The notes beneath the pieces were generated by a model. That model ran no database searches. It saw nothing but the letters and a program-made list of their open reading frames with translations, and was not told the DNA's origin. The position numbers and the translations under genes are program-made. Positions 1 to 64,000 of a stretch of 64,000 nt of DNA are shown piece after piece. Location of the stretch: positions 46,889 to 110,888 of IMG/VR virus record IMGVR_UViG_3300046000_004279; one strand, 5' to 3'. Within the stretch, counting starts at the first letter, position 1. Each line of letters starts with the position of its first letter. Source of the stretch: a virus.

Positions 1-7
1 AAAACAG

Positions 8-316
8 ATGCTTTTAGATATTACACCGAACGCCAAAGAATATCTCACTAAGATGACTGAAGATAACGGTAAGCGATATGTTTACCTTAATGTCAAGGGC
101 GGTGGGTGCAGTGGGTTCAAATATGAATGGAACTTTACTGATGAAACCGACAAAGGTGCGTTGGTACAAGACATTCTTGTCTTGGATGCTATGGCTGAAA
201 TGTTTGTATTTGGTTGTACTGTGGATTACATTCGCGAGTTAGGCGGTAACTATCTCACAGTATTGAATCCTAACGCAAAAGCAAAATGTGGCTGCGGCGA
301 AAGCTTTGGCATATGA
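8..316 (+). CDS. A-type Fe-S cluster carrier (IscA/ErpA/HesB family)
   Basis: The 102-residue protein has the family length and all three cluster-binding cysteines: C34 in GGGCSGFKY and C94/C96 in the C-terminal CGCGESFGI. Family members hold or transfer a [2Fe-2S] or [4Fe-4S] cluster to apo-enzymes in the cytoplasm. The gene lies just upstream of the tRNA promoter, and the left edge of its operon is outside the window. Five radical-SAM cores, which need [4Fe-4S] clusters, lie 6-12 kb downstream, so I infer that it may help mature them. The start is the first ATG, with only a weak purine stretch before it. Family assignment is secure; client proteins are unknown. Confidence 0.92.
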   Translation: MLLDITPNAKEYLTKMTEDNGKRYVYLNVKGGGCSGFKYEWNFTDETDKGALVQDILVLDAMAEMFVFGCTVDYIRELGGNYLTVLNPNAKAKCGCGESFGI

Positions 317-332
317 TTAGTGAAAATAACTG

Positions 333-361
333 TTGACATTTGGTTCAGAATAATGTATAAG
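333..361 (+). promoter_or_regulatory. sigma70-type promoter for the tRNA region
   Basis: A perfect -35 TTGACA (333-338), a 17-bp spacer and a TATAAG -10 box (356-361) lie immediately after the IscA-like gene and before the first structured RNA and tRNA. This is an early-type promoter read by host RNA polymerase. It is the only strong promoter seen before the tRNA cluster, so it probably drives the cluster. Confidence 0.8.
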
Positions 362-414
362 TATACATGTAAGACGAATCAATGCTCTTTGAAAATTTAG
401 AAACAGAAGTGATT

Positions 415-501
415 CTGTTTTCACATGCATCCTGTGAATGAGGGTAGGCCACCCAACACTTTGCGGACTACGCAGAAATGCTGGGGTGCATGTGAAAACA
501 G
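415..501 (+). ncRNA. long multibranched hairpin RNA upstream of tRNA-Met
   Basis: A perfect 15-bp inverted repeat (CTGTTTTCACATGCA at 415-429 with its complement at 487-501) encloses two small helices, GGGT/ACCC and TGCG/CGCA. The RNA would therefore fold as a branched hairpin of about 87 nt. It lies between the promoter at 333 and tRNA-Met at 507 and has no U-run, so it is not a normal terminator. It could be an RNase III processing stem, a stable RNA like the T4 species C and D RNAs found among the T4 tRNAs, or an unknown RNA. The fold is visible; the function is not. Confidence 0.5.
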
Positions 502-506
502 AGTTT

Positions 507-583
507 TGCGGGGTAGACTGGAGGTGGTTCCAGCACGGTCTCATAAGCCGAATACGTAGGTTCGATTCCTGCCCCCGCCACCA
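507..583 (+). tRNA. tRNA-Met (anticodon CAU)
   Basis: The acceptor strand 508-513 pairs with 573-578, the T arm is at 556-572, and the anticodon loop CTCATAA (540-546) carries CAT at 542-544. CCA is encoded at 581-583. Base 1 (T507) faces C579 as a mismatch. That resembles the unpaired 1:72 of bacterial initiator tRNAs, but the anticodon stem has only two of the three initiator G-C pairs. Initiator, elongator and lysidine-modified Ile remain possible. The D arm is slightly irregular. Confidence 0.85.
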
Positions 584-589
584 AAATAC

Positions 590-679
590 GGAGAGCTGGG
601 CGAGTGGTTTATGCCTGCAGTCTTGAAAACTGCCGAACGGTGAAACGTTCCGTGAGTTCGAATCTCACGCTCTCCGCCA
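590..679 (+). tRNA. tRNA-Ser (anticodon UGA)
   Basis: The perfect 7-bp acceptor GGAGAGC/GCTCTCC, the anticodon stem GCAGT/ACTGC with loop CTTGAAA (TGA at 624-626), a long class II variable arm, a T arm, discriminator G and encoded CCA are all visible. This is a canonical class II tRNA-Ser of 90 nt. Confidence 0.95.
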
Positions 680-699
680 GAATTCGATGGACGGCGTAG

Positions 700-981
700 T
701 TACACGGTCTTAGACGCCTCTCGTAGAAGCGCAACATCTAAGACGAGGTCGGGAGAGATGCTTCCCATATAGTCATACCCGCCCGTTTGGCGGTCCACTA
801 TATGGGGTATAAAGCTGATCATAACCTTGGGAACCCGTGCGCTGAAAAGGGGATGCATACCCGTTTCCATCGAACTTTATACGGAGTCAGTAGTGTGTCG
901 GCTCGTTTTGAGGTTACAGATCTTATACCGTTGAAGGATAAGCACACCACTACTTCTGCGAAAGGCTTAGATCCCCTTTCG
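700..981 (+). ncRNA. structured non-coding RNA segment with a pseudoknot
   Basis: This stretch has no convincing gene but holds a chain of perfect or near-perfect helices. They are 707-714/737-744 (8 bp), 764-773/797-806 (10 bp, enclosing 779-783/789-793), 807-814/875-882 (8 bp, stacking directly on the previous helix), 844-851/860-867, 889-895/948-954 (plus 3 bp past a bulge) and 959-965/975-981 (7 bp). The loop bases CCTC (717-720) can pair with GAGG (745-748), giving an H-type pseudoknot. Such density is unlikely by chance. T4 also has stable RNAs of unknown role within its tRNA cluster. Identity is unknown; tmRNA was considered and not supported. Confidence 0.55.
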
Positions 982-990
982 TATGAATTC

Positions 991-1063
991 GGGGCGGGTA
1001 ATGGGTTACGGGTGATCCTTGCAAGATTGCTGTCGTTGGGTTCGATTCCCAATTGCTCCACCA
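991..1063 (+). tRNA. tRNA-Ala-like (anticodon UGC), reduced D arm
   Basis: The acceptor GGGGCGG (991-997) pairs with TTGCTCC (1053-1059), including the G3-U70 pair that marks alanine tRNAs. The anticodon loop CTTGCAA (1018-1024) sits on a 5-bp stem with two G-U pairs and gives TGC. The T arm TTGGG/CCCAA is perfect, the discriminator is A and CCA is encoded. The D arm is only about 15 nt, with a GTAA/TTAC stem and no normal U8-A9. It is either a divergent working tRNA or a degenerating one. The GGGGC...GCTCCACCA ends also resemble the tRNA-like domain of tmRNA. Confidence 0.65.
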
Positions 1064-1067
1064 AATT

Positions 1068-1141
1068 GGCCCATTGATGAAGTGGTATCATACCGGATTG
1101 TCTATCCGAGGTTGCGAGTTCGATTCTCGCATGGGTCGCCA
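1068..1141 (+). tRNA. tRNA-Asp (anticodon GUC)
   Basis: The acceptor GGCCCAT/ATGGGTC, anticodon loop TTGTCTA with GTC at 1100-1102, T arm GCGAG/CTCGC, discriminator G and encoded CCA are present. It follows the Ala-like tRNA after 4 nt. Confidence 0.93.
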
Positions 1142-1331
1142 AACTTGGGGCTAGCCGCCCAAGACCAGTGTCAGAGAATTTCTTGTTACAACGCTGACAC
1201 TTTAATAAACTCTGGTATACAAGCGTGCCTGTCGACGATAATAGATGGGGGTTTTAGTTATATTCCACCCTTAAGAAATATGACGGGTAGTGATGCAACC
1301 TAGAAGGGGTGGCTCCCAGCATCGTAAATTA
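1142..1331 (+). other. non-coding spacer with several stem-loops
   Basis: No gene is supported here. Visible helices are CTTGGG/CCCAAG (1144-1149/1158-1163), GTGTCAG/CTGACAC (1168-1174/1194-1200), an alternative ACCAG/CTGGT (1164-1168/1212-1216) and GATGC/GCATC (1292-1296/1319-1323). The second hairpin is followed by TTTAATAAA but not a true U-run, so partial termination or processing is possible. It may be a second stable RNA, but evidence is weaker than for 700-981. Confidence 0.35.
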
Positions 1332-1332
1332 C

Positions 1333-1406
1333 GGTCTGTTAGTTCAATGGTAGAACATCGTCTTTACACGGCGACTACGCGGGTTCGATTCCCCCACAGA
1401 CTACCA
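1333..1406 (+). tRNA. tRNA-Val (anticodon UAC)
   Basis: The acceptor GGTCTGT/ACAGACT closes with a G1-U72 pair. The anticodon stem TCGTC/GGCGA carries loop TTTACAC with TAC at 1365-1367. A T arm with one mismatch, discriminator A and encoded CCA complete the gene. Confidence 0.92.
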
Positions 1407-1412
1407 GATAAT

Positions 1413-1488
1413 GCCTTGGTGGTGAAATGGTAAACACACCGGTCTTAGAAACCGCAAGCTGAGAGTTCGAGTCTCTCCTGAGGCACCA
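1413..1488 (+). tRNA. tRNA-Leu (anticodon UAG), shortened variable arm
   Basis: The acceptor GCCTTGG/CTGAGGC, a D arm very like bacterial tRNA-Leu (TGGTGAAATGGTAAACAC), loop CTTAGAA with TAG at 1446-1448, T arm GAGAG/CTCTC and encoded CCA are present. Leucine tRNAs are normally class II with a long variable arm. Here only about 5 nt remain between the anticodon and T stems, making the gene 76 nt. It may be functional with an unusual form. Confidence 0.85.
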
Positions 1489-1507
1489 ATAAATTTAGGA
1501 ATAGATA

Positions 1508-2641
1508 ATGAAGTCCAATGTGATACAAGATGAAATCACTGCTGAAATCAGCAAGATTTTTGACTATAAGTTTGACGGGACAACTGAGTTTGTTCCACCG
1601 TCAATTGGAATGATTGATAAAGAGACAACACTGAAAGACTTCAACATTGGCTTGATAGTCGGACCATCGGGATCTGGCAAGAGTACGATGTTAAAGGATT
1701 TCGGTGTTGAAGTCGATCCTCAATGGGATCCTGATCTCTGCGTTGCATCTCATTTTGAAAATGTGAAACAAGCACAAGAACGTTTAGGTGCAGTTGGGTT
1801 CAATAGTATTCCAAGTTGGCTTCGCCCTTATCATGTTTTGTCTAACGGTGAACAGTTTCGCGCTCGTTTGGCTCGTCAACTAGATAACAATGTAGTGGTG
1901 GATGAGTTCACTTCTGTCATTGATCGTGATGTTGCTAAGAGTTGTTCAAATGCAATTCATCGTTACATCCATGCAAATGGTTTGAAGAACATCGTCTTTT
2001 CATCCTGTCATTATGACATTATTGAGTGGTTACGTCCAGATTGGGTATTTGATACTCAAACTGGTAAATTGACCACAAGGAGGTTTGAAAGGCCAGCCAT
2101 CGTTTTGGAAATCCTACCTTGTTCCACCAAAGCTTGGTCATTGTTCAGCGACCATCACTATCTTGACGGGGACATCAATAAAAGTTCACGATCTTGGATC
2201 GTCACGTGGAACAACCGACCTGTCGGCTTTCTTTCAAGTTTAGCGATGCCTAGTGGTAGTCTTAAGAACGCTTGGAGAGGTCACAGAACTGTCGTTCTAC
2301 CTGAGTTTCAAGGTTTGGGTATTGGTGCTAGAATGACCGAAGCTTTAGGTGAGATGCACATCAGAGAAGGCAAAAGGTTCTTCACAAAGACCGCACATCC
2401 GCGCTTAGGTGAGTATCGTAATGCGTCTGACCTTTGGAGATCGACAAGTAAAAACGGGATCTTGAGAAACGACTACAAACACATATCAACTGATGGTTTA
2501 CCAAACCCTCGTGGCGCTGGTTACAGTCGTAAGTTTACAAAAGAATATCTGGCTAAACACGCTGACAGAGTGTGTTACAGTCACGAATACATAGGAAATA
2601 CAACGGATCGTGGGCTGGATGGTAAAGCAGCAGTTTGCTAA
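1508..2641 (+). CDS. ABC-type ATPase fused to a GNAT acetyltransferase-like domain
   Basis: The 377-residue protein has an N-terminal ABC ATPase domain with Walker A GPSGSGKST (52-60), an ABC signature LSNGEQ (111-116) and Walker B VVVDEF (129-134). There are no membrane segments. The C-terminal half (about 195-350) carries a GNAT motif A, VVLPEFQGLGIGARM at 262-276, the acetyl-CoA binding region. The combination suggests an ATP-dependent acetyltransferase. Its place inside a tRNA cluster hints at an RNA or translation substrate, but that is inference. The last 12 codons and the stop lie inside the tRNA-Ser(GCU) gene, so the C-terminal tail TDRGLDGKAAVC is encoded by tRNA sequence. Start ATG follows AGGAATAG. 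Confidence 0.8.
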   Translation: MKSNVIQDEITAEISKIFDYKFDGTTEFVPPSIGMIDKETTLKDFNIGLIVGPSGSGKSTMLKDFGVEVDPQWDPDLCVASHFENVKQAQERLGAVGFNSIPSWLRPYHVLSNGEQFRARLARQLDNNVVVDEFTSVIDRDVAKSCSNAIHRYIHANGLKNIVFSSCHYDIIEWLRPDWVFDTQTGKLTTRRFERPAIVLEILPCSTKAWSLFSDHHYLDGDINKSSRSWIVTWNNRPVGFLSSLAMPSGSLKNAWRGHRTVVLPEFQGLGIGARMTEALGEMHIREGKRFFTKTAHPRLGEYRNASDLWRSTSKNGILRNDYKHISTDGLPNPRGAGYSRKFTKEYLAKHADRVCYSHEYIGNTTDRGLDGKAAVC

Positions 2642-2692
2642 ACTGTACTACCTGTAAGGGTAGAGTGGGTTCGATTCCCACACGATCCGCCA
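2605..2692 (+). tRNA. tRNA-Ser (anticodon GCU), overlapping the upstream CDS
   Basis: The perfect acceptor GGATCGT/ACGATCC (2605-2611/2682-2688), anticodon loop TTGCTAA with GCT at 2637-2639, a class II variable arm CTACC/GGGTAG, T arm GTGGG/CCCAC, discriminator G and encoded CCA are all present. Its first 37 nt overlap the end of the ABC-GNAT gene. The TAA stop of that gene (2639-2641) is made by the last anticodon base and the following two A residues. Confidence 0.95.
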
Positions 2693-2700
2693 TATAAATA
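2693..2700 (+). promoter_or_regulatory. T4-type late promoter box
   Basis: TATAAATA is an exact match to the T4 late promoter consensus used by gp55-RNA polymerase with gp33 and the sliding clamp. It directly follows tRNA-Ser(GCU). Transcription would start near the ATG at 2706. A chance match in AT-rich DNA cannot be excluded. Confidence 0.5.
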
Positions 2701-2705
2701 ATCTC

Positions 2706-2858
2706 ATGTTCAAAAAGATTTGGTCCATTCTCTTGCCATTGACTGTCATAGTTAACTTTGGTTTAGCTATCAGTAACTTAATATCCACTAGATCAAACCA
2801 TTTTATGTTGATCGACCTATTGACTTTACATCAATCAAGCACTATATTAAGTAAGTAG
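2706..2858 (+). CDS. possible small membrane peptide
   Basis: A 50-codon open frame starts with MFKKIWSILLPLTVIVNF: two lysines followed by a hydrophobic stretch, like a single transmembrane segment or signal anchor. There is no Shine-Dalgarno site. The frame lies 6 nt after a late promoter box, so any late message would be nearly leaderless. Its 3' end overlaps the promoter of the next gene. It may be real or a chance frame; I do not recognise it. Confidence 0.3.
   Translation: MFKKIWSILLPLTVIVNFGLAISNLISTRSNHFMLIDLLTLHQSSTILSK
2820..2848 (+). promoter_or_regulatory. sigma70-type promoter
   Basis: TTGACT (2820-2825), a 17-bp spacer and TATATT (2843-2848) lie 20 nt upstream of the gene at 2869. 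The same TTGACT-17-TATATT pattern recurs before 3468 and 23149. Confidence 0.75.
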
Positions 2859-2868
2859 AGACAGAGAG

Positions 2869-3399
2869 ATGACCATGACAAACTTCAATTCTTTTGTGAC
2901 AAACTTTTCGGAGAGTGCATCGATTGAAAAATCTATGCAAGAAAAGATCTCCAAGGCATTTGCCGAATTGAATGCTAAGTTGATCAAATCTGATCAAGAG
3001 TGGGCCAAGAAAAAGATCGAAGGGTTCCAAGACCACATGAAAAAATGGGATGCAGATCACACCAAATACGCCGATTACAAACTTCGTGGTCCTGAAGTTA
3101 TCAAATATTGGGGCAGTGAAGCGATGATGAAACTGATTGCGAGTCGTGGTCTTCAAGGCGGTCTTGATAACATGATGAAAAACACTCATGCTCTTATCGC
3201 AAAAAGAGACAATCAGATTGTCGCGGCTCTACGTAAGAATAAGATCGACGGCATTCCCGATTTTGAACTGAAACACAATAGTGATGGTTACGAAGGCAGT
3301 TTCAAAGTTGGTGATCACAATGTTAACATCCGCACAATCGTTGCTGGTGGGTACAACATTCAAAGAATGCACATGCGAACGTTAATAAAAGTACAGTAA
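2869..3399 (+). CDS. hypothetical phage protein
   Basis: The 176-residue protein is not recognised. The first half is charged and probably helical, rich in K, E and A (for example EKSMQEKISKAFAELNAKL). The C-terminal third looks beta-rich (GYEGSFKVGDHNVNIRTIVAGG). No cysteine motif, signal peptide or membrane segment is seen. Two ATGs lie at 2869 and 2875; AGAGAG just upstream favours either. It is a single gene behind its own early-type promoter, with another such promoter following it, which fits a small early accessory gene. Confidence 0.75.
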   Translation: MTMTNFNSFVTNFSESASIEKSMQEKISKAFAELNAKLIKSDQEWAKKKIEGFQDHMKKWDADHTKYADYKLRGPEVIKYWGSEAMMKLIASRGLQGGLDNMMKNTHALIAKRDNQIVAALRKNKIDGIPDFELKHNSDGYEGSFKVGDHNVNIRTIVAGGYNIQRMHMRTLIKVQ

Positions 3400-3413
3400 A
3401 GCTAAAATAACTC

Positions 3414-3442
3414 TTGACTCTTGCTTAGAGATGCACTATATT
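3414..3442 (+). promoter_or_regulatory. sigma70-type promoter
   Basis: TTGACT (3414-3419), a 17-bp spacer and TATATT (3437-3442) precede the gene at 3468, which has an AAAGAGGA ribosome site. Confidence 0.78.
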
Positions 3443-3467
3443 GATACTGTAGTAAAGAGGAAAACAC

Positions 3468-3878
3468 ATGTACACGTTCGACGAATCAATTGTTTCTGAT
3501 CTGCACAAAGACACTTACGGCTTCCGCCCTGACAGTGCTTTCTGGTCTAACTGGAATGTCTCCTCAGATGCTGGCAAACAGTACATCTGGGATTGTCTGC
3601 TCGAAGCTTTCGCCCACACCATTGAGATTAATGCTAACGAGGATATCGCTGCGATCAATGCTTTCGAGCTTGAGATTGCAAACACGATTGATCTTGGTGC
3701 TACTTCGCGTGAAGTCGCTATTCGTTGGATCATTGAGTCGATGGGTCTGACTGAGACCGATTTGGTGTACGGTGGCAGTTATGTCTGTTTCTTGAAGAAA
3801 CTACCGTATTCAATGGCTCCGTTGTTTGATAACGCGATTCGTGATCTTGAAAGTAACTTCATCAAAGAGGATGCATAA
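3468..3878 (+). CDS. hypothetical phage protein
   Basis: The acidic 136-residue protein has no recognisable catalytic motif. Aromatic residues and helices predominate (FWSNWNVSSDAGKQYIWDCLLEA is close to the N-terminus in shortened form FWSNWN...IWDCLLEA). A strong ribosome site (AAAGAGGAAAACAC) precedes the ATG. Its TAA shares its last base with the ATG of the next gene, so the two are likely translationally coupled. Function is unknown. Confidence 0.78.
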   Translation: MYTFDESIVSDLHKDTYGFRPDSAFWSNWNVSSDAGKQYIWDCLLEAFAHTIEINANEDIAAINAFELEIANTIDLGATSREVAIRWIIESMGLTETDLVYGGSYVCFLKKLPYSMAPLFDNAIRDLESNFIKEDA

Positions 3879-4096
3879 TGTTGGAAACTATCTCTGCGGG
3901 TGAACTGTGTATGGGCATTCTTGAATCAGAATTCCATCGCCCGTTGATCAATGGTAAAGCGAATCGTGAGAACATTGAAGATGCAATCACGATTGGCATG
4001 ATGGAAAAGAAACTTGGGTATGTGTCGCAAGAGACTGTTGACATTGCAATTGCTTTGGTCAACGATTTGCTAGCCCTACATAATGTAAAAGAATAA
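3878..4096 (+). CDS. hypothetical small phage protein
   Basis: The 72-residue acidic protein starts on the TAATG overlap with the upstream gene, implying coupled translation. It appears helical throughout and has no cysteine cluster or membrane segment. It ends 4 nt before tRNA-Asn. Not recognised. Confidence 0.7.
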   Translation: MLETISAGELCMGILESEFHRPLINGKANRENIEDAITIGMMEKKLGYVSQETVDIAIALVNDLLALHNVKE

Positions 4097-4100
4097 CCGT

Positions 4101-4176
4101 TTCCAGTTAGCTCAGTTGGTAGAGCATCTGACTGTTAATCAGAGGGTCGCTGGTTCGAGCCCAGCACTGGGAGCCA
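4101..4176 (+). tRNA. tRNA-Asn (anticodon GUU)
   Basis: The acceptor TTCCAGT/ACTGGGA, a standard D arm (GCTCAGTTGGTAGAGC), loop CTGTTAA with GTT at 4134-4136, T arm GCTGG/CCAGC, discriminator G and encoded CCA are present. Confidence 0.96.
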
Positions 4177-4183
4177 AATATAT

Positions 4184-4258
4184 CAGGGTGTAGCTCAGTG
4201 GTAGAGTGCTTCACTTGGAATGAAGAAGTCGCAAGTTCAATCCTTGTCACCCTGACCA
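4184..4258 (+). tRNA. tRNA-Pro (anticodon UGG)
   Basis: The acceptor CAGGGTG/CACCCTG, anticodon stem CTTCA/TGAAG with loop CTTGGAA (TGG at 4216-4218), a T arm, discriminator A and encoded CCA are present. It follows tRNA-Asn after 7 nt. Confidence 0.95.
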
Positions 4259-4280
4259 AATATACGTCAACACTATTGGT

Positions 4281-5405
4281 ATGAATAAAATGATTTTGAA
4301 TCCAAACGATGCTTTGTATGCATATGGTAAAATAAACGAAGCGTATGGTTCTATCAATCGTATTGACGATTATTTTAGAATGAAGAAACTTGAACGGATC
4401 AAACACCTTCCTACGCCCTTGTTTGGGTTTTCGATGGAAGATGAGATGTTTCAATCATACGATATGTCTCCTGATGATATGAATTTCAAAGTTGTTCAAC
4501 TGAAAAATCAAACCTTCAATACTTTGTTGGAGATGACGGCTTCATTCACTTATGAAGACGCCCCTGGTAAAGAACTAAAGCTTGCAATTCAAGAAACCAC
4601 AACTGGTAAGTATGTTGGGTTTATCAAGTTAGGATCTCCTCTAATCAACTCCAAACCAAGAAACGATTACTTAGGTGATGTTCCTGAGTTCTCTCGTTTC
4701 AACAAACATGCAATTATGGGGTTTATCATTGTTCCTGTTCAACCGTTTGGGTATAACTATCTCGGCGGTAAACTACTCAGCCTTATCTGTGCAAGTCACG
4801 AGATACGTGAGATGATAAACAAAAAATACAATTGTAATATCTGTTTGTTTGAAACTACTTCACTGTATGGCAATATCAAAGGAACATCTCAGTATGATGG
4901 TCTCAAGCCCTACTTGCGGTATCTTGGCGATACACAGTCTAAGTTTCTGTTAACTCTTCCTGATTCTATATACCATGATCTATACAAGTGGTTCAAAGAT
5001 AAAAACAATGGTGAAGAACTGATTCACAAAGGTGCGTCTAGCAGAAAACTAAAAATTCAGACTAAGATGATTTCAATCATTAAACACTCTTTGAAAGAAC
5101 ATCATCCAGATAAGTATACAGAGTTTGTGGAGTTTATCAAAAATCGTGAAGAAGTCACAACTCAAAAAAGGTTCTACATGTCTGACTATGGGTTCTCAAA
5201 CGTAAAAGATGTTTTGACTGGAAAGACTGATACATTGGTCCCGAATCCAGAGAACTATGACAAGTTCTATCTTGATAATCTTATAAAGTGGTGGAAGAAC
5301 AAAGCTACAAACAGATTTAACCGATTGAAAGAAACGGATTGTTTGCGTACCAATCTTGAGGTTTGGAACGAGGATACGATCAACACGATTGATATTATCA
5401 GATAA
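4281..5405 (+). CDS. DUF4338/DruA-like protein (tentative)
   Basis: The 374-residue protein has a central region (about 118-225) resembling DUF4338. The match is a GFIIVPVQPFGYNYLGG-type segment, then a helix, then LFETTSLYGNIKGTSQYDG and YLRYLGDT. This matches the family pattern of a conserved ETF-type strand followed by G-T-x-Y and a final G-x-T. DruA, the defining member, belongs to the Druantia anti-phage system, though the domain also occurs alone. The C-terminal 120 residues are basic and helical. It lies alone between tRNA genes with no clear ribosome site. A GNAT-like fold is an alternative. The role in a phage is unknown. Confidence 0.5.
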   Translation: MNKMILNPNDALYAYGKINEAYGSINRIDDYFRMKKLERIKHLPTPLFGFSMEDEMFQSYDMSPDDMNFKVVQLKNQTFNTLLEMTASFTYEDAPGKELKLAIQETTTGKYVGFIKLGSPLINSKPRNDYLGDVPEFSRFNKHAIMGFIIVPVQPFGYNYLGGKLLSLICASHEIREMINKKYNCNICLFETTSLYGNIKGTSQYDGLKPYLRYLGDTQSKFLLTLPDSIYHDLYKWFKDKNNGEELIHKGASSRKLKIQTKMISIIKHSLKEHHPDKYTEFVEFIKNREEVTTQKRFYMSDYGFSNVKDVLTGKTDTLVPNPENYDKFYLDNLIKWWKNKATNRFNRLKETDCLRTNLEVWNEDTINTIDIIR

Positions 5406-5426
5406 ACTATACTATATAATCATATT

Positions 5427-5501
5427 GCGGGAGTAGCTCAGTGGTAGAGCGCTATCCTTCCAAGTTAGATGTCGTGGGTTCGACCCCCATCTCCCGCTCC
5501 A
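5427..5501 (+). tRNA. tRNA-Gly (anticodon UCC)
   Basis: The perfect acceptor GCGGGAG/CTCCCGC, a standard D arm, loop CTTCCAA with TCC at 5459-5461, T arm and discriminator T followed by encoded CCA are present. One anticodon-stem mismatch (T-T) is seen. Confidence 0.93.
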
Positions 5502-5506
5502 ATTTC

Positions 5507-5582
5507 GCTTCCTAAGCATTGCTGGCGATGCAACGGTTTTGTAGTCCGAAGATAGAGTGTTCGATTCACTCAGGAAGCACCA
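5507..5582 (+). tRNA. tRNA-Thr (anticodon UGU)
   Basis: The acceptor GCTTCCT/AGGAAGC, T arm GAGTG/CACTC, discriminator A and encoded CCA are clear. The anticodon region T33-TGT-A37 (TGT at 5540-5542) gives threonine. The base pair closing the loop is a T-T mismatch, so the loop could be 9 nt, leaving slight doubt about the anticodon. Confidence 0.85.
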
Positions 5583-5603
5583 TTTTACATTATAGGAGTT
5601 ACA

Positions 5604-5966
5604 ATGGCATACTGGGGTTATCACGCGATCTTCGATTGCGCTGCTTGTGATATTGGTCTTATCACTAGCGAGAAAAATGTTTACAATTTCATTAAAGAAC
5701 TTGTCCCTGCGATTGATATGGTAGCCTACGGTGAGCCAATGATCAAACACTTTGCTACTCACGCTATCGACAAAGCTGGTATCAGCTTCTGTCAGATGAT
5801 TGAGACTAGCAGCATTACTGGGCACCTTGTTGATGCAAACGGTGATGCATATATTGACATCTTCTCTTGTAAGCCAGTTGATATTGGCATTGCTCAAGAT
5901 GTTATCACTAAGTATTTCAAGCCATCTAAAGTTCGAGTTAATTTCCTCACTCGCAGTGCTGGATAA
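5604..5966 (+). CDS. speD: S-adenosylmethionine decarboxylase (SpeD family)
   Basis: The 120-residue protein has the length and pattern of class 1 SAM decarboxylase proenzymes, which self-cleave to create a pyruvoyl group and make decarboxylated SAM for spermidine synthesis. In ETSSITGH...DIFSC the spacing from the candidate pyruvoyl Ser to the catalytic His is 5, and from His to Cys is 15, matching the Ser63-His68-Cys83 pattern of the Thermotoga enzyme. One oddity is that the residue before that Ser is Thr, not the usual Glu, so processing may differ. An AGGAG ribosome site precedes the ATG. Related genes occur in marine T4-like phages. Confidence 0.85.
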   Translation: MAYWGYHAIFDCAACDIGLITSEKNVYNFIKELVPAIDMVAYGEPMIKHFATHAIDKAGISFCQMIETSSITGHLVDANGDAYIDIFSCKPVDIGIAQDVITKYFKPSKVRVNFLTRSAG

Positions 5967-5987
5967 TCATACAATTTAGTATTAACG

Positions 5988-6010
5988 CCCCGTAGCTTAT
6001 GGCTACGGGG
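5988..6010 (+). terminator. stem-loop after speD
   Basis: A perfect 9-bp stem CCCCGTAGC/GCTACGGGG with a TTATG loop follows speD by about 20 nt. The trailing sequence is TTGAACTCGTTTAT, with only a weak T-run. It may be a weak terminator or an mRNA-stabilising hairpin separating speD from the radical-SAM operon. Confidence 0.6.
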
Positions 6011-6034
6011 TTGAACTCGTTTATAAGTAGCAGT

Positions 6035-6847
6035 ATGACAAGAACAACACCTTTACCATTCTATCGACCTGAAGATCCATTCTTCTTATATCATGATCTG
6101 TATCCAACAAATCAGGTAAAGCTGTGGTTGGATATTTCAACACATTGCAATGCAAAATGCCCACAATGTCACAGAACAGATGCTAATGGATTAGGTAAAT
6201 CCGATTGGTTACCTGTTGTGCAGTGGTCTTTTGAACAATTCAAGTTTGCATTTCCTCCCAAGACTCTACAGATGTTCAAAGAGATTCAGATCTGCGGTAC
6301 GTGGGGTGATCCTATGATGAACAAAGACATCTATGAGATCATGGAATACATTATGGATAACAGCCGAGGAATCCACGTACTGTTGAACACCAATGGCAGT
6401 ATTCGTGACGAAGAGTGGTGGTGGAAGTTCGGCACAAAGGTCCGTAACCGTTGCACAGTGTTCTGGGCAATTGAGGGGATCACCAACGAACAACATGCAA
6501 TGTATCGTCAGAACACCGACCTTGATAAGGTTCTACGCAACATGGAATCGTTCTCTGCTGCTGGTGGCATAAGCGAAGTATTTACAGTTGTGTTTAAGCA
6601 CAATGAGAAAGATATGTACAACATCGCCAAGGTTAGCAAAGACCTCGGTGCAAGGCAGATCATGTTTGTTCAGTCAAATAGGTTCTACAGACATTCTAAG
6701 TTTGACTTTGTTGATGATCAAGGTGTTGAACAGTCACTATATAGAGCAGAACTACCACCCAACAAAGAGTTCTATTGGAAATCGTGGGATTTGAATAACC
6801 CTGTTGCTATGGAGATTATAAAGAATGAAGCCAGTCGAACGCAATAA
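6035..6847 (+). CDS. radical SAM core protein (split enzyme, pair 1)
   Basis: The 270-residue protein has the radical-SAM cluster motif CNAKCPQC (C38, C42, C45), the ligands of the [4Fe-4S] cluster that cleaves SAM to a 5'-deoxyadenosyl radical. GTWGDPMMN replaces the usual GGEP strand, and a barrel of alternating strands follows. It lacks a C-terminal auxiliary-cluster domain, which is instead encoded by the next, overlapping gene. ATG 6035 is preferred because the longer frame from 5999 starts inside the terminator hairpin. A TATAAGTA box (6022-6029) lies just upstream but would leave almost no leader. Substrate unknown; 8405-9151 is a paralogue. Confidence 0.88.
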   Translation: MTRTTPLPFYRPEDPFFLYHDLYPTNQVKLWLDISTHCNAKCPQCHRTDANGLGKSDWLPVVQWSFEQFKFAFPPKTLQMFKEIQICGTWGDPMMNKDIYEIMEYIMDNSRGIHVLLNTNGSIRDEEWWWKFGTKVRNRCTVFWAIEGITNEQHAMYRQNTDLDKVLRNMESFSAAGGISEVFTVVFKHNEKDMYNIAKVSKDLGARQIMFVQSNRFYRHSKFDFVDDQGVEQSLYRAELPPNKEFYWKSWDLNNPVAMEIIKNEASRTQ

Positions 6848-7232
6848 GTGTGGGGTTGTTTGCGAATGGATGCAGACTGGTCGCATCTTAATTAATCCTG
6901 ATGGGCAAGTGTTACCTTGCTGTTACCTAGCAAATGTGATGTACATGGTTAACAAGCTAGGCACACCCGAGCAGGTGTTGGCTAATAAGAACAATCTAAC
7001 AGACCAGATTGGCCAACGCAACCTGATCCAAAAAGAGTTCTATGAAGAGCCAGTGTTGGTTGAGTATCTTGAGAACAAAGAAAAGTACAGCGTGTTTCAC
7101 ACACCATTCGAAGAAATCATTAATAGTGATTGGTTTACTAAAACATTACCACAATCTTGGGATGATTCTGATAGATTGGTATTACAGTGTGCACAACACT
7201 GTGGAACGGTAAAGCATCGTGGCAGAAAGTAA
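6825..7232 (+). CDS. stand-alone SPASM-like auxiliary Fe-S domain (pair 1)
   Basis: The 135-residue protein is a separate SPASM-type domain: C13 in CEWMQ, the strand GRILINPDG, then PCCYLAN (C32, C33) and C122/C126 near the end. SPASM domains normally follow the radical-SAM core in one chain and bind auxiliary [4Fe-4S] clusters that help hold the substrate. Here the frame is +1 relative to the core gene and overlaps it by 23 nt. GGAG lies 10 nt before the ATG, so independent, coupled translation is likely. The two products probably form one enzyme. A frameshift fusion is possible. The paralogous pair downstream is split at the same place. Confidence 0.78.
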   Translation: MKPVERNKCGVVCEWMQTGRILINPDGQVLPCCYLANVMYMVNKLGTPEQVLANKNNLTDQIGQRNLIQKEFYEEPVLVEYLENKEKYSVFHTPFEEIINSDWFTKTLPQSWDDSDRLVLQCAQHCGTVKHRGRK

Positions 7233-8412
7233 ATTCTGCCCGCTTCCTTGGTTTAACATTACTACAGATGTAAACGGATCTGTTAGACCATGTTGTAGAT
7301 ATGCTCAACCTAGTGAGCAAGTTGATCACAAAATGCCTTGGTTGCAAGATGGTAGCATAAAGTCACTATGGAATGGTCCTGAGATGAGAGGCTTGCGTAA
7401 AGCTTTTCTCAATGGCGAGCAACCAGCCGACTGTAGTTGGTGTTGGAAAGAAGAAGATAACAATATCAAAAGCTACAGACAATTACACATTGATGAGTAT
7501 AGTAGCGATTATGATAATGTTGATTTAACAACTGATTATTCACCAAATCCAATAGTGTTTGACCTAAAACTATCTAATGTGTGCAATTTAAAATGTAGGA
7601 TGTGTGGTCCAACAGCTTCTAGTTCTATCTTAAAAGAACAAAAGACTTACAAATATTTTACAGACCGCGATAAAAAAGAACACGAATACTGGCTAACTAA
7701 TAAAATTCTTGGAACACATAATGAAAAAGATTTCATGGAGTGGTTACCATCTATTGTTGAACTTCAATTTACTGGTGGTGAGCCATTAGTAAGCCCAGAA
7801 AATAAACAATTAATAAAATTAATCTCAGAAACTGAATATGCAAAAAACATTAGTATTCAATTAAACACCAATGCTACACATTTTAACACATCATTTGTTG
7901 AACAATTAAAGAAATTTAAAAAGATTCATATAGACGCTAGTATTGACGATATTGGACCCCGAATTGAATATGCTCGACATGGGTGCAATTGGGAAAACTT
8001 GAATAATAATTTAAAAAGATACAACAGCATAGAAGAAATCAAACTTAACATATGGGCTACGGTAAATAATTACAACATTTGGTATTTGGATGATTTGATT
8101 AATTATTGTGAAGAAAATAATATCGAACTGGCCTTGGGGGCTTTGCACACTCCTAGTGAATTGTCAATTCAATACTTACCAGAACATTTAAAAGATGCTA
8201 TTCGCGAAAAGTATATAAAACCAATTCACTTAGATCCTGTTGCAAATGAATTACGCGCTAAAAGATTAAAACCTATTATTAATTTCTTGGACGCTTCTAA
8301 TGAAAACCGTCTTAAAGAATTTTTAAAAACAACTTGGGTCTATGATCGAATTCGTAAAGAAAAATTTAAAGATGTATTTCCAGAGTGGAGAGATATGATT
8401 TACTATGGATGA
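7219..8412 (+). CDS. N-terminal-twitch radical SAM protein
   Basis: The 397-residue protein starts with a SPASM/twitch-like cysteine domain (C7 in FCPLPW, C25/C26 in RPCCRY, C72 and C75). The radical-SAM core follows, with CNLKCRMC (C122, C126, C129) and TGGEP (185-189). This order defines the twitch-domain radical SAM group, whose members are mostly uncharacterised. GTG is the likely start and overlaps the upstream gene by 14 nt. The second two-thirds of the gene is much more AT-rich than its neighbours, suggesting separate acquisition. Substrate unknown. Confidence 0.85.
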   Translation: MAESKFCPLPWFNITTDVNGSVRPCCRYAQPSEQVDHKMPWLQDGSIKSLWNGPEMRGLRKAFLNGEQPADCSWCWKEEDNNIKSYRQLHIDEYSSDYDNVDLTTDYSPNPIVFDLKLSNVCNLKCRMCGPTASSSILKEQKTYKYFTDRDKKEHEYWLTNKILGTHNEKDFMEWLPSIVELQFTGGEPLVSPENKQLIKLISETEYAKNISIQLNTNATHFNTSFVEQLKKFKKIHIDASIDDIGPRIEYARHGCNWENLNNNLKRYNSIEEIKLNIWATVNNYNIWYLDDLINYCEENNIELALGALHTPSELSIQYLPEHLKDAIREKYIKPIHLDPVANELRAKRLKPIINFLDASNENRLKEFLKTTWVYDRIRKEKFKDVFPEWRDMIYYG

Positions 8413-9151
8413 TTATAAAAGTCTTCTTGATAAGCGACAGCTAACAATGTGGTTGGACATATCAACATATTGTAATGCTGGTTGTCCTCAATGTCACAGA
8501 ACAAACCCAAACGGGTTAGATAAGATCTATTGGTTGCCGCTTGTGCAGTGGTCAATCGATGACTTTAAAAGAGCATTCCCGATCTCATCCATGGCGAGAA
8601 TTGACAAGTTTGATATTTGTGGTACGTGGGGTGATCCTATGATGAACAAAGACATCTATGAGATTGTCGAATACATCATAGAGAATTCTGAATGTACAGT
8701 ACAACTTCACACAAACGGTAGCATGAGAGACAATGACTTTTGGTGGAACCTAGGCGTCCTTTGTGGAAAACGATTGAATGTTCAATTCACAGTTGATGGT
8801 GTTACTGAACAAGAACACGCGTTGTATAGACAAAAAACAAGCCTTGCAAAAACCCTATCTAACATGTTGACATTAACAAGTACGAATGCTACAGCGGGTG
8901 TGTACACTGTGATATTTGAACACAACGAAAGATCTATACAAGATATCGCAAAACTATCTCGTGATCATGGTGCACACTATATAACATTTGTGCCTTCAAA
9001 TAGATTCAAAGTTAATGATGAAGAATTCAATTTTTTTAAATTTACTGATGATAAGGGTGCGGAACAGATGTTTGTTAAGTCAAATTTAAAAAAATACTTA
9101 ACAGGTGCGCTTACTGATAAATTTATTGAAAGTCTTGCCCATGTCTTGTAA
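8405..9151 (+). CDS. radical SAM core protein (split enzyme, pair 2)
   Basis: The 248-residue protein is a paralogue of the gene at 6035. It shares the WLDIST.CNA.CPQCHRT start (C23, C27, C30) and the same GTWGDPMMNKDIYEI segment. Like its paralogue it ends just after the barrel, with no auxiliary domain. It overlaps the preceding gene by 8 nt and the following SPASM-like gene by 11 nt. The duplication kept the split arrangement. Role and substrate unknown. Confidence 0.87.
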   Translation: MDDYKSLLDKRQLTMWLDISTYCNAGCPQCHRTNPNGLDKIYWLPLVQWSIDDFKRAFPISSMARIDKFDICGTWGDPMMNKDIYEIVEYIIENSECTVQLHTNGSMRDNDFWWNLGVLCGKRLNVQFTVDGVTEQEHALYRQKTSLAKTLSNMLTLTSTNATAGVYTVIFEHNERSIQDIAKLSRDHGAHYITFVPSNRFKVNDEEFNFFKFTDDKGAEQMFVKSNLKKYLTGALTDKFIESLAHVL

Positions 9152-9521
9152 AATTGAATGTGAATGGATGCAGAGTAAAAGAATCCTTGTCAATCCTGAT
9201 GGTCAAGTGTGGCCTTGTTGTTATCTTGCTAACAGTACATACATGCGTGCTGCATTAGGTTATCCAGAATCTTATACATCAAAAGAGACGTATAGAATTG
9301 AAAATCAGATTATAAACCTTGAAGATGCTGCTGTACGTACTGGCCAACAGGTTCTGTTAAAAGAATATTTTGATGAGAAAGAACAGTATAATATATTCAA
9401 TCATACGATTGATGAGATTGTTGAATCAAAGTGGTTTGCTGAGACATTACCAAAATCATGGGACGAACCAGAAAGAGTGCTATATCAATGCAAGATCAAT
9501 TGTTCGAAATCGGAAACCTAA
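9141..9521 (+). CDS. stand-alone SPASM-like auxiliary Fe-S domain (pair 2)
   Basis: The 126-residue protein mirrors the SPASM-like protein of pair 1: CEWMQ, a KRILVNPDGQ strand, PCCYLAN and C-terminal cysteines (QCKINC). The start is taken as ATG 9141 (MSCKIECEW), which lies in the last codons of the radical-SAM core gene. A GTG at 9105 would give 12 more residues without known motifs. The frame relation to the core gene is again +1. Confidence 0.76.
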   Translation: MSCKIECEWMQSKRILVNPDGQVWPCCYLANSTYMRAALGYPESYTSKETYRIENQIINLEDAAVRTGQQVLLKEYFDEKEQYNIFNHTIDEIVESKWFAETLPKSWDEPERVLYQCKINCSKSET

Positions 9522-10555
9522 AGACTAGGTGTAAAGCGCCGTTTAACAATCTGTACTTCTCTACATTCGGCAAAGCGGGCCCGTGCTGGCTGCAAGTTAA
9601 TGTCACATCAGATTGGAGTCACACAACATCAATCAAAGACATATGGAACGGACCTGAGTTTAACAAGATCCGCGAAGATCTACTCAACGACAAGTTTTGC
9701 GGTAAATGTGAGATCTGCAAGACAAACTGGGATGACAACGTTTGGCCCCTCGCGCAGGCGTATGACAAGTTTGGTGTACAAGGATATCCCGAATGGCCAT
9801 CTTTGTTTGAGTTAGAGTTAAGCAACCAATGTAATCTTGAGTGCACGATGTGCAGTGGATATCTAAGCAGTGGTATTCGTAAGAATAGAGAAAAACTGCC
9901 ACCACTACCAATGATGTATGATCAGACATTCGTTGATCAGTTGACCGAGTTTGTTCCACATCTGGAAGAAGTACGATTCAATGGTGGTGAGCCATTTGCT
10001 CAGAAGATTGTGCTTGACATTTGTGACATGGTTGCGGGAATCAATCCAGGATTGAAGATCAACATTGCGACCAACGGAACAGTATACAACAAACGCGTTG
10101 AGAAGATCCTACGCCAGAACAATGTACACATGAATGTCAGTATTGACAGCTTGATAAAGGAAAGATATGAAGCAATTCGTATCAATGCAAACTTTGATCA
10201 GCTAATGGCTAACTTTGAGATCTTCCACAAGTATAGTATGGAAGGAAATAAAGAGATGGCTGTAATGGTAAATCCAATGCGCAACAATTGGGATGAGATG
10301 GTTGACTTTTTGCAGTTTGCAAATGATCGTAACATAAATCTTTGGTACAACACAATCAAGTATCCTGAGCATCTTGCAATATGGAATCTTGATTGTGATA
10401 AGTTGGTGGAAATATGTGATACTCTATCTGTAAAGTTAGATCAATACACGCGAAGTGTTAAACATCGTAAGTTCGACAAAGATAACACCTCTACGACTAA
10501 GCATTTGATTGAGAAACAAATAAAGACATGGTTGTTGGATAGCTACACAAGATGA
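9488..10555 (+). CDS. N-terminal-twitch radical SAM protein
   Basis: The 355-residue protein begins with a twitch-type cysteine domain (CKAPFNN, a following PCW, then a CGKCEIC cluster). The core follows, with CNLECTMC (C115, C119, C122 from the chosen start) and NGGEP. ATG 9488 is preferred because the conserved CKAPF block begins soon after it; ATG 9458 would add 10 residues. It overlaps the SPASM-like gene upstream and ends on an ATGA overlap with the next gene. It is homologous in layout to the proteins at 7219 and 10552 but clearly diverged. Substrate unknown. Confidence 0.85.
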   Translation: MQDQLFEIGNLKTRCKAPFNNLYFSTFGKAGPCWLQVNVTSDWSHTTSIKDIWNGPEFNKIREDLLNDKFCGKCEICKTNWDDNVWPLAQAYDKFGVQGYPEWPSLFELELSNQCNLECTMCSGYLSSGIRKNREKLPPLPMMYDQTFVDQLTEFVPHLEEVRFNGGEPFAQKIVLDICDMVAGINPGLKINIATNGTVYNKRVEKILRQNNVHMNVSIDSLIKERYEAIRINANFDQLMANFEIFHKYSMEGNKEMAVMVNPMRNNWDEMVDFLQFANDRNINLWYNTIKYPEHLAIWNLDCDKLVEICDTLSVKLDQYTRSVKHRKFDKDNTSTTKHLIEKQIKTWLLDSYTR

Positions 10556-11784
10556 GTCAAAAAGAATTTGAAAAGCGTAAAAAATATCTTTGCAAGGCCC
10601 CGTTTTCAGGTCTCACTGTTAACCCAACGGGATCTATAACTCTATGTTGTAGTGGTGGACCAGTAACAACTCCTCTTGGTCATATTAGTAAAGTTGACAG
10701 TCTTCAACAGTTTTACAACAGTGAGATAATGGAAAATGTTCGCATTCTTCACGAAAACAAAGCTATAGAACAATCTGTCTGTGCGGGTTGTTATAGACAA
10801 TATGCTGCTGGAAAACACAATATGATGGCCATTTTTAACAACTATTGGCATTGGTCTCGAAACAATTTTGATAATGATTGGTATGCTAGAAAAGACGGTA
10901 TAGATCGGCCATTGAGATTTCTTGAATATACGTGTAGCAACATTTGTAATCAAACGTGCGCGTCCTGTAGCAGTTGGTTTAGCTCTAAGTGGCGCGACTA
11001 TGAGTTAGCATTTACTCTCGACCAACAACATAAATTCGACAAAACCCCTAAACCCATTTTGAGGTTGGGGGAAACGGATATTGATAAGATCATTGATGTT
11101 CTTCCCCACTTAGATTTTCTATCAATGAAGGGGGGCGAACCTTGGGCGGATAAGAACAACGTTAAAATTCTTCAAAAATTGCTAGAAGTTAATCCATCAT
11201 GCACTGTCGATATTGTTTCTAATATGCAATCAATTCCAGAAAGCACTTGGAAAATGCTTGGTGATGTGGACCATAGTTTAACAAAGCTTTGGTTATCCGC
11301 TAGTATAGATGGTGTAGGTGAAGAGTATAATTGGATTCGCGGCGGAAATTTCAACAAAACGGTTGAAAATCTTGAAAGATGGCATGAAGTTACAAAAAAG
11401 AAAATTCGCATTAATCCTTTTGTGTCGATCTTTAACTTTTTTTCTCTAGACAAGATTGTAGATTATTTCGTATCAAAACCTTATGTTGTAGGTGTTAATA
11501 TTTCTAATATAGGCACTTACCCCACATATATTAAATCTCAAAATCTACCAAAATATATAATATTTGAAAAACAAGAATATTATAGAACTAAGTTTAAATC
11601 TTACGACCAAAGCAAATTATTTTGCACCCCTTTATTAGACGATATGAACGAAAGGGAAACTAATTTTATAGAATTAAAAAAATCATTTGAGTGGATTGAA
11701 GTTGTTAACAAGATGAGAGGTTTTGATTTGTTGGATCATGTTCCTGAATTAAAACGTATCAAAGAAGTTATTTGCGATGGGTGA
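10552..11784 (+). CDS. N-terminal-twitch radical SAM protein
   Basis: The 410-residue protein has an N-terminal twitch domain (CKAPFSG at C14, TLCCSGG, CAGC near 77-80) and a radical-SAM core with CNQTCASC (C132, C136, C139) and KGGEP. It starts at the ATGA overlap with the upstream gene and overlaps the carbamoyltransferase gene by 8 nt. Base composition is more AT-rich than that of 8405, 9458 and 11777, especially in the 3' third. It is probably co-translated with its neighbours. Substrate unknown. Confidence 0.85.
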   Translation: MSQKEFEKRKKYLCKAPFSGLTVNPTGSITLCCSGGPVTTPLGHISKVDSLQQFYNSEIMENVRILHENKAIEQSVCAGCYRQYAAGKHNMMAIFNNYWHWSRNNFDNDWYARKDGIDRPLRFLEYTCSNICNQTCASCSSWFSSKWRDYELAFTLDQQHKFDKTPKPILRLGETDIDKIIDVLPHLDFLSMKGGEPWADKNNVKILQKLLEVNPSCTVDIVSNMQSIPESTWKMLGDVDHSLTKLWLSASIDGVGEEYNWIRGGNFNKTVENLERWHEVTKKKIRINPFVSIFNFFSLDKIVDYFVSKPYVVGVNISNIGTYPTYIKSQNLPKYIIFEKQEYYRTKFKSYDQSKLFCTPLLDDMNERETNFIELKKSFEWIEVVNKMRGFDLLDHVPELKRIKEVICDG

Positions 11785-13123
11785 TCAGACATTAACAGGT
11801 CTATCATATGGATTCCATGATGCAGCCATCACTGTTATTGATGGCGATAAAATTATAGAATGTCATCACGCAGAACGATTCTCTAAGATCAAAAACGATC
11901 ACAATCTTTGGCCCGAGTTCAAAACCTATGGTAAGACTGCCTACTATGAACGACCGTTTCTAAAGAACACTCGTAGATTGTTTGCAGGTCAGTCTTGGGT
12001 TAAGAAACCAAAACACGACTATTACGTTCCACATCATTGGTCACACGTTGCTGCTGGATACTACACGAGACCGTTCGTTGAAGAACCTGTATGTGTTGTG
12101 ATTGACGCCGTTGGCGAATGGGACACCGCATCTATTTGGTGGAAAAAGCAGAAGGTGTGGTCAACAAAATACCCTAGATCTCTTGGTCTGTTGTATAGTG
12201 CCATTACCGACTACGTTGGTTTGAAACCAATGGAAGATGAATACATTCTTATGGGGATGGCTGCATATGGCAACTACAGCATTAGGTTAGAAGATGCTAT
12301 ACAGAATCTTATGAAGACCAACCTACACAAAGGATGTCGTTGGGATTATCGACATCTTGGTCAAAACTATAATGACCTTGCTGCAACTGTTCAAAGTGTG
12401 CTAGAAGATAAGATTGTAGAGATTATGGCAATCGCTCGTCAATACTCAAACTATTTGTGTTACGGTGGTGGAGTGGCTCTCAATTGTGTAGCAAACTCAA
12501 AGATCCGACCAATGTTCACAGATGTGTGGATCTTTCCTAGCCCTAGTGATAGTGGCAGTGCATTAGGAGCTGCTGCTGCAATCAACGACAGGATCTTAGA
12601 TTGGCAAGGACCTTATCTTGGTTACGACATTAATAGGGAAATCAATCCAAAAGAAGTAGCACAATATCTCGTTGAAAATAGTGTCTGTGGTGTTGCAAAT
12701 GGTCGTGCAGAGTTTGGACCTCGTGCGTTAGGCAACCGTAGTCTTTTGGCTGATTGTAGACTGCCAATCAACGATACGGTTAACACAATCAAAAAGCGGC
12801 AGAAGTTTAGACCATTCGCCCCCGCAATACTAGCAGAGTTTGCTGATCAGTACTTTGATGGTCCAATGAATGAATATATGCAGTTTGTTGCGAAAGCAAA
12901 GCACGACTACAGATCTGTTACTCACGTTGACGGAACATCGCGAGTTCAGTTGGTAAAGGCTAACTGCAAGTCGGTGTTGAGACCAATACTTGAAGAGTGG
13001 TACGAGTTAACGGGTTGCCCTATGTTGCTAAACACCAGCCTAAATATAAAAGGTCAGCCTTTGGTAAACGATTGGAATGATGCAGAGGCTTTTGCAACTA
13101 CAAATAAAGTAAAGGTTTTTTAA
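11777..13123 (+). CDS. carbamoyltransferase (NodU/CmcH/TobZ family)
   Basis: The 448-residue protein has the two-domain family layout. The N-terminal Kae1-like part has GLSYGFHDAA (H14) and the metal-binding pattern HHWSHVAAGYY, then CYGGGVALNCVAN. The C-terminal part has FGPRALGNRSLLAD. Family enzymes use carbamoyl phosphate and ATP to make carbamoyl-adenylate and transfer the carbamoyl group to a hydroxyl of a sugar or small molecule. It is shorter than typical family members, which I recall as well over 500 residues, but the motifs are intact. Its place directly after five radical-SAM cores suggests a common modification pathway. Target (glycan, nucleotide or DNA base) unknown. Confidence 0.9.
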   Translation: MGDQTLTGLSYGFHDAAITVIDGDKIIECHHAERFSKIKNDHNLWPEFKTYGKTAYYERPFLKNTRRLFAGQSWVKKPKHDYYVPHHWSHVAAGYYTRPFVEEPVCVVIDAVGEWDTASIWWKKQKVWSTKYPRSLGLLYSAITDYVGLKPMEDEYILMGMAAYGNYSIRLEDAIQNLMKTNLHKGCRWDYRHLGQNYNDLAATVQSVLEDKIVEIMAIARQYSNYLCYGGGVALNCVANSKIRPMFTDVWIFPSPSDSGSALGAAAAINDRILDWQGPYLGYDINREINPKEVAQYLVENSVCGVANGRAEFGPRALGNRSLLADCRLPINDTVNTIKKRQKFRPFAPAILAEFADQYFDGPMNEYMQFVAKAKHDYRSVTHVDGTSRVQLVKANCKSVLRPILEEWYELTGCPMLLNTSLNIKGQPLVNDWNDAEAFATTNKVKVF

Positions 13124-13951
13124 ATGAGTTATTTGCTAGCATCGGGATGTAGTTGGACTGACGCCAATTTTAAATCTCCTATTATACCAACCTATGATGT
13201 TTCATTTCCAAAGTGGCCAGCGGTGCTAGGTGAAAAAATGGGAATACAAAAAGTTGTAAATGTTGGCGTTAACGGCGCATCTAACGATTCTATTTTTAAA
13301 AAATGTTACGATGAGATTTCTAAACAAAAACCAAAGTTGGTGTGTATATTAATTACCGATTGGTCAAGACATTCTGTTTTTGATAGTTACGCTTTAAACA
13401 TTATTCATCTTTTAGCAACAGACCGTTCTGTAGCGAACGATGATTTATCCGAAGAGTTGTATTTGCTGCGCGAATGGGTAGGACATGAACATGATGCTGT
13501 GCAGTTTGCTAAACATTTATGGTCATCCACTTTATGTGTAGAAGATATTGTAAGAAATACGTTGCGAGAAATTTGGTTGTTCCAGAATTTTTGTCAACAC
13601 AACAATATTGATTATATTATAATGTCAGGATTGAATCCTATTTATGATTACGGTTTAACTCTTTTAAATAGATTTGAATCCGCCGATTCGACAATTACAA
13701 ATTTTAGTAGTTATATAAAACAGACTCTAACTTCCCCCTATGCAGATAAACTCAATGATAAGAATTTGCTTGGATGGCCATTCTTTGCAGAAATTGGTGG
13801 ATATAGCGTTTGGTCAGATTGGGCAGACAAGGGATACGACGATGTTTTTGTCCATAAAGATTTTGATAGTCACCCCAATGGTTTAGGTCATCAACTAATA
13901 GCAGAAATGTTTTATAAAGGATATCAAGACATATATGGTAAAATATCTTAA
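13124..13951 (+). CDS. SGNH/GDSL hydrolase-like protein
   Basis: The 275-residue protein has block I as GCSWT (8-12), block II as GVNGASND, and the C-terminal D-x-HPN block as DSHPNGLGH. These supply the Ser, Gly, Asn and Asp/His of SGNH hydrolases, which act as esterases or acyl/acetyl hydrolases, often on glycans. The ATG directly follows the carbamoyltransferase stop, so it is the last gene of the radical-SAM operon. The sequence is AT-rich compared with its neighbour. It could remove or transfer an acyl group in the same pathway, but that is inference. Confidence 0.75.
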   Translation: MSYLLASGCSWTDANFKSPIIPTYDVSFPKWPAVLGEKMGIQKVVNVGVNGASNDSIFKKCYDEISKQKPKLVCILITDWSRHSVFDSYALNIIHLLATDRSVANDDLSEELYLLREWVGHEHDAVQFAKHLWSSTLCVEDIVRNTLREIWLFQNFCQHNNIDYIIMSGLNPIYDYGLTLLNRFESADSTITNFSSYIKQTLTSPYADKLNDKNLLGWPFFAEIGGYSVWSDWADKGYDDVFVHKDFDSHPNGLGHQLIAEMFYKGYQDIYGKIS

Positions 13952-13958
13952 ATATCAT

Positions 13959-13987
13959 TTGACAATTATAAGAATGTACTATAATAT
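13959..13987 (+). promoter_or_regulatory. sigma70-type promoter
   Basis: A perfect TTGACA (13959-13964) is followed by TAATAT (13982-13987) after 17 bp, or by TATAAT (13980-13985) after 15 bp. It begins a new unit after the radical-SAM operon. Confidence 0.72.
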
Positions 13988-14053
13988 ATGGTTTAAACGT
14001 AAAAAACGCAAACCAAATCAACTTTACATTTATGAACAACGCAAGGATAAGTG

Positions 14054-14275
14054 ATGTTTACAGCGATAGTTTTAATGTGCACAACAGAGATGTGGTGCTA
14101 CACAATTGTTCAAGAACAAGGGTTCTACGAATCTGAGAAGCAGTGTGTTGCAGCGATTGAAGAGTTGCTAACCAATGAAGAGTTTGATCCTGTGTATCGT
14201 TTTTACGAAGAAGGTCAAACGTTCGATGTGTACAGTTCAGAATGCGTTGAGTGGAAATTCTCGCGACCAACATAA
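14054..14275 (+). CDS. hypothetical small cysteine-containing protein
   Basis: The 73-residue protein starts with a short hydrophobic segment (MFTAIVLMC) and has four cysteines, two in CTTEMWC. It could be membrane-anchored or exported with disulphides. ATG 14054 has AAGGA 6 nt upstream, better than the GTG 3 nt earlier. It is the only gene between two promoters. Not recognised. Confidence 0.65.
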   Translation: MFTAIVLMCTTEMWCYTIVQEQGFYESEKQCVAAIEELLTNEEFDPVYRFYEEGQTFDVYSSECVEWKFSRPT

Positions 14276-14281
14276 AACCTC

Positions 14282-14310
14282 TTGCCTTTCTGATCTAGAT
14301 ACTCTATAAT
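14282..14310 (+). promoter_or_regulatory. sigma70-type promoter
   Basis: TTGCCT (14282-14287), a 17-bp spacer and a perfect TATAAT (14305-14310) lie before the gene at 14342, which has an AAAGGAATC ribosome-site region. Confidence 0.75.
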
Positions 14311-14341
14311 ATTAGTATAGAAAGGAATCATTGGTGTAATT

Positions 14342-14827
14342 ATGTTCACTGATCGTCAAGTTGAAGAAATCGTAGATCTACTCGCTGGCTTGGAAAAGAC
14401 TTCGCGTGTATATCTTGGTTGCGATTCGGTTCGTTACCGTAGAGATAATGCGAATTGGGCTCGCTACGCTACCGTTGCAATCGTTCACATGAACGGTAAG
14501 AACGGCTGCCGTGTGTTCCACACTATCTCACACGAACCAGATTACGATGCAAAGAAGAACCGTCCAAAGGTTCGTATGATGAACGAAGTTGCAAAAGTTT
14601 GTAACTTGTACAACCAACTAATCCCTTTTATTGATGAGTACAATGTTGAGATTCATCTTGACATTAATACAGACCCCAAGCACGGCTCGAACTGTGCTGC
14701 TACCGAAGCTGCTGGTTACGTTCTTGGTATGACTGGTGTTGAACCTAAGCTCAAGCCAGAAAGCTGGGCTGCTAGCTTTGGTGCAGACGGTATCGTACAT
14801 GGTCGTGGTATTAGAGAGGAAGCATAA
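14342..14827 (+). CDS. YkuK/DUF458-type RNase H-like protein
   Basis: The 161-residue protein has the family's N-terminal YLGCDSVR (acidic residue on the first RNase H strand), a central HLDIN segment, and the C-terminal KPESWAASFGADGIVHG block. DUF458 proteins are predicted RNase H-fold nucleases of unclear substrate. Here one might process phage or host RNA or hybrids, but this is inference. Its last A is shared with the ATG of the next gene (TAATG), so the two are coupled. Confidence 0.8.
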   Translation: MFTDRQVEEIVDLLAGLEKTSRVYLGCDSVRYRRDNANWARYATVAIVHMNGKNGCRVFHTISHEPDYDAKKNRPKVRMMNEVAKVCNLYNQLIPFIDEYNVEIHLDINTDPKHGSNCAATEAAGYVLGMTGVEPKLKPESWAASFGADGIVHGRGIREEA

Positions 14828-15585
14828 TGAAGGTTGTACTGGTCACTGGTGGATTTGATCCTATTCATAGTGGACATATCGAGTACTTTAAGGAAGCTGC
14901 TCAACACGGTGACTTGGTAGTTGTTGGGTTAAACTCAGATGAATGGCTGACTCGTAAGAAAGGTCAGCCATTTATGTCTTTTGCTGAACGCAAAGCTGTT
15001 ATTGAAACTTTGTGGATGGTTGATGAAGTAATTGCATTTGATGATACAGATAACACCGCTTGTAAAGCTATTGAGTATCTTCTTGAAGATCCTAACATTT
15101 CAATTATATTTGCCAATGGTGGAGATCGTACAAACACATCAACGCCTGAGTACGAACGATTCAAAGATAACCCTCGTGTCGAGTTTGCGTGGGGTGTTGG
15201 TGGTCGAGATAAGAAGAACAGCTCAAGTTGGGTTCTAGATAACTGGAAGAACGCTAAAACAATCCGACCGTGGGGTTGGTATCGTGTTCTTGATGATAAA
15301 GATGGATACAAAGTCAAAGAGCTTGTAATCCAGCCTAGCCAAAGTCTATCTGACCAGCGACATATGCTACGTAATGAGTACTGGTATGTCCTAAGTGGCT
15401 GTTGTAAAATTGATATAGAGTCGCTACACTTTAGAAAGACGTTCGAGCTCTATCAGCTTAGTGAGGGGTTGGATATTCCTGTGAACACGTGGCATAGAGC
15501 ATATAACGATACAGACAAACCTTGCCATATTCTTGAGGTGCAGTTTGGATCAAAATGTGTTGAAGATGATATTGAAAGGAGATAA
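14827..15585 (+). CDS. cytidylyltransferase-like / cupin fusion protein
   Basis: The 252-residue protein has an N-terminal nucleotidyltransferase domain (1-140) with the GGFDPIHSGH motif (T/H-x-G-H type) and FANGGDR, like glycerol-3-phosphate or heptose-phosphate cytidylyl/adenylyltransferases. A C-terminal cupin (150-245) follows, with RPWGWYRVL and WYVLSGCCKI. This is like the cupin half of type II mannose-6-phosphate isomerases/mannose-1-phosphate guanylyltransferases. The fusion suggests activation of a sugar or polyol phosphate. It is unlike ordinary NadR/NMN enzymes. Metal ligands of the cupin look incomplete. Pathway partners could be the glycan genes elsewhere in the phage. Confidence 0.78.
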   Translation: MKVVLVTGGFDPIHSGHIEYFKEAAQHGDLVVVGLNSDEWLTRKKGQPFMSFAERKAVIETLWMVDEVIAFDDTDNTACKAIEYLLEDPNISIIFANGGDRTNTSTPEYERFKDNPRVEFAWGVGGRDKKNSSSWVLDNWKNAKTIRPWGWYRVLDDKDGYKVKELVIQPSQSLSDQRHMLRNEYWYVLSGCCKIDIESLHFRKTFELYQLSEGLDIPVNTWHRAYNDTDKPCHILEVQFGSKCVEDDIERR

Positions 15586-15587
15586 CA

Positions 15588-15827
15588 ATGGCTAATATAG
15601 ATGTAACCGTTGACATTGACATTGAAGACTATCTTGATGAGGTTGATGATCAGGATCTTGCTGATGAACTATCAAGTCGTGGATGGTTTGTTGGCGAGAC
15701 TAAAGATTGGTCACCGCCAAACGAAGAGTTGACTTATGAAGAGATAAATGTTATACTTGAACTGTTCCAAATGGCTTTGCCTGGAACGATTCGTTATGAA
15801 ATCTATGAGAAGTTGAGAAAGCGATGA
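15588..15827 (+). CDS. hypothetical acidic protein
   Basis: The 79-residue protein is very acidic in its first half (IDIEDYLDEVDDQDLADEL) and basic at the end. GAAAGGAGATAAC provides a strong ribosome site, and it begins 3 nt after the fusion gene. It overlaps the next gene by 4 nt (ATGA). Not recognised. Confidence 0.7.
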   Translation: MANIDVTVDIDIEDYLDEVDDQDLADELSSRGWFVGETKDWSPPNEELTYEEINVILELFQMALPGTIRYEIYEKLRKR

Positions 15828-16258
15828 ACATTGCCCACCACCCCTTGTTTAACACTACCACCATTGCCGAATATTATTCAGAAATTGATGGTGTTCCTGT
15901 AAAATATGTCTGCACCTCTGCATTAACCAGTGATGCTAACTGGGCCGTAGACATCTTCTATCGTGAAACGCCACATCCCAAACATGGTAACCGATACTTT
16001 GGTATCTACAAGGATTCATACAATCTTGTTATGATTTGTAATGCTGATAAGATTGAGGATCTTAGGTTTAGTATGATTGAAGGGCCCAGTGGTTGGGAAT
16101 ACTCTCAACACCGTCATGATTATCGGCAAGTTGGTCAGGCTGCTATTGATGGTGGTCGTTCATATGTTAGATTGGTTGGCTATGGCAATGCTCAGATAAA
16201 AGTCGAAGTTATGAAGGTCAAAGATGGACAATTTGTGAAAGTTGCACATGAGGCATGA
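15824..16258 (+). CDS. hypothetical phage protein
   Basis: The 144-residue protein is not recognised. It looks like a beta-rich fold with many aromatic residues, and no catalytic motif is evident. It starts on an ATGA overlap with the upstream gene and overlaps the next small gene by 11 nt. Its place in a dense run of small genes suggests an early or middle accessory role. Confidence 0.7.
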   Translation: MNIAHHPLFNTTTIAEYYSEIDGVPVKYVCTSALTSDANWAVDIFYRETPHPKHGNRYFGIYKDSYNLVMICNADKIEDLRFSMIEGPSGWEYSQHRHDYRQVGQAAIDGGRSYVRLVGYGNAQIKVEVMKVKDGQFVKVAHEA

Positions 16259-16433
16259 AGTGCTCATTCCACAACCACTCTCAGACTGGGTCTGTTACCT
16301 CAGTGGTGATCCATCTAAACCTATGGGTTCGGTGACGTACAGACCGCCTAAAGACAGAGAACCAAAATGGTTCAATAGAAAAATGCAGGAATTCTTTTTT
16401 GGAATTAAATGGTATAAACATGAAAAAAGATAA
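16248..16433 (+). CDS. hypothetical small basic protein
   Basis: The 61-residue protein is basic at its C-terminus (KWFNRKMQEFFFGIKWYKHEKR region) and rich in Trp and Phe. ATG 16248 is preferred over the TTG two codons earlier. It overlaps both neighbouring genes. Function unknown. Confidence 0.55.
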   Translation: MRHEVLIPQPLSDWVCYLSGDPSKPMGSVTYRPPKDREPKWFNRKMQEFFFGIKWYKHEKR

Positions 16434-17592
16434 TATCACAGAAACATCACAGGATTACTACAACAAGATAATCACAACACTTAATAATCCTCTCAATCTT
16501 ACTAAAGAACTGGTAGAACAAATGCCAGAACCTAAGGAATATCCAAATTCTAAATTTGTTGAGAGAGTGATAGTTCCACGTTCTTTGGTTAATTATGACA
16601 GATCAAAACAACCTAGGGATAAACTTAACGATAAAAAACACTTACAAGATCTCAAGAACGATTATGAGGTTTATGGTATTCGAACGGAAAAATATCCACC
16701 TATTGTTAAGAAATCAACTGACAGCACAAATGAACATCTTCTAGAAGGTGTTGGAGGGTGGCATCGTAACGAAACTCTGTCACAAATTGACCAAGAGTTT
16801 TATGTCTATGACATCTACAAGTTCGATTCTCCTTGGGCAGAACGTGTCGTGAGGAATGGATCTAACTGGTCAACTGGGCCCGCCAAGACACAGTCTCGAA
16901 ATGACTACATAAAAGAGATTTGTAATGCTGTAGAAGCTGGTGAAATTTCATCTGATGAAGAATCTATTGATAAAGCAATCGAAGAAATTGCAGCAGATAC
17001 TACAGCAAAAACCCGTAGATTTATCAAGAAAGAAGTAATTGCAAATACTCAAGTAATTGCTAACTTCCGTACATATAATCCTGAAGGTGGTCTGAAATCC
17101 AATAACTCAGTTAAATACTTCTGCCATGAACAAGGTATTCCTTTTGCTGGTACAGAGGGTCGTACTGACCAAGAGGTGATTGAGCAAGGTTGTATTATTT
17201 ACTTCGCATCAAATACCAACAACTTCTCTACATGGGGCCGAGGTTGGTTCAATGCTGCTAAGTATGGTGTACCCATCATAATTTTTGCATATCTTGAAGA
17301 AAGAGCTGGTGACATTATTAAAGCACGAGAAGAAAAACTGAATGAGTTCATCAAACTGAAACAAATGTGGGTTTCTGAAATCTTCAAAGTTGCTAGTGTG
17401 GATAATACTGGAGAAGACCACTATTTCCCCATTAAATTGGGCGGATTTCTTCCTCAGAATATTATGCCTGACAATGTAAACCGTGGGTTACCTACTGAAA
17501 CAACACTAGTCGATGTTGAAGGTAACACTATCGAGTTTAACCCTGAGATGCGATGCTTGTCTGAAAGTAGTAATATTGGAGGCGTCAAATGA
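16420..17592 (+). CDS. ParB-N-like domain protein (tentative)
   Basis: The 390-residue protein has, at about 45-125, a segment resembling ParB/sulfiredoxin-fold nuclease-like domains. It has a VPRSLV strand and then LLEGVGGWHRNET, comparable to the ParB GxGxHR box. A helical region with an acidic patch follows, and the C-terminal part contains FASNTNNFSTWGRG. ATG 16420 (MKKDNITETS) is the natural start; the longer frame begins at TTG. It overlaps the previous gene by 14 nt. Such domains occur in phage nucleases and partition-like or DNA-modification proteins. Assignment is uncertain. Confidence 0.5.
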   Translation: MKKDNITETSQDYYNKIITTLNNPLNLTKELVEQMPEPKEYPNSKFVERVIVPRSLVNYDRSKQPRDKLNDKKHLQDLKNDYEVYGIRTEKYPPIVKKSTDSTNEHLLEGVGGWHRNETLSQIDQEFYVYDIYKFDSPWAERVVRNGSNWSTGPAKTQSRNDYIKEICNAVEAGEISSDEESIDKAIEEIAADTTAKTRRFIKKEVIANTQVIANFRTYNPEGGLKSNNSVKYFCHEQGIPFAGTEGRTDQEVIEQGCIIYFASNTNNFSTWGRGWFNAAKYGVPIIIFAYLEERAGDIIKAREEKLNEFIKLKQMWVSEIFKVASVDNTGEDHYFPIKLGGFLPQNIMPDNVNRGLPTETTLVDVEGNTIEFNPEMRCLSESSNIGGVK

Positions 17593-17619
17593 AAGTCAAA
17601 GACGGGATATTAGTGGGAG

Positions 17620-18102
17620 TTGCATGGAATGACGTTTGAAGAATGGTTTGATGAACAAGAAGGCGCCGGAACACGGCGTGATAGATTTATTGACGATTTT
17701 GTTTTCTGCCATCCTTTTTTAGGTAGAGGCAAAGATTGGTTGCACGCTGCATACAATGCTGGGGTCAGAGAGGGGTCTAAACAACCTGTTCCTTTAACTG
17801 TTACGACAGTACCACACATTAAATACCCAACCCAAGATAACCCGTTTCCGTATCCTCAGCCGTTGCCCACTCCATTCCCTCGACCTATGCCTACCACACC
17901 ACCTACGCAACCTGTATGGCCTGGCGTTGTAAGCTGCTCAAAGTGCGGCATTAATTTGGGGGGTGTAATGGGTTATGTTTGCTGTGATCAAGCGTGCCCA
18001 ACCTTTAGGAACGTATGGAGTGGTGGGATCAGTGGTACAATCACTTCGGGGGACACAGGTCCTTATTTTGGTGGTAGTAGCAATCTTGGAAGCGGCAAAT
18101 GA
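17620..18102 (+). CDS. hypothetical protein with proline-rich linker and zinc-finger-like C-terminus
   Basis: The 160-residue protein has an N-terminal helical domain (1-60), a proline-rich stretch with repeated P-x-P (about 66-104), and CSKCGINLGGVMGYVCC followed by a further cysteine. The C-x2-C...C-C-x3-C pattern could bind zinc. The C-terminal tail is Gly/Ser-rich. GGAG precedes the ATG, and the gene ends on an ATGA overlap with the next. Similar linker and finger layouts occur in phage adaptor proteins, but I do not recognise this one. Confidence 0.65.
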   Translation: MHGMTFEEWFDEQEGAGTRRDRFIDDFVFCHPFLGRGKDWLHAAYNAGVREGSKQPVPLTVTTVPHIKYPTQDNPFPYPQPLPTPFPRPMPTTPPTQPVWPGVVSCSKCGINLGGVMGYVCCDQACPTFRNVWSGGISGTITSGDTGPYFGGSSNLGSGK

Positions 18103-18638
18103 AAGTATACATCGGGCCATATCGTCGGCATTGGTACAGTCATATCCATTATGATTATATGAACAAAAAGTATAATCACGATTGGACTGACAGCACCACC
18201 ACTTTTGAACACCTACTAGAGAAGTATGAAAACTTCTTGGATTGGATCTACAACAATACAATCAACAGGGTCTTTGATCTGCTTAAAGAACAAAAGATCA
18301 AGATACGCATCGATGACTATGACCTTTGGAGCATGGATGACACTCTTGCTCTTATCATTTCACCTATGTTGAAGAAGCTCAAAGAACAGAAGCACGGGTC
18401 ATCTTATGTTGACAATGACGATGTTCCACCAGATTTGCGGCATCCTGTCACTGATGATCCAGACCACGACAGCTTGATTGAGAAGCGTTGGGCTTATGTG
18501 ATTGACGAGATGATTTGGTCATTTGATCGAAAAATTAAAAATGACTACTTGTACGATGAATCATACAAAGAAGGTCAAATGCGTATGAGCAACGGCTTCC
18601 GTTTGTTTGGAAAATATTACGAATCTTTGTGGGATTAA
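18099..18638 (+). CDS. conserved hypothetical phage protein
   Basis: The 179-residue protein begins MKVYIGPYRRHWYSH and is rich in W, Y, D and K, with mixed helices. Its opening looks familiar from uncharacterised proteins of marine myoviruses, but I know no function. No cysteine motif or membrane segment is present. It starts on an ATGA overlap. Confidence 0.72.
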   Translation: MKVYIGPYRRHWYSHIHYDYMNKKYNHDWTDSTTTFEHLLEKYENFLDWIYNNTINRVFDLLKEQKIKIRIDDYDLWSMDDTLALIISPMLKKLKEQKHGSSYVDNDDVPPDLRHPVTDDPDHDSLIEKRWAYVIDEMIWSFDRKIKNDYLYDESYKEGQMRMSNGFRLFGKYYESLWD

Positions 18639-18671
18639 CTATTATGAAAATGGCAATGAGGTAAAATACGA

Positions 18672-19232
18672 ATGATCAAAGGCGACTTCACACATTGTAC
18701 ATCTTTGCAACAGTTCTACGACGAGATCGTAGCTGTTCAGAAAGAAGCTCATGGCCAGCTATACACGTCTCACCACGCTGATCTAATTGATCTTATGACG
18801 CAATGTAAAACTTATAAAGAGTTGGGAATCAACCAAGGGGCAACTGCAGCGGCTGTGATGTTGCAGGCTCCAAAGTATATCGAGCTTATCGATATTACAC
18901 TGACCAACTTTAACGAAAACTTACATTTGTTTGAACAGTTTGCTCAAGATAACGATGTTATTCTATCAGTAAAAGAGATTGGTTCAACAGATCCAGAGTT
19001 AGAGATCACTGAGTGTGATTTGTTGTTTGTTGACAGTTTGCATCATGGCTGGCATGTTGAGCAAGAGTTAATTCTGCATGCCCCCATGACAAACAAGTAC
19101 ATTGTTATTCACGATACTGATGATAGACCAATGAACCACGCAGTTGCTTTGAAAGTGCTGATGCCATTGGGTTGGAAAGAAGTAAAACGTGACACTCGTG
19201 GGTTTGGTCATTCTATCTTTAAAAGGGTTTAA
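18672..19232 (+). CDS. class I SAM-dependent methyltransferase-like protein
   Basis: The 186-residue protein has a Rossmann-like order: a first loop at YKELGINQGATAAAVML, an acidic strand end ELIDITL, and DLLFVDSLHHGWHVEQEL followed by YIVIHDTDD. This resembles the methyltransferase_24/CmcI-like group, which often O-methylates sugars or small molecules. It is short for the group. GAGG lies before the ATG. It stands between unrelated small genes; substrate unknown. Confidence 0.72.
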   Translation: MIKGDFTHCTSLQQFYDEIVAVQKEAHGQLYTSHHADLIDLMTQCKTYKELGINQGATAAAVMLQAPKYIELIDITLTNFNENLHLFEQFAQDNDVILSVKEIGSTDPELEITECDLLFVDSLHHGWHVEQELILHAPMTNKYIVIHDTDDRPMNHAVALKVLMPLGWKEVKRDTRGFGHSIFKRV

Positions 19233-19234
19233 CA

Positions 19235-19456
19235 ATGTTTAGTGTTGAACATGAGTTTGACAGTTCATCAATCACAGTTTTAGATGACAGCGGCGAACAA
19301 GAAGATGTCGCTGTTATTCTTTTTGATGATGTTGTTTACATTCGTCAATATATTGAAGACACTGACATGGCTTCAGTTATAACGATGACACCGAAAATGT
19401 TTGCAGAACTGATTGAAGCATATAATTGCAGTGATGGCTCTTTTGTGGTAAGATAA
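19235..19456 (+). CDS. hypothetical small acidic protein
   Basis: The 73-residue protein is acidic and looks like a small beta-strand domain (SSITVLDDSGEQEDVAVILFDD). It starts 3 nt after the methyltransferase-like gene, so it is probably co-transcribed. Not recognised. Confidence 0.68.
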   Translation: MFSVEHEFDSSSITVLDDSGEQEDVAVILFDDVVYIRQYIEDTDMASVITMTPKMFAELIEAYNCSDGSFVVR

Positions 19457-19459
19457 CTC

Positions 19460-19488
19460 TTGACAAACTGCTCAACGAGTGTTATGTT
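19460..19488 (+). promoter_or_regulatory. sigma70-type promoter
   Basis: TTGACA (19460-19465), a 17-bp spacer and TATGTT (19483-19488) precede the HAD gene, whose ribosome site is AGAGGAAG. Confidence 0.72.
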
Positions 19489-19514
19489 AAAGGTGATACT
19501 TTAGAGGAAGAAAA

Positions 19515-19958
19515 ATGCTGATTTGCTTTGATATCGATGGAACACTGGCTGATGTGAGCCACCGTGTCCACTACTGGCGTCAAAAGCCAAAGAACTGGAA
19601 TATGTTCAAGTCTGAGATGGTTAATGATGATCCGATTGAACAGATCTGCACGATTGCTCGCGAAATGGATGCCACAGGGCACCGAATCATCCTGTGCTCT
19701 GGTCGTAGTGAAGATACTCGTGAATGGACAGAAGAGTGGCTGACTGCTCAGGGAATTGAATGGTCAAAACTGTACATGCGGGCAGATAATGACTACCGCC
19801 ACGATGATATCGTCAAGAAAGAACTGCTGGATCAGATTGTTGTTGACTTTGGCAAGAAACCTGATATAGTGTTTGATGATCGTCCACGTGTCGTTAAGAT
19901 GTGGCGTGAGAATGGCGTGTTTGTCGCCGATGTGTATCAAGGAACGGAGGACTTCTAA
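19515..19958 (+). CDS. HAD-family phosphatase, PNK 3'-phosphatase-like
   Basis: The 147-residue protein has the HAD motif I DIDGTLADV with both aspartates (D6, D8), motif II in ILCSGRSEDT, a conserved lysine (KKELLDQ) and motif IV VFDDRPRVV. The order WL..QGI....YMRADNDYRHDDIVK closely follows the C-terminal phosphatase domain of T4 polynucleotide kinase (PseT), which removes 3'-phosphates from nucleic-acid ends. The kinase domain is absent. It may help repair tRNA or DNA ends together with other phage enzymes. The last base is shared with the next gene's ATG. Confidence 0.85.
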   Translation: MLICFDIDGTLADVSHRVHYWRQKPKNWNMFKSEMVNDDPIEQICTIAREMDATGHRIILCSGRSEDTREWTEEWLTAQGIEWSKLYMRADNDYRHDDIVKKELLDQIVVDFGKKPDIVFDDRPRVVKMWRENGVFVADVYQGTEDF

Positions 19959-20272
19959 TGAGTGACGATCTGATCAAGCGCAGTGATGTTTTGTCTATGA
20001 TTGACGCGTTCGAGCGTGACTTTCAGCAGTCTTGGAGAGTGCAGTTCCGCGCAGATGTAGACGCTATCCCCGAAGTAAAGGATGAACGCGCCGAAGGGGT
20101 CGAGGCCAAACTTGCCAAGGCGGCAACGTATCTGCAAAAGATCAGCCGTCATGCTAATCGGTCTTGCTCTGCAATCGCCGGCCGCGCGCTGGCTGAACTG
20201 GAGGGCGAGCCTCTTGGCGCTGAGTTTGAGGCGGTGTGGGACGCTAACAAAGGGGAGTTGTATGAGCCATGA
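19958..20272 (+). CDS. hypothetical protein in a GC-rich patch
   Basis: The 104-residue, alanine-rich, helical protein (MSDDLIKRSDVLSMI...) is coded by DNA much richer in G and C than the surroundings. It has GCC, CGC and GCG codons that are rare in neighbouring genes. It shares TAATG with the HAD gene and overlaps the next gene. Composition points to recent acquisition from a GC-richer source, perhaps a phage of an alphaproteobacterium. Function unknown. Confidence 0.7.
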   Translation: MSDDLIKRSDVLSMIDAFERDFQQSWRVQFRADVDAIPEVKDERAEGVEAKLAKAATYLQKISRHANRSCSAIAGRALAELEGEPLGAEFEAVWDANKGELYEP

Positions 20273-20541
20273 GTGACTACCGAATTGAAGCAGCCACCAA
20301 AGAGGAATGGGCTAATCGTGCTTTGGCCGCCGAAGCCAAACTCGACAAGGCGGGAATAGCCGCACTTGAGACTATACTAAATGAACGTGGCCCTGTGTTC
20401 GACGCGATGGTCGATGCCGCCGAGGATGCTGCGGGAAAGGACGTATCGTTCAACGTAGTAGTGGGTCGAGCCATCCGCGCTGCTCTCGCAGTGCTGGCTA
20501 TATATACTAGAACTGATAAAACCTCTGGATCGGAGTATTGA
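20269..20541 (+). CDS. hypothetical protein in a GC-rich patch
   Basis: The 90-residue protein opens MSDYRIEAATKEEWANRA and is a helical, alanine-rich chain with a hydrophobic run near its end (AIRAALAVLAIY). It starts at an ATGA overlap with the upstream GC-rich gene and shares its unusual composition, which returns to normal in the last 30 bp. Probably acquired together. Function unknown. Confidence 0.68.
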   Translation: MSDYRIEAATKEEWANRALAAEAKLDKAGIAALETILNERGPVFDAMVDAAEDAAGKDVSFNVVVGRAIRAALAVLAIYTRTDKTSGSEY

Positions 20542-20542
20542 T

Positions 20543-20854
20543 ATGACTAAGTATGTAATTGTAACTGCCATCTCGTCTTACCGTATGCGTTATTGCATTC
20601 CTGTTGATGAGTTGCAGAAGTTAAACACAGATGTTCCTATTGAAGGGCATGAGATTGAGTGGGCAGACGATTGTGTCACGAGCGAAGAAGTAGATGAGTT
20701 TTCGCAGATGCACATTGGTGAACAAATTATCGATACAGAGATTGTTACTGAAGAGCAGATGCTTAGTAAGTTTGATATTGATAATGACTATCTAAGTGAT
20801 TGGCCAAAAGAGAAGAAAATCGAATTCATTCGTAGTTGGAAACGTGACGGATGA
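20543..20854 (+). CDS. hypothetical acidic protein
   Basis: The 103-residue protein starts as a strand-rich domain (TKYVIVTAISSYRMRYCIPV) and becomes acidic and helical. Composition is back to the phage average. It ends on an ATGA overlap with the next gene. Not recognised. Confidence 0.7.
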   Translation: MTKYVIVTAISSYRMRYCIPVDELQKLNTDVPIEGHEIEWADDCVTSEEVDEFSQMHIGEQIIDTEIVTEEQMLSKFDIDNDYLSDWPKEKKIEFIRSWKRDG

Positions 20855-21069
20855 AAAAACAACCTCTTCAAAAAGACCTACAGGATCTTCTGACAAAGCA
20901 TGAAGTTGATAAATACACAGGTCTGCACAACTATATGATGTCCGAGCACATCGTTCGTTGGATCGAAGAGTATGTTCGAGAGCAAAATGTCGCGACTCTC
21001 TGGTCCAATGAAGAGCAGACATCATATTTTGATTACATGAAACAAAAAGAGGGCAAGAATGTCGTTTAA
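20851..21069 (+). CDS. hypothetical small protein
   Basis: The 72-residue helical protein (MKKQPLQKDLQDLLTKHEV...) starts on ATGA overlap and itself overlaps the endolysin start by 11 nt. No motif is seen. It is a candidate lysis accessory by position only. Confidence 0.65.
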   Translation: MKKQPLQKDLQDLLTKHEVDKYTGLHNYMMSEHIVRWIEEYVREQNVATLWSNEEQTSYFDYMKQKEGKNVV

Positions 21070-21922
21070 CCTAACACTGGAGCACGTTAGTGCTATTCTA
21101 AAAGGCAACAAAGAAGTTGAAGCATGGCACAAGGCCATGGCTAAGGTATTGCCAAAGTATAAAATTGATACACCAGAACGTATTGCAGGATTCTTGGCTC
21201 AATGTGGCCATGAGTCAAATAATTTCACTGTGCTCGAGGAGAACCTGCACTATCGCGCCGAGACGCTCGACAAGATCTTCCCAAAGTACTTTGTAAAAGC
21301 TGGGCGTAAAGCAGCAGACTATGCAAAGCAACCTGAAAAGATTGCTAACATTGTTTACGGTGGTCGTATGGGCAACACTCAACCTGGTGACGGATACTTG
21401 TTCCGTGGTCGAGGCGTAATTCAGTTGACTGGCCGTGACAACTACACCAACTTTGGCAAGACTCTAAACAAGTCTGCCGAAGAAGTTGCTAGTTACGTTA
21501 CATCCAAAGAAGGTGCAATCGAGTCAGCATGTTGGTATTGGAACAGTCGTAACATCAATAAAGCAGCTGATGCGAGCGACATTGTTGCAATGACGAAGTT
21601 GATTAATGGCGGCACAATCGGCCTAGAAGATCGTAAGAAACACTACGAACACGCTCTTACAGTACTTACAGGTAAAGAGGTACATCAAGCCACACCATCA
21701 ACTGAATCAGTTGTTCCTACCGCATCTGGCGCAGTCTCACGGGTACTTAAAGTGGGTTCACGCGGTGCACAAGTCAAGAAGTTGCAAGAAGCTCTGAGTC
21801 TTGAAGCCGATGGTGTGTTTGGAAACGGTACAGAATCAGCTTTGAAAACATGGCAAGAAGCAAATGGTTTGACCGCTGATGGTGTTGCTGGTCCAGCGAC
21901 TCTTGCTAAACTGTTGAAATAA
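21059..21922 (+). CDS. endolysin: GH19 chitinase-like domain plus peptidoglycan-binding domain
   Basis: The 287-residue protein has an N-terminal GH19 domain (1-205) with CGHESNNF and EENLHYRAETL carrying the catalytic glutamates, and FRGRGVIQLTGRDNY. A C-terminal PG_binding_1 domain follows (about 227-287, GSRGAQVKKLQEAL and DGVFGNGTESALKTWQ). It would cut the glycan strands of peptidoglycan at lysis. There is no signal peptide, so a holin is needed; none is recognised nearby. The ATG lies in the end of the preceding gene, with GAGGGCAAGA upstream. Confidence 0.93.
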   Translation: MSFNLTLEHVSAILKGNKEVEAWHKAMAKVLPKYKIDTPERIAGFLAQCGHESNNFTVLEENLHYRAETLDKIFPKYFVKAGRKAADYAKQPEKIANIVYGGRMGNTQPGDGYLFRGRGVIQLTGRDNYTNFGKTLNKSAEEVASYVTSKEGAIESACWYWNSRNINKAADASDIVAMTKLINGGTIGLEDRKKHYEHALTVLTGKEVHQATPSTESVVPTASGAVSRVLKVGSRGAQVKKLQEALSLEADGVFGNGTESALKTWQEANGLTADGVAGPATLAKLLK

Positions 21923-21949
21923 AACAAATCTTTTTTTCAAAATAATAAA

Positions 21950-21986
21950 AATGGCTATTGACATTCGTGTTGATAGCCATTATATT
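21950..21986 (+). promoter_or_regulatory. promoter with overlapping inverted repeat
   Basis: TTGACA (21958-21963), a 17-bp spacer and TATATT (21981-21986) form a sigma70-type promoter. A perfect 9-bp inverted repeat, AATGGCTAT (21950-21958) and ATAGCCATT (21973-21981), brackets the -35 box and spacer and touches the -10. This is the layout of a repressor operator, or it is a hairpin at the endolysin 3' end. Confidence 0.72.
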
Positions 21987-22013
21987 ATGTGTATGAGTAA
22001 TGGAGAACAGACA

Positions 22014-22223
22014 ATGTTGAAAGCTACAGTGATTCGCGAGTGGTCTGAGGTCAAGCGCAACGGGCGCAAGGTTGAAGATTGGTCTTGGACTGTGACGTTC
22101 CGTAAGGATGAACAGTTCATCGATCAACACTACTACAACACCGCAAAGGTCGCTAAAGCTGCTGCTCACTTGTTTGAAATTGGTCGCTACAGCGTTGGCG
22201 AATATGGTGGAGTGAAAATCTAA
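22014..22223 (+). CDS. hypothetical small basic protein
   Basis: The 69-residue protein (MLKATVIREWSEVKRNGRK...) has a strand-rich start. ATG 22014 follows a GGAG site; the longer frame from 21951 would begin upstream of the promoter -35 box, so it is rejected. First gene of a run of five small genes. Function unknown. Confidence 0.65.
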   Translation: MLKATVIREWSEVKRNGRKVEDWSWTVTFRKDEQFIDQHYYNTAKVAKAAAHLFEIGRYSVGEYGGVKI

Positions 22224-22472
22224 ATGGATGGTATGAAAATGCAAACAACTGCTGAACGTATGGCTTTGATTCGTCAAGCACACGAGAAGTTCGCAAAAAA
22301 GATTAAAGTTCAAGCTAAGTTTGAACGTGAGGAACGTGTTCAAAAAGTTCATGAACTTGACAAGAAGTTCGAACGTGACGAACGTCTGTGGAACGATTCT
22401 TCTCAGTATGCTAAACAGTACTACGGTGAGACATTCCGTGAAACGACGAGGTTTGATAATGACTGGGATTGA
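22224..22472 (+). CDS. hypothetical charged helical protein
   Basis: The 82-residue protein is highly charged and predicted helical (KKIKVQAKFEREERVQKVHE). GGTGGAG lies 10 nt before the ATG. It overlaps the next gene by 14 nt. It may be nucleic-acid associated, but no motif supports this. Confidence 0.62.
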   Translation: MDGMKMQTTAERMALIRQAHEKFAKKIKVQAKFEREERVQKVHELDKKFERDERLWNDSSQYAKQYYGETFRETTRFDNDWD

Positions 22473-22620
22473 TCTTCCTCGCCTGCAAGTCAGGCTAGCA
22501 GAAACAGAAGACAAAGTCAAAAGTCTTCTGTTTGCTGTTGATAAACTTGAAGATGTTGTGTATGATCTCAATCAGAAGATTGTACAATTGGAAAACTTGA
22601 TTGAAAGGAAATTAGAATGA
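22459..22620 (+). CDS. small coiled-coil protein
   Basis: The 53-residue protein is almost entirely a coiled coil, with leucines and valines in heptads (LQVRLAETEDKVKSLLFAV and so on). ATG 22459 gives a chain starting MTGIDLPRL. The longer in-frame extension to 22321 lies wholly inside the preceding gene and lacks such features. It ends on an ATGA overlap. Confidence 0.6.
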   Translation: MTGIDLPRLQVRLAETEDKVKSLLFAVDKLEDVVYDLNQKIVQLENLIERKLE

Positions 22621-22850
22621 CTCGTGATGAAATGGTGACTGAACTACGTGCACGAACATGTCGTGTAATCTTTACCAAAGTGAATGGTGATGAACGTGAT
22701 ATGCAGTGTACTTTGAATATTGATTTTATTCCTGAGAATAAACAACCAAAGACTAGCAAAGATTACGCCGATGGTGTAATTCGTGTGTTTGATATCAACA
22801 AACAAGAGTTTCGGTCGTTCCGTGTAGAGAATGTACTTTCGTTCTCCTAA
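22617..22850 (+). CDS. WYL_2 (DUF2693) Sm-like SH3 barrel protein
   Basis: The 77-residue protein matches a small family common in T4-like marine phages: TRDEMVTELRARTCRVIFTK, then MQCTL, then VIRVFDINKQEFRSFRVENV. The C-terminal phrase is typical of this Sm-like SH3 barrel group, suggested to bind RNA or to regulate transcription. The start is the ATGA overlap with the upstream gene. Confidence 0.75.
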   Translation: MTRDEMVTELRARTCRVIFTKVNGDERDMQCTLNIDFIPENKQPKTSKDYADGVIRVFDINKQEFRSFRVENVLSFS

Positions 22851-22873
22851 ATAATACTAAACGGAGGTCTATA

Positions 22874-23095
22874 ATGTTTGGCATCGACCCTATATTGGCA
22901 ACTATCATTACAGCTGGCGGTATTTTTATCGTCAGCTATCTGATTAACCGTCAACACTTTCGACTACAATATGAAAAAATCATTGAAGCAACAATTGATC
23001 ATTTAATTAAAGATGGTTACATTGCTACACGTAAAGCTAAAGATGGTGATATTGAATTAATCACCATTAAAGAACTCAAAGATGTTGACTTCTGA
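22874..23095 (+). CDS. small membrane-anchored protein
   Basis: The 73-residue protein has one N-terminal transmembrane segment (about 7-24, ILATIITAGGIFIVSYLI) followed by a charged cytoplasmic tail ending DIELITIKELKDVDF. A strong GGAGG site lies 9 nt before the ATG. Its stop overlaps the promoter for the next gene. Function unknown; a lysis accessory is possible but unproven. Confidence 0.7.
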   Translation: MFGIDPILATIITAGGIFIVSYLINRQHFRLQYEKIIEATIDHLIKDGYIATRKAKDGDIELITIKELKDVDF

Positions 23096-23113
23096 TACAA
23101 AACATGGTATATT
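23085..23113 (+). promoter_or_regulatory. sigma70-type promoter
   Basis: TTGACT (23085-23090), a 17-bp spacer and TATATT (23108-23113) lie partly in the end of the membrane protein gene and before the gene at 23149. Confidence 0.75.
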
Positions 23114-23148
23114 AATTATGCCAATGGTTACATATGATGGAGAAGTGA

Positions 23149-23775
23149 ATGGCTCGTCAGCCACAAACCAAGGAACAGATCGCAGCGCGTGTAGCGAAAG
23201 CTCAAGCGACCAAAGCAGCGAAGAAGACGAATGCACTTGCATTGATGGGTGCAGTTGCAAAGAAACCTATTAAACAAATTCGCAAACGGCGAGTAATGAC
23301 GGATGAACAAAAGGCTGCTGCTATAGCTCGTCTTGAAGCCGCTCGTGCGGCCAAAGGTCCATCAAAGAACATGATGATTGATGCAGATGTTCGAAATCTA
23401 CCTGATGATCATACGTTCAGTTTGAAGAATGTTCGTAAGTGGATTAGTGCCAACAAAGATCTGTTGGGTGCGATGCGTGGTATGAAGGACTCTAAAGAAT
23501 CCTCTGAACGAGCAAAGTATATAATCGTTGAAACTTATATTGCCAACTTGGAGAATTACCTCCGAAGTGGTCATTACCTAGATCTCCAATTTGGAGAAAA
23601 AGGTCAAAGCAAAATTAAATATGTGTGTCGTGGTATGGCGTATTATGCCAATGGTCATCCTAAGAGATCTGTTGGTGTATTGTACTCTGACATTGGAGTG
23701 TACACACAAGAAATGGAAGACGATGATCGAAGAAAAGCAATTTCTGACCAAACAAAAATTCGTAAAACTAATTGA
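23149..23775 (+). CDS. hypothetical basic protein next to gp33 and gp32
   Basis: The 208-residue protein has a strongly basic, alanine/lysine-rich N-terminal 75 residues (ARVAKAQATKAAKK and KQIRKRRVMTDEQKAAA) likely to bind nucleic acid. An ordered C-terminal half follows, with VRKWISANKDLLGAMRGMKDSKE. In T4 the small DNA-binding protein DsbA and genes 33 and 59 lie before gene 32, so position suggests a replication or late-transcription role. It overlaps gp33 by 53 nt. It is not clearly DsbA or gp59. Confidence 0.7.
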   Translation: MARQPQTKEQIAARVAKAQATKAAKKTNALALMGAVAKKPIKQIRKRRVMTDEQKAAAIARLEAARAAKGPSKNMMIDADVRNLPDDHTFSLKNVRKWISANKDLLGAMRGMKDSKESSERAKYIIVETYIANLENYLRSGHYLDLQFGEKGQSKIKYVCRGMAYYANGHPKRSVGVLYSDIGVYTQEMEDDDRRKAISDQTKIRKTN

Positions 23776-23956
23776 GGATGTCGTGCGAGCGACAAACTCA
23801 ACTTATATGGACGCAGTGATCTCAGTTTGTCAAGACAACGAAGTTGAGATCGAAGACGTCCGAAAGTTTATTACTCCAATCCTCAAAGATAAGATTCAAG
23901 CGGAGGCAATGAAACTAAACTATCTTCCAAGACAGAATACTTTACCTATTGACTAA
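23723..23956 (+). CDS. 33: gp33-like late transcription co-activator
   Basis: The 77-residue protein matches gp33: FVKLIEDVVRATNSTYMDAV, a central helix, then KDKIQAEAMKLNYLPR near the end. gp33 bridges RNA polymerase and the sliding clamp to activate gp55-dependent late promoters. ATG 23723 follows GGAAGACG; the longer frame from 23591 lies inside the neighbouring gene and is rejected. Position before gene 32 agrees with T4. TATAAATA promoters in the structural region are its expected targets. Confidence 0.82.
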   Translation: MIEEKQFLTKQKFVKLIEDVVRATNSTYMDAVISVCQDNEVEIEDVRKFITPILKDKIQAEAMKLNYLPRQNTLPID

Positions 23957-23977
23957 CCCTATATAATGTTCTATACT
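23949..23977 (+). promoter_or_regulatory. sigma70-type promoter for gene 32
   Basis: TTGACT (23949-23954), a 17-bp spacer and TATACT (23972-23977) are placed 45 nt before the gene 32 ATG. The leader then carries a CGGAGAAC ribosome site. Confidence 0.75.
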
Positions 23978-24021
23978 AATCATACTAACATTCAAATATT
24001 CAAACATACGGAGAACTACAC

Positions 24022-24921
24022 ATGTCTTTTGCAAACCTAAAACGCGGTGGTACTGACCTTTCAAAGCTCGTTAGCGAAGCTGAGAAATCCACTGGTGCGC
24101 GTGATCGCATCACCGACGAACGCTTTTGGAATTCCACTCGCGATAAAGCTGGCAATGGCTATGCTATTATTCGCTTTCTTCCTGGTAAAGAAGAAAACAC
24201 TGTTCCTTGGGTCCGTTATTGGGACCACGCGTTCAAAGGTCCAACTGGCCAATGGTACATTGAGAAGTCGTTGACAACTCTTGGCCAAGCAGATCCACTT
24301 TCAGAGTTGAACTCTAAGATGTGGAACGAGAGTGCAGATGGTTCTGCTCAACGTAAGCTGGTAAGCTCGCGTTCACGCAACCTTCGCTATGTTGCGAACG
24401 TAATGGTTATCTCAGACCAATTGGCACCTGAGAACGAAGGTAAGGTTAAACTGTATCGCTTTGGCAAGAAGATCTTTGATAAGATCATGGCTGCTATGAA
24501 GCCTCAGTTTCCTGATGAGAAGCCTATCGACCCATTCAATATGTGGGAAGGTGCTGACTTTGTTTTGAAGATCAGCTCTGAGATGGTTGGGGGTAAGCCT
24601 CTGCCTAAGTATGATGCTTCGTACTTCAAGGCCGCTTCTGCACTGTTTGGTGGTGATGAAGCTAAGTTGGAGGCTATCTACGATATGCAACACTCAATTG
24701 GTGAGTTTGTTGATCCTACCACATTCAAGAGCTATGATGAGTTGAAAGCTCGTCTGAATATGGTTCTTGGTGAGTCTGCACCTCGCACGATTCGTGAGAC
24801 TGCTACTCTAGACAACACTATGGAAGCTCCTACTATCAAGACCGCAGAGAACTTCTCTATGAGTGATGGTACTGAGAATGATGAGACTATGGATTACTTT
24901 GCGAAACTTGCGCAAAGTTAA
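24022..24921 (+). CDS. 32: gp32 single-stranded DNA-binding protein
   Basis: The 299-residue protein is recognisable as gp32 by its N-terminal SFANLKR, the core motif YAIIRFLPGK, the WYIEKSLTTLG segment, RKLVSSRSRN...YVANVMVISD, and an acidic C-terminal tail ending DETMDYFAKL. gp32 coats ssDNA in replication, recombination and repair. The T4 zinc-binding His/Cys cluster that should follow the TTLG segment is absent; no cysteine is seen in the protein. A strong ribosome site and its own promoter precede it, and a terminator follows. Confidence 0.95.
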   Translation: MSFANLKRGGTDLSKLVSEAEKSTGARDRITDERFWNSTRDKAGNGYAIIRFLPGKEENTVPWVRYWDHAFKGPTGQWYIEKSLTTLGQADPLSELNSKMWNESADGSAQRKLVSSRSRNLRYVANVMVISDQLAPENEGKVKLYRFGKKIFDKIMAAMKPQFPDEKPIDPFNMWEGADFVLKISSEMVGGKPLPKYDASYFKAASALFGGDEAKLEAIYDMQHSIGEFVDPTTFKSYDELKARLNMVLGESAPRTIRETATLDNTMEAPTIKTAENFSMSDGTENDETMDYFAKLAQS

Positions 24922-24949
24922 TAGTTTTAGCTAATTTAGATAAACAGAG

Positions 24950-24976
24950 GGCCCAGTGTAACGCTGGGCCTTTTTT
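24950..24976 (+). terminator. rho-independent terminator after gene 32
   Basis: A GGCCCAG/CTGGGCC stem (24950-24956/24964-24970) with a 7-nt loop is followed by six T residues. It lies between the convergent gene 32 and tape-measure gene. Confidence 0.92.
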
Positions 24977-24977
24977 A

Positions 24978-26765
24978 TTATCCTCGTGAACCGTATCCGA
25001 GGACATACAGTCGCTGCAAATCGCGGCGTGGGTCGTGGGCGCTAGGTCTATCCCCTTGGCCAAGATTAATAGTAGTATCGCCGCCTTTGTGGATAGTAGT
25101 ATTACCATTGTTTGCAACTACACCGCCACTCAAAGCACTACGTTGTGAACTGGTGAGACTACTTTGTGCTTGTTGTAAATTCTGACCTGTCGTTTTTGGA
25201 ACTGTAGTAATTGGTGGTTCATATGAAACCCATTCGTCCCCCTTGCCTCTGCCAAGAGATTTCCAATATCCTTTCTGGCCATCCTCGCCTGGCGGTGGAT
25301 TCGCAAGCGCTGATCCTTGTGGCGCTTGGGGTGGTGGTGCGGGTTGGCGAGGCAATCCCAAGTCTACATCTAAACCAAAGTATTCTGCCAAACCGCCAAA
25401 TTTATTTTTAATCCAATCTACCAATGGTCCAATCGAGTTATTCCAAATCCATGCTCCTAAGTCGCCACCGTACCCTAAAGCGTCATTCCACGCGGTGGAA
25501 ATCCATGCTGACAAATCCGGAAATGTGTTCTCAAACCAAGTCCACAATGGTTTAACAGCAATGTTGTATATCCACTCGCCAATGGTTTTGTACACACCGC
25601 TGGTGAGTTTAATATATGCCCAAAACAAATCGCTTAGTGCCTTTCCAGGATCTGTGAACAATTCTTCAACCCACTTTACCGCACCTTGAACAAGACCATA
25701 TATCCCGCCAATCAGGTCGTTGATAATTGTTTCAAAACTCCAACTTTGTAGCCACGTTGCAGCTTCTTTAAATCCAAGTTTTTCCAATGCCCATGCAACA
25801 ATACTTTTTAACAAGTCAAGAGGTGCACCAACAAAGTCACCAATAAACGCACCAATTCCTGCAACGAACTTATCCAGGAAAGACCCTTCAGTATTCATAA
25901 AGGCCATTACACCATCATAAGCTGAAAACAAGAATCCAATTGGTTTTAAGATCCTAAGTGCAAATCTAGCAAACTTACCAATGTTGGCCGCACCTCCAGA
26001 AATACCCATAACACTGGATAAGAATCCGAGCATCTTTGCCCCTGATCCTGTCATCCAACCACTAATTCCTTGACCAATTGATATAAATGGATTAATAATA
26101 ACTGACATTAACTTGCCAGCTTTAGATACAATCCTACCAATCTTACCACCATCTAAACCAACACCAAAGGATCTAGTAACATTTAAACGCAACAGATCAA
26201 ATGCTTCTGATATCATTACTGCTGTTGATTTAAGTTCTTTACCTGTAAACCTACCAAGAGCATCTTTTGCCATTCTACCGGTTTGTGGATTAATACCAAA
26301 CCGTTGAAGAATTCCACGAGCTATGTTATCAAATCCGCTTGCAAACTTTAACTTAAAATTGTCGGCTAATTTACCAACGCTGGATACAAGACTAGATGCT
26401 AGCTTTCTAATTACAGGAACTTCCCAACCTCTTAGACCCGCAATCGCAAGCGGCAGGGCAGCCAATACTGGCAACAAGTAATCACCAATATTAAATCCAG
26501 CACTCGCAGATTGACCCGCTTGCTGGCCAGATTCAAAACTCTTTGCAAATTTAGACTTGTTACGCGCTTCACTGGCAGTTTCAAGAGAATCCGTATTTAA
26601 TCGTTCCGCTTTCTTTTGATCAAAGAACATAGTAAAGGATTTGTCAATCGAATCCGTCAGCTTTTTAACTGCTGATGTTGTTTCGTTAACATTTTTGCTA
26701 GTCAGATCAGAAGACTTCTGATTGTTCTTTAACTGACTAACAATATCTTGTAGCGTGGCCGCCAT
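24978..26765 (-). CDS. 29: gp29-like tape measure / baseplate hub protein
   Basis: The 595-residue protein has the size of T4 gp29 (590), which sets tail length and sits in the baseplate hub. The N-terminal 90 residues are charged and helical. The middle is long, glycine-rich and hydrophobic, with several membrane-like helices (for example LPVLAALPLAIAGL and LMSVIINPFISIG). A Pro/Gln-rich segment and a C-terminal Thr/Asn/Gly-rich tail follow. Its ATG overlaps the stop of the gp26 frameshift extension (TAATG), the usual chaperone-tape measure order. No peptidase motif is seen. Confidence 0.8.
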   Translation of the reverse strand: MAATLQDIVSQLKNNQKSSDLTSKNVNETTSAVKKLTDSIDKSFTMFFDQKKAERLNTDSLETASEARNKSKFAKSFESGQQAGQSASAGFNIGDYLLPVLAALPLAIAGLRGWEVPVIRKLASSLVSSVGKLADNFKLKFASGFDNIARGILQRFGINPQTGRMAKDALGRFTGKELKSTAVMISEAFDLLRLNVTRSFGVGLDGGKIGRIVSKAGKLMSVIINPFISIGQGISGWMTGSGAKMLGFLSSVMGISGGAANIGKFARFALRILKPIGFLFSAYDGVMAFMNTEGSFLDKFVAGIGAFIGDFVGAPLDLLKSIVAWALEKLGFKEAATWLQSWSFETIINDLIGGIYGLVQGAVKWVEELFTDPGKALSDLFWAYIKLTSGVYKTIGEWIYNIAVKPLWTWFENTFPDLSAWISTAWNDALGYGGDLGAWIWNNSIGPLVDWIKNKFGGLAEYFGLDVDLGLPRQPAPPPQAPQGSALANPPPGEDGQKGYWKSLGRGKGDEWVSYEPPITTVPKTTGQNLQQAQSSLTSSQRSALSGGVVANNGNTTIHKGGDTTINLGQGDRPSAHDPRRDLQRLYVLGYGSRG

Positions 26766-26947
26766 TATTGTGATCCTTTATTATGTTCCTGTTGCTCTTT
26801 AATCCATTGCATCAGCAGAGTAACGTAAACTTCTTTTTCCCATGGTATCAATCCGTCTATCTCATCTAACGAAAAATTATGATCGCGCATTAATCTAAAG
26901 TTACTAGTATAATAATTAGATAGGTTTTCGTGAGATAGACTTATTAA
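26765..26947 (-). CDS. gp26 -1 frameshift extension (tail assembly chaperone C-terminal part)
   Basis: This frame is open for 60 codons directly after gp26, in the -1 frame. It reads on from the poly-T at the gp26 stop: LISLSHENLSNYYTSNFRL, then HNFSLDEIDGLIPWEKEVY and VTLLMQWIKEQQE. The IPWEKEVYVTLLM phrase resembles the downstream part of tail assembly chaperones in many contractile and long-tailed phages. If not made by frameshifting, an internal ATG at 26890 would give 41 residues, but no ribosome site is obvious. It ends on the tape-measure ATG. The product would be a gp26 fusion of 296 residues. Confidence 0.7.
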   Translation of the reverse strand, partial: LISLSHENLSNYYTSNFRLMRDHNFSLDEIDGLIPWEKEVYVTLLMQWIKEQQEHNKGSQ

Positions 26948-27654
26948 AAAAAATTCTGCATACCTTCAATTGTGTAGGTATTGGCATGTCGGCATTTAAC
27001 GCAATTAAAATGAACTTCGTGGGTCATCTTGGGAATTGTGTCAACGAATGATCTAATCTTTTGTAGTTGATCACCTGTCATTGATTCAATAAATTCTTCA
27101 ATATCTTTATGACTAACATCTTTTAAATCAATCCGTTCTTCGGCAGTATGAATAGCTTTCATTACTGTCATAATCATCTCAAATGTCTGTTCTGTTTGAG
27201 ATGTTGAGTTGGTCAGTTTTTTATTAGAAGCCATTGCACCAAAATGTGGATACGACATCTCAAGTGTAATATCATCTGTTAATTTTATCATGAAATCTGT
27301 TTTTGGAACAGTGATCTCAATGGATTGTAGATCAACCGAAACTTTGTTAGTATGTTCACATTCTGAACAGTTAATACCAATATCGCTTGTCTCGCCAACA
27401 GACTTTGAACGAATCTTGACAAACATGTATTCAATATCAAATGTCGTTAAACTCTTTGGATCAATAGTGTCATCAACACATGCTACAATAGTATCTAACA
27501 CAGCGTTCAGTGCTTGACCAGTATCCTTTGTTTCCATAGCAAGCAAAAGAATCTTTTCCTCTTTTACAAGATATGGTCGGAACTTGACCGTTTTGTTTGT
27601 AGACGGAATAACCAAATCATATTTTGGAGTATTATTTAACTTAGGTAGTGCCAT
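26944..27654 (-). CDS. 26: gp26-like baseplate hub / T4_baseplate family protein
   Basis: The 236-residue protein matches the T4_baseplate family (gp26): MALPKLNNTPKYDLVIPST..., KTVKFRPYLVKEEKILLLA, and two zinc-type pairs, CSECEHTN and CVKCRHANT, near residues 105-115 and 218-223. T4 gp26 is a hub assembly protein. The last codons AAT TTT TTT TAA form a canonical slippery heptamer T TTT TTT abutting the stop, followed by an open -1 frame, as in tail assembly chaperones. AAGGATG lies before the ATG. Confidence 0.88.
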   Translation of the reverse strand: MALPKLNNTPKYDLVIPSTNKTVKFRPYLVKEEKILLLAMETKDTGQALNAVLDTIVACVDDTIDPKSLTTFDIEYMFVKIRSKSVGETSDIGINCSECEHTNKVSVDLQSIEITVPKTDFMIKLTDDITLEMSYPHFGAMASNKKLTNSTSQTEQTFEMIMTVMKAIHTAEERIDLKDVSHKDIEEFIESMTGDQLQKIRSFVDTIPKMTHEVHFNCVKCRHANTYTIEGMQNFF

Positions 27655-27674
27655 TCATTTCATCCTTATTCATT

Positions 27675-28238
27675 TCAAGCCATTTTCCATTTACGATAAG
27701 AAAGCTGCACAAGCAGTTCTACTGTCGCATTTTCAGAGGCATCAGATAATTCAATTGCGGTTACAGTTGTGGGGAACGCTTCATAAAGTTCACAACTATA
27801 CATGATTTTGTCTTTAGATATCAAATCAATATCAAATATTCTATCACTGTATATTGGTAGACCTATACCGCGTTTTAATTGATGGATCTTTACGGTTTTT
27901 GCGTATTCGTTAAGATATCCAATTTCATGAGTGTTTGGATCAATTGCAAGAGCCTGCCATGACTCAAAATATGTACGGATCTTATAATCGTTCATTACAT
28001 GAAAAGACAGACTAACATCGTCACTAATAGAACTGTAAGCTACCTTTTGATCAATTGCTCCAATGACTCTGTTGTTGGTCATTACTTGCCGACCAGGGAC
28101 ATTAACAGCTTTACACAACAGATCAAGATCACGAGTTGATATTCCGTTGATTGATGGCAATTCAACTCTGAAGTAGTTGGCCATTGCTATGCCACCACTA
28201 TTTGATATCAAACCTTTTAACTCTTCAATACTGGCCAT
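27675..28238 (-). CDS. tail-tube-fold baseplate protein (gp19/gp54-like)
   Basis: The 187-residue protein resembles the T4 gp19 tail-tube family. It opens with a MANYFRVELPSI strand and then CKAVNVPGRQV. DVSLSFHVMNDYKIRTYFESWQ is the typical W-Q segment, and ELYEAFPTTVTAIELSD and VELLVQLSYRKW follow. It lies between gp26 and the gp4 group rather than next to a sheath gene. It may therefore be the tail-tube initiator (gp54-like) or a tube paralogue rather than the main gp19. Its ATG shares bases with the upstream gene's end. Confidence 0.72.
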   Translation of the reverse strand: MASIEELKGLISNSGGIAMANYFRVELPSINGISTRDLDLLCKAVNVPGRQVMTNNRVIGAIDQKVAYSSISDDVSLSFHVMNDYKIRTYFESWQALAIDPNTHEIGYLNEYAKTVKIHQLKRGIGLPIYSDRIFDIDLISKDKIMYSCELYEAFPTTVTAIELSDASENATVELLVQLSYRKWKMA

Positions 28239-28834
28239 TAGATCATGTTCCTCGAATCGGCATAAACTTTATTTATGCTGTATTTCTTACCTTGAGAGTT
28301 GAAATCAGCGGTTGGAAGAAACACAGCAATTTCCCACTCAGGTGCTGGAACCATAGCAAATCGACTTCTGACGTGATCAGTCAAGTAGTGTTTGATACAT
28401 GGTTTAAAGTACTTCATCTTTGCGGCCCGTTGCAAAGCGTTGTACGTCAATTTAAACTTTGTCGTATCATCGTAACGATTATTGTTCGTAACTTCCAAAA
28501 GAGCGTCAAGAAACTTAGCTCTTAAAACTGGCGGTAGGTAGTGTAGGTTCAACCCTAAGAAACCACCTTCAGCGGGTTTCAGTACGATAACAAGTGGGAA
28601 AGAGTCATAGTATGGTAATGTCTCTTTGTGTTTTGGATCATAGAAGAACATAAACATTGAACCAACCACTTGGCGGTTCTTAATCTGTATAGGTTCTTCT
28701 TTCATCAACTTAGCACGGTTGATTTGCTTTATAGTTGACATTTTATTACGGAACCATTCGCGCGACTGTGAAGTGCGCGGCGTGATTCCAGCTCTAAAAG
28801 CTTCATATTCTAAGGTTTGAAATAAATTACTCAT
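28238..28834 (-). CDS. conserved T4-like protein of unknown role
   Basis: The 198-residue protein has a recognisable phrase, GFLGLNLHYLPPVLRAKFLD, seen in conserved proteins of T4-like and other myoviruses next to head-completion and tail genes, but I cannot name a function. The preceding YYDSFPLVIVLKP is also typical. It is basic and lacks cysteine motifs. It is transcribed with gp4 upstream and the tail-tube-like gene downstream, with a late-type box just before its ATG. Confidence 0.72.
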   Translation of the reverse strand: MSNLFQTLEYEAFRAGITPRTSQSREWFRNKMSTIKQINRAKLMKEEPIQIKNRQVVGSMFMFFYDPKHKETLPYYDSFPLVIVLKPAEGGFLGLNLHYLPPVLRAKFLDALLEVTNNNRYDDTTKFKLTYNALQRAAKMKYFKPCIKHYLTDHVRSRFAMVPAPEWEIAVFLPTADFNSQGKKYSINKVYADSRNMI

Positions 28835-28839
28835 GTGCT

Positions 28840-28847
28840 TATTTATG
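28840..28847 (-). promoter_or_regulatory. T4-type late promoter box (one mismatch)
   Basis: On the minus strand the sequence reads CATAAATA just upstream of the ATG at 28834, differing from TATAAATA only at the first base. The short distance would leave almost no leader, so activity is doubtful. Confidence 0.4.
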
Positions 28848-28864
28848 TTGATATTTGTGTTATA

Positions 28865-29344
28865 TTACTTTTTAGGATAAGGTTTCATCGGTTTTAACGG
28901 TTTTAAAGGTTTGGGCATAATTCCCATTTGTTGTAAAGTGTGTTCTGTCCAAATTTGAAAATGCCATCCATGGTCTTTGGCGTATTCAGAAGCGGCTTTC
29001 CATTTGCATTGGTTCTTAACATAAGTCACAGCTTCGGTAATGTATCTTTTGGTTTTGCGTTGACTAGTTGGAACTTTGGTCTCTTTGTCGGGTTTTATCT
29101 CTATCAGAAAAGTAACACCCTCATTAGTGACATATTTTAGATCAACAAAGTATCTATGGTAACTTTTGTCAACGTCAAAAAAATATGGAATAACAACTTC
29201 TTCGCTTGACCATTCTTTTATTTGGGGGTTGTTGTCAAGCCATCTAAAACAATGACGTTCCCACATTGAACGGTATATTACGTTTGAATCGTCACCTTTA
29301 TACTTGTGAGGATTGATAACCTTGTATCTTCCCTTATATGTCAT
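28865..29344 (-). CDS. 4: gp4 head completion protein
   Basis: The 159-residue protein matches T4 gp4 (gp50): YKGRYKVINPHKYKGDDSNV, YRSMWERHCFRWLDNNP, IKEWSSEEVVIPYFFD, and the nuclease-like FLIEIKPDKET. gp4 is needed to finish filled heads before tail joining. Its E-x-K core (IEIKP) resembles restriction-endonuclease-fold enzymes. ATG 29344 is preferred over the TTG one codon earlier, with AAGG upstream. It is divergently transcribed from gp48. Confidence 0.9.
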   Translation of the reverse strand: MTYKGRYKVINPHKYKGDDSNVIYRSMWERHCFRWLDNNPQIKEWSSEEVVIPYFFDVDKSYHRYFVDLKYVTNEGVTFLIEIKPDKETKVPTSQRKTKRYITEAVTYVKNQCKWKAASEYAKDHGWHFQIWTEHTLQQMGIMPKPLKPLKPMKPYPKK

Positions 29345-29354
29345 CAAAAAGCCT

Positions 29355-29362
29355 TATAAATA
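29355..29362 (+). promoter_or_regulatory. T4-type late promoter box for gp48 operon
   Basis: An exact TATAAATA lies 33 nt before the gp48 ATG at 29396. It is ideally placed to start the long plus-strand baseplate transcript. Confidence 0.8.
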
Positions 29363-29378
29363 TTTGTGGATGCAACTG

Positions 29379-29386
29379 TATTTATT
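29379..29386 (-). promoter_or_regulatory. T4-type late promoter box for gp4 operon (one mismatch)
   Basis: The minus strand reads AATAAATA 35 nt upstream of the gp4 ATG. With the plus-strand box at 29355 it makes a divergent late promoter pair. Confidence 0.5.
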
Positions 29387-29395
29387 AGGCAAACA

Positions 29396-30334
29396 ATGGC
29401 TGGTTATTACCAATATCCCATAGAACATCAAGATGAGTTCTTAGGAACAATATCGTTTGAGGCGATGGTTGAGCCTCCAATTGAGGTAACTTTGTTTGGT
29501 GCTGGTGCTAGCACAAACATTCAAACTTTTGCCGACCGCGGCGCCGTTGCCGCAATTGACTACGATGTTCAACAACAATTGTTTGGTATACCAAGAACAC
29601 CCATAAGCCCCGGGATAAATGGTGTAACAAGTGATGGTAAGGTCACATTATTTTTACCAAGAGCTTTACAAATCCAAGATGGTGTAAGTTATGACAACAA
29701 TGTTAACTTAGGTGCCATTGGTGCCATCGGCGCAGGTCTAGTTGCTAATGGCGCAAGTATTGCTAGTGCATCACAAGCTGCAATTTCTGGAAGTATTCAA
29801 TCATTTATTGATGGTATGACCAATGGTGGTGGAGGAGGAGATCTTGCTCGTTTAGCTGCTGTTCGTGTTGGTGATAACGTTAATTCTGCTAGCCCAGAAT
29901 TTAATAATGCTGTAAAATCAATTGCGCAAGTTGTGCCAAATCCAAACACGAGAACCTTGTTTAGAGGCGTTGCAATGCGCGCCTTTATGTTTGATTTTTC
30001 GTTAATTGCTAACAGTGTTAGAGAAGCGCAAGAGATCAAGAATATTATCAGATTTTTCCGTACTCAACTATATCCAGAAGATATTGGTGGAACAGCTTCA
30101 ACTCAAGGTGTTCTAGGTTTAAAGTTTCCAAACAAGTTTGAAATTAAAGTTAAGTATCGTGATAAGGATCTTGGAATTCGTTTTCTACCTTGTTATTTAA
30201 CATCCTTTTCTGCGACTTACAATGAACAAGGCGGTGCAATGCATAAGGATGGTGGTTGGAACATTGTTCAAATTCAACTATCATTTAGCGAAACTCGTAC
30301 ACTTGTCAAACAAGATATTGAACAGGGATATTAA
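29396..30334 (+). CDS. 48: gp48 baseplate tail-tube cap protein
   Basis: The 312-residue protein matches gp48: an N-terminal YQYPIEHQDEF region, RTLFRGVAMRAFMFDFSLI, EAQEIKNIIRFFRTQLYPE, then FPNKFEIKVKYRDK and a C-terminal SATYNEQGGAMHKDGG...FSETRTLVKQDI. gp48 caps the central hub and starts the tail tube. ATG 29396 is chosen because it lies 33 nt after an exact late promoter and 6 nt after AGG. A GTG at 29366 would add 10 residues but would sit at the transcription start. Confidence 0.92.
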   Translation: MAGYYQYPIEHQDEFLGTISFEAMVEPPIEVTLFGAGASTNIQTFADRGAVAAIDYDVQQQLFGIPRTPISPGINGVTSDGKVTLFLPRALQIQDGVSYDNNVNLGAIGAIGAGLVANGASIASASQAAISGSIQSFIDGMTNGGGGGDLARLAAVRVGDNVNSASPEFNNAVKSIAQVVPNPNTRTLFRGVAMRAFMFDFSLIANSVREAQEIKNIIRFFRTQLYPEDIGGTASTQGVLGLKFPNKFEIKVKYRDKDLGIRFLPCYLTSFSATYNEQGGAMHKDGGWNIVQIQLSFSETRTLVKQDIEQGY

Positions 30335-31056
30335 TGTCAAAATACTTTGCTCCTTTTCCGCTATTACAATACAGTTTTGGTACAGGTGAAGATCCTGTTT
30401 TATTTCAAAACATTTCAACGTATATTGATTTAGTCGATCAAATCAAAGATGATATATCTTATTATCAAACAATGCAAATAGAAGAATATGAACGACCAGA
30501 TACTCTATCTTATAAGTTGTATGGTACAACAGATTACTATTGGACATTCTATCTACTGAACGATGATATTCGTGAAGGTGGATGGCCACTGTCTGGTGCG
30601 GACCTACAAGCTAAGGCGTTGATTGACTACCCAAACAGAGTAATCACAACTACAGGCGATATATCCTCAACATTCCTTCCTAACGAAACCATAATTGGTC
30701 TTACTTCAACATCAACAGGTAAGATTTTAAAGAGATATCTTGATCTTGGTCAGATAGTGGTTAACTCTCCTAACAACTTTGGCGTTAATGAGTTGATTAG
30801 AACATCCACTGATGAAATTACAACTGTCAATGTGTACAGAGAAACTGCTCAATATAACAGTGTTCATCACTATGAGGATACGAATGGTAATTGGGTTGAT
30901 ATTAACCCATTCACTCAGAACGTATCAGGGTTAATTCCTGTGACATATTTAGATAGAATGATTGAACGTAATGAACAATTGAAAACTATTAAAGTGTTAA
31001 ACAAAAGAGTTGCTCCTCAGATATCATCTGGATTTAAGAAAGCGTTATTGAGTTAA
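30334..31056 (+). CDS. 53: gp53 baseplate wedge protein
   Basis: The 240-residue protein matches gp53 by RPDTLSYKLYGTTDYYWTFY followed by LLNDDI, and by the C-terminal RMIERNEQLKTIKVLNK, as in T4 gp53 (196 residues). gp53 joins wedges to the central hub. Residues 100-160 appear as an extra small domain, which accounts for the greater length. It shares TAATG with gp48. Confidence 0.9.
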   Translation: MSKYFAPFPLLQYSFGTGEDPVLFQNISTYIDLVDQIKDDISYYQTMQIEEYERPDTLSYKLYGTTDYYWTFYLLNDDIREGGWPLSGADLQAKALIDYPNRVITTTGDISSTFLPNETIIGLTSTSTGKILKRYLDLGQIVVNSPNNFGVNELIRTSTDEITTVNVYRETAQYNSVHHYEDTNGNWVDINPFTQNVSGLIPVTYLDRMIERNEQLKTIKVLNKRVAPQISSGFKKALLS

Positions 31057-31057
31057 T

Positions 31058-32422
31058 ATGCAATCAGCAAAGCATTACGTTATAGAACAAGCTCTAATCA
31101 CTGCAGATCGCACTGCGGGATTTACATTAGACATATCTGCTGCGATTGTAGAACTCAACATATTTGAGAATTTAGAACTTCCATATTTAACTGGAATTGT
31201 TCTAATAAATGATGAGTTTGATTTATTAAACAGAGTCGGTTTTGTCGGCACAGAGCGTTTAGAAATTAAAATTGCTCAACCAAATAATCCAAATACAATA
31301 ACCAAAAAGTTTGTTGTTGAACGAATTGAACGGTCGGAAAAAGTAAACGACCAAAAAGAAATGTTGATGATTCGTATTATTGAAGAGCATGCTTATAACA
31401 GCGATCTCATTAGATTCAGTAAAGCATATACTGGTAAACCTGAAAAAATTATTGAAAAAATTCTATTAGATCAATTACAGTTGAAATTGAATAACAAGTT
31501 TGCAGAATCTAGTCAACCTAACATGAAGGTCGTTGTACCATACATGACTCCGTTACAGTCGTGTGAGTGGGTGAGATCCCGCGTTTCTACCATTAATGGA
31601 TCTCCTTACTTTCTATACTCGGCTCTAAATGAAAAAGATTTGGTGTTGAGTGATTTGGATACCATATTGTCAACAGGTACTTGGAATGGTAGTATTGATC
31701 GTCCATTCTCATATTCACAAAAAAACGCAAGTTTTGTAGATGAGTCAAATATTGAAAGACAAGCATTCACTATAGAGTCATACACGTATGGTAATACCGA
31801 AGATACTCTTGCATTGGCTCGACAAGGTATCTTTGGCGCTCAATACTATTTTACTGATTTGTCTTCTGGGATAACTGAACAACAACATTTTGATATAAAA
31901 AATGTTGTAGCTAAGATGGAAAGCACTGGCGTATTATCCGGTGGTAAAACTCTTGCAATTGATCCTGACTATGTAGTTAATGGCAAACAGATTAATTTAA
32001 TTAATTCGGCTCACGTTCATCAAATTGTTAGCAATGGATCTTACCCAGACTATTTTAATTACTATGAAGAAGGTGCCGGCGCAATTGCTAAGTATATGTT
32101 AAATGCTTCTAACGTTGCGCTGAGATATTTGTTGTTTAAAAATGCACTACAATTCAAAGTCCCAGGTTTTAACTTCTTAACTGGAACAAATAGATCTATT
32201 GGTAAGATGGTGGAGATTAATATTTTCAACAGTGACATGACATTGCAAAATCAAGCAAGTGTTGCAATAGAAGACTTAAAAGATAAGAAGAAATCTGGCG
32301 ACTATCTAATATATGCTGTACGGCATGTGTTTTCACTTGGTAAACACGACATTATGGTTGATGCAGTAAAGTTAACATCTGATCGCGGCGCCGATGGCGG
32401 CAGATATCAGAGAGGTGTATAA
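31058..32422 (+). CDS. 27: gp27-like baseplate hub protein
   Basis: The 454-residue protein has the features of the gp27 hub family: paired tail-tube-like barrels at the N-terminus (ALITADRTAGFTLDISAAIVEL, with NLELPYLTGIVLIND), a middle domain with YMTPLQSCEWVRSR and FLYSALNEKDLVLSDLD, and a C-terminal KKSGDYLIYAVRHVFSLGKH. T4 gp27 forms a trimer that holds gp5. Its order before the gp5-like gene agrees. It starts 2 nt after gp53 stops. Confidence 0.88.
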   Translation: MQSAKHYVIEQALITADRTAGFTLDISAAIVELNIFENLELPYLTGIVLINDEFDLLNRVGFVGTERLEIKIAQPNNPNTITKKFVVERIERSEKVNDQKEMLMIRIIEEHAYNSDLIRFSKAYTGKPEKIIEKILLDQLQLKLNNKFAESSQPNMKVVVPYMTPLQSCEWVRSRVSTINGSPYFLYSALNEKDLVLSDLDTILSTGTWNGSIDRPFSYSQKNASFVDESNIERQAFTIESYTYGNTEDTLALARQGIFGAQYYFTDLSSGITEQQHFDIKNVVAKMESTGVLSGGKTLAIDPDYVVNGKQINLINSAHVHQIVSNGSYPDYFNYYEEGAGAIAKYMLNASNVALRYLLFKNALQFKVPGFNFLTGTNRSIGKMVEINIFNSDMTLQNQASVAIEDLKDKKKSGDYLIYAVRHVFSLGKHDIMVDAVKLTSDRGADGGRYQRGV

Positions 32423-33384
32423 TGTTTGGTATGTTTAATTCACAATACTACGGTGATGTTACACGGTGGTTCATTGGTATCGTTGAACAAGTTGGTGGTG
32501 ATGTTCCACAGCTTGGTCGTGTAAGGGTTCGTATTCACGGTATTCACGGGCCTAGAGACGAACTACCATTAGCAGATCTTCCGTATGCAAGCGTGATGCT
32601 TCCAGCAACCGAAGGTGGAGTGTCGGGGATTGGAAGATCAACTGGGCTTGTTCAAGGTGCAACAGTGTTTGGAATCTTCATGGACGGAACCAACTCACAG
32701 TTACCTTTGGTACTTGGATCAATTCCAAAAATGGAAACACCATCTGCTGCTCAGTTAGCGGGAATGCGAACTGGAATACCGTATCAATCATCTGGTGTAC
32801 CATATGGTAATACCAACCCAACAATGAATGATTCACTAGTCGGTATTCCGCCTGGTGTTACATACAATCCAAACTCTGATCAAAAGCAGAATATCCAAAC
32901 AGCTTGGGATTATTTTATGTCCACTGGCAACTATAGCAAAGATCAAGTCGCTGCGATGATTGGTAACTTCTTGCACGAAAGTGGTATGAACCCAGGAATT
33001 AGATCTGGCATTGCGGTTGCATCTGGCGGCACAGAAAACTCGATTGGTATTGCTCAATGGTACTACTATGGTGCAACAGGTGGCCGCCAAACTGACCTGA
33101 GAAACTTTGCTGCACAAAAAGGTAAAAATTGGGATGACTTATACGTTCAGTTGGCATTTGTCGACCACGAACTTGCGACTTTTTCGGACTTGGGTGGAGC
33201 TAAGTTTAAGAGAACAACAAATGTTGTAGATGCTACACTTGCGTTTATGCGTGACTATGAAAACCCTGCTAAAACTGGTGAATACGGACCAGATGGGGAA
33301 GAGATGAGATTAGGTCAAAATGAACGTATTTCAAATGCACAAGGTATTTATCAAAACTTTGCTAGCAGCGGCATGGGGGTATGA
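32422..33384 (+). CDS. 5: gp5-like hub protein: OB fold plus tail lysozyme
   Basis: The 320-residue protein has an N-terminal gp5 OB-fold (about 10-105; TRWFIGIVEQVGGDVPQLGR and VRVRIHGIHG, ending VFGIFMDGTNSQLPLVLGSI). A linker and a C-terminal phage tail lysozyme-type domain follow (about 165-315; MIGNFLHESGMNPG with the probable catalytic Glu, and SIGIAQWYY). It would cut peptidoglycan during infection. The beta-helix spike that completes T4 gp5 is absent and is found in the gene at 35435. It shares its start with the stop of gp27 (TAATG). Confidence 0.88.
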   Translation: MFGMFNSQYYGDVTRWFIGIVEQVGGDVPQLGRVRVRIHGIHGPRDELPLADLPYASVMLPATEGGVSGIGRSTGLVQGATVFGIFMDGTNSQLPLVLGSIPKMETPSAAQLAGMRTGIPYQSSGVPYGNTNPTMNDSLVGIPPGVTYNPNSDQKQNIQTAWDYFMSTGNYSKDQVAAMIGNFLHESGMNPGIRSGIAVASGGTENSIGIAQWYYYGATGGRQTDLRNFAAQKGKNWDDLYVQLAFVDHELATFSDLGGAKFKRTTNVVDATLAFMRDYENPAKTGEYGPDGEEMRLGQNERISNAQGIYQNFASSGMGV

Positions 33385-33387
33385 TAA

Positions 33388-35412
33388 ATGGCAGTTAATG
33401 TAAGTGAACTTAATTCCCAATTAAAAAACGTAAACAATCAAATTAGTTTTGATGAGATAAATTCAGCAGCTACTACATTAACTGATCAATTTAAAGCTGC
33501 GTCACACACTCAACTTGGTTTTGGCGTTGGTGAAATCAAAGGTGGCATCGAGTCTTTAGTTCAAACTGTTGATTATCCCTTAGGCGCAACATCATCGCCA
33601 CTTCCAGCTGTATCGCGTGTGACAGCCAACGTTGCGGATGTGAAGAGTGATCTTGTCCAAACGATTAGTGGAACAGATGCATCAAAGTTGGGGTCTATTG
33701 TAGAATCTACCGCCGCCTCTGGCATACTTGATGAAATTATTACTGCGGGCACTGCAGAGGCAATTGCCACAGCTTTCAAACAAGTGTTAGGTAAGACATC
33801 ATCAGAACTTGAAAATACTTTATCATCAATTGCGCCTTCTGACCTGTCTGTGAAAATCAGCACATCAGTTGATGATGTATTAAGTGGTGCTTTTAAGAAT
33901 CCATTTGCCTCAGGGGTTGGTAATATTGCCACTGCTCTTACGGCCGCTGTTGGTGGTTTAAATAGTACTAACTTAATAAAAAACGTTGTTGAGAATTTTA
34001 CAGGTCAGATTAAAAATACAGTATTATCATCAATTAATATTCCTGACAGTGTTATATCTCAATTAGCAGTTGTTGCAATTATGGATGGTAATGTTGGTCT
34101 TGCTGTTGATAAGTCAATTCCGTTTTTAACAATTCCAAAAGATTTGACAGATCTGTCTCTAAGAGTTGGTATTAATATTGATAAGTCTAGTGTGAATAAT
34201 TTAGTTAAATCGCTAGATCTTCTTGAACAGGCTGGTGGTAGTTCTTCATCGATCCAAATTGTTATTAACAATATCAGTAGCATTCAATCATCTTTCCAAG
34301 GAGCTGCTGGCGGAATTAGCAACACGATTCAATCAGGTAATCCAGCTTTAGGTGGACCGTCACCAGATCGTATGACCACAATCGGTGGTACTTCTAGCGG
34401 TGGGTCAGGTGCATATGATACTGACTTCTCGTATATTGAATCATTAGAAGAAATGACTGCAGATCTTCGTGCAGTTACTCGCCCCGTTTCAACAACCGTT
34501 GTGCATTGGACGTCCCATTACATTGATGACAACCATATTGATGCACAAGCTATTAAACAAATTCATATATCTAAAGGGTTAACAACAATAGGATATCACT
34601 ACATTATTAAACGCGATGGATCAATTCAAAGAGGCCGTAATCCAAATCAAGTGGGTGCTCATGCTAAAAGCAGTCATAACCCATACAGTATTGGTATTGG
34701 ATTTGTAGGTGGTTATAATTGCCCTAATGGTACAAGTAATCCAGAAAGATGTGCCAGTGCAGATTCTATTAACTCGGCGCAATGGGCAGCTTTTGATATG
34801 TACTTAAAAGCATTCTATACAGTTTATTCGGGCGGGGAAGTTTGGGGACATCAAGATACAGATCCATGGAACAAGATTGACCCCATGACTAACATGACGT
34901 CATATGTTAAGAATAAGTTTGGCAAGACCAATGTCAGCCCACAACCATCAAGAACATATTCTCTTGAAGAATTGTCCGAAAAACTTTTTGGTCCAGTTCG
35001 TACTGATCCTCTTGATGAAGGCAACTATACTGGAGAGAATGGTCGCTTAGATCCAAACACTTTAACTGTAGTTGCCCCAGGTCACAGATTACGCGCGGAT
35101 GCGGCTAGCGCGTATCTACAAATGGTTTCTAGCGCACGGGCCTCTGGAATTCAATGGTCAATTACAGATTCTTATCGTACATATGAGGTCCAAGTAAGAC
35201 TTGCACAAGAAAAGGGTCTCTATGGCGAAGGTGGGTTAGCCGCTAGACCTGGAACTTCTAGGCATGGTTGGGGGCTTGCTGTTGACTTGGGCCCACGCGG
35301 CGGCGCCGACACCAGTGGAACTCCTGAAAACAATTGGCTTGTTGCCAATGCTAACTCATTTGGATTCCAAACAATTCCTGGTGAACCATGGCACTGGCAA
35401 TATGTTGTATGA
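33388..35412 (+). CDS. baseplate-associated double peptidoglycan hydrolase (amidase_2 and VanY-type peptidase)
   Basis: The 674-residue protein has three parts. Residues 1-340 are Ser/Ala-rich and helical, like a structural or trimerisation region. Residues about 365-500 are an amidase_2/T7-lysozyme domain with VVHWTSHY, IGYHYIIKRDG and GHQDTDPWNKIDP (zinc ligands H, H and D). Residues about 560-672 are an M15 D-Ala-D-Ala carboxypeptidase-like domain with SRHGWGLAVDLG and EPWHWQ. It sits between the two gp5-like genes, so it is probably a virion hydrolase of the hub or spike. It would cut both the amide and the peptide parts of peptidoglycan. Confidence 0.85.
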   Translation: MAVNVSELNSQLKNVNNQISFDEINSAATTLTDQFKAASHTQLGFGVGEIKGGIESLVQTVDYPLGATSSPLPAVSRVTANVADVKSDLVQTISGTDASKLGSIVESTAASGILDEIITAGTAEAIATAFKQVLGKTSSELENTLSSIAPSDLSVKISTSVDDVLSGAFKNPFASGVGNIATALTAAVGGLNSTNLIKNVVENFTGQIKNTVLSSINIPDSVISQLAVVAIMDGNVGLAVDKSIPFLTIPKDLTDLSLRVGINIDKSSVNNLVKSLDLLEQAGGSSSSIQIVINNISSIQSSFQGAAGGISNTIQSGNPALGGPSPDRMTTIGGTSSGGSGAYDTDFSYIESLEEMTADLRAVTRPVSTTVVHWTSHYIDDNHIDAQAIKQIHISKGLTTIGYHYIIKRDGSIQRGRNPNQVGAHAKSSHNPYSIGIGFVGGYNCPNGTSNPERCASADSINSAQWAAFDMYLKAFYTVYSGGEVWGHQDTDPWNKIDPMTNMTSYVKNKFGKTNVSPQPSRTYSLEELSEKLFGPVRTDPLDEGNYTGENGRLDPNTLTVVAPGHRLRADAASAYLQMVSSARASGIQWSITDSYRTYEVQVRLAQEKGLYGEGGLAARPGTSRHGWGLAVDLGPRGGADTSGTPENNWLVANANSFGFQTIPGEPWHWQYVV

Positions 35413-35434
35413 TTTTTTATAAGGGTAACGTATT

Positions 35435-37492
35435 ATGTCAGACGAAAACGGCGATGATTTTGACGGTATTGTAGATCAACGAGTCGCGGGTATTATTAAC
35501 ACTCCAAGTGGTGCAGGGTTCTCTGATCCTTCAGGCGTGTATCCACGACCAGAATACCACTACAGAAGTTCAGTTAATAAAGTAGCAACGGGTCACGGTG
35601 TTACTGGATTGAGTATTGGTGGTGGTGATCCACGTGTCGATGGATGGGGATCGTTAAGTGATCCGACAACAGATCAAGCTGGAAAATATACTCATGTTGA
35701 TATTAATGAGACCAAGTCGGGGCATCAAATTGTTTATGATGACACTCCTGGCAATGAACGCATTTTGATTAAGCATCGACTCGGTGGTGGTATCGAACTC
35801 CGCGCCGATGGTACAATGATTATGAAGACTGAGTCCAACATAATTACATCAGTCATTGGAAACAGTGCTGTAATTATTGAGGGTGACATTCAAATGGCAG
35901 CTAAGAACTTCACATTAGACATTGCTGCTGATATGAACCTAAAGGTTGGTGGAGACTTCAATGTTACAGTCGGTGGTAGTTTAACTGAAAACATTAATGG
36001 TTCACGTAGAGAGACAATCCAAGGGCAAGCTGGAACAACCGTTAAGGGTAGCAAGTCAACCACAGTACTTGGAACCGTTACTAATACGACCCTTGGTTCA
36101 GTGAACAACATTGTAAAAGGTAACTCTAATAACTCTACAGAAGGTTCAGCATCTCACTCTTCAAAGGGTGCAATGAAAGTTTCATCTGAGGTTGAGACTA
36201 ACATGTCCTCACCAAGTGTCAATATCGCTGGTAACAGTCTATCTGTATTCGGTGCAACAGGGACAATTGGCGGTGAAGGTGTAATCGCTTATGTCAAAAA
36301 CATTTATGGTGAGTCAGGAACATTTACTGAAGGTTTCAAGGCTCCTACCTTTGAGGGCAAACTCAAAGGTAAGGCTGATACCGCTTTCCTAGCTGATGGT
36401 GCAACATCCGCAGGCCAAGCTCCTAATGGTGTCTATACCGCACCTGGTTCGCAAGTACACACCGCAGTTGATACTGCTGCAACAGAAAAACCAACAGCTT
36501 CTTTACTAAGCACATACTTAAACAAATCATCACGCGGTGTATCACGGATCAGTATTGATGCGGGTGATCACTTGAAAAATATGATTGACAAGTCTGTTAA
36601 GACGGGTGGTGTTACTGACCGACCACTTACAGAAGGTGAAACTCGCATTCGCATGTTAGACGAAGACAACGCAGCAAATGCAGACTTTGTCGCTCACTCT
36701 GTTGCGTCTGGAACACTTGCTCCAACATATTCCAATAGTGTTCCGCCAGCAGTTGGTAGAACAAGATCCACTCAACCTCATGTTCGTTCTGGAACATCAT
36801 TTAATCCTGGTAGTACTGCCCAATCAGCCATTAAATCATTTTTACCCGCTGAGAAGCCGCCTGCGAAAGTATTCTCCGCCGATCCAGCATATGACCCAAT
36901 GAATATTATTCCGCGAGCGGGTGCAACAGATATCAACTCCTCAACAATGTTGGCAAAAGGCGTTCCTCTAGGAACGTTCCTTGGTGGAACAGCAGACGCA
37001 GTAACTTTAAACCATATTGCAACTCTTGAAGAGCGTCAAGCAATTGTTCGAAACCTATTACCTCAAGCTGAAATAATTAAATACGTTCAAAATAACAAAG
37101 GCGAATTTAAAGACTATAGATTGGTTGTTGTTAGTGGGTTATATAAGCTAAGCCCAACTGAAACTGTAACAGCCAACTCAGATAAAGATCTTGCAACCAA
37201 AGGCAGACGTGTAATCTATGAACTGTATGGTCCAAATGGTAAGCCTGCACCTGATAAAATATATGAATTAGCCGACTATTTGACTGATGTGATCTATTTT
37301 GATAAAATGATGTTGTCGTATGATAATTTTAATCCAGCTGGAGCAATGGTCGCTCTATTGAGTGTTACAATGCCTGAACTGTCTAGAACGTATTCAATTG
37401 TAGGCGGTGGTAATTTTAAGAATTTACTTGAAACAAGATACAATGGTAAGGTACAAAGTGCTAACGATCTAATTGAAGTCTTACCACAATAG
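35435..37492 (+). CDS. gp5-type beta-helix spike protein
   Basis: The 685-residue protein has an N-terminal gp5/VgrG-like strand region (HVDINETKSGHQIVYDDTPG and then RILIKHRLGGGIELRADG). A long repetitive beta-helix follows (about 130-260), with short repeats such as DFNVTVGGSLTENING and TVLGTVTNTTLGSVNNI. The C-terminal 250 residues form a separate helical domain. This is the spike half of gp5 encoded as its own gene. It is followed by a late promoter for gp25. Confidence 0.82.
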   Translation: MSDENGDDFDGIVDQRVAGIINTPSGAGFSDPSGVYPRPEYHYRSSVNKVATGHGVTGLSIGGGDPRVDGWGSLSDPTTDQAGKYTHVDINETKSGHQIVYDDTPGNERILIKHRLGGGIELRADGTMIMKTESNIITSVIGNSAVIIEGDIQMAAKNFTLDIAADMNLKVGGDFNVTVGGSLTENINGSRRETIQGQAGTTVKGSKSTTVLGTVTNTTLGSVNNIVKGNSNNSTEGSASHSSKGAMKVSSEVETNMSSPSVNIAGNSLSVFGATGTIGGEGVIAYVKNIYGESGTFTEGFKAPTFEGKLKGKADTAFLADGATSAGQAPNGVYTAPGSQVHTAVDTAATEKPTASLLSTYLNKSSRGVSRISIDAGDHLKNMIDKSVKTGGVTDRPLTEGETRIRMLDEDNAANADFVAHSVASGTLAPTYSNSVPPAVGRTRSTQPHVRSGTSFNPGSTAQSAIKSFLPAEKPPAKVFSADPAYDPMNIIPRAGATDINSSTMLAKGVPLGTFLGGTADAVTLNHIATLEERQAIVRNLLPQAEIIKYVQNNKGEFKDYRLVVVSGLYKLSPTETVTANSDKDLATKGRRVIYELYGPNGKPAPDKIYELADYLTDVIYFDKMMLSYDNFNPAGAMVALLSVTMPELSRTYSIVGGGNFKNLLETRYNGKVQSANDLIEVLPQ

Positions 37493-37493
37493 G

Positions 37494-37501
37494 TATAAAT
37501 A
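37494..37501 (+). promoter_or_regulatory. T4-type late promoter box for gp25
   Basis: An exact TATAAATA lies 22 nt before the gp25 ATG and 2 nt after the stop of the spike gene. Confidence 0.78.
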
Positions 37502-37522
37502 AAAGTAAACAAAAGGGTTGAT

Positions 37523-37963
37523 ATGAGTAGGGCGTTTGCAGTAGAGGATAAAAACCTCAATCAAGCAAGTATTATTGTTTCGCGATCAAGATTGTATCGC
37601 GATATCGATCTTTCTTTTACTGTAAAACCAAGCGGTGAGATTTACAAAAAGATTGATGCGGGTGCAGTAAAACAAGCTATTAAAAATCTACTATTGACCA
37701 ATCATTTTGAAAAACCATTTTTACCTTTGTATGGTGGCAATTTAAGAGATCTATTATTTGAATTAGCTCACTCATCAATTGGTGAAGAGATAACATCTAA
37801 CATTACTCGCGCGATTGAATCCTACGAACCAAGAGTTAAAATTGTTGATATCAGAGTAGATAACCGAGCTGATTATAACTCAATTGGTGTTACTGTTGAA
37901 TTTCGTATTGTTAATACTGAAGAAACTGTAATCTTCACCACTACACTAGTAAGGCTAAGATAA
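37523..37963 (+). CDS. 25: gp25 baseplate wedge protein
   Basis: The 146-residue protein matches gp25/GpW_gp25, a lysozyme-like fold without activity that nucleates the sheath: LYRDIDLSFTVKPSGEIYKK, NHFEKPFLPLYGGNLRDLLFE (written here in part), a C-terminal helix and a final strand. T4 gp25 is 132 residues. It has its own late promoter and AAAAGGGTTG ribosome region, and lies 1 nt before gp6. Confidence 0.93.
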   Translation: MSRAFAVEDKNLNQASIIVSRSRLYRDIDLSFTVKPSGEIYKKIDAGAVKQAIKNLLLTNHFEKPFLPLYGGNLRDLLFELAHSSIGEEITSNITRAIESYEPRVKIVDIRVDNRADYNSIGVTVEFRIVNTEETVIFTTTLVRLR

Positions 37964-37964
37964 T

Positions 37965-39791
37965 ATGGCAACGACAATTCTTTCAACGGCACTTGATTTT
38001 AACAACATCAAGAACAACCTAAAGATATATTTGCAACAGCAACCTGAGTTTACTGACCATGATTTTGAAGCATCTGGTCTATCAAACATTCTTGATGTGT
38101 TAGCTTACAATACACACATCAACGGTTTAATTGCAAACTTTGCTACAAACGAATCATTCTTAGGAACAGCGCAACTCAGAAGCTCAGTTGTTTCACTTGC
38201 TGGTGGTATTGGATACATTCCAGATTCAAAAATGTCTGCACGAGCAACTGTAAATTTATCTGTTAACTTAGCAGGCGTTGCTGGCAGACCGTCATTGTTA
38301 TCACTCCCATCAGGTACAACACTGACATCGACTGTTGATGATATTGCATACACATTCCAAACCATTGAGTCGTATACTGCAGAAGATGATGGTACTGGCG
38401 TTTATCGTTTTAGAGATAATAACGGTACTCTTAATGTTATTGTGTACGAAGGCGCTTTAAAAACAAAGACATTCTACGTTGGACCATTCTCTGAGAATGA
38501 TGTTTATATTATACCCGATATTAATATTGATGCAAACACTGCAACCGTGAATGTTTATGATACAGCTACAAGCAATACATTTGCAACATACAATAATATC
38601 TTAAGTGCGACATCTATATCAGCGAATTCAACCTATTATATTCTTAAAGAAGCTCCTAATGGTTTTTATGAGTTATCATTTGGTGATGGTGTCAACCTTG
38701 GAAAAGCTCCTGTTGCTGGTAATAAAATCGTTGTTTCATATCTATCGACAAACGGTAGTGACGCGAACGGAGCTACAATTTTTACACCAACCGCAAACTT
38801 CACAGTAAATACTGTTGGATATCCATTAACTGTTGCTACAATTGCAAAATCTGTTGGTGGAGATATTTCAGAGTCAATAGAATCAATCCGTAAAAACGCT
38901 CCATTCCAATATGCAACGCAAAACCGTATGGTTACAGCAGCTGATTATACTTCATTAATTTTACGTAACTATTCGCAGTTTATTCAAGATATTAAATCGT
39001 GGGGCGGCGAAGAAAACTTAGAACCAAAGTTTGGTACAATTTTCACATCCATCTTGTTTGAGGATGATGTGAACGCTACTCTTCAAGCTTCAATCAAAAC
39101 TCAAGTTGAAAGTCTTGTTGATCAACTTGGAATTGTTTCATTTAATATTGAATACGCTGATCCAGTTGAAACTTATATTGAGACTAGTGTATATTTCCAA
39201 GTTAACCCAAAACTAACTACACTATCGTTGAATACTCTTGAGAACCAAGTGAACAGCACTATCGCAACATATTTCTCTAATACAATCGGATTATTTGACC
39301 AATCATTTAGACGATCAAACTTGCTAACACTTGTTGATGATATCAGCCCTGCTATTTTATCCAGTAGAGCTGATATTAAAATGCAACAACGCTTTATACC
39401 TTCTTTAAATACCTATGCAAATTATAATTTAAGATTTCCAACATCAATTGCAATTCCCGATAGAGACACACCAGTTATAACCAGTTCACTATTTACATTT
39501 AATAGTACCCTTGCTAAAATTCAAAACAAACTTGGGTCGACCACTTTGCAAGTAATATCAGCTGGAACAGGGACAGTACTTGTAGATAGCGTTGGATCAT
39601 ATAATGCAACATCGGGTACTGTTAATATTGTAGCACTAAACCCATCAAATGTTGTCGGTGGAGTTAACTATATTAAATTATCAGCAATTCCAACAAACAA
39701 TAGTGTTGTTTCTCCTCAGCGCAATGACGTGCTAAAGTTTGATCAAGAAGCCTCGTTTGCTTCACCAGAGATTGTATCGGCTACGAACTAA
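37965..39791 (+). CDS. 6: gp6 baseplate wedge protein
   Basis: The 608-residue protein has the Baseplate_J-like gp6 pattern: LDVLAYNTHINGLIANFATN near the start, KNAPFQYATQNRMVTAADYT in the middle and ETSVYFQVNPKLTT further on. gp6 forms the dodecameric ring that holds the wedges. T4 gp6 is 660 residues. Gene order gp25-gp6 is universal in these phages. Confidence 0.93.
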   Translation: MATTILSTALDFNNIKNNLKIYLQQQPEFTDHDFEASGLSNILDVLAYNTHINGLIANFATNESFLGTAQLRSSVVSLAGGIGYIPDSKMSARATVNLSVNLAGVAGRPSLLSLPSGTTLTSTVDDIAYTFQTIESYTAEDDGTGVYRFRDNNGTLNVIVYEGALKTKTFYVGPFSENDVYIIPDINIDANTATVNVYDTATSNTFATYNNILSATSISANSTYYILKEAPNGFYELSFGDGVNLGKAPVAGNKIVVSYLSTNGSDANGATIFTPTANFTVNTVGYPLTVATIAKSVGGDISESIESIRKNAPFQYATQNRMVTAADYTSLILRNYSQFIQDIKSWGGEENLEPKFGTIFTSILFEDDVNATLQASIKTQVESLVDQLGIVSFNIEYADPVETYIETSVYFQVNPKLTTLSLNTLENQVNSTIATYFSNTIGLFDQSFRRSNLLTLVDDISPAILSSRADIKMQQRFIPSLNTYANYNLRFPTSIAIPDRDTPVITSSLFTFNSTLAKIQNKLGSTTLQVISAGTGTVLVDSVGSYNATSGTVNIVALNPSNVVGGVNYIKLSAIPTNNSVVSPQRNDVLKFDQEASFASPEIVSATN

Positions 39792-39792
39792 T

Positions 39793-40779
39793 ATGACAGA
39801 TAAGACCTTACGCGACATTGGCAGACGTAATATAGATTTCCAGCGCGATCTGGTCAAAGAGGTTTTGCCTGAATTTTATGCAGCAGATTATCCAAATCTT
39901 GTCGAGTTTCTTGAAAAATATTACAAAAACCTTGACTCTGATGGTAACTTTTCTCGCAAGATCCATGACCTGTTTGCAACTCGCGACATTCAACAAACAT
40001 CTCAAGAGAACTTAACATATATTGAAGACGAGTTGTTGCTGGGTCAAAACTATCTTGAAGGTTGGTTGAACTCTCGTCAAGCTGCTTTGTTGTCTAACAA
40101 CTTCTATAGATCCAAAGGCACAAAGTACAGTATCGAACGGTTTTTCAGAGCATTCTATGGCCAAGATCCAGTTGTAGAGTATGGTAAAAATTATGTGTTT
40201 ACTATTGGTCAAGATATTGTTGGTCCAAGTAGTGGTAAGTATCTTATTAATGATAAAGTTTACCAATTTTGGGGTATCTTAATTAAAGTGGGTTTACCAG
40301 CTTCTGAGTGGTTAGAACTTTATAAACTGTTTGCCCACCCCGCCGGAATGTATGTTGGTTCCGAAGTTCAATTGGTCAGTGTCAACGGCGATATTAGTTT
40401 TGGCAATATGCCAATTGCTATTGCATCTGTAGACGTCCCAGTATTCTCTGGTCTTGCAACAATTACACCATTCGTGTTTACTGATATTACTGGTATCGAC
40501 ATTAACGACTCTGCAGGCAACTCTTACAGATACAGCCTTGATACGACCGTTATCCAAATTAGCAACAAGTTAGCGGATCAAACTGTTGGATTCTTGGATT
40601 CTGCTGAACCATTCTATAAAAACTTCAAGGATCTTACAAAAGCTGCATCGCCAACATTCGACGAAGATTCAAACGGCGCTGGCTCATCGATGAGAATGTC
40701 AAGTGAGTTTGTAACCTTTGACCTAGACAAATACGATGTTTACCTTGATTCAGACGGCGTGGGTAATCTTGTTCCATAA
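39793..40779 (+). CDS. baseplate wedge/structural protein downstream of gp6
   Basis: The 328-residue protein starts RDIGRRNIDFQRDLVKEVLP, with a conserved helical part through FLEKYYKNLD and SNNFYRSKGTKYSIERFFRA, typical of the gene after gp6 in marine T4-like phages. It probably takes the place of gp7 in the wedge, but T4 gp7 is far larger, so homology is not asserted. ATG 39793 is chosen; the longer frame begins inside gp6. A late promoter follows the gene. Confidence 0.75.
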   Translation: MTDKTLRDIGRRNIDFQRDLVKEVLPEFYAADYPNLVEFLEKYYKNLDSDGNFSRKIHDLFATRDIQQTSQENLTYIEDELLLGQNYLEGWLNSRQAALLSNNFYRSKGTKYSIERFFRAFYGQDPVVEYGKNYVFTIGQDIVGPSSGKYLINDKVYQFWGILIKVGLPASEWLELYKLFAHPAGMYVGSEVQLVSVNGDISFGNMPIAIASVDVPVFSGLATITPFVFTDITGIDINDSAGNSYRYSLDTTVIQISNKLADQTVGFLDSAEPFYKNFKDLTKAASPTFDEDSNGAGSSMRMSSEFVTFDLDKYDVYLDSDGVGNLVP

Positions 40780-40783
40780 CCGA

Positions 40784-40791
40784 TATAAATA
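40784..40791 (+). promoter_or_regulatory. T4-type late promoter box
   Basis: An exact TATAAATA lies 27 nt before the ATG at 40818 and 5 nt after the preceding stop. Confidence 0.78.
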
Positions 40792-40817
40792 AAACAAAAG
40801 AGTTTTAGGGATTTAGC

Positions 40818-41837
40818 ATGTCAAGACAAACCGTTAATATCGGCACAATAGCAAATGACACTACTGGGGATACCCTCAGACAGGCTGGTAACAAAATTAA
40901 TTCAAACTTTGCAGAGATATACACATCTTTGTATGGTGATAGTGTAACTGCAATCAGTACGCTAACTCTTTCTAACAATGCTATTATCTTTGAAGGATCC
41001 TCAGCAGATTCTTGGGAAACTACTTTTACATTGGTTAATCCAACGGCGGATAGAACAATTAAGCTACCAGATTACACTGGTACTATTGTAGTTGACTCTG
41101 CCACACAGACTCTGTTGAACAAGACTTTGAAAACGCCAGCGTTTACACGCCCTACGATTAAGGATGCTGATTCAAGTCATTCATACACTATTGTTCCTGG
41201 TAATTTAACAGGTAATAGAAATATTAATCTTCCTGTTTTATCTGATAGTGATACTATAGTATTTGCTAGCCTTACACAGACACTTACCAATAAAACTCTG
41301 ACATCACCAACACTTGTCACTCCAAAGATTGACTCAACAATCCAGGATTCTGCAGGCAACCCACTGATTGGTCATTCTGCTGCAGTCTCTGCTGTCAACT
41401 ATATCCAAATCAACAATGCTGCGACTGGTAATCATCCTGGAATTGAAACGGTCGGCACCAGCTCAAATATTAACTTGACGCTGGCGGCCAAGGGAACTGG
41501 AACTATTCAAGTTCGTAGTCGCTTTAACTTGTTATCAGAGACACTAAATGCGGGAGCTGCAGTAAGTACATCGTCTCCCACAACAATATTTAACCACGCA
41601 ACAGCAGAAGCGTTTACCTTAGCTAATGGTGTTACTGAAGGTGATGTTAAAAAGTTTATTAATAGAGGCGCTGGTGAAGCTCGTGTCACTCCAGCCACCT
41701 TCCCATATACAGGTAAAACAAAATTTACATTAAAACAATTTGGTGCAGTTGAAGCCGTTTGGGCATCATCGGGTTGGTTCTTACTGGGCTTAGACTCTAG
41801 TCACGATTCGTCAGCACGTTACATCTTTATTAGCTAA
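40818..41837 (+). CDS. virion structural protein / fibre-like
   Basis: The 339-residue protein begins RQTVNIGTIANDTTGDTLRQ followed by AGNKINSNFAEIYTSL, a very common N-terminus of fibre or baseplate-attached proteins in T4-like marine phages. The middle carries repeats of the form TLTNKTLTSPTLVTPKI, as seen in many phage fibres. The C-terminus forms a small beta domain. It probably attaches between gp6 and gp8 proteins. Confidence 0.75.
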   Translation: MSRQTVNIGTIANDTTGDTLRQAGNKINSNFAEIYTSLYGDSVTAISTLTLSNNAIIFEGSSADSWETTFTLVNPTADRTIKLPDYTGTIVVDSATQTLLNKTLKTPAFTRPTIKDADSSHSYTIVPGNLTGNRNINLPVLSDSDTIVFASLTQTLTNKTLTSPTLVTPKIDSTIQDSAGNPLIGHSAAVSAVNYIQINNAATGNHPGIETVGTSSNINLTLAAKGTGTIQVRSRFNLLSETLNAGAAVSTSSPTTIFNHATAEAFTLANGVTEGDVKKFINRGAGEARVTPATFPYTGKTKFTLKQFGAVEAVWASSGWFLLGLDSSHDSSARYIFIS

Positions 41838-41849
41838 TAGGACAATTCA

Positions 41850-43217
41850 ATGTCAGCAATCATTACTGAGCGCATTAAAAAACTTATGATCCAGAATCTG
41901 TATGATGATATTACAGACTCTGCTAACAATTATTATATCGCGATTGGTCGTTCACAGGATTGGGATAGTGCTGATGATGCTCCTACACCAATACCAACAG
42001 ATCGCGAAATTCGCAATTTTAGATTGAGTGCGCAGTCAGCCAAACAAGTAACAGACTATTCTTTTGTTATTCCACGTTTCAATTGGTCAACTGGTACAAC
42101 ATATTACGGATATGACGATAACACAACTGGACATCCTCTAAACACATATTACGTGATTACTGATGACCAAGGTGTTTACATATGCCTACGTCAAGCAAAA
42201 AACACTGCTGGTGCAGCAGTCCCTTCAACTGTAAAACCAACTGGTATCTTAACTACTCCTTTTATTACAGCTGATGGTTACGTTTGGAAGTTCTTGTATA
42301 CAGTTGGTACAACCTATGCAAACAGATTCCTCGCTGCAAACTATATGCCAGTTCGTTTACAAACATTAACTGACTCAAACTCACTAGCCGTTGAAATTGA
42401 ACAAGAGACAATTCAAAACGCAGCGGTTGCTGGTCAAATTGTAGATATTCAATTAATTACTGGTGGTAGTGGTTTCACTTCTGCCCCAACGGTTACAATT
42501 GTGGGTGATGGTACATTGGCCCGTGCGGCCGCTACCGTTTCTGGTGGATCTGTTACAAAAATTACACTTGCTGAAAGTAACGGAACTATTGTGACGGGTA
42601 GTGGATACAGCTTTGCTGAAGTAAGACTTACTGGTGGTGGTGGAACTGGAGTCACTAGTAGAGTTGTTTTGGGCCCTAAAAATGGTCTTGGCGCTGACCC
42701 AAGAGATGATCTACGTGCAACAGCAATTATGTTCAATACCAAACCTGATGGAACAGAAGGCGGAACTTTTGTTGTTAACAACGACTTCCGTCAACTTGCA
42801 TTGGTAAAAAATCCAGAATTGTCTGACAGTGCTGCATTATTTACCGCAGCTGCGGGCAATATGCTTCGTAGATTAAAATTTGCAACAATTTCAACAGTGT
42901 TCAGTGCAGACCATACGCTTTTGGGTGCCACATCTGGTGCAAAAGGATATGTTAATAAGTTTGACTCAGATGAGGTTTGGTATCATCAAACAGAAGATAC
43001 TGGATTCATTCAATTCTCTGAAGGGGAAGTCGTTACTGAGACAGACGGTGCAGGCACTGGTACATTGCTAAGTGTAGGCGCGGATTCGGATACAAGAGCA
43101 TTTATTGCACCAGACATTGATCCGCTTAGTGGCGAGATCCTATATATTGAGAACCGTTCGGCAGTTCAAAGAACTGTTGGTCAGGTTGAAGACATTAAGA
43201 TTATCGTACAGTTATAA
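41850..43217 (+). CDS. 8: gp8 baseplate wedge protein
   Basis: The 455-residue protein matches gp8: YYIAIGRSQDWDSADD, then PTPIPTDREIRNFR, DYSFVIPRFNWSTGTTYYGY, DGYVWKFLYTV, and a C-terminal SGEILYIENRSAVQRTVGQ followed by VEDIKIIVQL. T4 gp8 is 334 residues; an insertion of about 100 residues with Gly/Thr-rich strands (about 205-285) explains the length. Confidence 0.88.
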   Translation: MSAIITERIKKLMIQNLYDDITDSANNYYIAIGRSQDWDSADDAPTPIPTDREIRNFRLSAQSAKQVTDYSFVIPRFNWSTGTTYYGYDDNTTGHPLNTYYVITDDQGVYICLRQAKNTAGAAVPSTVKPTGILTTPFITADGYVWKFLYTVGTTYANRFLAANYMPVRLQTLTDSNSLAVEIEQETIQNAAVAGQIVDIQLITGGSGFTSAPTVTIVGDGTLARAAATVSGGSVTKITLAESNGTIVTGSGYSFAEVRLTGGGGTGVTSRVVLGPKNGLGADPRDDLRATAIMFNTKPDGTEGGTFVVNNDFRQLALVKNPELSDSAALFTAAAGNMLRRLKFATISTVFSADHTLLGATSGAKGYVNKFDSDEVWYHQTEDTGFIQFSEGEVVTETDGAGTGTLLSVGADSDTRAFIAPDIDPLSGEILYIENRSAVQRTVGQVEDIKIIVQL

Positions 43218-43226
43218 GGATACGAC

Positions 43227-46200
43227 ATGGTAACCTCTGTTATTAAGAACACTTTCCTAACTACCTATCGTGACGATTGGAAAGACAGCGACAATTATCA
43301 CCGTATCTTGTTTAACAATGGTCGGTCTTTGCAAGCTCGTGAGCTTACGCAAATGCAGACTATTCTACAGAATCAAATTACTAAATCTGGCGACTTCTTG
43401 TTTAGGGATGGATCTCCTATATCTGGAGGTCAGATCCATCTTTCAACTTCAGCAGAGTTTGTTAAGTTAAATACGGCCGTATACAATTTACCTGTTGACC
43501 CTACGACAATTATTGGTGATATATTTACTGGATCGACGTCTGGAATTGAGGTTCGTATTGATAAAGTGGTTGTTGCGGAAGGTGCAGATCCAGCAACTCT
43601 TTACATATCATACATTGATAACAATAGTTTAACTGCCGCAGACACGACTGCCCCACTTAGGTTAAATGCTGGAGAGACACTAACTGGATTATCAAGCGGT
43701 GTAACTCTACGCGTTCAATCAACAAACACAACTGTAAATCCTTGCGTTGGCCGAGGTTCAACTGTCAGTATTGCTTCTGGCACATACTATGTCGCTGGGC
43801 ATTATGTTTTTGCTGATAATCAAACATTGGTTATTTCAAAGTACTCAACTACGCCTACAGAGAACGTTGGTTTTATCGTAACCGAAGATATTGTAACAGC
43901 TTCCGATAACTCTGCACTTTATGATAACTCTGGTCCAAACCCCAACTTATCAGCCCCAGGGGCGGATCGTTATAGAATTAAATTGACTATCGCTAAAGAA
44001 AGCGAAGTCGACTCTGGTACTGTATTTTTTAATGTTGTTAAAATTGATAATGGGTACATTGTTCAAAGTGCTGATGAGGGAACATCAAGTATTCTCAATA
44101 CTATTGGCGATATTATGGCCAAAAGAACTTCAGAAGAATCTGGTAACTATGTTGTAGATCCATTTATTATAAAGGTACAAACTAATGAAGATAGTGATCA
44201 AAGATTAGATATTGCAGTGGGCCCCGGATTAGCTTATGTTAATGGGTATCGCGTTCAAACCCTAGCTAACACAAACTTCACAATTCCAAAACCGCGTGAT
44301 ACAACTCTTTACCCCAACCAAGTTTCTGCTGTTAACTATGGTAACTATGTAATTGCATCTACGTTGAAGGGTCTTCCAACCATCAACACACTTGCTACAG
44401 TAAATCTAAGAAGTGCAATCACATACGGTGGGTCAACAATTGGAACGGCGCGGGTTCGTGCAATAGAAGAGAATGGCGCTAACTACAATATTTATCTGTT
44501 TGATGTAACAATGAGTGGTGGTAATAGCTTCCGTTCTGTTAGATCAATTGGTGTAAGCTCTGTAAAATATGCAGATTTGATTTTGGAAGACGGTGTAGCA
44601 ACTATTATTGATACGTCAAACAATAATTTGTTCTTCGATCTTCCACGTTATCGCCCAAGTGAATTATCAGATATTGTGTTAACAACTCAACGGCTGTTTA
44701 CTGGAACAACAAGCGGTGCGGGATCTATAACACTAACCGCTGGTACAAGTGAAGTGTTTGATGACGCTAATTCATGGATCACTGTTACCGATAGTAGTGG
44801 CACAGTTACATCTCCATCAATCTCTATCGTAGCACCTTTCACATCAGCGGTATTAACAGGATTACCATTCTCATCAGCTGTTACTGTTGCTGCATATGTT
44901 CAAAAGAACGCTGGATCTGTCAAGACAAAAACACTAACCAATAGAGCTACAACATACACTCCTGATGGTAGTGGTAATATTACACTTGATCGTGCCGATG
45001 TATATCGTATTAACTCTGCAAAACTTGGATCGTCAGTTGGTGCGGACATTACAAGTTATTACACTTTCATTGACGGTCAAAATGATAATTACTATGGTGT
45101 TGGCCAATTATTATTAAAACAAAACAAGACACCCCCTGTCGGTAACATCTATGTTGATTTTGATTTTTTCAACCACGGTGCTAACGGCGATTTCTTTGCT
45201 GCAAATTCATATACTGGTCAAGTTGCCTATGAGAACATACCATCACATACCCAAGCGAATGGTGATGTGATTAATTTGAGGGATGTTCTTGACTTTAGAC
45301 CACGTATTAATGATGCTGGAACAGGATTTACTGGTACGGGCGCTGTTCGTGTTGAACTTCCAAAAAATACTGACTTAGTAAACTTTGATGCTTATTACTA
45401 TAGAGCTCAACGCGGATTAATATCTATCAATCCAGATGGTTCCATGACGGTTGGAACAGGACCATCACTTGTAGTTGATCCAAAATATCCTGATGTGCCG
45501 CCTGACAGTCTTGTACTATATCGATTTGCAATCAATCCATATATGGTTGATGATTTGGATATGACAAGCGAATATATGCGCTACAGACATTACGACATGG
45601 CGGCAATTGGTAAGTTGGAAGATCGTTTAGATCGACTTGAAGAGTTAACTACTTTATCACTACTAGAGCTTGAAACCGCTAATATTCGAGTTCTTGACTC
45701 GGCGGGTGTTGATCGTTTGAAGGCTGGTTTTACTGCTGATAATTTCAGCAGTCATGGTTATTCTGATTTTAATAATCCAGAATATGCTGCATCTATCGAC
45801 TTTCAACGTCGACAACTTCGCCCAGAATTTGTTCAACGTTCTATTGAATTGGTGTACGATTCTGCGGCTTCTGTAGGAACAATCCTAAAGGGCGATACTG
45901 TTTACATGCAGTATTCAAATACTCTGTGGAAACAACAACCGACATTCACATCTAGCGAAGATGTTACATCTTTTGAAATTGCAAAAATGGTTGGAGAGAT
46001 TAAACTTTCACCAGCTTCAGATGTTTGGTTTGACGAAGAAACAAAACCTAAGAAAATCGTTGACGGTGGATTCGACCTTGATGTTAAATCGACAAGAACG
46101 TGGGCTGGATGGAATGGTGATTGGTCTGGATGGGACGATACTGAACTTGCTGCATTAAAGGTCGGTGATGATTTAAACTCAGGAACCGTTACAGATACAG

Positions 46201-46970
46201 GTACTCGTACATACAAATCAGGCAATTACAAATACACTGTAAAAGATCGAACCAAGTATACAAACGAAGTTTCATCAATATACACCGTTAATGTCCCTGG
46301 TCCAAGACTCGTTACTAAGAAATCTATTCCATATCAACGTGCAAAGTTTGTGTTTTTTAAAGCTACAAACCTAAGACCGAATACTAGATTCTTTGCTTTC
46401 TATAATAATACAAATGTAAGTAGTTGGATTAATACCAGTATATCTTTTACGAATTATGGATCTCTGTCTAGAACATCGCCTTATCTAGAAGCGGGTAACA
46501 TCTATAACGCTAATACTCAGTTTCCAGCAAGTTTGGGTGGTCCAACTGATATCTATTCTAACGCTGATGGGACTATTGAGGGTGTGTTTTTAATTCCAAA
46601 TACATCTACTTTAAAATTTCCAACAGGAACAAACAAATTAACATTAATTGATATTAGCGTTTTAAATTTAGATACAGCTATATCTTATGCAGAAGCCGAT
46701 TTTACATCATCTGGCATGTTAACAACATATCAAGATCAAACAATTAGCACACGCATGGTAAAAATAGTTACAGATACAGAACAGTTGGATCCAATTCAAA
46801 TTAGTAAAACAAGAATTCCAAGAGATCCGCCAGAACCATCGAAACCAACCCCAAGAGAACCAACTGGTAATAACTCTGGCGGAGGAGGTAATGGCGCCCA
46901 AGTTCAGAAAATGCCGGTTTGCAAACCGCCGAAGGTTTCGAACGGTGGTGGGGTCGGAAAGCCCCGCTAA
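43227..46970 (+). CDS. large baseplate/virion structural protein (DUF4815 type)
   Basis: The 1,247-residue protein opens with FNNGRSLQARELTQMQTILQ, the hallmark of DUF4815 proteins in marine T4-like phages, and has YVNGYRV at about 340. The later half contains VLDFRPRINDAG, and KLEDRLDRLEELTTLSLLEL as a coiled coil. The end is Pro/Gly-rich (PRDPPEPSKPTPREPTG). It probably occupies the place of gp7 or gp10 in the outer wedge. This is a family-level call; the exact wedge position is inferred. Confidence 0.78.
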   Translation: MVTSVIKNTFLTTYRDDWKDSDNYHRILFNNGRSLQARELTQMQTILQNQITKSGDFLFRDGSPISGGQIHLSTSAEFVKLNTAVYNLPVDPTTIIGDIFTGSTSGIEVRIDKVVVAEGADPATLYISYIDNNSLTAADTTAPLRLNAGETLTGLSSGVTLRVQSTNTTVNPCVGRGSTVSIASGTYYVAGHYVFADNQTLVISKYSTTPTENVGFIVTEDIVTASDNSALYDNSGPNPNLSAPGADRYRIKLTIAKESEVDSGTVFFNVVKIDNGYIVQSADEGTSSILNTIGDIMAKRTSEESGNYVVDPFIIKVQTNEDSDQRLDIAVGPGLAYVNGYRVQTLANTNFTIPKPRDTTLYPNQVSAVNYGNYVIASTLKGLPTINTLATVNLRSAITYGGSTIGTARVRAIEENGANYNIYLFDVTMSGGNSFRSVRSIGVSSVKYADLILEDGVATIIDTSNNNLFFDLPRYRPSELSDIVLTTQRLFTGTTSGAGSITLTAGTSEVFDDANSWITVTDSSGTVTSPSISIVAPFTSAVLTGLPFSSAVTVAAYVQKNAGSVKTKTLTNRATTYTPDGSGNITLDRADVYRINSAKLGSSVGADITSYYTFIDGQNDNYYGVGQLLLKQNKTPPVGNIYVDFDFFNHGANGDFFAANSYTGQVAYENIPSHTQANGDVINLRDVLDFRPRINDAGTGFTGTGAVRVELPKNTDLVNFDAYYYRAQRGLISINPDGSMTVGTGPSLVVDPKYPDVPPDSLVLYRFAINPYMVDDLDMTSEYMRYRHYDMAAIGKLEDRLDRLEELTTLSLLELETANIRVLDSAGVDRLKAGFTADNFSSHGYSDFNNPEYAASIDFQRRQLRPEFVQRSIELVYDSAASVGTILKGDTVYMQYSNTLWKQQPTFTSSEDVTSFEIAKMVGEIKLSPASDVWFDEETKPKKIVDGGFDLDVKSTRTWAGWNGDWSGWDDTELAALKVGDDLNSGTVTDTGTRTYKSGNYKYTVKDRTKYTNEVSSIYTVNVPGPRLVTKKSIPYQRAKFVFFKATNLRPNTRFFAFYNNTNVSSWINTSISFTNYGSLSRTSPYLEAGNIYNANTQFPASLGGPTDIYSNADGTIEGVFLIPNTSTLKFPTGTNKLTLIDISVLNLDTAISYAEADFTSSGMLTTYQDQTISTRMVKIVTDTEQLDPIQISKTRIPRDPPEPSKPTPREPTGNNSGGGGNGAQVQKMPVCKPPKVSNGGGVGKPR

Positions 46971-47016
46971 TGATAAATATGAATATCTTGCAAGTCAATA
47001 AAGGCTGAGAAAATAA

Positions 47017-48606
47017 ATGGCACAAAATTATACATCACGTTATTATCACCCAATTGCTCAAACGTTTCACGTTAATAATGATCAGGGAGTCTTTATTACT
47101 CAATTAGGACTATTTTTTACTCAGAAGTCTACGCGATTTCCTGTGTCAGTGGAGATTAGGCCAACTCTTGCAGGCGCGCCAGATTCTTTTATTGTTTTGC
47201 CAGATTCGGTTGTTACTAAATCCCCAGGAAGTGTTAACGTAGCTTCCAATGGTTCTGCAGAGACATTATTTGAATTTGATGAACCAATATATCTTGCGCC
47301 TAAAACTTACTATGCAATTATTGTAAAAACATACGCCACTGGCGCAGATGGATATAATGTTGCAACAGCTAAACTCGGTGAATTTTTGTTTGGATCAACG
47401 GTGACTAGATTCACGGGTGATTTAGATCCTGGGGTGTTTTTTAAGTCTTCAAACGCAGTCACTTGGACCGAAAATCAAGAACAAAATCTAAAATACAAAT
47501 TGTATCGTGCTTCATTTACCCCAACAACTGCTTCGGCTGTTTTTGTTGATGCTAACACACCGCGCAGAAAACTAGCGGCGGATCCGTTTTATGTTGACTC
47601 TGGATCAAATTCAATTATTGTGTCGCACCCTAATCACGGTTTTCAAGTAAGTGATCGTGTTTATATCTCAGGATTAACAGCTGCTACTCGTTATAATGGT
47701 ATTTTGGGATCAAGTATTGTTGGTCGTAACTTAATCACTGCTGTTGACGGTAGTGGGTATAGCTTTAATGCTGACTCAAGTTCGACTAGCAAAGGTGATT
47801 TTGGTGGTAGTAGCATTTTGGCTACACAACAATATTTAATGGATGTGGGTCAATTACAAATCCAAGCGGCCGTGCCGCCGACAACTACTATAACATATAG
47901 TGGTGAGTTTACGACATCTAAATCTTTTGCTAGTGCCACAGAGACCGCATACGCTTCTGGGGATCTTATATTTATCGAAAATCAAAAAGATATATATTTT
48001 GCTCAGCCACACGTCATTATGAACGACTCAAATGAAGTTCTCAATATTGGTGGTGGTACATCAACGACTATTACAGGTACAATGAATAGAGCATCAAGTA
48101 ATAATTTTATCGCTCCCGCCATTGATTTGCAAAGAGCTAACCTCTTAGCTATTAACAACCTTATTGATAATCCAGATTCGGTCGCAACAAGTGGGTTTAA
48201 CGTACCACTGCAGTTTGTTGCTGAAACAGATCGGTCTGGGGGATCATCACTAGCTAAACACATTACAATTCCAATCACATTGGCAGAGCCTGCTGTTGGT
48301 GTTAAAATTATCTTTGCGGCTAATAGACCAGATGGAACAAACTTTAAAGTATACTATAGGGTTGTAGAAGCGGGTGCTGATGTTAATATTAAAACACTAC
48401 CTTGGATTGAAGAGTTAATCGACGTTCCTATGCCAACAGACCAAAATCCAACTAAGTATAGAGAATACAGATACACAGTTGGTGGTGAATATATTGGAAC
48501 AATACAACCGTTCACCAAGTATCAAGTGAAGATTGTTATGACTTCGGTTTCTTCATCCATCATTCCAAGAATTAAGGATCTGAGAACCATTGCATTGGGT
48601 GTATAA
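47017..48606 (+). CDS. virion structural protein following the DUF4815 gene
   Basis: The 529-residue protein starts NYTSRYYHPIAQTFHVNNDQ, with LYLAPKTYYAIIVKT-like strands (APKTYYAIIVKTYATG). These features resemble the receptor or fibre-attachment part that follows DUF4815 proteins. The C-terminal domain has YRVVEAGADVNIK and ITLAEP. It lacks fibre repeats. It shares its stop region with the next ATG (TAATGG). Confidence 0.7.
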   Translation: MAQNYTSRYYHPIAQTFHVNNDQGVFITQLGLFFTQKSTRFPVSVEIRPTLAGAPDSFIVLPDSVVTKSPGSVNVASNGSAETLFEFDEPIYLAPKTYYAIIVKTYATGADGYNVATAKLGEFLFGSTVTRFTGDLDPGVFFKSSNAVTWTENQEQNLKYKLYRASFTPTTASAVFVDANTPRRKLAADPFYVDSGSNSIIVSHPNHGFQVSDRVYISGLTAATRYNGILGSSIVGRNLITAVDGSGYSFNADSSSTSKGDFGGSSILATQQYLMDVGQLQIQAAVPPTTTITYSGEFTTSKSFASATETAYASGDLIFIENQKDIYFAQPHVIMNDSNEVLNIGGGTSTTITGTMNRASSNNFIAPAIDLQRANLLAINNLIDNPDSVATSGFNVPLQFVAETDRSGGSSLAKHITIPITLAEPAVGVKIIFAANRPDGTNFKVYYRVVEAGADVNIKTLPWIEELIDVPMPTDQNPTKYREYRYTVGGEYIGTIQPFTKYQVKIVMTSVSSSIIPRIKDLRTIALGV

Positions 48607-48812
48607 TGGATAATTATATTAAGGTTGATGGTCAACCAAGTCTTGTTCGTGATAGAAACTCTGGCGCTATAATCAATATAAATAGCACTGAGTTTGAAAA
48701 AGCGCGCTTAGCTAAGCAAGCCAAAAAACGTCAAGAACAAAAGCTGCAAGATCTAGAGAATGACGTAATTGAAATAAAAGCCTTGCTCCGACAACTGATA
48801 GAAAAGAGCTAA
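48606..48812 (+). CDS. small coiled-coil structural protein
   Basis: The 68-residue protein has a short N-terminal strand region (VDGQPSLVRDRNSGAIININ), followed by a basic then acidic coiled coil (KKRQEQKLQDLENDVIEIKA). Similar small proteins sit between wedge and fibre genes in marine T4-like phages. It starts on the TAATG overlap. Confidence 0.68.
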   Translation: MDNYIKVDGQPSLVRDRNSGAIININSTEFEKARLAKQAKKRQEQKLQDLENDVIEIKALLRQLIEKS

Positions 48813-48813
48813 G

Positions 48814-51800
48814 ATGACAAGAGTAGTAATCGGACCATCAACAACACTAACCGCCTGGAAGAATTCTACAAACTCGCTAGATTCTGATGTTGGTGTACGT
48901 ACATCGCTTACTGCGACCAAGAAATCTACGCTTGTAGCGGCGATTAACGAACTTGATTCCGACCTATTTGGATCTGGGGGTGGTAGTGCTAGAACCTCTC
49001 TTACAACTGCTTCTAAGACGATCTTAGGTGCTGTCAACGAACTTGATAGTGATATAGGTGCAAGATCTTCACTAACAACTGCAACCAAGGTCAGCCTTGT
49101 TTTAGCAATCAACGAACATGATGCTGAGCTCGGAACGATTACATCTGGCGCGATGGGCACTACAGCTTCCACCGTAAGCGGCGCGATCAAAGAACACGAT
49201 TCTGACATTGGCACTCGTTCGAGTCTAACGACTGCAATTAAAACAAATCTTGTTGCGGCTATTAACGAGCTTGATAGTGATATTGGTGCACGTTCTAGTT
49301 TGACAACTGCAACCAAGGTCAGCCTTGTTTTAGCGATCAACGAACACGATGCGGAACTTGGTACTATTACATCCGGTGCAATGGGTACGACTGCTTCAAC
49401 CGTAAGTGGAGCTATTAAAGAACACGATTCTGATATTGGTACTCGTTCAAGTTTAACAACTGCAATTAAAACAAATCTTGTTGCAGCTATCAACGAGATC
49501 GACAGTGATGTTGGTAACCGCTCAAGTCTAACAACTGCAATTAAGTCGACTCTTGTGGCCGCTGTCAATGAGCTGGATAGTGATATTGGCGCGAGAGCCT
49601 CGCTAACTACTGCAACCAAGGTTAGTCTTGTTCTAGCTATTAATGAACATGATGCAGAGCTTGGCACTATTACTTCTGGTGCAATGGGAACCACAGCATC
49701 TACTGTTAGCGGTGCTATCAAAGAACACGATAGCGATATCGGTACTCGTTCGAGTCTAACGACTGCAATTAAAACAAATCTTGTTGCAGCTATTAACGAA
49801 GTTGACTCTGATGTTGGTAACCGATCAAGTCTAACAACTGCAATTAAAACAAATCTTGTTGCAGCAGTTAACGAGCTTGATAGTGACATTGGCAACCGTT
49901 CAAGTTTAACAACAGTTAACAAATCTACTCTTGTGGCCGCTGTTAACGAAGTTGACTCTGATGTTGGAAGTCGTTCTAGTTTGACAACTGCAACCAAAGT
50001 CAGTCTTGTTCTAGCTATTAATGAACATGACGCTGAGCTTGGAACGATTACATCTGGTGCAATGGGCACTACGGCATCTACTGTTAGTGGTGCAATTAAA
50101 GAGCATGACTCTGACATCGGTACTCGTTCGAGTCTAACGACTGCAATTAAAACAAATCTTGTCGCATCTATCAACGAGCTTGATAGTGACATTGGCAATC
50201 GTTCAAGTCTAACAACTGCGATTAAGTCGACTCTTGTTGCAGCAGTTAATGAGCTGGACAGCGACATTGGCAACCGCTCTAGTTTGACAACTACGATCAA
50301 ATCTACGCTTGTTGCTGCTGTTAACGAAGTTGACTCTGATATTGGTGCACGTTCTAGTTTAACTACAACTAACAAGTCAACGATTGTTGCAGCAGTTAAT
50401 GAACTTAAAGCTCGTATTGACTCTGATGGGGGTCTTATAGATCAAGCGGTTCTAACAACATCAACTGTAAGATTTGATGGTGGTGTAAACGTTGACAACA
50501 TTAACATCAACGGGACCACAATTGCTTTGTCAAGTGGTTCTCTAACTTTTGATGCGGCCTCAAACATTGTCCTAGATGCTGATAGTGCGACATGGACGTT
50601 TGCTGACAATGGTGTAACGAGAGCACAGTTATCTGGAACCACAAACATAACACTTGGCGGCCTTGCAGGAACATTTACAGTCGATGCAGTTTCAAATATT
50701 AACCTTGATGCAGCAACCGGTATTATTCAATTCCAAGAGAACGGCGTAACATCTGGTTCTATTGTAATGGATAGTGCTGCAAACATTACGTTTGACGGAC
50801 CTGGCAAGATTTATATTGATGCTGATAGTGGTGAAATTGGTTTTAAAAATAACGGAACGCAGTTTGGTGCTGTCACAGATAGTGCTAGCAACTTGGTTCT
50901 TAAATCTGGATCGACCAAGGCTGTTAAGTTTGCAAGTGCTAACGCAGTGTTCCAAGGAACAATTAGATCAACAACTTCTCTAGATACAACCGCGCAAGAT
51001 TTTGCTGCCGCTATTAATGAATTGAAGCTACGGGTGGATTTGGTTGACAGTGGTGGTGGACTAATTCTCGATAGTGTATTTAGTGCAATAGGTACCTTAA
51101 CCAACCTTAACACTGCTGTTAAAACAGATCTCGTGTCTGCAATCAATGACTTCTATGATTCGGTTTATCCAGCCATATTCACAAGCAGTGTTGATTCTTC
51201 ACGTATAACAAGCCTTGCGGTATCAACTGCAAAGATACAAAACTTGGCTGTTACTTCTGCTAAGATTGCAAACGATGGTGTCACAACTACAAAGATCGCT
51301 GATGACAATGTAACATATGCAAAAATTCAAAATGTCGGTGCAGCAAATAGAGTACTTGGATCTAAAACAGTTGGCGGGATTATTACTGAATTACAAGTTG
51401 ACTCCGATATCTTGGGTGACAACTCTGTAATTGCAACTAAGATTAAAGACAGAGCTGTTACAAACACTAAGATTGCAACATCAGCTATTACCGATAGTGC
51501 TCTTGCGACTAACGCTATCTCAAATACTAAGATTCAAAATAACGCTGTTTCTCTCGCAAAGCTGGTTAACTCTACTACTGCTAAGCGTGTTATTGCTTCT
51601 GTAACATCCGGTACTTTCTATTCAGAACAACAAGTAGATTCTGATATGTTGGGATCGTTGTCCGTATCATCAGCTAAGATTCAGAACAACGCTGTAGCTC
51701 TTGGAACACAGACCACTGGTAACTATGTTAGTAACGTAACTGCTGCAAACGGTGTTAAAATTACTGGAACAGCAGGCGAGGGTTGGACACCGATTGTATC

Positions 51801-52740
51801 TCTTGACTCTACAGGCACAGGCACAATTGGTAACTTAACCGTTGGTAGCAATCTTACCGTAAGCGGTAACTTGACTGTATCTGGAACAACCACAAGCATT
51901 AACACTGAGACAATTACTCTAAACGATAACATTATCGTATTGAATAACAATGCTACAGGTGCTGCATCCCAAGACGCTGGTATTGAAATTGAGCGTGGAA
52001 CAGATTCTAACGTATCGATTCTTTGGAATGAGACAACCAATCGTTGGACGTTTACAAATAGTGGAACAACACTTGGTCCATTCTATAATATTCCAACGCC
52101 AGATGAATATATCGACAGTGCAACATCTAAGTTTCCAACTACGTTTACTTATACCGCTGGAACAACTGCGGGGCCAACTGGATCTCTAACAGGCACAAAT
52201 CTTACTGCAATTTCGTTTGCAGCAATTCCGTCTGCAGGAGCTGGAGCTTCTGGTATTATTACAACGGGTGCTCAGACGATTGCGGGTGCTAAGACATTTA
52301 GCAGTACAATCACTGGATCAATTGATGGTAACGCTGGAACTGTTACAAATGGTGTGTATACAACGGGTGCTCAGACGATTGCGGGTGTTAAGACATTTAG
52401 TAGTACAATCAGTGGTTCAATTGACGGTAACGCTGGAACGGCTACAGCTCTAGCAACAGGCCGAAACTTTTCATTGACTGGCGAAGTTACTGCACCCGCA
52501 ATTAGTTTTACAGGTGCTGGTGCTGTAGCACTAGTAGCCACGATTGCGGCAGATGCGGTCGACTCTTCTAATATTCTTGCACTGTCAATATCGTCTGCAA
52601 AGATTCAAGCCAACGCTGTTGGGTTTACTCAAATGGCCGATTCTGCTGTTGGAAGTAACGAATTGCGCCAATCTGTTGAACTAATCATATATAACTCTGT
52701 AGGAACAGCTTTGAAGACTCTTTATGGCGCAGGTGTTTAA
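48814..52740 (+). CDS. repetitive long tail fibre protein
   Basis: The 1,308-residue protein has three parts. Residues 1-530 are built of 25-residue repeats (SSLTTAIKTNLVAAINELDS type) and a 26-residue variant (TSGAMGTTASTVSGAIKEH). Residues about 530-760 are beta-rich with Asp/Ala strands. The C-terminal part has AKIQNLAVTSAKIAN-like short repeats, TITLNDNIIVLNNNA, and TIAGAKTFSST copies. This is a trimeric, adhesin-like tail fibre. Its C-terminal modules are nearly identical to segments in the gene at 59386. No chaperone domain is recognised. Confidence 0.82.
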   Translation: MTRVVIGPSTTLTAWKNSTNSLDSDVGVRTSLTATKKSTLVAAINELDSDLFGSGGGSARTSLTTASKTILGAVNELDSDIGARSSLTTATKVSLVLAINEHDAELGTITSGAMGTTASTVSGAIKEHDSDIGTRSSLTTAIKTNLVAAINELDSDIGARSSLTTATKVSLVLAINEHDAELGTITSGAMGTTASTVSGAIKEHDSDIGTRSSLTTAIKTNLVAAINEIDSDVGNRSSLTTAIKSTLVAAVNELDSDIGARASLTTATKVSLVLAINEHDAELGTITSGAMGTTASTVSGAIKEHDSDIGTRSSLTTAIKTNLVAAINEVDSDVGNRSSLTTAIKTNLVAAVNELDSDIGNRSSLTTVNKSTLVAAVNEVDSDVGSRSSLTTATKVSLVLAINEHDAELGTITSGAMGTTASTVSGAIKEHDSDIGTRSSLTTAIKTNLVASINELDSDIGNRSSLTTAIKSTLVAAVNELDSDIGNRSSLTTTIKSTLVAAVNEVDSDIGARSSLTTTNKSTIVAAVNELKARIDSDGGLIDQAVLTTSTVRFDGGVNVDNININGTTIALSSGSLTFDAASNIVLDADSATWTFADNGVTRAQLSGTTNITLGGLAGTFTVDAVSNINLDAATGIIQFQENGVTSGSIVMDSAANITFDGPGKIYIDADSGEIGFKNNGTQFGAVTDSASNLVLKSGSTKAVKFASANAVFQGTIRSTTSLDTTAQDFAAAINELKLRVDLVDSGGGLILDSVFSAIGTLTNLNTAVKTDLVSAINDFYDSVYPAIFTSSVDSSRITSLAVSTAKIQNLAVTSAKIANDGVTTTKIADDNVTYAKIQNVGAANRVLGSKTVGGIITELQVDSDILGDNSVIATKIKDRAVTNTKIATSAITDSALATNAISNTKIQNNAVSLAKLVNSTTAKRVIASVTSGTFYSEQQVDSDMLGSLSVSSAKIQNNAVALGTQTTGNYVSNVTAANGVKITGTAGEGWTPIVSLDSTGTGTIGNLTVGSNLTVSGNLTVSGTTTSINTETITLNDNIIVLNNNATGAASQDAGIEIERGTDSNVSILWNETTNRWTFTNSGTTLGPFYNIPTPDEYIDSATSKFPTTFTYTAGTTAGPTGSLTGTNLTAISFAAIPSAGAGASGIITTGAQTIAGAKTFSSTITGSIDGNAGTVTNGVYTTGAQTIAGVKTFSSTISGSIDGNAGTATALATGRNFSLTGEVTAPAISFTGAGAVALVATIAADAVDSSNILALSISSAKIQANAVGFTQMADSAVGSNELRQSVELIIYNSVGTALKTLYGAGV
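48990..50400 (+). repeat. tandem 75-bp repeats in a fibre gene
   Basis: About eleven 25-codon units and four composite units (25 + 26 codons) occur in tandem. The composite core (GCAACCAAGGTCAGCCTTGT type) recurs near 49081, 49306, 49610 and 49988. Copies differ mainly at third codon positions, which shows selection on the protein and an old expansion. Confidence 0.85.
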
Positions 52741-52743
52741 TAA

Positions 52744-53682
52744 ATGGCAGTCGTAACTCCTCTCAAGCTCGACGGATCTAATAATCTTCGCGCGATGGAC
52801 GCTACAGATATTGCGAACATCAAACTTGAGATGATTCGTCAGTATGGCTTGAGTCCATCTGTTACTCTGGCATATTCTGCTGGTACAGGAAATTTACCCG
52901 CGATCTCAGACACTCGTTATCAAGCTGGTGCTGCAATCCTTTCAAATACTGCATTTGCTGCTGAAACTACTACTGCTGAACCAACTCAAGTTACTGTTAA
53001 CTATCAAAACGTGTTGGAAACGTTCACATCGTTAGCAGCACCAGCAGATACAAGCAACGTAGCGTTTCCTGTATATTTAACAGGTGCGAACCAAGTTCAA
53101 GCTATGTCTTTAACCGATATGTATGACACGTTTGTTAATGACGTTATTACTACGTTGACAACAAACAGCTTTAGCACATCACAAGCTGGAACGTATACCG
53201 TTCACACCGCAACCTCGTTAGCTGGGGCAACTCTAATCAATGCCAGCCCAATATTTACCGATACAAGAGCTGATACCACATTATATACTGGCGCTGGTAT
53301 GCCAGAAACTCTAGACCAACCAATAACTATAACTAACTACTATCTGTTTAGAGTTGACGGTGCGTCAGTTGGAACAATTCCAACTCCATTACAGGCGTTG
53401 ACAAATGGTAACTTGCAGGAGTATACTACTGCAGCGTTCCAAACTCTATTACAAAACCTTGTAAGATATTATGCAGCAAACGTTGTCGGCGCTAAGATTG
53501 ATTACAACATTACAACCTCTGCCACGGGTGGAAGAGGTTCGGGTATGGTTAACACAGACTTTACGTCTGTTACTGGCGCATATACAACACTTCAAACACT
53601 TGACAACTATTATGCGCAAGAGTTCCCCAACGGCACTGTGTCGACAATTGCAACAAACTATTTAAACTGCTTAAGAGTATAA
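52744..53682 (+). CDS. virion structural protein
   Basis: The 312-residue protein starts VVTPLKLDGSNNLRAMDATD, a phrase typical of fibre-region structural proteins, and has Ala/Thr-rich strands, then a conserved-looking QNLVRYYAANVVGAKIDYN and a C-terminal DNYYAQEFPNGTVST. No enzymatic motif is seen. It begins 3 nt after the fibre gene and probably caps or connects the fibre. Confidence 0.68.
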   Translation: MAVVTPLKLDGSNNLRAMDATDIANIKLEMIRQYGLSPSVTLAYSAGTGNLPAISDTRYQAGAAILSNTAFAAETTTAEPTQVTVNYQNVLETFTSLAAPADTSNVAFPVYLTGANQVQAMSLTDMYDTFVNDVITTLTTNSFSTSQAGTYTVHTATSLAGATLINASPIFTDTRADTTLYTGAGMPETLDQPITITNYYLFRVDGASVGTIPTPLQALTNGNLQEYTTAAFQTLLQNLVRYYAANVVGAKIDYNITTSATGGRGSGMVNTDFTSVTGAYTTLQTLDNYYAQEFPNGTVSTIATNYLNCLRV

Positions 53683-53691
53683 GGATTTATT

Positions 53692-54282
53692 ATGGCTATC
53701 TTCTCAGGTAAACAAATTTTAAGAGCTGTTTTTACCAACAATGCTAATGATACAATCGAGTTGGTATATGATCATAAAAGTGATGGTAAAAAGCCAGAGT
53801 ATATCAGCATATGGATTCCCGCAACTGATCCTACAAATGAAAATCTAATAGCTCTTAAAGAAGCTGGTTGGTCTTTTGAGAGAATTCAAAAGGAAACACA
53901 TGAAAACATCGACGCGATGCTAAAGGCTCGCGCAGCTCAAATTCACCAACAAATTGATGCTAAGGTAAAAGAACAAGTTGATCGTTATTATGAAATCATC
54001 AATAGTGAAACAGAGATGACGAGAGAGCAGATTGCAACAGCATACGAACAACGTTATGCTGAGATGATCAACACTGGTCCAGCGATTACTACAACAGTTT
54101 TTCAATCTGTACTAGATAATAATGTTGACGAAGAACTATTGTTTAAATCAAAACTAGCTGCATTTGAGATACCAAAAATTAAAGAGTTAAAAGACAGGGC
54201 ATCTAAACAGAAAATTAGAACTGCAAAGTCTTTAATGGAATTGTTTGGAATATTGGATTCGTTATTACAAGAGGTTAAATGA
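53692..54282 (+). CDS. helical structural or assembly protein
   Basis: The 196-residue protein has an N-terminal strand domain (1-70; YISIWIPATDPTNENL) and a long helical region (70-196) with coiled-coil character (ARAAQIHQQIDAKVKEQVDR). It may be a fibre-associated protein or fibre chaperone. It ends on an ATGA overlap with the glycosyltransferase-like gene, linking it to that operon. Confidence 0.65.
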   Translation: MAIFSGKQILRAVFTNNANDTIELVYDHKSDGKKPEYISIWIPATDPTNENLIALKEAGWSFERIQKETHENIDAMLKARAAQIHQQIDAKVKEQVDRYYEIINSETEMTREQIATAYEQRYAEMINTGPAITTTVFQSVLDNNVDEELLFKSKLAAFEIPKIKELKDRASKQKIRTAKSLMELFGILDSLLQEVK

Positions 54283-54941
54283 ATATTATCTTCGTGAATT
54301 TTGGCACCAAGTATACACCTTGGGACGTCAATCGACTTTATGATGGTTTGAAGAAATACGACAAAGGCTTCAAATATTATGTTTACACTGACAATGGTAT
54401 TAAAGATCTGGGGCTATACGGCTTAGATTTTACCGTTGTAAAACCAATGAAACCAAACTTGCCAAAATGGTGGAACAAGCTCGCTATGTTTAGTGAGGCA
54501 TTTCCAGCTAAAGGTAAGAATCTGTATTTTGATTTAGATACTGTTATCAAAGGCGATCCCTTCACGATATTAGATAATATTGATTGGGATAAGTTAACAA
54601 TGATTGACTGTCATTGGAAATCAAAAGATATCGTTCGGTTAACCAACTTGGATGTTACAGTTAACTCATCAGTGTTAGCATGGCATTCAGACAATCCTAA
54701 AATTCATAATATTTGGAACCATTTCAACAGTGGTTACAAAGACTATTATCTAAGAAAATATGTTGGGATCGATAGGTTTTTAGCTCACGAACCTTTTGAA
54801 AAAGATATGTTTGCTTACTTTCCACACGACTACGTTATGTCATATAAGTATGAAAGCCATGATAAAGTGGCCCCTGTGATAACCTTTGAGGAACTTGATT
54901 TTGGATCAATTGATACTGTACAGATCACTCAAGCTAGTTGA
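54279..54941 (+). CDS. glycosyltransferase-like protein (GT-A type)
   Basis: The 220-residue protein has GT-A features: an N-terminal IIFVNFGTKYTPWDVNRLY strand, KLAMFSEAFPAKGKNLYFDL, and then the metal-binding DLDTV. Such enzymes transfer a sugar from a nucleotide donor. The gene starts on ATGA overlap and heads a four-gene operon. Substrate unknown. Confidence 0.75.
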   Translation: MNIIFVNFGTKYTPWDVNRLYDGLKKYDKGFKYYVYTDNGIKDLGLYGLDFTVVKPMKPNLPKWWNKLAMFSEAFPAKGKNLYFDLDTVIKGDPFTILDNIDWDKLTMIDCHWKSKDIVRLTNLDVTVNSSVLAWHSDNPKIHNIWNHFNSGYKDYYLRKYVGIDRFLAHEPFEKDMFAYFPHDYVMSYKYESHDKVAPVITFEELDFGSIDTVQITQAS

Positions 54942-54960
54942 AGAGATCTATGATGAGTCT

Positions 54961-55539
54961 ATGTACGGTGATCCTGATATCTATAGGATTAAGGACATTG
55001 TCCATAGTGTAGACATTAACCATTGGAGAAGTAAACAATGGTTGGTTGATATGTTTAGTCAAGTATACGGATTTGAATCTGGTAAGGTGTTTGTCGCTGG
55101 TGGGTGGTATGGTCTTTTAAGTTTTCTACTGCGTAAGAGATATCCCAACAAATCGTTTAATATTACATCTGCTGATATGGATCCAAAGTGTGAGCAGTTT
55201 GGTTACAAATTGTTTCCTGATCAAGACATTCAATTTCAAACAATGGATGTTGTTAAGACTGATCAAACGTTTGATGACTGCACTGCAATCATTTGCACCA
55301 GTTGTGAGCACATCGATAAGGATGATCTTGCGTTCTTCATTAGCGGTAAGCCTGAAAACGCTTGGCTGATCCTACAGACAAACAACTACAAAGACCTTGC
55401 ATCCCATGTCAACTGTAGCGAGAGCCTTGAAGAATTTGTGGAGTTCGTTAGCAAGGTGTTACCAAGTGATACGTATTGGGCATACAAAGGTGCACTTAAT
55501 CTTGGAGACTTCACGCGTTATATGGTTATTGTCAGATGA
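54961..55539 (+). CDS. class I SAM-dependent methyltransferase-like protein
   Basis: The 192-residue protein has KVFVAGGWYGLLSFLLRKRY as its SAM-binding loop region, then SADMDPKCEQFGYKL (acidic strand end) and AIICTSCEHIDKDD. ATG 54961 is taken; a TTG at 54886 would add 25 residues inside the previous gene. It ends on ATGA overlap with the next glycosyltransferase-like gene. Within this operon it may methylate a sugar, but that is inferred from context. Confidence 0.7.
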   Translation: MYGDPDIYRIKDIVHSVDINHWRSKQWLVDMFSQVYGFESGKVFVAGGWYGLLSFLLRKRYPNKSFNITSADMDPKCEQFGYKLFPDQDIQFQTMDVVKTDQTFDDCTAIICTSCEHIDKDDLAFFISGKPENAWLILQTNNYKDLASHVNCSESLEEFVEFVSKVLPSDTYWAYKGALNLGDFTRYMVIVR

Positions 55540-56399
55540 AAAGAATAATCTTTACAATTTTTATTGACATCCCCGATGAAGATTTGGATAACCCAGCACC
55601 TTATTCGGCAGAGGGTGTTCAACAAGTAACTGATAAAAGCAAAAAGACTAAAGATCAATTAACCAAATACAAAGATCGGTTGATTGATAGACAACAGCAG
55701 TATGCTGACAAACTAGGTGTTGAGTATAAGGTCTATCAGTGGGATCAGACTTATACTGACTTTGTTGATCATTTTAAGCAAAACTACCCACAGATTTCTC
55801 ACTATGATATCATCTGTTTCTATAAGCATCATATAATGTTGTTGCTTGCAGAACAGTATGATCAAGTGTGTTATTTTGATTTGGATGTTATCCCCAATAC
55901 GGATGAAAGTATATTTGAAGCATTTGACATAACTAATACATTTGCCGTTCCAGATTCGAATAAGGAAGCTGAGTGGGGTAAAACAGTCAATGCAAAATAC
56001 TATAACACGTGCATTCGTAACCCCGCGACGAAGTATTGGAATGCTCATGCGATGTTATGGGAAGAAGGTTTTGAACCTGATCAACATGTCTACAACACGG
56101 GTATAATGATCGCTTCAAGTGAGATTATTAAGAAACTAGATTACTTTGGTGAGTTTCAATCAACAATTAATCTAATGACATACCTAAAAAATCAAACACC
56201 ATCAATGTATCCTAAAAACATCCAAAGAGTGTTTAACTATGATAACGAGACTATTTTTAGTTACAAGCTGATTAGCAATAATGTTCAATCAACGTTGTTG
56301 GGTGATATGTGGCATCATGCTGTTGATAAAATACCCCATGATCCAGCAGCCAAGATGTATCATGTGATTAACAAAAAATTTCAGATATTCTTTGAATGA
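55536..56399 (+). CDS. glycosyltransferase-like protein (GT-A type)
   Basis: The 287-residue protein has a GT-A core: YDIICFYKHHIMLLLAEQYD followed by CYFDLDVIPN with the DxD metal site, and VYNTGIMIASSEI typical of GT8-like proteins. It is related in layout to the proteins at 54279 and 56396. It begins and ends with ATGA overlaps. Substrate unknown. Confidence 0.75.
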   Translation: MKRIIFTIFIDIPDEDLDNPAPYSAEGVQQVTDKSKKTKDQLTKYKDRLIDRQQQYADKLGVEYKVYQWDQTYTDFVDHFKQNYPQISHYDIICFYKHHIMLLLAEQYDQVCYFDLDVIPNTDESIFEAFDITNTFAVPDSNKEAEWGKTVNAKYYNTCIRNPATKYWNAHAMLWEEGFEPDQHVYNTGIMIASSEIIKKLDYFGEFQSTINLMTYLKNQTPSMYPKNIQRVFNYDNETIFSYKLISNNVQSTLLGDMWHHAVDKIPHDPAAKMYHVINKKFQIFFE

Positions 56400-57094
56400 A
56401 AGTATTTTGTGTTAGAATTGGTGACAAGTATGGTGTTGAGTACGAAGATTATATTAATGCTAAGTTAAAAGATTATGAAGTAGTTTGGATAAGAGATCCA
56501 TTTAGAGACGATGTTGCTCTACAATGGAATAAAATGCTGCCGATGTCAATGGATATTGACGAACCTGTTTGTGTAATTGATATAGATTTACTTCTTATCA
56601 ATGATTACAAACAGGTTTTTGATTATCCAATATCCAGAGGTCAGTTCCTCACGATTAACGATTGGGTCAGTGCTAATTCAAATTACCCTATCAATGGCGG
56701 ATTCTTTAAATACAATCCAAAAGACGTTAACTACATCTTCAATAAGTTTATGCAAGATCCAATCTATTGGCAAAACTACTACATCGCTAAAGGTATTGCC
56801 CGTGGGCCTGTTAATGGTGAACAACACTTTGTCTACGACTCAGCCAAAGAGCAATTGAAAGTCGTGACGTTACCTCCTAGCTGGTTTACGAGATGGTCAA
56901 CAGAGAGTGCAATTACTCATACTGATTACGACCATTGGCAATTAGAATTAAATAAGTTGTATAGAGAAAAAACAAGCAAAGACTATCTTTTCATGGGTGA
57001 AGAGTTTCATCCTGATGTAAAGATTGTTCACTTTACTCATGCAATGAATAAACCGCATGAGTGGGTTTATTATGATTCTTATAAATCACTGTAA
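56396..57094 (+). CDS. glycosyltransferase-like protein (GT-A type)
   Basis: The 232-residue protein has the GT-A pattern FCVRIGDKYGVEYEDYI, QWNKMLPMSMDIDEPVCVID and then DIDLLLI as the DxD equivalent, followed by NGGFFKYNPKD. It is the last gene of the operon and is followed by an exact late promoter. Substrate unknown; it could decorate tail fibres or modify a host glycan. Confidence 0.72.
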   Translation: MKVFCVRIGDKYGVEYEDYINAKLKDYEVVWIRDPFRDDVALQWNKMLPMSMDIDEPVCVIDIDLLLINDYKQVFDYPISRGQFLTINDWVSANSNYPINGGFFKYNPKDVNYIFNKFMQDPIYWQNYYIAKGIARGPVNGEQHFVYDSAKEQLKVVTLPPSWFTRWSTESAITHTDYDHWQLELNKLYREKTSKDYLFMGEEFHPDVKIVHFTHAMNKPHEWVYYDSYKSL

Positions 57095-57104
57095 GATTTT
57101 TTAT

Positions 57105-57112
57105 TATAAATA
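57105..57112 (+). promoter_or_regulatory. T4-type late promoter box
   Basis: An exact TATAAATA lies 33 nt before the ATG at 57145 and 11 nt after the preceding stop. Confidence 0.78.
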
Positions 57113-57144
57113 CCATAAAGAATTGCGTAAACGGTGAGAAACAC

Positions 57145-57495
57145 ATGGCTCAATATGAAGACATAACAATTGATCAGGGTGCTGATGTTGCAGTTGAGAT
57201 TCATCTGATTAACAAAGATGGATCTGCAAAGAATTTAACTAACCATTCTATTGCTGCAAAGATGAAGCGTACTTACAATAGTGATAGTGCTGATACGCTA
57301 GCATTCAATTGTATTGTTGCTGCTCCAGCATCGGGTGGTGTTGCCACAATATCATTAACAAATATTCAGACCAGCACGTTAAAAGCTGGGCAATACGTTT
57401 ATGATGTTGAGATGTCATTTGCAGATAGTAGTGCTACTATTGTTGAGCGTGTCCTAGAAGGTAAAATTTTAGTAACCCCATCAGTGACTAGGTAA
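57145..57495 (+). CDS. small virion protein, Ig-like fold
   Basis: The 116-residue protein starts YEDITIDQGADVAVEIHLIN and reads like a small beta-sandwich, with LKAGQYVYDVEMSFADS and a final strand. This pattern occurs in small structural proteins of marine T4-like phages and resembles the N-terminal domain of baseplate upper proteins. A late promoter lies upstream. Confidence 0.7.
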   Translation: MAQYEDITIDQGADVAVEIHLINKDGSAKNLTNHSIAAKMKRTYNSDSADTLAFNCIVAAPASGGVATISLTNIQTSTLKAGQYVYDVEMSFADSSATIVERVLEGKILVTPSVTR

Positions 57496-57499
57496 TTTA

Positions 57500-57754
57500 A
57501 TGGCAATTACAGTTGGTACTGGGATTACAGCTAAAAAAGTAATTGTGGTCGGTTCGACAACTCAAGTTAAACAGGTTACTGTTGGGACTCCCGTTAAAAG
57601 AGTTACATCTGGCGCATTTAACATAAATAACCTTAGTGGTGTTGACACAACGGGTGCTGTTGAAGGAAGTTTATTAATTTATAGTACTGCAGTATCCAAA
57701 TGGGTGGCTAGCAAAGACTTACAAGAACAAAACATTAACGGAGGCAGTTACTAA
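57500..57754 (+). CDS. small structural protein
   Basis: The 84-residue protein is beta-rich and Val/Thr-rich (GTGITAKKVIVVGSTTQVKQ). It lies 4 nt after its neighbour and shares its last base with the ATG of the next gene. It is probably a virion component co-assembled with its neighbours; no motif is known. Confidence 0.65.
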   Translation: MAITVGTGITAKKVIVVGSTTQVKQVTVGTPVKRVTSGAFNINNLSGVDTTGAVEGSLLIYSTAVSKWVASKDLQEQNINGGSY

Positions 57755-59331
57755 TGGCCGCTATAATTAGAATTAAAAGATCCACAAGTGCATCTGCGCC
57801 TGTAACACTAAAAACAGGTGAACTGTCTTATTCGGCGGGTGTTGGTACAAGTGCAAACGGAGGCGACCGTCTCTATTTTGGTAAGGGCGACGATGGATCG
57901 GGCAACGCTACTACAGTTGAAGTAATTGGTGGTGCCTATTTTGGCAATCTATTGGACCATACTGCTGGTACACTGACTGCATCAAGTGCAATTATTGTTG
58001 ACGCGAGTAGCAAGATTGATAACTTAAAGGTTGACAATCTTGACCTCAATGGTAACACAATTAGTTCCACTGACACCAACGGCAACATTATTATCAGCCC
58101 CAATGGATCTGGATCTGTCAACGTAGACACATCTAAAATCATCAACGTTAGTGATCCTGCTTCTGCTCAAGATGCGGCCACTAAAAATTATGTTGATGGA
58201 TTATTTGCTGGTGCCGCCTCAGTCTTTAAAATTGCAGGAGACGCTGGAACTCTAGATTCTATTTTTGGTGGTGGCACTGTTACTTTCCAAGGTGACTCTG
58301 ACATCCTCACCACTATCACAAACAATAAGATTGCCTTTACTCATAGAACGTCAAGTGTTACTGCTGGAACATATGGGTCAACATCATCAATTCCAGTATT
58401 CAGAGTAAATGCAAATGGTCACATTGATTCTGCCACTACTGTTAGTCTTGCGACAACATTAAACACAGCTGGCGAAACGGGCACAGGCAGCATTGCCCTT
58501 CTTACACAGACGCTAACACTTGCTGCAGGCGAAGGTATTGATACTACCGCTAGTGGTCAAACTATTACTATTGCAGCAGAGTTGGCCACTTCTGCTAACA
58601 AAGGTGTTGCGAGCTTTGATGCTACAGATTTTACGGTAACCACAGGAAACGTTGTTGCTAACCCAATCTATCTTGGTACAACACGATTAGACCTAGGTGA
58701 AACCGATTCTAACCTTGCTGGTTTGAATTCTATTGAAGTTGGGGATGTTCGTATCACATCGAACGTAATCAGTTCAAGAACCACTGGAACACTGATTATC
58801 GATCCAAATCCAATTGGTGACTCTGCTGGTGGATTTGCTGGTGAACTTATTGTTCGTGGTAACTTGACTGTTCAAGGTACAACAACTACAATTAACTCAA
58901 CAACCGTTTCGGTCAATGACAAGAACATTGTTCTAGCTGATAGTGCAGCTAATGCGACTGCTGCGGATGGCGCTGGACTAACTATTGGTGGTGCACTTTA
59001 TGCTGGTACTAAAGCAACAATTCTTTACGATGGTGTAACAGACCGTTGGGACTTCAATAAGCCACTCGACATTGGATTTGCTACACTAGACAGCGCCGTT
59101 AAACTAAATGGTGTTGGATTAAGAGAGGCTATTGAAGATCACCTTGTTACCAACTTCTTCTTAGAAGGTGAAGGTATTGATCTCACATATGTTGATGCAT
59201 CTAATACTTTAACTGTGGCCGCTGAGTTAGCTACATACACTAACAAGGGTGTTGCGAGCTTTGATTCTGCTCAATTTACTCTTACAAGTGGTTTTGCAAC
59301 AATATCTGTCATTGATGGCGGAACATACTAA
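57754..59331 (+). CDS. tail fibre-like protein
   Basis: The 525-residue protein opens with AAIIRIKRSTSASAPVTLKT, then GELSYSAGVG, typical of fibre proteins that begin with an attachment beta domain. It has DAATKNYVDGLFAGAAS, a fibre motif, two AELATxxNKGVASFD copies (about 275 and 490), and NLTVQGTTTTINSTTVSVND, shared with other fibres in this phage. No enzymatic domain is seen. Confidence 0.75.
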   Translation: MAAIIRIKRSTSASAPVTLKTGELSYSAGVGTSANGGDRLYFGKGDDGSGNATTVEVIGGAYFGNLLDHTAGTLTASSAIIVDASSKIDNLKVDNLDLNGNTISSTDTNGNIIISPNGSGSVNVDTSKIINVSDPASAQDAATKNYVDGLFAGAASVFKIAGDAGTLDSIFGGGTVTFQGDSDILTTITNNKIAFTHRTSSVTAGTYGSTSSIPVFRVNANGHIDSATTVSLATTLNTAGETGTGSIALLTQTLTLAAGEGIDTTASGQTITIAAELATSANKGVASFDATDFTVTTGNVVANPIYLGTTRLDLGETDSNLAGLNSIEVGDVRITSNVISSRTTGTLIIDPNPIGDSAGGFAGELIVRGNLTVQGTTTTINSTTVSVNDKNIVLADSAANATAADGAGLTIGGALYAGTKATILYDGVTDRWDFNKPLDIGFATLDSAVKLNGVGLREAIEDHLVTNFFLEGEGIDLTYVDASNTLTVAAELATYTNKGVASFDSAQFTLTSGFATISVIDGGTY

Positions 59332-59385
59332 ATAAAGCAATCGGTGTTTTTACACTTAGTCTAATCCTTTATTAAGGAAAACTTA

Positions 59386-62300
59386 ATGACTTATCCTACT
59401 ATTAAGTTAAAGCGGTCCTCTGTCTCAGGCAGGGTTCCCGACTCTTCTAGTTTAGAATATGGTGAGTTAGCGCTTAACTATACAGATGGAAAACTTTATT
59501 GGAAGTCGGCTTCTAATATTGTCAAAAGTCATATCATTGATTCGGAAGTTCAAGACGTTCTTACGAGAATGGTGGTTAACCAAGAGTTTGGTAATAGAAC
59601 AACTGATAGTTTGAATGAAGGTAGTATTAATCTATATTACACTCGTGTTAGATCAGAATCCGACATCACCGATATTGTAGATTCTGCTTATATTCAATTC
59701 TTACAACTACGTTATCTTGATTCAGCAAATGCTATCAATTTAATTGACTCTGCGTATATTCAGGCAAGACAGTCGTTTGGCACTGGAATAGATTCAGCTG
59801 ATATTATACTGCTCATTGACTCTGCATATGTTAATGCCCGTTTAAATAGATCCCTGTTCTTAGATTCTGCTGAAGCTATTAATTTAATTAATGTTTACGG
59901 ATTTGACTCAACAAACTTTAATGGTATGTTTGCAGCAAAGTCTACAACAGGTTTAAGCGAAGGTACAAACAAGTATTACACAAAAGCTAGAGCTGACTCG
60001 GACGATAAGTTTCCAACGACATTTACTTATACCGCTGGTACAACTGCTGGTCCAACAGGATCCTTAACAGGTACAAACCTCACTGCAATTTCATTTGCAG
60101 CCATTCCATCCGCAGGTGCATCAGCTTCTGGTATTATTACTACTGACACACAGACAATTGCTGGCGCTAAGACATTCAGCAGCACAATTACAGGTTCTGT
60201 CTCAGGTAACGCTGGAACAGCAACTACTCTTGCAACTGGCAGAACAATTGGTGACGTATCATTCAACGGCAGCGCAAACATTGTTCCAGAACGCACATTG
60301 TTCAAAGACACAAGAGCAGTCAATCATAACCCATACACCTATCCAGGCACAACTCTACATCTAAAACAAAATACTACAGATGGTTTGGCTGATGGTGGAA
60401 CATACCACGGCGTGCTAGATTTGCAACATTGGACTGATAGCTCAGGTGGTAAGAACCACCAGCTAGGTCTAACTGATAATAATAATATCTACATTCGCGC
60501 TTCCACTAACGCCACTACATGGGGTAGTTGGGTTAAGATAATTGATTCTGGTGACACCACAGCTTTAAACACTGCAAATACATTGGTGCGCCGTGATGCT
60601 AGTGGTAACTTCTCTGCAGGTACAATCACGGCAGCTTTGACAGGCAACGCTAGCACAGCGACAACTCTTGCAAGTAGCCAGAACTTCTCATTAACAGGTG
60701 AAGTTACTGCATCAGCAGTTAGCTTTAACGGATCTGGTGCTGTAGCTTTAAATACAACCATTGCAGCAAACGCCGTCGACTCTTCTAACATCCTTGCACT
60801 GTCGATATCGTCAGGTAAGATTCAAAGCGGTGCAGTCACAACAGCTAAGTTTGCCACAGGTGCAGTTGATTCTAACGCTCTTGGTGCTTTATCTGTATCA
60901 TCTGCTAAGTTGCAAGGTAGTATTCCTGACACAAAATTAGCGACCATTTCAACCGCCAGTAAGGTCGCAAACTCAGCAACAACAGCAACAAATCTAAATA
61001 CTGCAAGCGCCATTGTTGCAAGAGATGGTAGTGGTAACTTTACTGCTGGAACAATTACCGCAGCTTTGACAGGTAATGCTAGCACAGCGACAACTCTTGC
61101 AACTGGTCAGAACTTTTCGCTAACTGGCGAAGTTACTGCATCAGCGGTTAGCTTTAACGGATCTGGCGCTGTAGCATTATCAACAACCATTGCATCAAAC
61201 GCAGTTGACTCTTCCAATATTCTTGCACTGTCAATATCGGCAGGTAAGATTCAAAGCGGTGCAGTCACAACAGCTAAGTTCGCTACTGGCGCGGTCGACT
61301 CCAATGCCCTTGGCGCTCTGTCAGTGTCCTCAGCTAAACTACAAGGTAGCATTCCTGACACTAAGCTAGCGACGATCTCAACTGCAAGTAAAGTTTCTAA
61401 CTCAGCTACAACTGCTACGAACTTAAACACCGCCAGCGCTATTGTTGCAAGAGACGGTAGTGGTAACTTTACAGCTGGAACAATCACAGCAACCTTGTCA
61501 GGTAGCGCATCAACTCTTACGACTGCACAGAACTTCTCATTAACAGGAGAGGTTACAGCCCCTACAATTAGCTTTAACGGATCTGGCGCTGTTGCCTTAA
61601 ATACAACCATTGCATCAAACGCAGTTGACTCTGCTGCACTTGGCGCTCTGTCGGTATCAACCGCTAAGATTCAAAGTGGTGCAATCACAACTGCAAAGTT
61701 CACAGCAGGCGCAGTTGACTCTAACGCTCTTGGCGCTCTGTCTGTATCATCAGCTAAGATTCAAAACAACGCTGTAGCTCTTGGAACCCAAACAACTGGT
61801 AACTATGTAGCTAGCGCGTCTGCCGCCAATGGTGTTAAAATTACTGGAACAGCGGGAGAAGGTTGGACACCAACTGTATCTCTCGACTCCACTGGTACAG
61901 GCACAATTGGCAACTTAACTGTTGGTAGCAATCTTATCGTAAGCGGTAACTTGACCGTGTCTGGTACGACCACAAGTATCAATACTGAAACTGTTACCAT
62001 TAACGATAATATTATCGTATTGAATAATAATGCTACAGGTGTTCCAGGCGCTAGTGCATTATTCAATGCTGGTATTGAAGTAGAACGGGGTGATTCTAGC
62101 AACGTTCAGGTGCTGTGGAATGAAGTAAGTAACCGTTGGAGTTTCACAAACGATGGAACCAACTACCACAATATCCCAACATCAGATGAATACATTGACA
62201 GTGCTACATCCAAGTATCCAACAACCTATACTTGGACAGGTGGAACAACTGCGGGGCCAACTGGATCTCTAACAGGTAACAACCTAACAGCAATATCTTT

Positions 62301-64000
62301 TGGTGCAATTCCATCTGCAAGTGCTACAGCTTCTGGTATCGTTACAACAGACACACAAACAATTGCTGGCGTGAAAACATTCAGCAGCACAATTACAGGT
62401 TCTGTCTCAGGTAACGCTGGAACAGCAACTACGCTAGCTACGGGTCGCGACTTCTCATTAACAGGTGAAGTTACAGCTCCTGCAATCAGCTTTAACGGAT
62501 CTGGCGCTGTAGCATTATCAACAACAATTGCAGCAAACGCTGTCGACTCTTCTAACATTCTTGCACTATCAATATCGTCAGGCAAGATACAAAGTGGAGC
62601 TATTACAACTGCAAAGTTTGCAACAGGTGCGGTCGACTCTGCTGCGCTTGGCGCTCTGTCGGTATCGTCAGCTAAACTGCAAGGCAGTATCCCTGACAGT
62701 AAGCTAGCGACCATTTCAACTGCAAGCAAGGTTGCAAACTCAGCTACTACAGCAACAAATGCAAACACTGCTAACGCTATTGTTGCTAGAGATGCGAGTG
62801 GAAACTTTAGTGCTGGGACAATCACGGCTAATGTAACGGGAACCGTAACAAACGGAGCCTTAACTACAGGCACGCTTGCACAATTCGCAGCGACTACTTC
62901 ATCGCAACTTGCTGGTGTTATATCGGATGAAACAGGTAGTGGTGCATTAGTATTTGGCACAAGTCCAACACTAACTACCCCTACTCTCGGTGTTGCATCT
63001 GCAACAACTATTAATAAAGTAACGTTAACAACACCTGCTACTGGTTCCACATTAACAATTGCAGATGGAAAAACACTAACAGCAAGCAACACATTAACTT
63101 TTACAGGCACTGATGCCTCATCTGTTGCTTTTGGAACTGGTGGTACTGTAGCTTACACTGCTAACAAACTTTCGGTGTTCGCAGCAACTACATCCGCCGA
63201 ATTAGCTGGTGTTATATCGGATGAAACAGGTAGTGGTGCATTAGTATTTGGCACAAGTCCATCATTTACTACCGGTATTGATGCAGCAAGTGCCACTATG
63301 GCATTGTTTGATACAACAGCCACTACTATTAATTTTGCTGGTGCAGCAACAACTGGTAACTTTGGTTACGATGCTACCGCAGCCAGTACTACAAATATAT
63401 CAACAGGTGCTGTTGCAGCCGCTACTACAAAAACGGTAAACCTAGGCACAGGTGGTGCAGCTAGTTCTACTACTAATATTAATATTGGCTCAAGTGTTGG
63501 CGGTACTACTGCTATCGCTAGTCCGACAGTCACATTTGCTGGTCTAGCAGACACCGCAACCACCGCAACACATTACTATGTAGAAACAGCTAGTGGAAAC
63601 ATATTACCAAAAACATTAGCAAACGTTAAAACTGAAATAGTAACAACTGCTGCAGTAAATAGCGCCGCTGCAACCACTGTTGGTACAGTTACTAGTGGTA
63701 CTTGGAGCGGATTGTTTGGTGCAGTATCTGGCGCAAACTTAACAAGTTTAACTGCTGGTAACTTATCAGGAACCATACCATCAGGTGTGTTAGGTAACTC
63801 GGCGCTGTTTATTGGTACAACTTCGGTTGCATTAAACAGAACTACAGCTAACCTTGGATTAACAGGTATTACTTCCATCGCGATGCCTGGTTCTACATCA
63901 GGGACAATTACTGTAACACCTACCGCAACAGCGGGAACAACATCAATAACTATCCCCGCTACAACAGGCACATTGGTCACAACAGGTGATACTGGCTTTT
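59386..64000 (+). CDS. large repetitive tail fibre protein (3' end outside window)
   Basis: The reading frame from ATG 59386 stays open for over 1,530 codons to the edge. The start MTYPTIKLKRSSVSGRVPDS and SLEYGELALNYTDGKL matches fibre attachment domains. YYTRVRSESDITDIVDSAYI repeats follow. The middle contains modules of FSLTGEVTA and SFNGSGAVALNTTI type in several copies, then TINDNIIVLNNNATG. AAGGA precedes the ATG. It is the probable distal host-recognition fibre. Its last domain and total length are not visible. Confidence 0.8.
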   Translation, partial: MTYPTIKLKRSSVSGRVPDSSSLEYGELALNYTDGKLYWKSASNIVKSHIIDSEVQDVLTRMVVNQEFGNRTTDSLNEGSINLYYTRVRSESDITDIVDSAYIQFLQLRYLDSANAINLIDSAYIQARQSFGTGIDSADIILLIDSAYVNARLNRSLFLDSAEAINLINVYGFDSTNFNGMFAAKSTTGLSEGTNKYYTKARADSDDKFPTTFTYTAGTTAGPTGSLTGTNLTAISFAAIPSAGASASGIITTDTQTIAGAKTFSSTITGSVSGNAGTATTLATGRTIGDVSFNGSANIVPERTLFKDTRAVNHNPYTYPGTTLHLKQNTTDGLADGGTYHGVLDLQHWTDSSGGKNHQLGLTDNNNIYIRASTNATTWGSWVKIIDSGDTTALNTANTLVRRDASGNFSAGTITAALTGNASTATTLASSQNFSLTGEVTASAVSFNGSGAVALNTTIAANAVDSSNILALSISSGKIQSGAVTTAKFATGAVDSNALGALSVSSAKLQGSIPDTKLATISTASKVANSATTATNLNTASAIVARDGSGNFTAGTITAALTGNASTATTLATGQNFSLTGEVTASAVSFNGSGAVALSTTIASNAVDSSNILALSISAGKIQSGAVTTAKFATGAVDSNALGALSVSSAKLQGSIPDTKLATISTASKVSNSATTATNLNTASAIVARDGSGNFTAGTITATLSGSASTLTTAQNFSLTGEVTAPTISFNGSGAVALNTTIASNAVDSAALGALSVSTAKIQSGAITTAKFTAGAVDSNALGALSVSSAKIQNNAVALGTQTTGNYVASASAANGVKITGTAGEGWTPTVSLDSTGTGTIGNLTVGSNLIVSGNLTVSGTTTSINTETVTINDNIIVLNNNATGVPGASALFNAGIEVERGDSSNVQVLWNEVSNRWSFTNDGTNYHNIPTSDEYIDSATSKYPTTYTWTGGTTAGPTGSLTGNNLTAISFGAIPSASATASGIVTTDTQTIAGVKTFSSTITGSVSGNAGTATTLATGRDFSLTGEVTAPAISFNGSGAVALSTTIAANAVDSSNILALSISSGKIQSGAITTAKFATGAVDSAALGALSVSSAKLQGSIPDSKLATISTASKVANSATTATNANTANAIVARDASGNFSAGTITANVTGTVTNGALTTGTLAQFAATTSSQLAGVISDETGSGALVFGTSPTLTTPTLGVASATTINKVTLTTPATGSTLTIADGKTLTASNTLTFTGTDASSVAFGTGGTVAYTANKLSVFAATTSAELAGVISDETGSGALVFGTSPSFTTGIDAASATMALFDTTATTINFAGAATTGNFGYDATAASTTNISTGAVAAATTKTVNLGTGGAASSTTNINIGSSVGGTTAIASPTVTFAGLADTATTATHYYVETASGNILPKTLANVKTEIVTTAAVNSAAATTVGTVTSGTWSGLFGAVSGANLTSLTAGNLSGTIPSGVLGNSALFIGTTSVALNRTTANLGLTGITSIAMPGSTSGTITVTPTATAGTTSITIPATTGTLVTTGDTGF
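60616..61473 (+). repeat. 429-bp tandem direct repeats in the large fibre gene
   Basis: The anchor GCWGGWACAATYACSGCAGC occurs at 60616 and 61045, exactly 429 bp (143 codons) apart. A diverged third copy begins at 61474, again 429 bp later. The repeats include SLTGEVTA-type strands and AKIQSGAVTTAKFAT segments. A further related copy lies near 62450-62820. Confidence 0.82.
61801..62041 (+). repeat. dispersed module shared by two fibre genes
   Basis: This 241-bp segment closely matches 51721-51961 in the other large fibre gene. Both include GTTGGTAGCAATCTTA and the TTATCGTATTGAATAA core, with scattered third-position changes. It marks a recent duplication or gene conversion between fibre genes. 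Confidence 0.85.

Follow-up and report, generated by a model that had tools for sequence, protein, structure and literature searches.

The operon lies in a marine T4-like phage, within a window of 64,000 nucleotides (positions 46,889 to 110,888 of IMG/VR record IMGVR_UViG_3300046000_004279), and consists of ten genes: five radical-SAM (rSAM) enzymes, two SPASM/twitch partners, a carbamoyltransferase (CT), an SGNH protein and a 39-aa peptide (Table 1). The nine overlapping or gapless genes listed in an earlier note on this DNA are all present on the + strand, but the tenth, the peptide gene, had been overlooked. The operon start given there, at 6035, is preferable to the ATG at 5999, because an 11-bp hairpin has that ATG in its loop. 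This hairpin (folding energy -21.2 kcal/mol for 66 nt, z -2.7) is possibly a terminator or a processing signal. A sixth rSAM gene, of the B12-binding type, is located outside the window, at positions 3340-5232 of the 110,888-bp contig.

Table 1. Features of the operon, of the genes 3' of it and of the tail-fibre block (window positions).
Feature	Position	Strand	Remarks
Hairpin, 11-bp, GC-rich	5987..6011	+	just 5' of operon; ATG 5999 in loop; no T run
A1, rSAM core without SPASM domain	6035..6847	+	PF04055 38.6 bits; CNAKCPQC; ORF opens 5999
A2, separate SPASM/twitch-like partner of A1	6825..7232	+	PF13186 26.5 bits
B, N-terminal-twitch rSAM	7219..8412	+	NF033640 354 bits, cut-off 170
C1, second rSAM core without SPASM	8405..9151	+	PF04055 32.2 bits
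C2, separate SPASM/twitch-like partner of C1	~9141..9521	+	PF13186 27.1 bits; ORF opens 9105
D, N-terminal-twitch rSAM	9458..10555	+	PF04055 57.8 bits; likely start 9488
E, N-terminal-twitch rSAM	10552..11784	+	NF033640 201 bits
CT, NodU/TobZ-type O-carbamoyltransferase, 448 aa	11777..13123	+	PF16861 157 bits, PF02543 150 bits
SGNH/GDSL-fold protein	13124..13951	+	S10, D248, H250 invariant
IY peptide, 39-aa basic, tenth gene	13935..14054	+	MVKYLKYHLTIIRMYYNIWFKRKKRKPNQLYIYEQRKDK; ATG start; overlaps SGNH stop
74-aa ORF	14051..14275	+	overlaps peptide stop; homologues near rSAM genes elsewhere
RNase H-like protein, PF04308	14342..14827	+	next in transcript direction
Cytidylyltransferase/HldE-type domain fused to mannose-6-P isomerase-type cupin	14827..15585	+	sugar-activating enzyme
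Tail fibre protein	48814..52740	+	phrog_25848 tail fibre, 220 bits; upstream of glycosyltransferase block
Two fibre-locus proteins (TFa, TFb in relatives' order)	52744..53682, 53692..54282	+	conserved beside rSAM genes in relatives
Glycosyltransferase-like gene, fibre locus	54279..54941	+	phrog_1962 glycosyltransferase, E 1.5e-8
Methyltransferase-fold protein, fibre locus	54886..55539	+	model pLDDT 94; Foldseek: SAM methyltransferases, TM about 0.6
GTx, GT8-family glycosyltransferase	55536..56399	+	PF01501 29.2 bits, over cut-off
DxD-motif gene, probably glycosyltransferase	56396..57094	+	no family match; rSAM genes directly after in relatives
Fibre assembly (57145), small protein (57500), fibre (57754)	57145..59331	+	close block; phrog_3304 L-shaped tail fiber assembly, phrog_15769

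As previously proposed, the operon holds five rSAM cores: the CxxxCxxC motif is intact in A1, B, C1, D and E, and four of them exceed the PF04055 cut-off, E falling below it (24.8 vs 29.5 bits). A1 and C1 are 48% identical to each other, and A2 and C2 43%. The proposal of two split rSAM/SPASM enzymes stands as regards the split, but not as regards the SPASM label. Both partners score above the Pfam SPASM cut-off, but they carry six cysteines (CX13GX4CC...CX3C) in separate proteins, instead of the seven-Cys pattern fused C-terminally to a core, and are thus more exactly termed twitch-like. The core/SPASM split is real, with 118 such pairs in viral loci, where the two genes stand in frames +1, +2 or 0 (mostly shifted), mostly with ATGA-type overlaps. 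Frame errors and programmed frameshifting were rejected as causes, as frames vary among pairs and the overlaps are typical of start/stop junctions. Core and SPASM are fused in 24 of 152 core ORFs, and both halves therefore belong together; an rSAM enzyme can be encoded as two proteins, a core and an auxiliary-cluster part. A genome scan returned no relatives with a two-sequence alignment and 13 with a 44-sequence alignment; several of the latter (L166-L169) resemble viral contigs binned with bacteria. Fused bacterial relatives have glycosyltransferase-like neighbours, as read by eye.

Pfam and NCBIfam support the assignment of B, D and E as N-terminal-twitch rSAM proteins, with the restriction that D scores 155.6 bits against NF033640, just under the cut-off, and is thus NF033640-like rather than a strict member. 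Relatives of D, 50-62% identical, adjoin A1/A2. Viral relatives of E and of the SGNH protein were found by an alignment-based search; patterns built from single proteins were too specific and gave none.

The CT was correctly recognised as belonging to the NodU/TobZ family: it has both Carbam_trans domains together with the metal and ATP/carbamoyl motifs (HxxxH and NTSxN are kept), and these motifs are conserved across 15 relatives. Its relatives with solved structures are GdmN, the novobiocin CT and TobZ. The phage protein shares both domains and the key motifs with TobZ, NodU and GdmN, but is shorter, and scores 131 bits against the NodU equivalog NF041651 (cut-off 1000). The substrates of TobZ, NodU and GdmN are an aminoglycoside, the Nod factor and an ansamycin, respectively. 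The SGNH-like assignment is weak by sequence (22.7 bits in Pfam, cut-off 32.9), and is borne out by the predicted fold (pLDDT 81.5), which matches GDSL proteins with a Foldseek E-value of 2.8e-6. The catalytic Ser lies in block I and Asp/His in block V, and S10, D248 and H250 are unchanged in 21 relatives. The protein is thus a predicted GDSL/SGNH esterase-like enzyme.

The tenth gene encodes a peptide ending in LYIYEQRKDK, which belongs to a family defined here as the IY peptide. The family is under purifying selection, and combines a highly basic N-terminal part (mean charge +7.5) with a near-invariant [FYH][IV]Y[EDK] motif near the C terminus. The IY peptide of the window is covered by neither a Pfam nor a PHROGs family, and a tblastn search of two IY peptides against annotated phages gave no convincing match. 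The peptide co-occurs with CT (odds ratio 26) and SGNH (20) far more than with rSAM (2), and no rSAM gene is in view in 26 of the 74 nonredundant loci that carry it. Hence the earlier statement that there is no RiPP-like precursor needs amending, as a conserved short peptide gene does end the operon, but one that tracks CT and SGNH rather than rSAM. CT, SGNH and IY peptide form a recurrent cassette, of which the peptide is a marker. Such cassettes are also found far from fibre genes, among replication and head genes, and the peptide is rare at GTx loci (7/89 vs 67/192); the cassette may therefore have some independence from the fibre locus.

The earlier note expected relatives to share the gene set if its reading was right, and they do. 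Our comparison set comprised hundreds of related viral sequences from IMG/VR contigs, in which rSAM cores, SPASM partners, twitch rSAM proteins, CT and SGNH repeatedly co-occur, far above the level seen around a control gene. GTx is present in 22 of 47 loci selected by rSAM. Conversely, the 80 loci selected by GTx alone contain rSAM (53), CT (25), SGNH (19) and fibre (72) genes. Within 6 kb of GTx, 98 rSAM, 25 CT and 18 SGNH genes were counted in 802 kb, versus 1 rSAM, 0 CT and 0 SGNH in 582 kb around the control gp32-like gene. In many relatives, fibre, GT8 and rSAM genes form one island, with the recurrent order fibre-TFa-TFb-GT-methyltransferase-GTx-GT-A1-A2-(B,D,E,CT,SGNH)-fibre assembly-fibre, so that rSAM genes precede the fibre assembly and fibre genes. 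In the nearest relatives they lie between genes whose window homologues are at 56.4-57.5 kb. The tree of cores groups A1 (support 100/97) with three cores (L012, L093, L014) located at tail-fibre loci, in the fibre-block position. The window has this fibre block too, at 48.8-59.3 kb, with the operon 40 kb away. Gene order nevertheless varies, subsets stand alone, and insertions occur at fibre, replication and tRNA regions. Sugar enzymes near rSAM genes include UDP-glucose/GDP-mannose dehydrogenase and NDP-sugar epimerase, and in HTVC008M the CT adjoins a UDP-sugar dehydrogenase. DesA-type desaturases and hydroxylases each occur at 9 of 80 GTx loci and at none of 80 control loci; the desaturase enrichment is small, and the match of the hydroxylase to LpxO is marginal (E 0.001).

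Few viruses are as abundant as marine T4-like phages, many of which have dense rSAM sets; our results tie these enzymes, with a control, to tail-fibre and glycosyltransferase genes. Describing the system as undescribed was too strong, because related arrangements have been published. The portion considered here of the study of pelagimyophages (PMC7029224) reports a hypervariable island of T4-like marine phages, the host recognition cluster (HRC) between VrlC and gp14, which combines tail-fibre genes, multiple GT8 glycosyltransferases and rSAM cassettes, and for which the authors inferred modification of the host O-chain. This island resembles those of the present relatives, whereas the present operon lies outside the fibre block, and the same portion does not mention a CT-SGNH-peptide cassette or split core/SPASM pairs. 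Similarly, a marine T4-like environmental genome carries 12 rSAM genes, which the corresponding part of its report discusses as Fe-S metabolism, without a glycan context (PMC5332604).

Annotated phages provide two further comparisons. In the cultured Pelagibacter phage Mosig EXVC030M (MT647606), one island near VrlC contains three MoaA-like rSAM genes, homologues of SGNH (25%), CT (32%, about 30% marking a distant type) and GTx, as well as a DegT/ArnB-type sugar aminotransferase, methyltransferases, a desaturase and hydroxylases; the IY peptide was looked for in Mosig and not found. Campylobacter phage CP220 (NC_027997) has at least five rSAM genes in one cluster with nucleotide-diphospho-sugar-transferase-type genes, but an amidinotransferase-like gene stands where CT does here, and no SGNH relative was detected in it.

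Among the substrates suggested earlier (glycan, nucleotide or DNA base), gene context favours a glycan, through the tail-fibre, GT8, UDP-sugar dehydrogenase and NDP-sugar epimerase genes, the Mosig sugar aminotransferase and the heptose-1-P nucleotidyltransferase/cupin gene. Marking of DNA, in which rSAM enzymes and CT would shield virion DNA by making a modified base comparable to 5-carbamoyloxymethylcytosine, appears highly improbable, even though a phage-derived NodU-type CT does carbamoylate 5hmC in DNA (MetaGPA, PMC8670742). That enzyme is accompanied by a thymidylate synthase/dCMP hydroxymethylase homologue, whereas no PF00303 match was found in the (incomplete) contig; it is only 25% identical to the present CT over the aligned part, and its neighbours differ from the SGNH, IY peptide, rSAM and sugar enzymes found here. 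In the same study, CTs of unmodified contigs are near glycosyltransferases (PMC8670742). Independent auxiliary genes simply gathered in hypervariable regions would account for the varying gene order, the isolated subsets and the diverse insertion regions. Translational coupling, repeated order and joint recurrence in distant phages, together with the absence around the control gene, make such a lack of any joint pathway very unlikely.

The peptide invites comparison with PQQ and mycofactocin, where a short peptide with a conserved Tyr near its C terminus stands beside rSAM/SPASM genes, as in some of our loci: the IY gene is directly upstream of rSAM cores in L062, L066, L071 and L162, and of CT in others. 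Its Tyr/Glu region might thus be altered by rSAM-SPASM enzymes, as PqqA is by PqqE or MftA by MftC, and then carbamoylated and acylated, and the short, selected gene with its near-invariant motif would suit a precursor. We nevertheless consider this decidedly unlikely given the co-occurrence pattern, the many peptide loci without rSAM and the highly basic N-terminal part; the SPASM part is here a separate protein, and neither a protease nor a transporter or RiPP recognition protein was observed. It is unlikely, too, that CT, SGNH and IY peptide make up an undescribed phage system of three genes whose acceptor is the approximately 40-aa peptide. Radical chemistry, glycosylation or carbamoylation would then act on its conserved C-terminal Tyr and yield a peptide-based cofactor, signal or glycan primer, and the two-protein rSAM enzymes would be optional add-ons. 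A somewhat better, though still rather doubtful, candidate is decoration of the phage's own tail fibres, or of another virion protein, with an unusual carbamoylated sugar that alters receptor binding. Mycobacteriophages are known to have glycosylated virions with phage-encoded transferases, the genes at issue lie between fibre, fibre-assembly and adhesin genes, and all the enzymes but two desaturases look soluble and cytosolic, as expected where fibres are made. However, these islands also hold desaturases and LpxO-like hydroxylases, which hint at a lipid-linked target, and the cassettes remote from fibre genes fit poorly.

As the genes travel with tail-fibre and sugar-transferring genes, tailoring of surface sugars is the most likely explanation, rather than DNA marking. 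We tentatively propose, as a leading reading somewhat short of an even chance, that the operon belongs to a modular island that tailors surface glycans and is linked to the phage's receptor-binding genes, the likeliest target being a host LPS-type glycan; the desaturases, hydroxylases and weak LpxO match suggest a membrane glycolipid. Against this proposal stand the distance of the operon from the fibre block in this contig and the cytosolic nature of the enzymes, which have neither flippase nor ligase and might just as well act on a virion protein. Gene content, motif integrity, the conserved split, synteny and enrichment were observed directly; for substrate, reactions, peptide role and target alike, we infer the following scheme. 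A1+A2 and C1+C2 would act as two-protein enzymes and B, D and E as single-chain twitch enzymes, performing radical steps on intermediates of sugar or glycolipid type, for instance dehydration, epimerisation or the forming of C-C bonds; sugars would be transferred by glycosyltransferases of the fibre locus and of the host. CT would place a carbamoyl group on a hydroxyl, and the SGNH protein would add or remove an acyl group. The IY peptide would most likely tether these two proteins to the host membrane, on its inner face, through an amphipathic basic helix and its C-terminal IY docking motif. The host glycan would thereby change in the course of infection, preventing renewed binding by progeny or competing phages, and this would explain the linkage to tail-fibre genes. 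If true, oxygen-sensitive radical chemistry would extend to phage receptor biology, and the cultured relative Mosig makes this surface-glycan question testable.

Family searches confirmed the gene content proposed in the earlier note for the operon at 6035-13951, in which nine genes were found overlapping or gapless: five radical-SAM (rSAM) cores (A1, B, C1, D and E, all five with an intact CxxxCxxC), two SPASM-only proteins (A2 and C2), a carbamoyltransferase (CT) and, more weakly than the other members, an SGNH/GDSL-fold protein (SGNH). The window spans bases 46889-110888 of a 110,888-bp IMG/VR virus record, and its sequence reads as carrying late genes of T4 type, among them baseplate and tail-fibre genes. 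For the first gene, 6035 is indeed a likelier start than 5999, because an 11-bp hairpin encloses the ATG at 5999 in its loop. This strong hairpin (5987-6011), which precedes the operon and has no T run, is possibly a terminator or RNA-processing site. Ten tRNA genes lie within the 5.6 kb preceding the operon (1-5600).

A1 and C1 are both SPASM-less cores and are 48% identical, while their partners A2 and C2 are 43% identical. Scanning the two alignments against 2.9 million viral contigs yielded about 150 related loci, where the SPASM part is absent from 128 core ORFs and present in 24. Among 118 complete split pairs, the partner frame is +1 in 58, +2 in 54 and 0 in 6, and a short start/stop overlap is the commonest junction; we thus rejected sequencing error or a frameshift device as the origin of the split. 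As judged from sequence, the existence of fused homologues shows that the core and SPASM halves work together. When 59 cores are placed in a tree, the split and the fused forms each cluster, and the form switches several times (7 changes for split and 4 for fused, below every shuffle). Viral cores form one supported side, separate from six bacterial cores, with two exceptions: viral row L033_14633 groups with the bacterial cores, and a 'planctomycete' contig with the viral ones. Four genome-bin contigs (L166, L167, L168 and L169) are labelled Parcubacteria, Rhodobacteraceae or Planctomycetota, yet look viral and carry phage-type cores; L166 equals viral contig L025 in length and match. Two loci (L012:10731-11526 and L018:6559-7377) have two different SPASM partners after one rSAM core, which suggests that partners may be exchanged.

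The earlier note had called for a co-occurrence search, and the operon families do recur jointly in other phages. As independent tests, we selected three locus sets by GTx (the GT8-family glycosyltransferase of the fibre locus) only, by CT only, or by a gp32-like gene as control. The 80 GTx-selected loci contain rSAM genes in 53 cases, CT in 25, SGNH in 19 and fibre genes in 72; within 6 kb of CT (n=80), rSAM genes occur in 34 and SGNH in 26. These families are nearly absent from the control (1 rSAM gene and neither CT nor SGNH across 582 kb, compared with 98 rSAM, 25 CT and 18 SGNH genes across 802 kb of GTx loci), a contrast which is large even though loci are partly non-independent and include near-duplicates.

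The genes most often found as neighbours in 47 dereplicated rSAM-selected loci are homologues of window genes at 52.7-59.3 kb. Six loci (L012, L014, L036, L045, L058 and L093) show, wholly or mostly, the order fibre - TFa - TFb - GT - MT - GTx - GT - A1 - A2 - (B, D, E, CT, SGNH) - fibre assembly - fibre, where TFa and TFb are two fibre-locus proteins and MT is a methyltransferase-fold protein. Window A1 clusters with the cores of L012, L093 and L014, three of these six loci, at support 100/97. In the window contig, the rSAM genes are 40 kb distant from the fibre block, which has no rSAM insert.

Features of the window and its contig (window positions unless stated)
Feature	Position	Sequence	Remark
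IY peptide, 39 aa	13935-14054	MVKYLKYHLTIIRMYYNIWFKRKKRKPNQLYIYEQRKDK	overlaps SGNH stop
Fibre-locus proteins	within 52.7-59.3 kb		recurrent rSAM neighbours
GT8 glycosyltransferase	within 52.7-59.3 kb		PF01501, above cut-off
Glycosyltransferase-like protein	within 52.7-59.3 kb		phrog_1962
Methyltransferase-fold protein	within 52.7-59.3 kb		model pLDDT 94
Further DxD protein	within 52.7-59.3 kb		no family match
B12-binding rSAM, two DesA-type desaturases, two Asp/Arg-hydroxylase-family proteins, FkbM methyltransferase	L163:3340-13374 (contig 3.3-13.4 kb)		same contig as window

Sugar-nucleotide enzymes (UDP-glucose/GDP-mannose dehydrogenase, NDP-sugar epimerase) recur among the neighbours, and an HldE-type nucleotidyltransferase/cupin lies downstream of the window operon. 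The gene group near the contig start probably belongs to the island as well, and one of its two hydroxylase-family proteins has a marginal LpxO match. Of the 80 GTx loci, 9 contain desaturases and 9 contain hydroxylases, against none of the 80 control loci. Among cultured phages, Pelagibacter phage Mosig combines rSAM, SGNH, CT, GTx, a DegT-type sugar aminotransferase and methyltransferases in one island, and Campylobacter phage CP220 (record 70.7-84.8 kb) has an analogous island clustering at least five rSAM genes with amidinotransferase-like and nucleotide-diphospho-sugar-transferase-type genes. In HTVC008M, a UDP-sugar dehydrogenase adjoins CT. Reading by eye also showed glycosyltransferase-like neighbours for the bacterial relatives in Paraburkholderia fynbosensis, one Hyphomicrobiales MAG and one Myxococcales MAG.

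Searching the surroundings of rSAM genes for short conserved ORFs identified the family of the tenth gene product, the IY peptide. Its N-terminal part is basic and hydrophobic, with a mean charge of +7.5, and an almost invariant [FYH][IV]Y[EDK] motif lies at the C terminus or close to it. With a model built without it, the window peptide ranks top of 1,717 small contig ORFs at a modest E of 0.003; its adjacency to SGNH, shared with 28 other members, is the stronger argument for membership. Synonymous differences exceed non-synonymous ones in 14 of 15 pairs. Of 281 nonredundant viral loci, 74 have the peptide next to CT/SGNH. It is found in 65 of 110 with CT against 9 of 171 without, and in 52 of 74 with SGNH against 22 of 207, while its association with rSAM is weak. 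At E<0.05, it was detected at 0 of 80 control loci and 1 of 80 GTx-selected loci. Four loci (L183, L194, L198 and L201) carry a bare CT-SGNH-peptide cassette amid head, replication or ligase genes, with no rSAM in view. The window peptide falls within no Pfam or PHROGs family.

Most simply, the operon would belong to a surface-glycan tailoring island moving together with adhesin genes. The operon enzymes would tailor a surface glycan, and we lean towards a host LPS-type glycan in view of the lipid-type enzymes and of a peptide that is basic and membrane-like; pelagimyophage islands of this kind have been interpreted in the same way (PMC7029224). The synteny would be almost equally compatible with modification of the phage's own fibres. 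DNA modification has a phage CT precedent on record (PMC8670742), but the hallmark neighbour gene of that precedent was not found in the contig, which is incomplete, and the window CT shows no close similarity to the precedent CT. A pathway to a peptide product is possible.

Parts of this picture are known: published work describes host-recognition islands that contain rSAM cassettes and GT8 genes (PMC7029224) as well as rSAM-rich T4-like viruses (PMC5332604), and phage CTs have long been annotated. As far as the open-licence literature reaches, the split two-protein rSAM/SPASM family, the linkage quantified against control loci and a cassette of CT, SGNH and the IY peptide are new, although earlier mention elsewhere is possible.

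Opposite the right contig end, at 60000-64000, lie numerous minus-strand ORFs of repetitive composition, which are probably shadows of a repetitive plus-strand structural gene truncated by the contig end.

Follow-up and report, generated by a model that had tools for sequence, protein, structure and literature searches.

Probable −1 programmed ribosomal frameshifting in a putative T4-like tail assembly chaperone gene, with a predicted long-range mRNA helix past the slip site

The stretch of DNA analyzed here (the window, 64,000 nucleotides) belongs to a virus record of 110,888 bases. On its minus strand, a gp26-like open reading frame (27654..26944) encodes a protein of 236 amino acids, the short form of a putative tail assembly chaperone. 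The protein matches PF12322 (E 2.7e-60, residues 10-236) and phrog_150 (E 5.3e-65), and its top match among annotated phages is to C48C1, filed under Kyanoviridae (47% identity). As had been read in the original prediction, the frame ends in AAT TTT TTT TAA. The slippery heptamer T TTT TTT (26953..26947, minus strand) lies within the window's single T8 run (26946-26953) and abuts the 0-frame stop codon TAA (26946..26944, minus strand), which a second TAA adjoins (26943-26941). In the −1 frame, a gp51-like extension of phrog_634 type (26765..26947, minus strand) is open for 60 codons plus a stop, the length originally given, and translates as LISLSHENLSNYYTSNFRLMRDHNFSLDEIDGLIPWEKEVYVTLLMQWIKEQQEHNKGSQ; the phrog_634 match lies on a 41-amino-acid open reading frame of the extension (E 2.4e-14). 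The extension also ends on the ATG of the next gene, as predicted, its stop codon TAA (26767..26765) sharing one base with the ATG at 26765. This 595-amino-acid open reading frame (24978..26765, minus strand), directly 3' of the extension, is a putative tape-measure protein. The label is weakly supported, the match to phrog_58 (tape measure) being weak (E 0.00097) and a BLASTP comparison with T4 gp29 giving no meaningful match. On the 5' side of gp26 the identity of the neighbor is clear, a tail tube gene (27675..28238, minus strand; phrog_45 tail tube, E 3e-33).

T runs are strongly under-represented across the window (1-64000). The T8 run at the slip site has no second copy on either strand, where dinucleotide shuffles predict 12.85, and nine T7 runs compare with 39.4 expected. 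Within a greedy set of 65 open reading frames, five in-phase T TTT TTN heptamers were counted against 13.67 expected, a number as low being reached in 1 of 200 synonymous shuffles. Since T8 runs and T heptamers are scarcer than expected, such runs are avoided in the window, though one occupies the gp26 junction.

Relatives were gathered by similarity to the gp26 protein, independently of the slip site, and named phages were added. A closed gp26-family reading frame was present in 271 of 273 sources; the two without one were dropped before counting. A scan for an in-phase T TTT TTN near the gp26 stop found the heptamer at 263 of the 271 loci, the stop following at 0 codons in 53, at one codon in 209 and at three codons in one, and two more heptamers (L095, L196) were recognized on inspection. 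A gp51-like extension was recognized in the −1 frame of 259 of the 271 loci. The four heptamer loci without a recognized extension comprise two that run off the contig, one whose −1 frame is open though diverged, and the Synechococcus phage S-SCSM1. Alignment of homologues, a check proposed with the original prediction, thus finds the slippery run and the −1 extension, as well as its location ahead of the putative tape-measure gene, kept in hundreds of relatives. On the sequence evidence, conservation of the heptamer is far beyond chance. When the 263 heptamer loci were grouped at 70% identity, slippery codons were chosen in all 81 resulting clusters, the chance of which is about 1e-28 given codon use if kinship is ignored.

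Eight of the 271 loci had no heptamer in the scan (T4, 44RR, EC-F2, L096, L101, L103, L095 and L196) and were excluded from the statistics on codon choice, start codons, dN/dS, Shine-Dalgarno-like pairing and the helix. Three of them (L096, L101, L103), from Vibrio phages 1.255.O and D495 and Pseudomonas phage Cygsa01, carry shorter U UUY variants. In T4, 44RR and EC-F2, genes 26 and 51 are separate. A missing run together with a separate start for the downstream frame, named beforehand as the pattern that would speak against a frameshift, does occur, but only in these three two-gene phages. Within the Straboviridae, the KVP40-like phi-pp2 and Aeromonas phage AsFcp_2 keep the frameshift site; in AsFcp_2 the gp51 frame is there, unannotated (L094 2217-2384).

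Some relatives show arrangements of their own. In the Erwinia jumbo phage Hallingskeid (L095 2259-2304) the −1 frame is open and an in-phase T TTT TTC precedes the gp26 stop by 11 codons, a spacing that contrasts with the 0-1 codon seen elsewhere. In Enterobacter phage EC-F2 (L102 2501-3794) a short open reading frame that matches the gp26 profile (3237-3794) comes after gp51 (2501-3244) in the same orientation, unlike the situation in T4 and 44RR, where genes 26 and 51 diverge. An extra small open reading frame between gp51 and the next large gene was observed in Cr30, DLP6 and two Rhizobium phages (L086 1680-1928, L088 1682-2128, L089 1686-2096, L104 2369-2794).

T4 gp26 and T4 gp51 both match PF12322, and the C-terminus of T4 gp51 also matches phrog_634. 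A profile of the fusion aligned with the entire T4 gp51, junction included (E 6e-29), and with T4 gp26 as far as the junction (E 7e-24). The T4 equivalents, originally described as usually treated as separate genes, are thus by alignment the short form (gp26) and the fused form (gp51). According to an excerpt of PMC3004832, T4 gp51 is required for assembly and is not in the particle.

An AlphaFold2 model of the window gp26 (pLDDT 86.1, pTM 0.78) was compared with known structures. The N-terminal domain of about 90 residues resembled 3FGX (Z 8.2) and 2OB9, the tail assembly chaperone of HK97 (Z 7.6 over 85 residues), the next-best row scoring Z 4.4, and a Foldseek match of the model (prob 0.96, E 0.27) was not significant. 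The modeled fold supports chaperone membership without proving it. A search of PDB sequences with the gp26 profile returned nothing at E<=1. Of 22 members of the gp26 family, one was matched by the Pfam chaperone models (PF06896, E 0.027), under the curated cut-off, and gp26 was therefore not filed in the Pfam Phage_TAC families. Residues C96, C99, C218 and C221 of gp26 form two CxxC pairs that could make up a zinc ribbon, and the model gave weak structural matches to zinc-binding proteins (Z about 2.4).

Folding of the RNA 3' of the slip site, also proposed as a check, predicted a 10-bp long-range helix in the window. Its 5' arm GTCTATCTCA (26931..26940, minus strand) starts 6 nt past the heptamer, within the 5-9 nt spacing of dnaX-type stimulators, and pairs with the 3' arm TGAGATAGAC (26855..26864, minus strand), 26940-26931 facing 26864-26855. 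Beyond a 5-nt bulge the helix may extend inward through CGAAAA (26930-26925) and TTTTCG (26875-26870, minus strand), an extension kept in some, not all, close relatives. The 65-nt downstream fold of the window is ordinary (z -0.4; +0.5 against synonymous shuffles). The long-range helix was spotted in the 126-nt fold (z -0.98) and tested afterwards against synonymous shuffles, giving p 0.01. None of its 20 positions varies in eight close relatives, compared with 42 of 163 positions outside (p 0.004).

Across the family, helix tests covered 79 of the 81 clusters, those with a recognized −1 extension (which leaves out S-SCSM1). Downstream pairing exceeded synonymous shuffles at p<=0.05 in 44 of the 79, and in 21 of 32 at 50% clustering; in the pairing controls the same threshold was reached by 8.0% of 324 and 7.6% of 79. 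True pairs of arms were more stable than swapped ones in 67 clusters (-10.71 vs -8.87, 0 of 5000 permutations). Thirty-five of the 67 PW-type clusters carry an LSH motif, and these were aligned, the window not being among them. In the LSH-type clusters the same 5' position has a different partner, the PWERE codons about 85 nt on. Pairing is seen in 80.9% of cells, and in 42.2 to 65.3% if the partner is shifted by 1 to 3 columns. Double changes affected 24 cells of this helix, compared with 11.8 in shuffles.

The frameshift could be real and the helix nevertheless a by-product of codon or protein constraint that stimulates nothing, a reading that we take to be possible but not the one we favor. 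Most invariant pairs do fall at positions fixed by the protein, and 35 of the 79 clusters miss p<=0.05. Tree-aware covariation is likewise too sparse for significance, 2.6 of 3 Leu-Glu pairs running in the expected direction and 0.0 in the opposite one, and the Arg pair giving 1.0 vs 0.1 of 2. A third candidate, a His-Pro pair, was dropped because its tree-aware pairs run in the opposite direction. Against a by-product, synonymous shuffles hold the proteins constant and excess pairing nevertheless remains at the site, while no such excess is seen 18 codons further on or in gp26. Two LSH-type pairs covary at synonymous positions (UA 16/CG 10 and CG 17/UA 11), RNAalifold recovers the PWERE helix of these clusters unprompted, and clades fill one and the same place with different pairings.

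Other candidate stimulatory signals vary between clades. In the S-PM2 clade a local hairpin is accompanied by a strong Shine-Dalgarno-like sequence. The evidence for the hairpin is mainly conservation, 88% of cells being paired and one pair showing double changes, in an alignment of 14 of the 33 loci of the group from which loci with a different hairpin were left out. Upstream Shine-Dalgarno-like pairing averaged -6.07 over the 81 clusters, stronger than the -5.13 from synonymous codons; the match in the window is weak (-4.0).

We lean towards a conserved stimulator, in which T4-like phages that keep the frameshift would carry an mRNA element immediately beyond the slip site. The 5' arm, lying in the first gp51 codons, would pair with codons deeper in the gp51 part, at a distance of 66 nt (window phage) to about 85 nt, or in the S-PM2 clade would form a local hairpin. 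Clades would have swapped the partner (PWERE codons, DEID codons, local hairpin) while the 5' arm kept its place and spacing. Such an element would tune the ratio of short to long product, and the T4 lineage would have dispensed with it by splitting genes 26 and 51. In the parts of the literature that were searched, T4-like chaperone genes are nowhere credited with an RNA stimulator, and one may still be in print; the downstream RNA stimulator may be new.

Gp51 might instead be a separate small protein, made from its own start or by termination-reinitiation at the gp26 stop, with the T run incidental. Fourteen of the 81 clusters have an ATG no more than 8 codons from the site, distant members show TAATG or TGATG at the gp26 stop, and public records annotate gp51 as a gene of its own, all of which would fit this. 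So would S-SCSM1 (L091 1485-1525), which retains the heptamer and has gp51 in the +1 frame after its own ATG; that arrangement reflects either a true split of the pair or a single-base error in the database entry. However, between the upstream −1 stop and 8 codons beyond the slip site, 56 of the 81 clusters have no ATG, GTG or TTG able to serve the extension (the other 25 divide into the 14 with an early ATG, six with an early GTG or TTG and five with an upstream start). The first ATG of the extension is codon 20-21 in 49 of the 81, within a region subject to purifying selection: the −1 frame has a dN/dS of 0.15 directly after the slip site, whereas the two remaining frames have 0.91 and 1.41 (84 pairs). 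These ratios indicate that the extension is under selection as protein from the slip site onward. As synonymous choice keeps the heptamer and T4 gp51 is itself the fused form, a separate gp51 is very improbable.

The least probable reading is that RNA polymerase slips on the T run and adds a base to the mRNA, so that ordinary translation yields the fusion: it could draw on the T8 of the window, the only one in 64 kb, but the run is just 6 T long in 54 of the 81 clusters (203 of the 263 loci), with 7 in 8 and 8 in 19, which argues against polymerase slippage, bacterial slippage runs being put at 9 in the relevant passage of a review (PMC5009743), and the downstream pairing fits a ribosome.

We therefore consider a tail assembly chaperone gene with a −1 programmed ribosomal frameshift very probable, judging from comparative sequence data. 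The frameshift originally predicted in gp26 is supported by the conservation of heptamer and extension, by the lack of starts for the extension and by selection on its protein. That its product is a tail assembly chaperone fusion agrees in part: T4 gp51 aligns as the fused form, and for the chaperone function itself we infer a role like that of the lambda proteins. Most ribosomes would halt at the TAA and release the 236-amino-acid short form. Presumably a minority, with tRNA-Phe on U UUU UUU, would slip back one base and read 60 codons, giving a gp26-gp51 fusion of 296 amino acids. Slippage may be increased by the mRNA helix, which begins 6 nt beyond the slip site, and perhaps also by the adjacent stop codon. 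On the model described for lambda G/GT, the N-terminal part common to both products would attach to the tape measure and the extension would bring in tail-tube subunits, and both products would be absent from the virion.

Frameshifting in T4-like chaperones appears to have been published already. Poly-T frameshift signals are cited as known in these genes in a passage of PMC12846349, and some T4-like phages are described in an extract of PMC10885494 as using a short and a fused gene instead; both cite Vladimirov, Gautam and Davidson 2022 (Virology 566:9-15). An older review states that the frameshift is widely conserved, T4 excepted (PMC5009743). Within T4-like tail assembly chaperones, the PF12322 family and a short and a long form are common to T4 and the window phage; T4 has two separate genes, whereas the window phage has a single gene with a slip site. 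Lambda G/GT, as outlined in PMC5009743, resembles the present locus in its two overlapping frames, with a −1 shift (probable at the present locus) towards the end of the first. In lambda the pair lies between tail tube and tape measure, here between a tail tube gene and a putative tape-measure gene. It differs in that no sequence kinship was found with the Pfam chaperone models, and in that the family here has U UUU UUN with the stop 0 or 1 codon on in 262 of 263 loci and, in the window phage, a predicted downstream mRNA helix. The chaperones of the Vandenendeviridae and Andersonviridae (phage Adele) shift −1 at a poly-T before the tape measure according to PMC12846349, similar to what is proposed for the present locus; the Adele motif is given there as GTTTTT, and the families differ from that of the window phage.

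E. coli dnaX and IS elements combine a Shine-Dalgarno-like sequence 5' and a structure 3' of the slip site in the part of PMC5009743 that treats them, a likeness that is clearest in the S-PM2 clade. Signals of the IS3411 type pair 44-104 nt downstream (same review), and the pairing predicted here is long-range as well. The slip codons of dnaX are Lys and those of the window Phe. In further contrast to dnaX, the Shine-Dalgarno-like match of the window is weak, and the predicted structure is a simple long-range helix rather than a demonstrated pseudoknot.

In cyanophages and marine vibriophages, gp51 has been remarked to be short of about 200 N-terminal residues (a passage of PMC3037559). This gp51 would look stump-like because the missing part is gp26, joined to it via the frameshift; public records would accordingly split one long protein in two, or miss gp51. 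The probable frameshift described here adds a member to the known frameshifts of T4-like chaperones. Through it, the hub assembly factors of T4, gp26 and gp51, are connected with the chaperone system found in other tailed phages. Should the helix act in the way proposed, it would be a directly testable element that sets the ratio of short to long product in a large group of marine phages.
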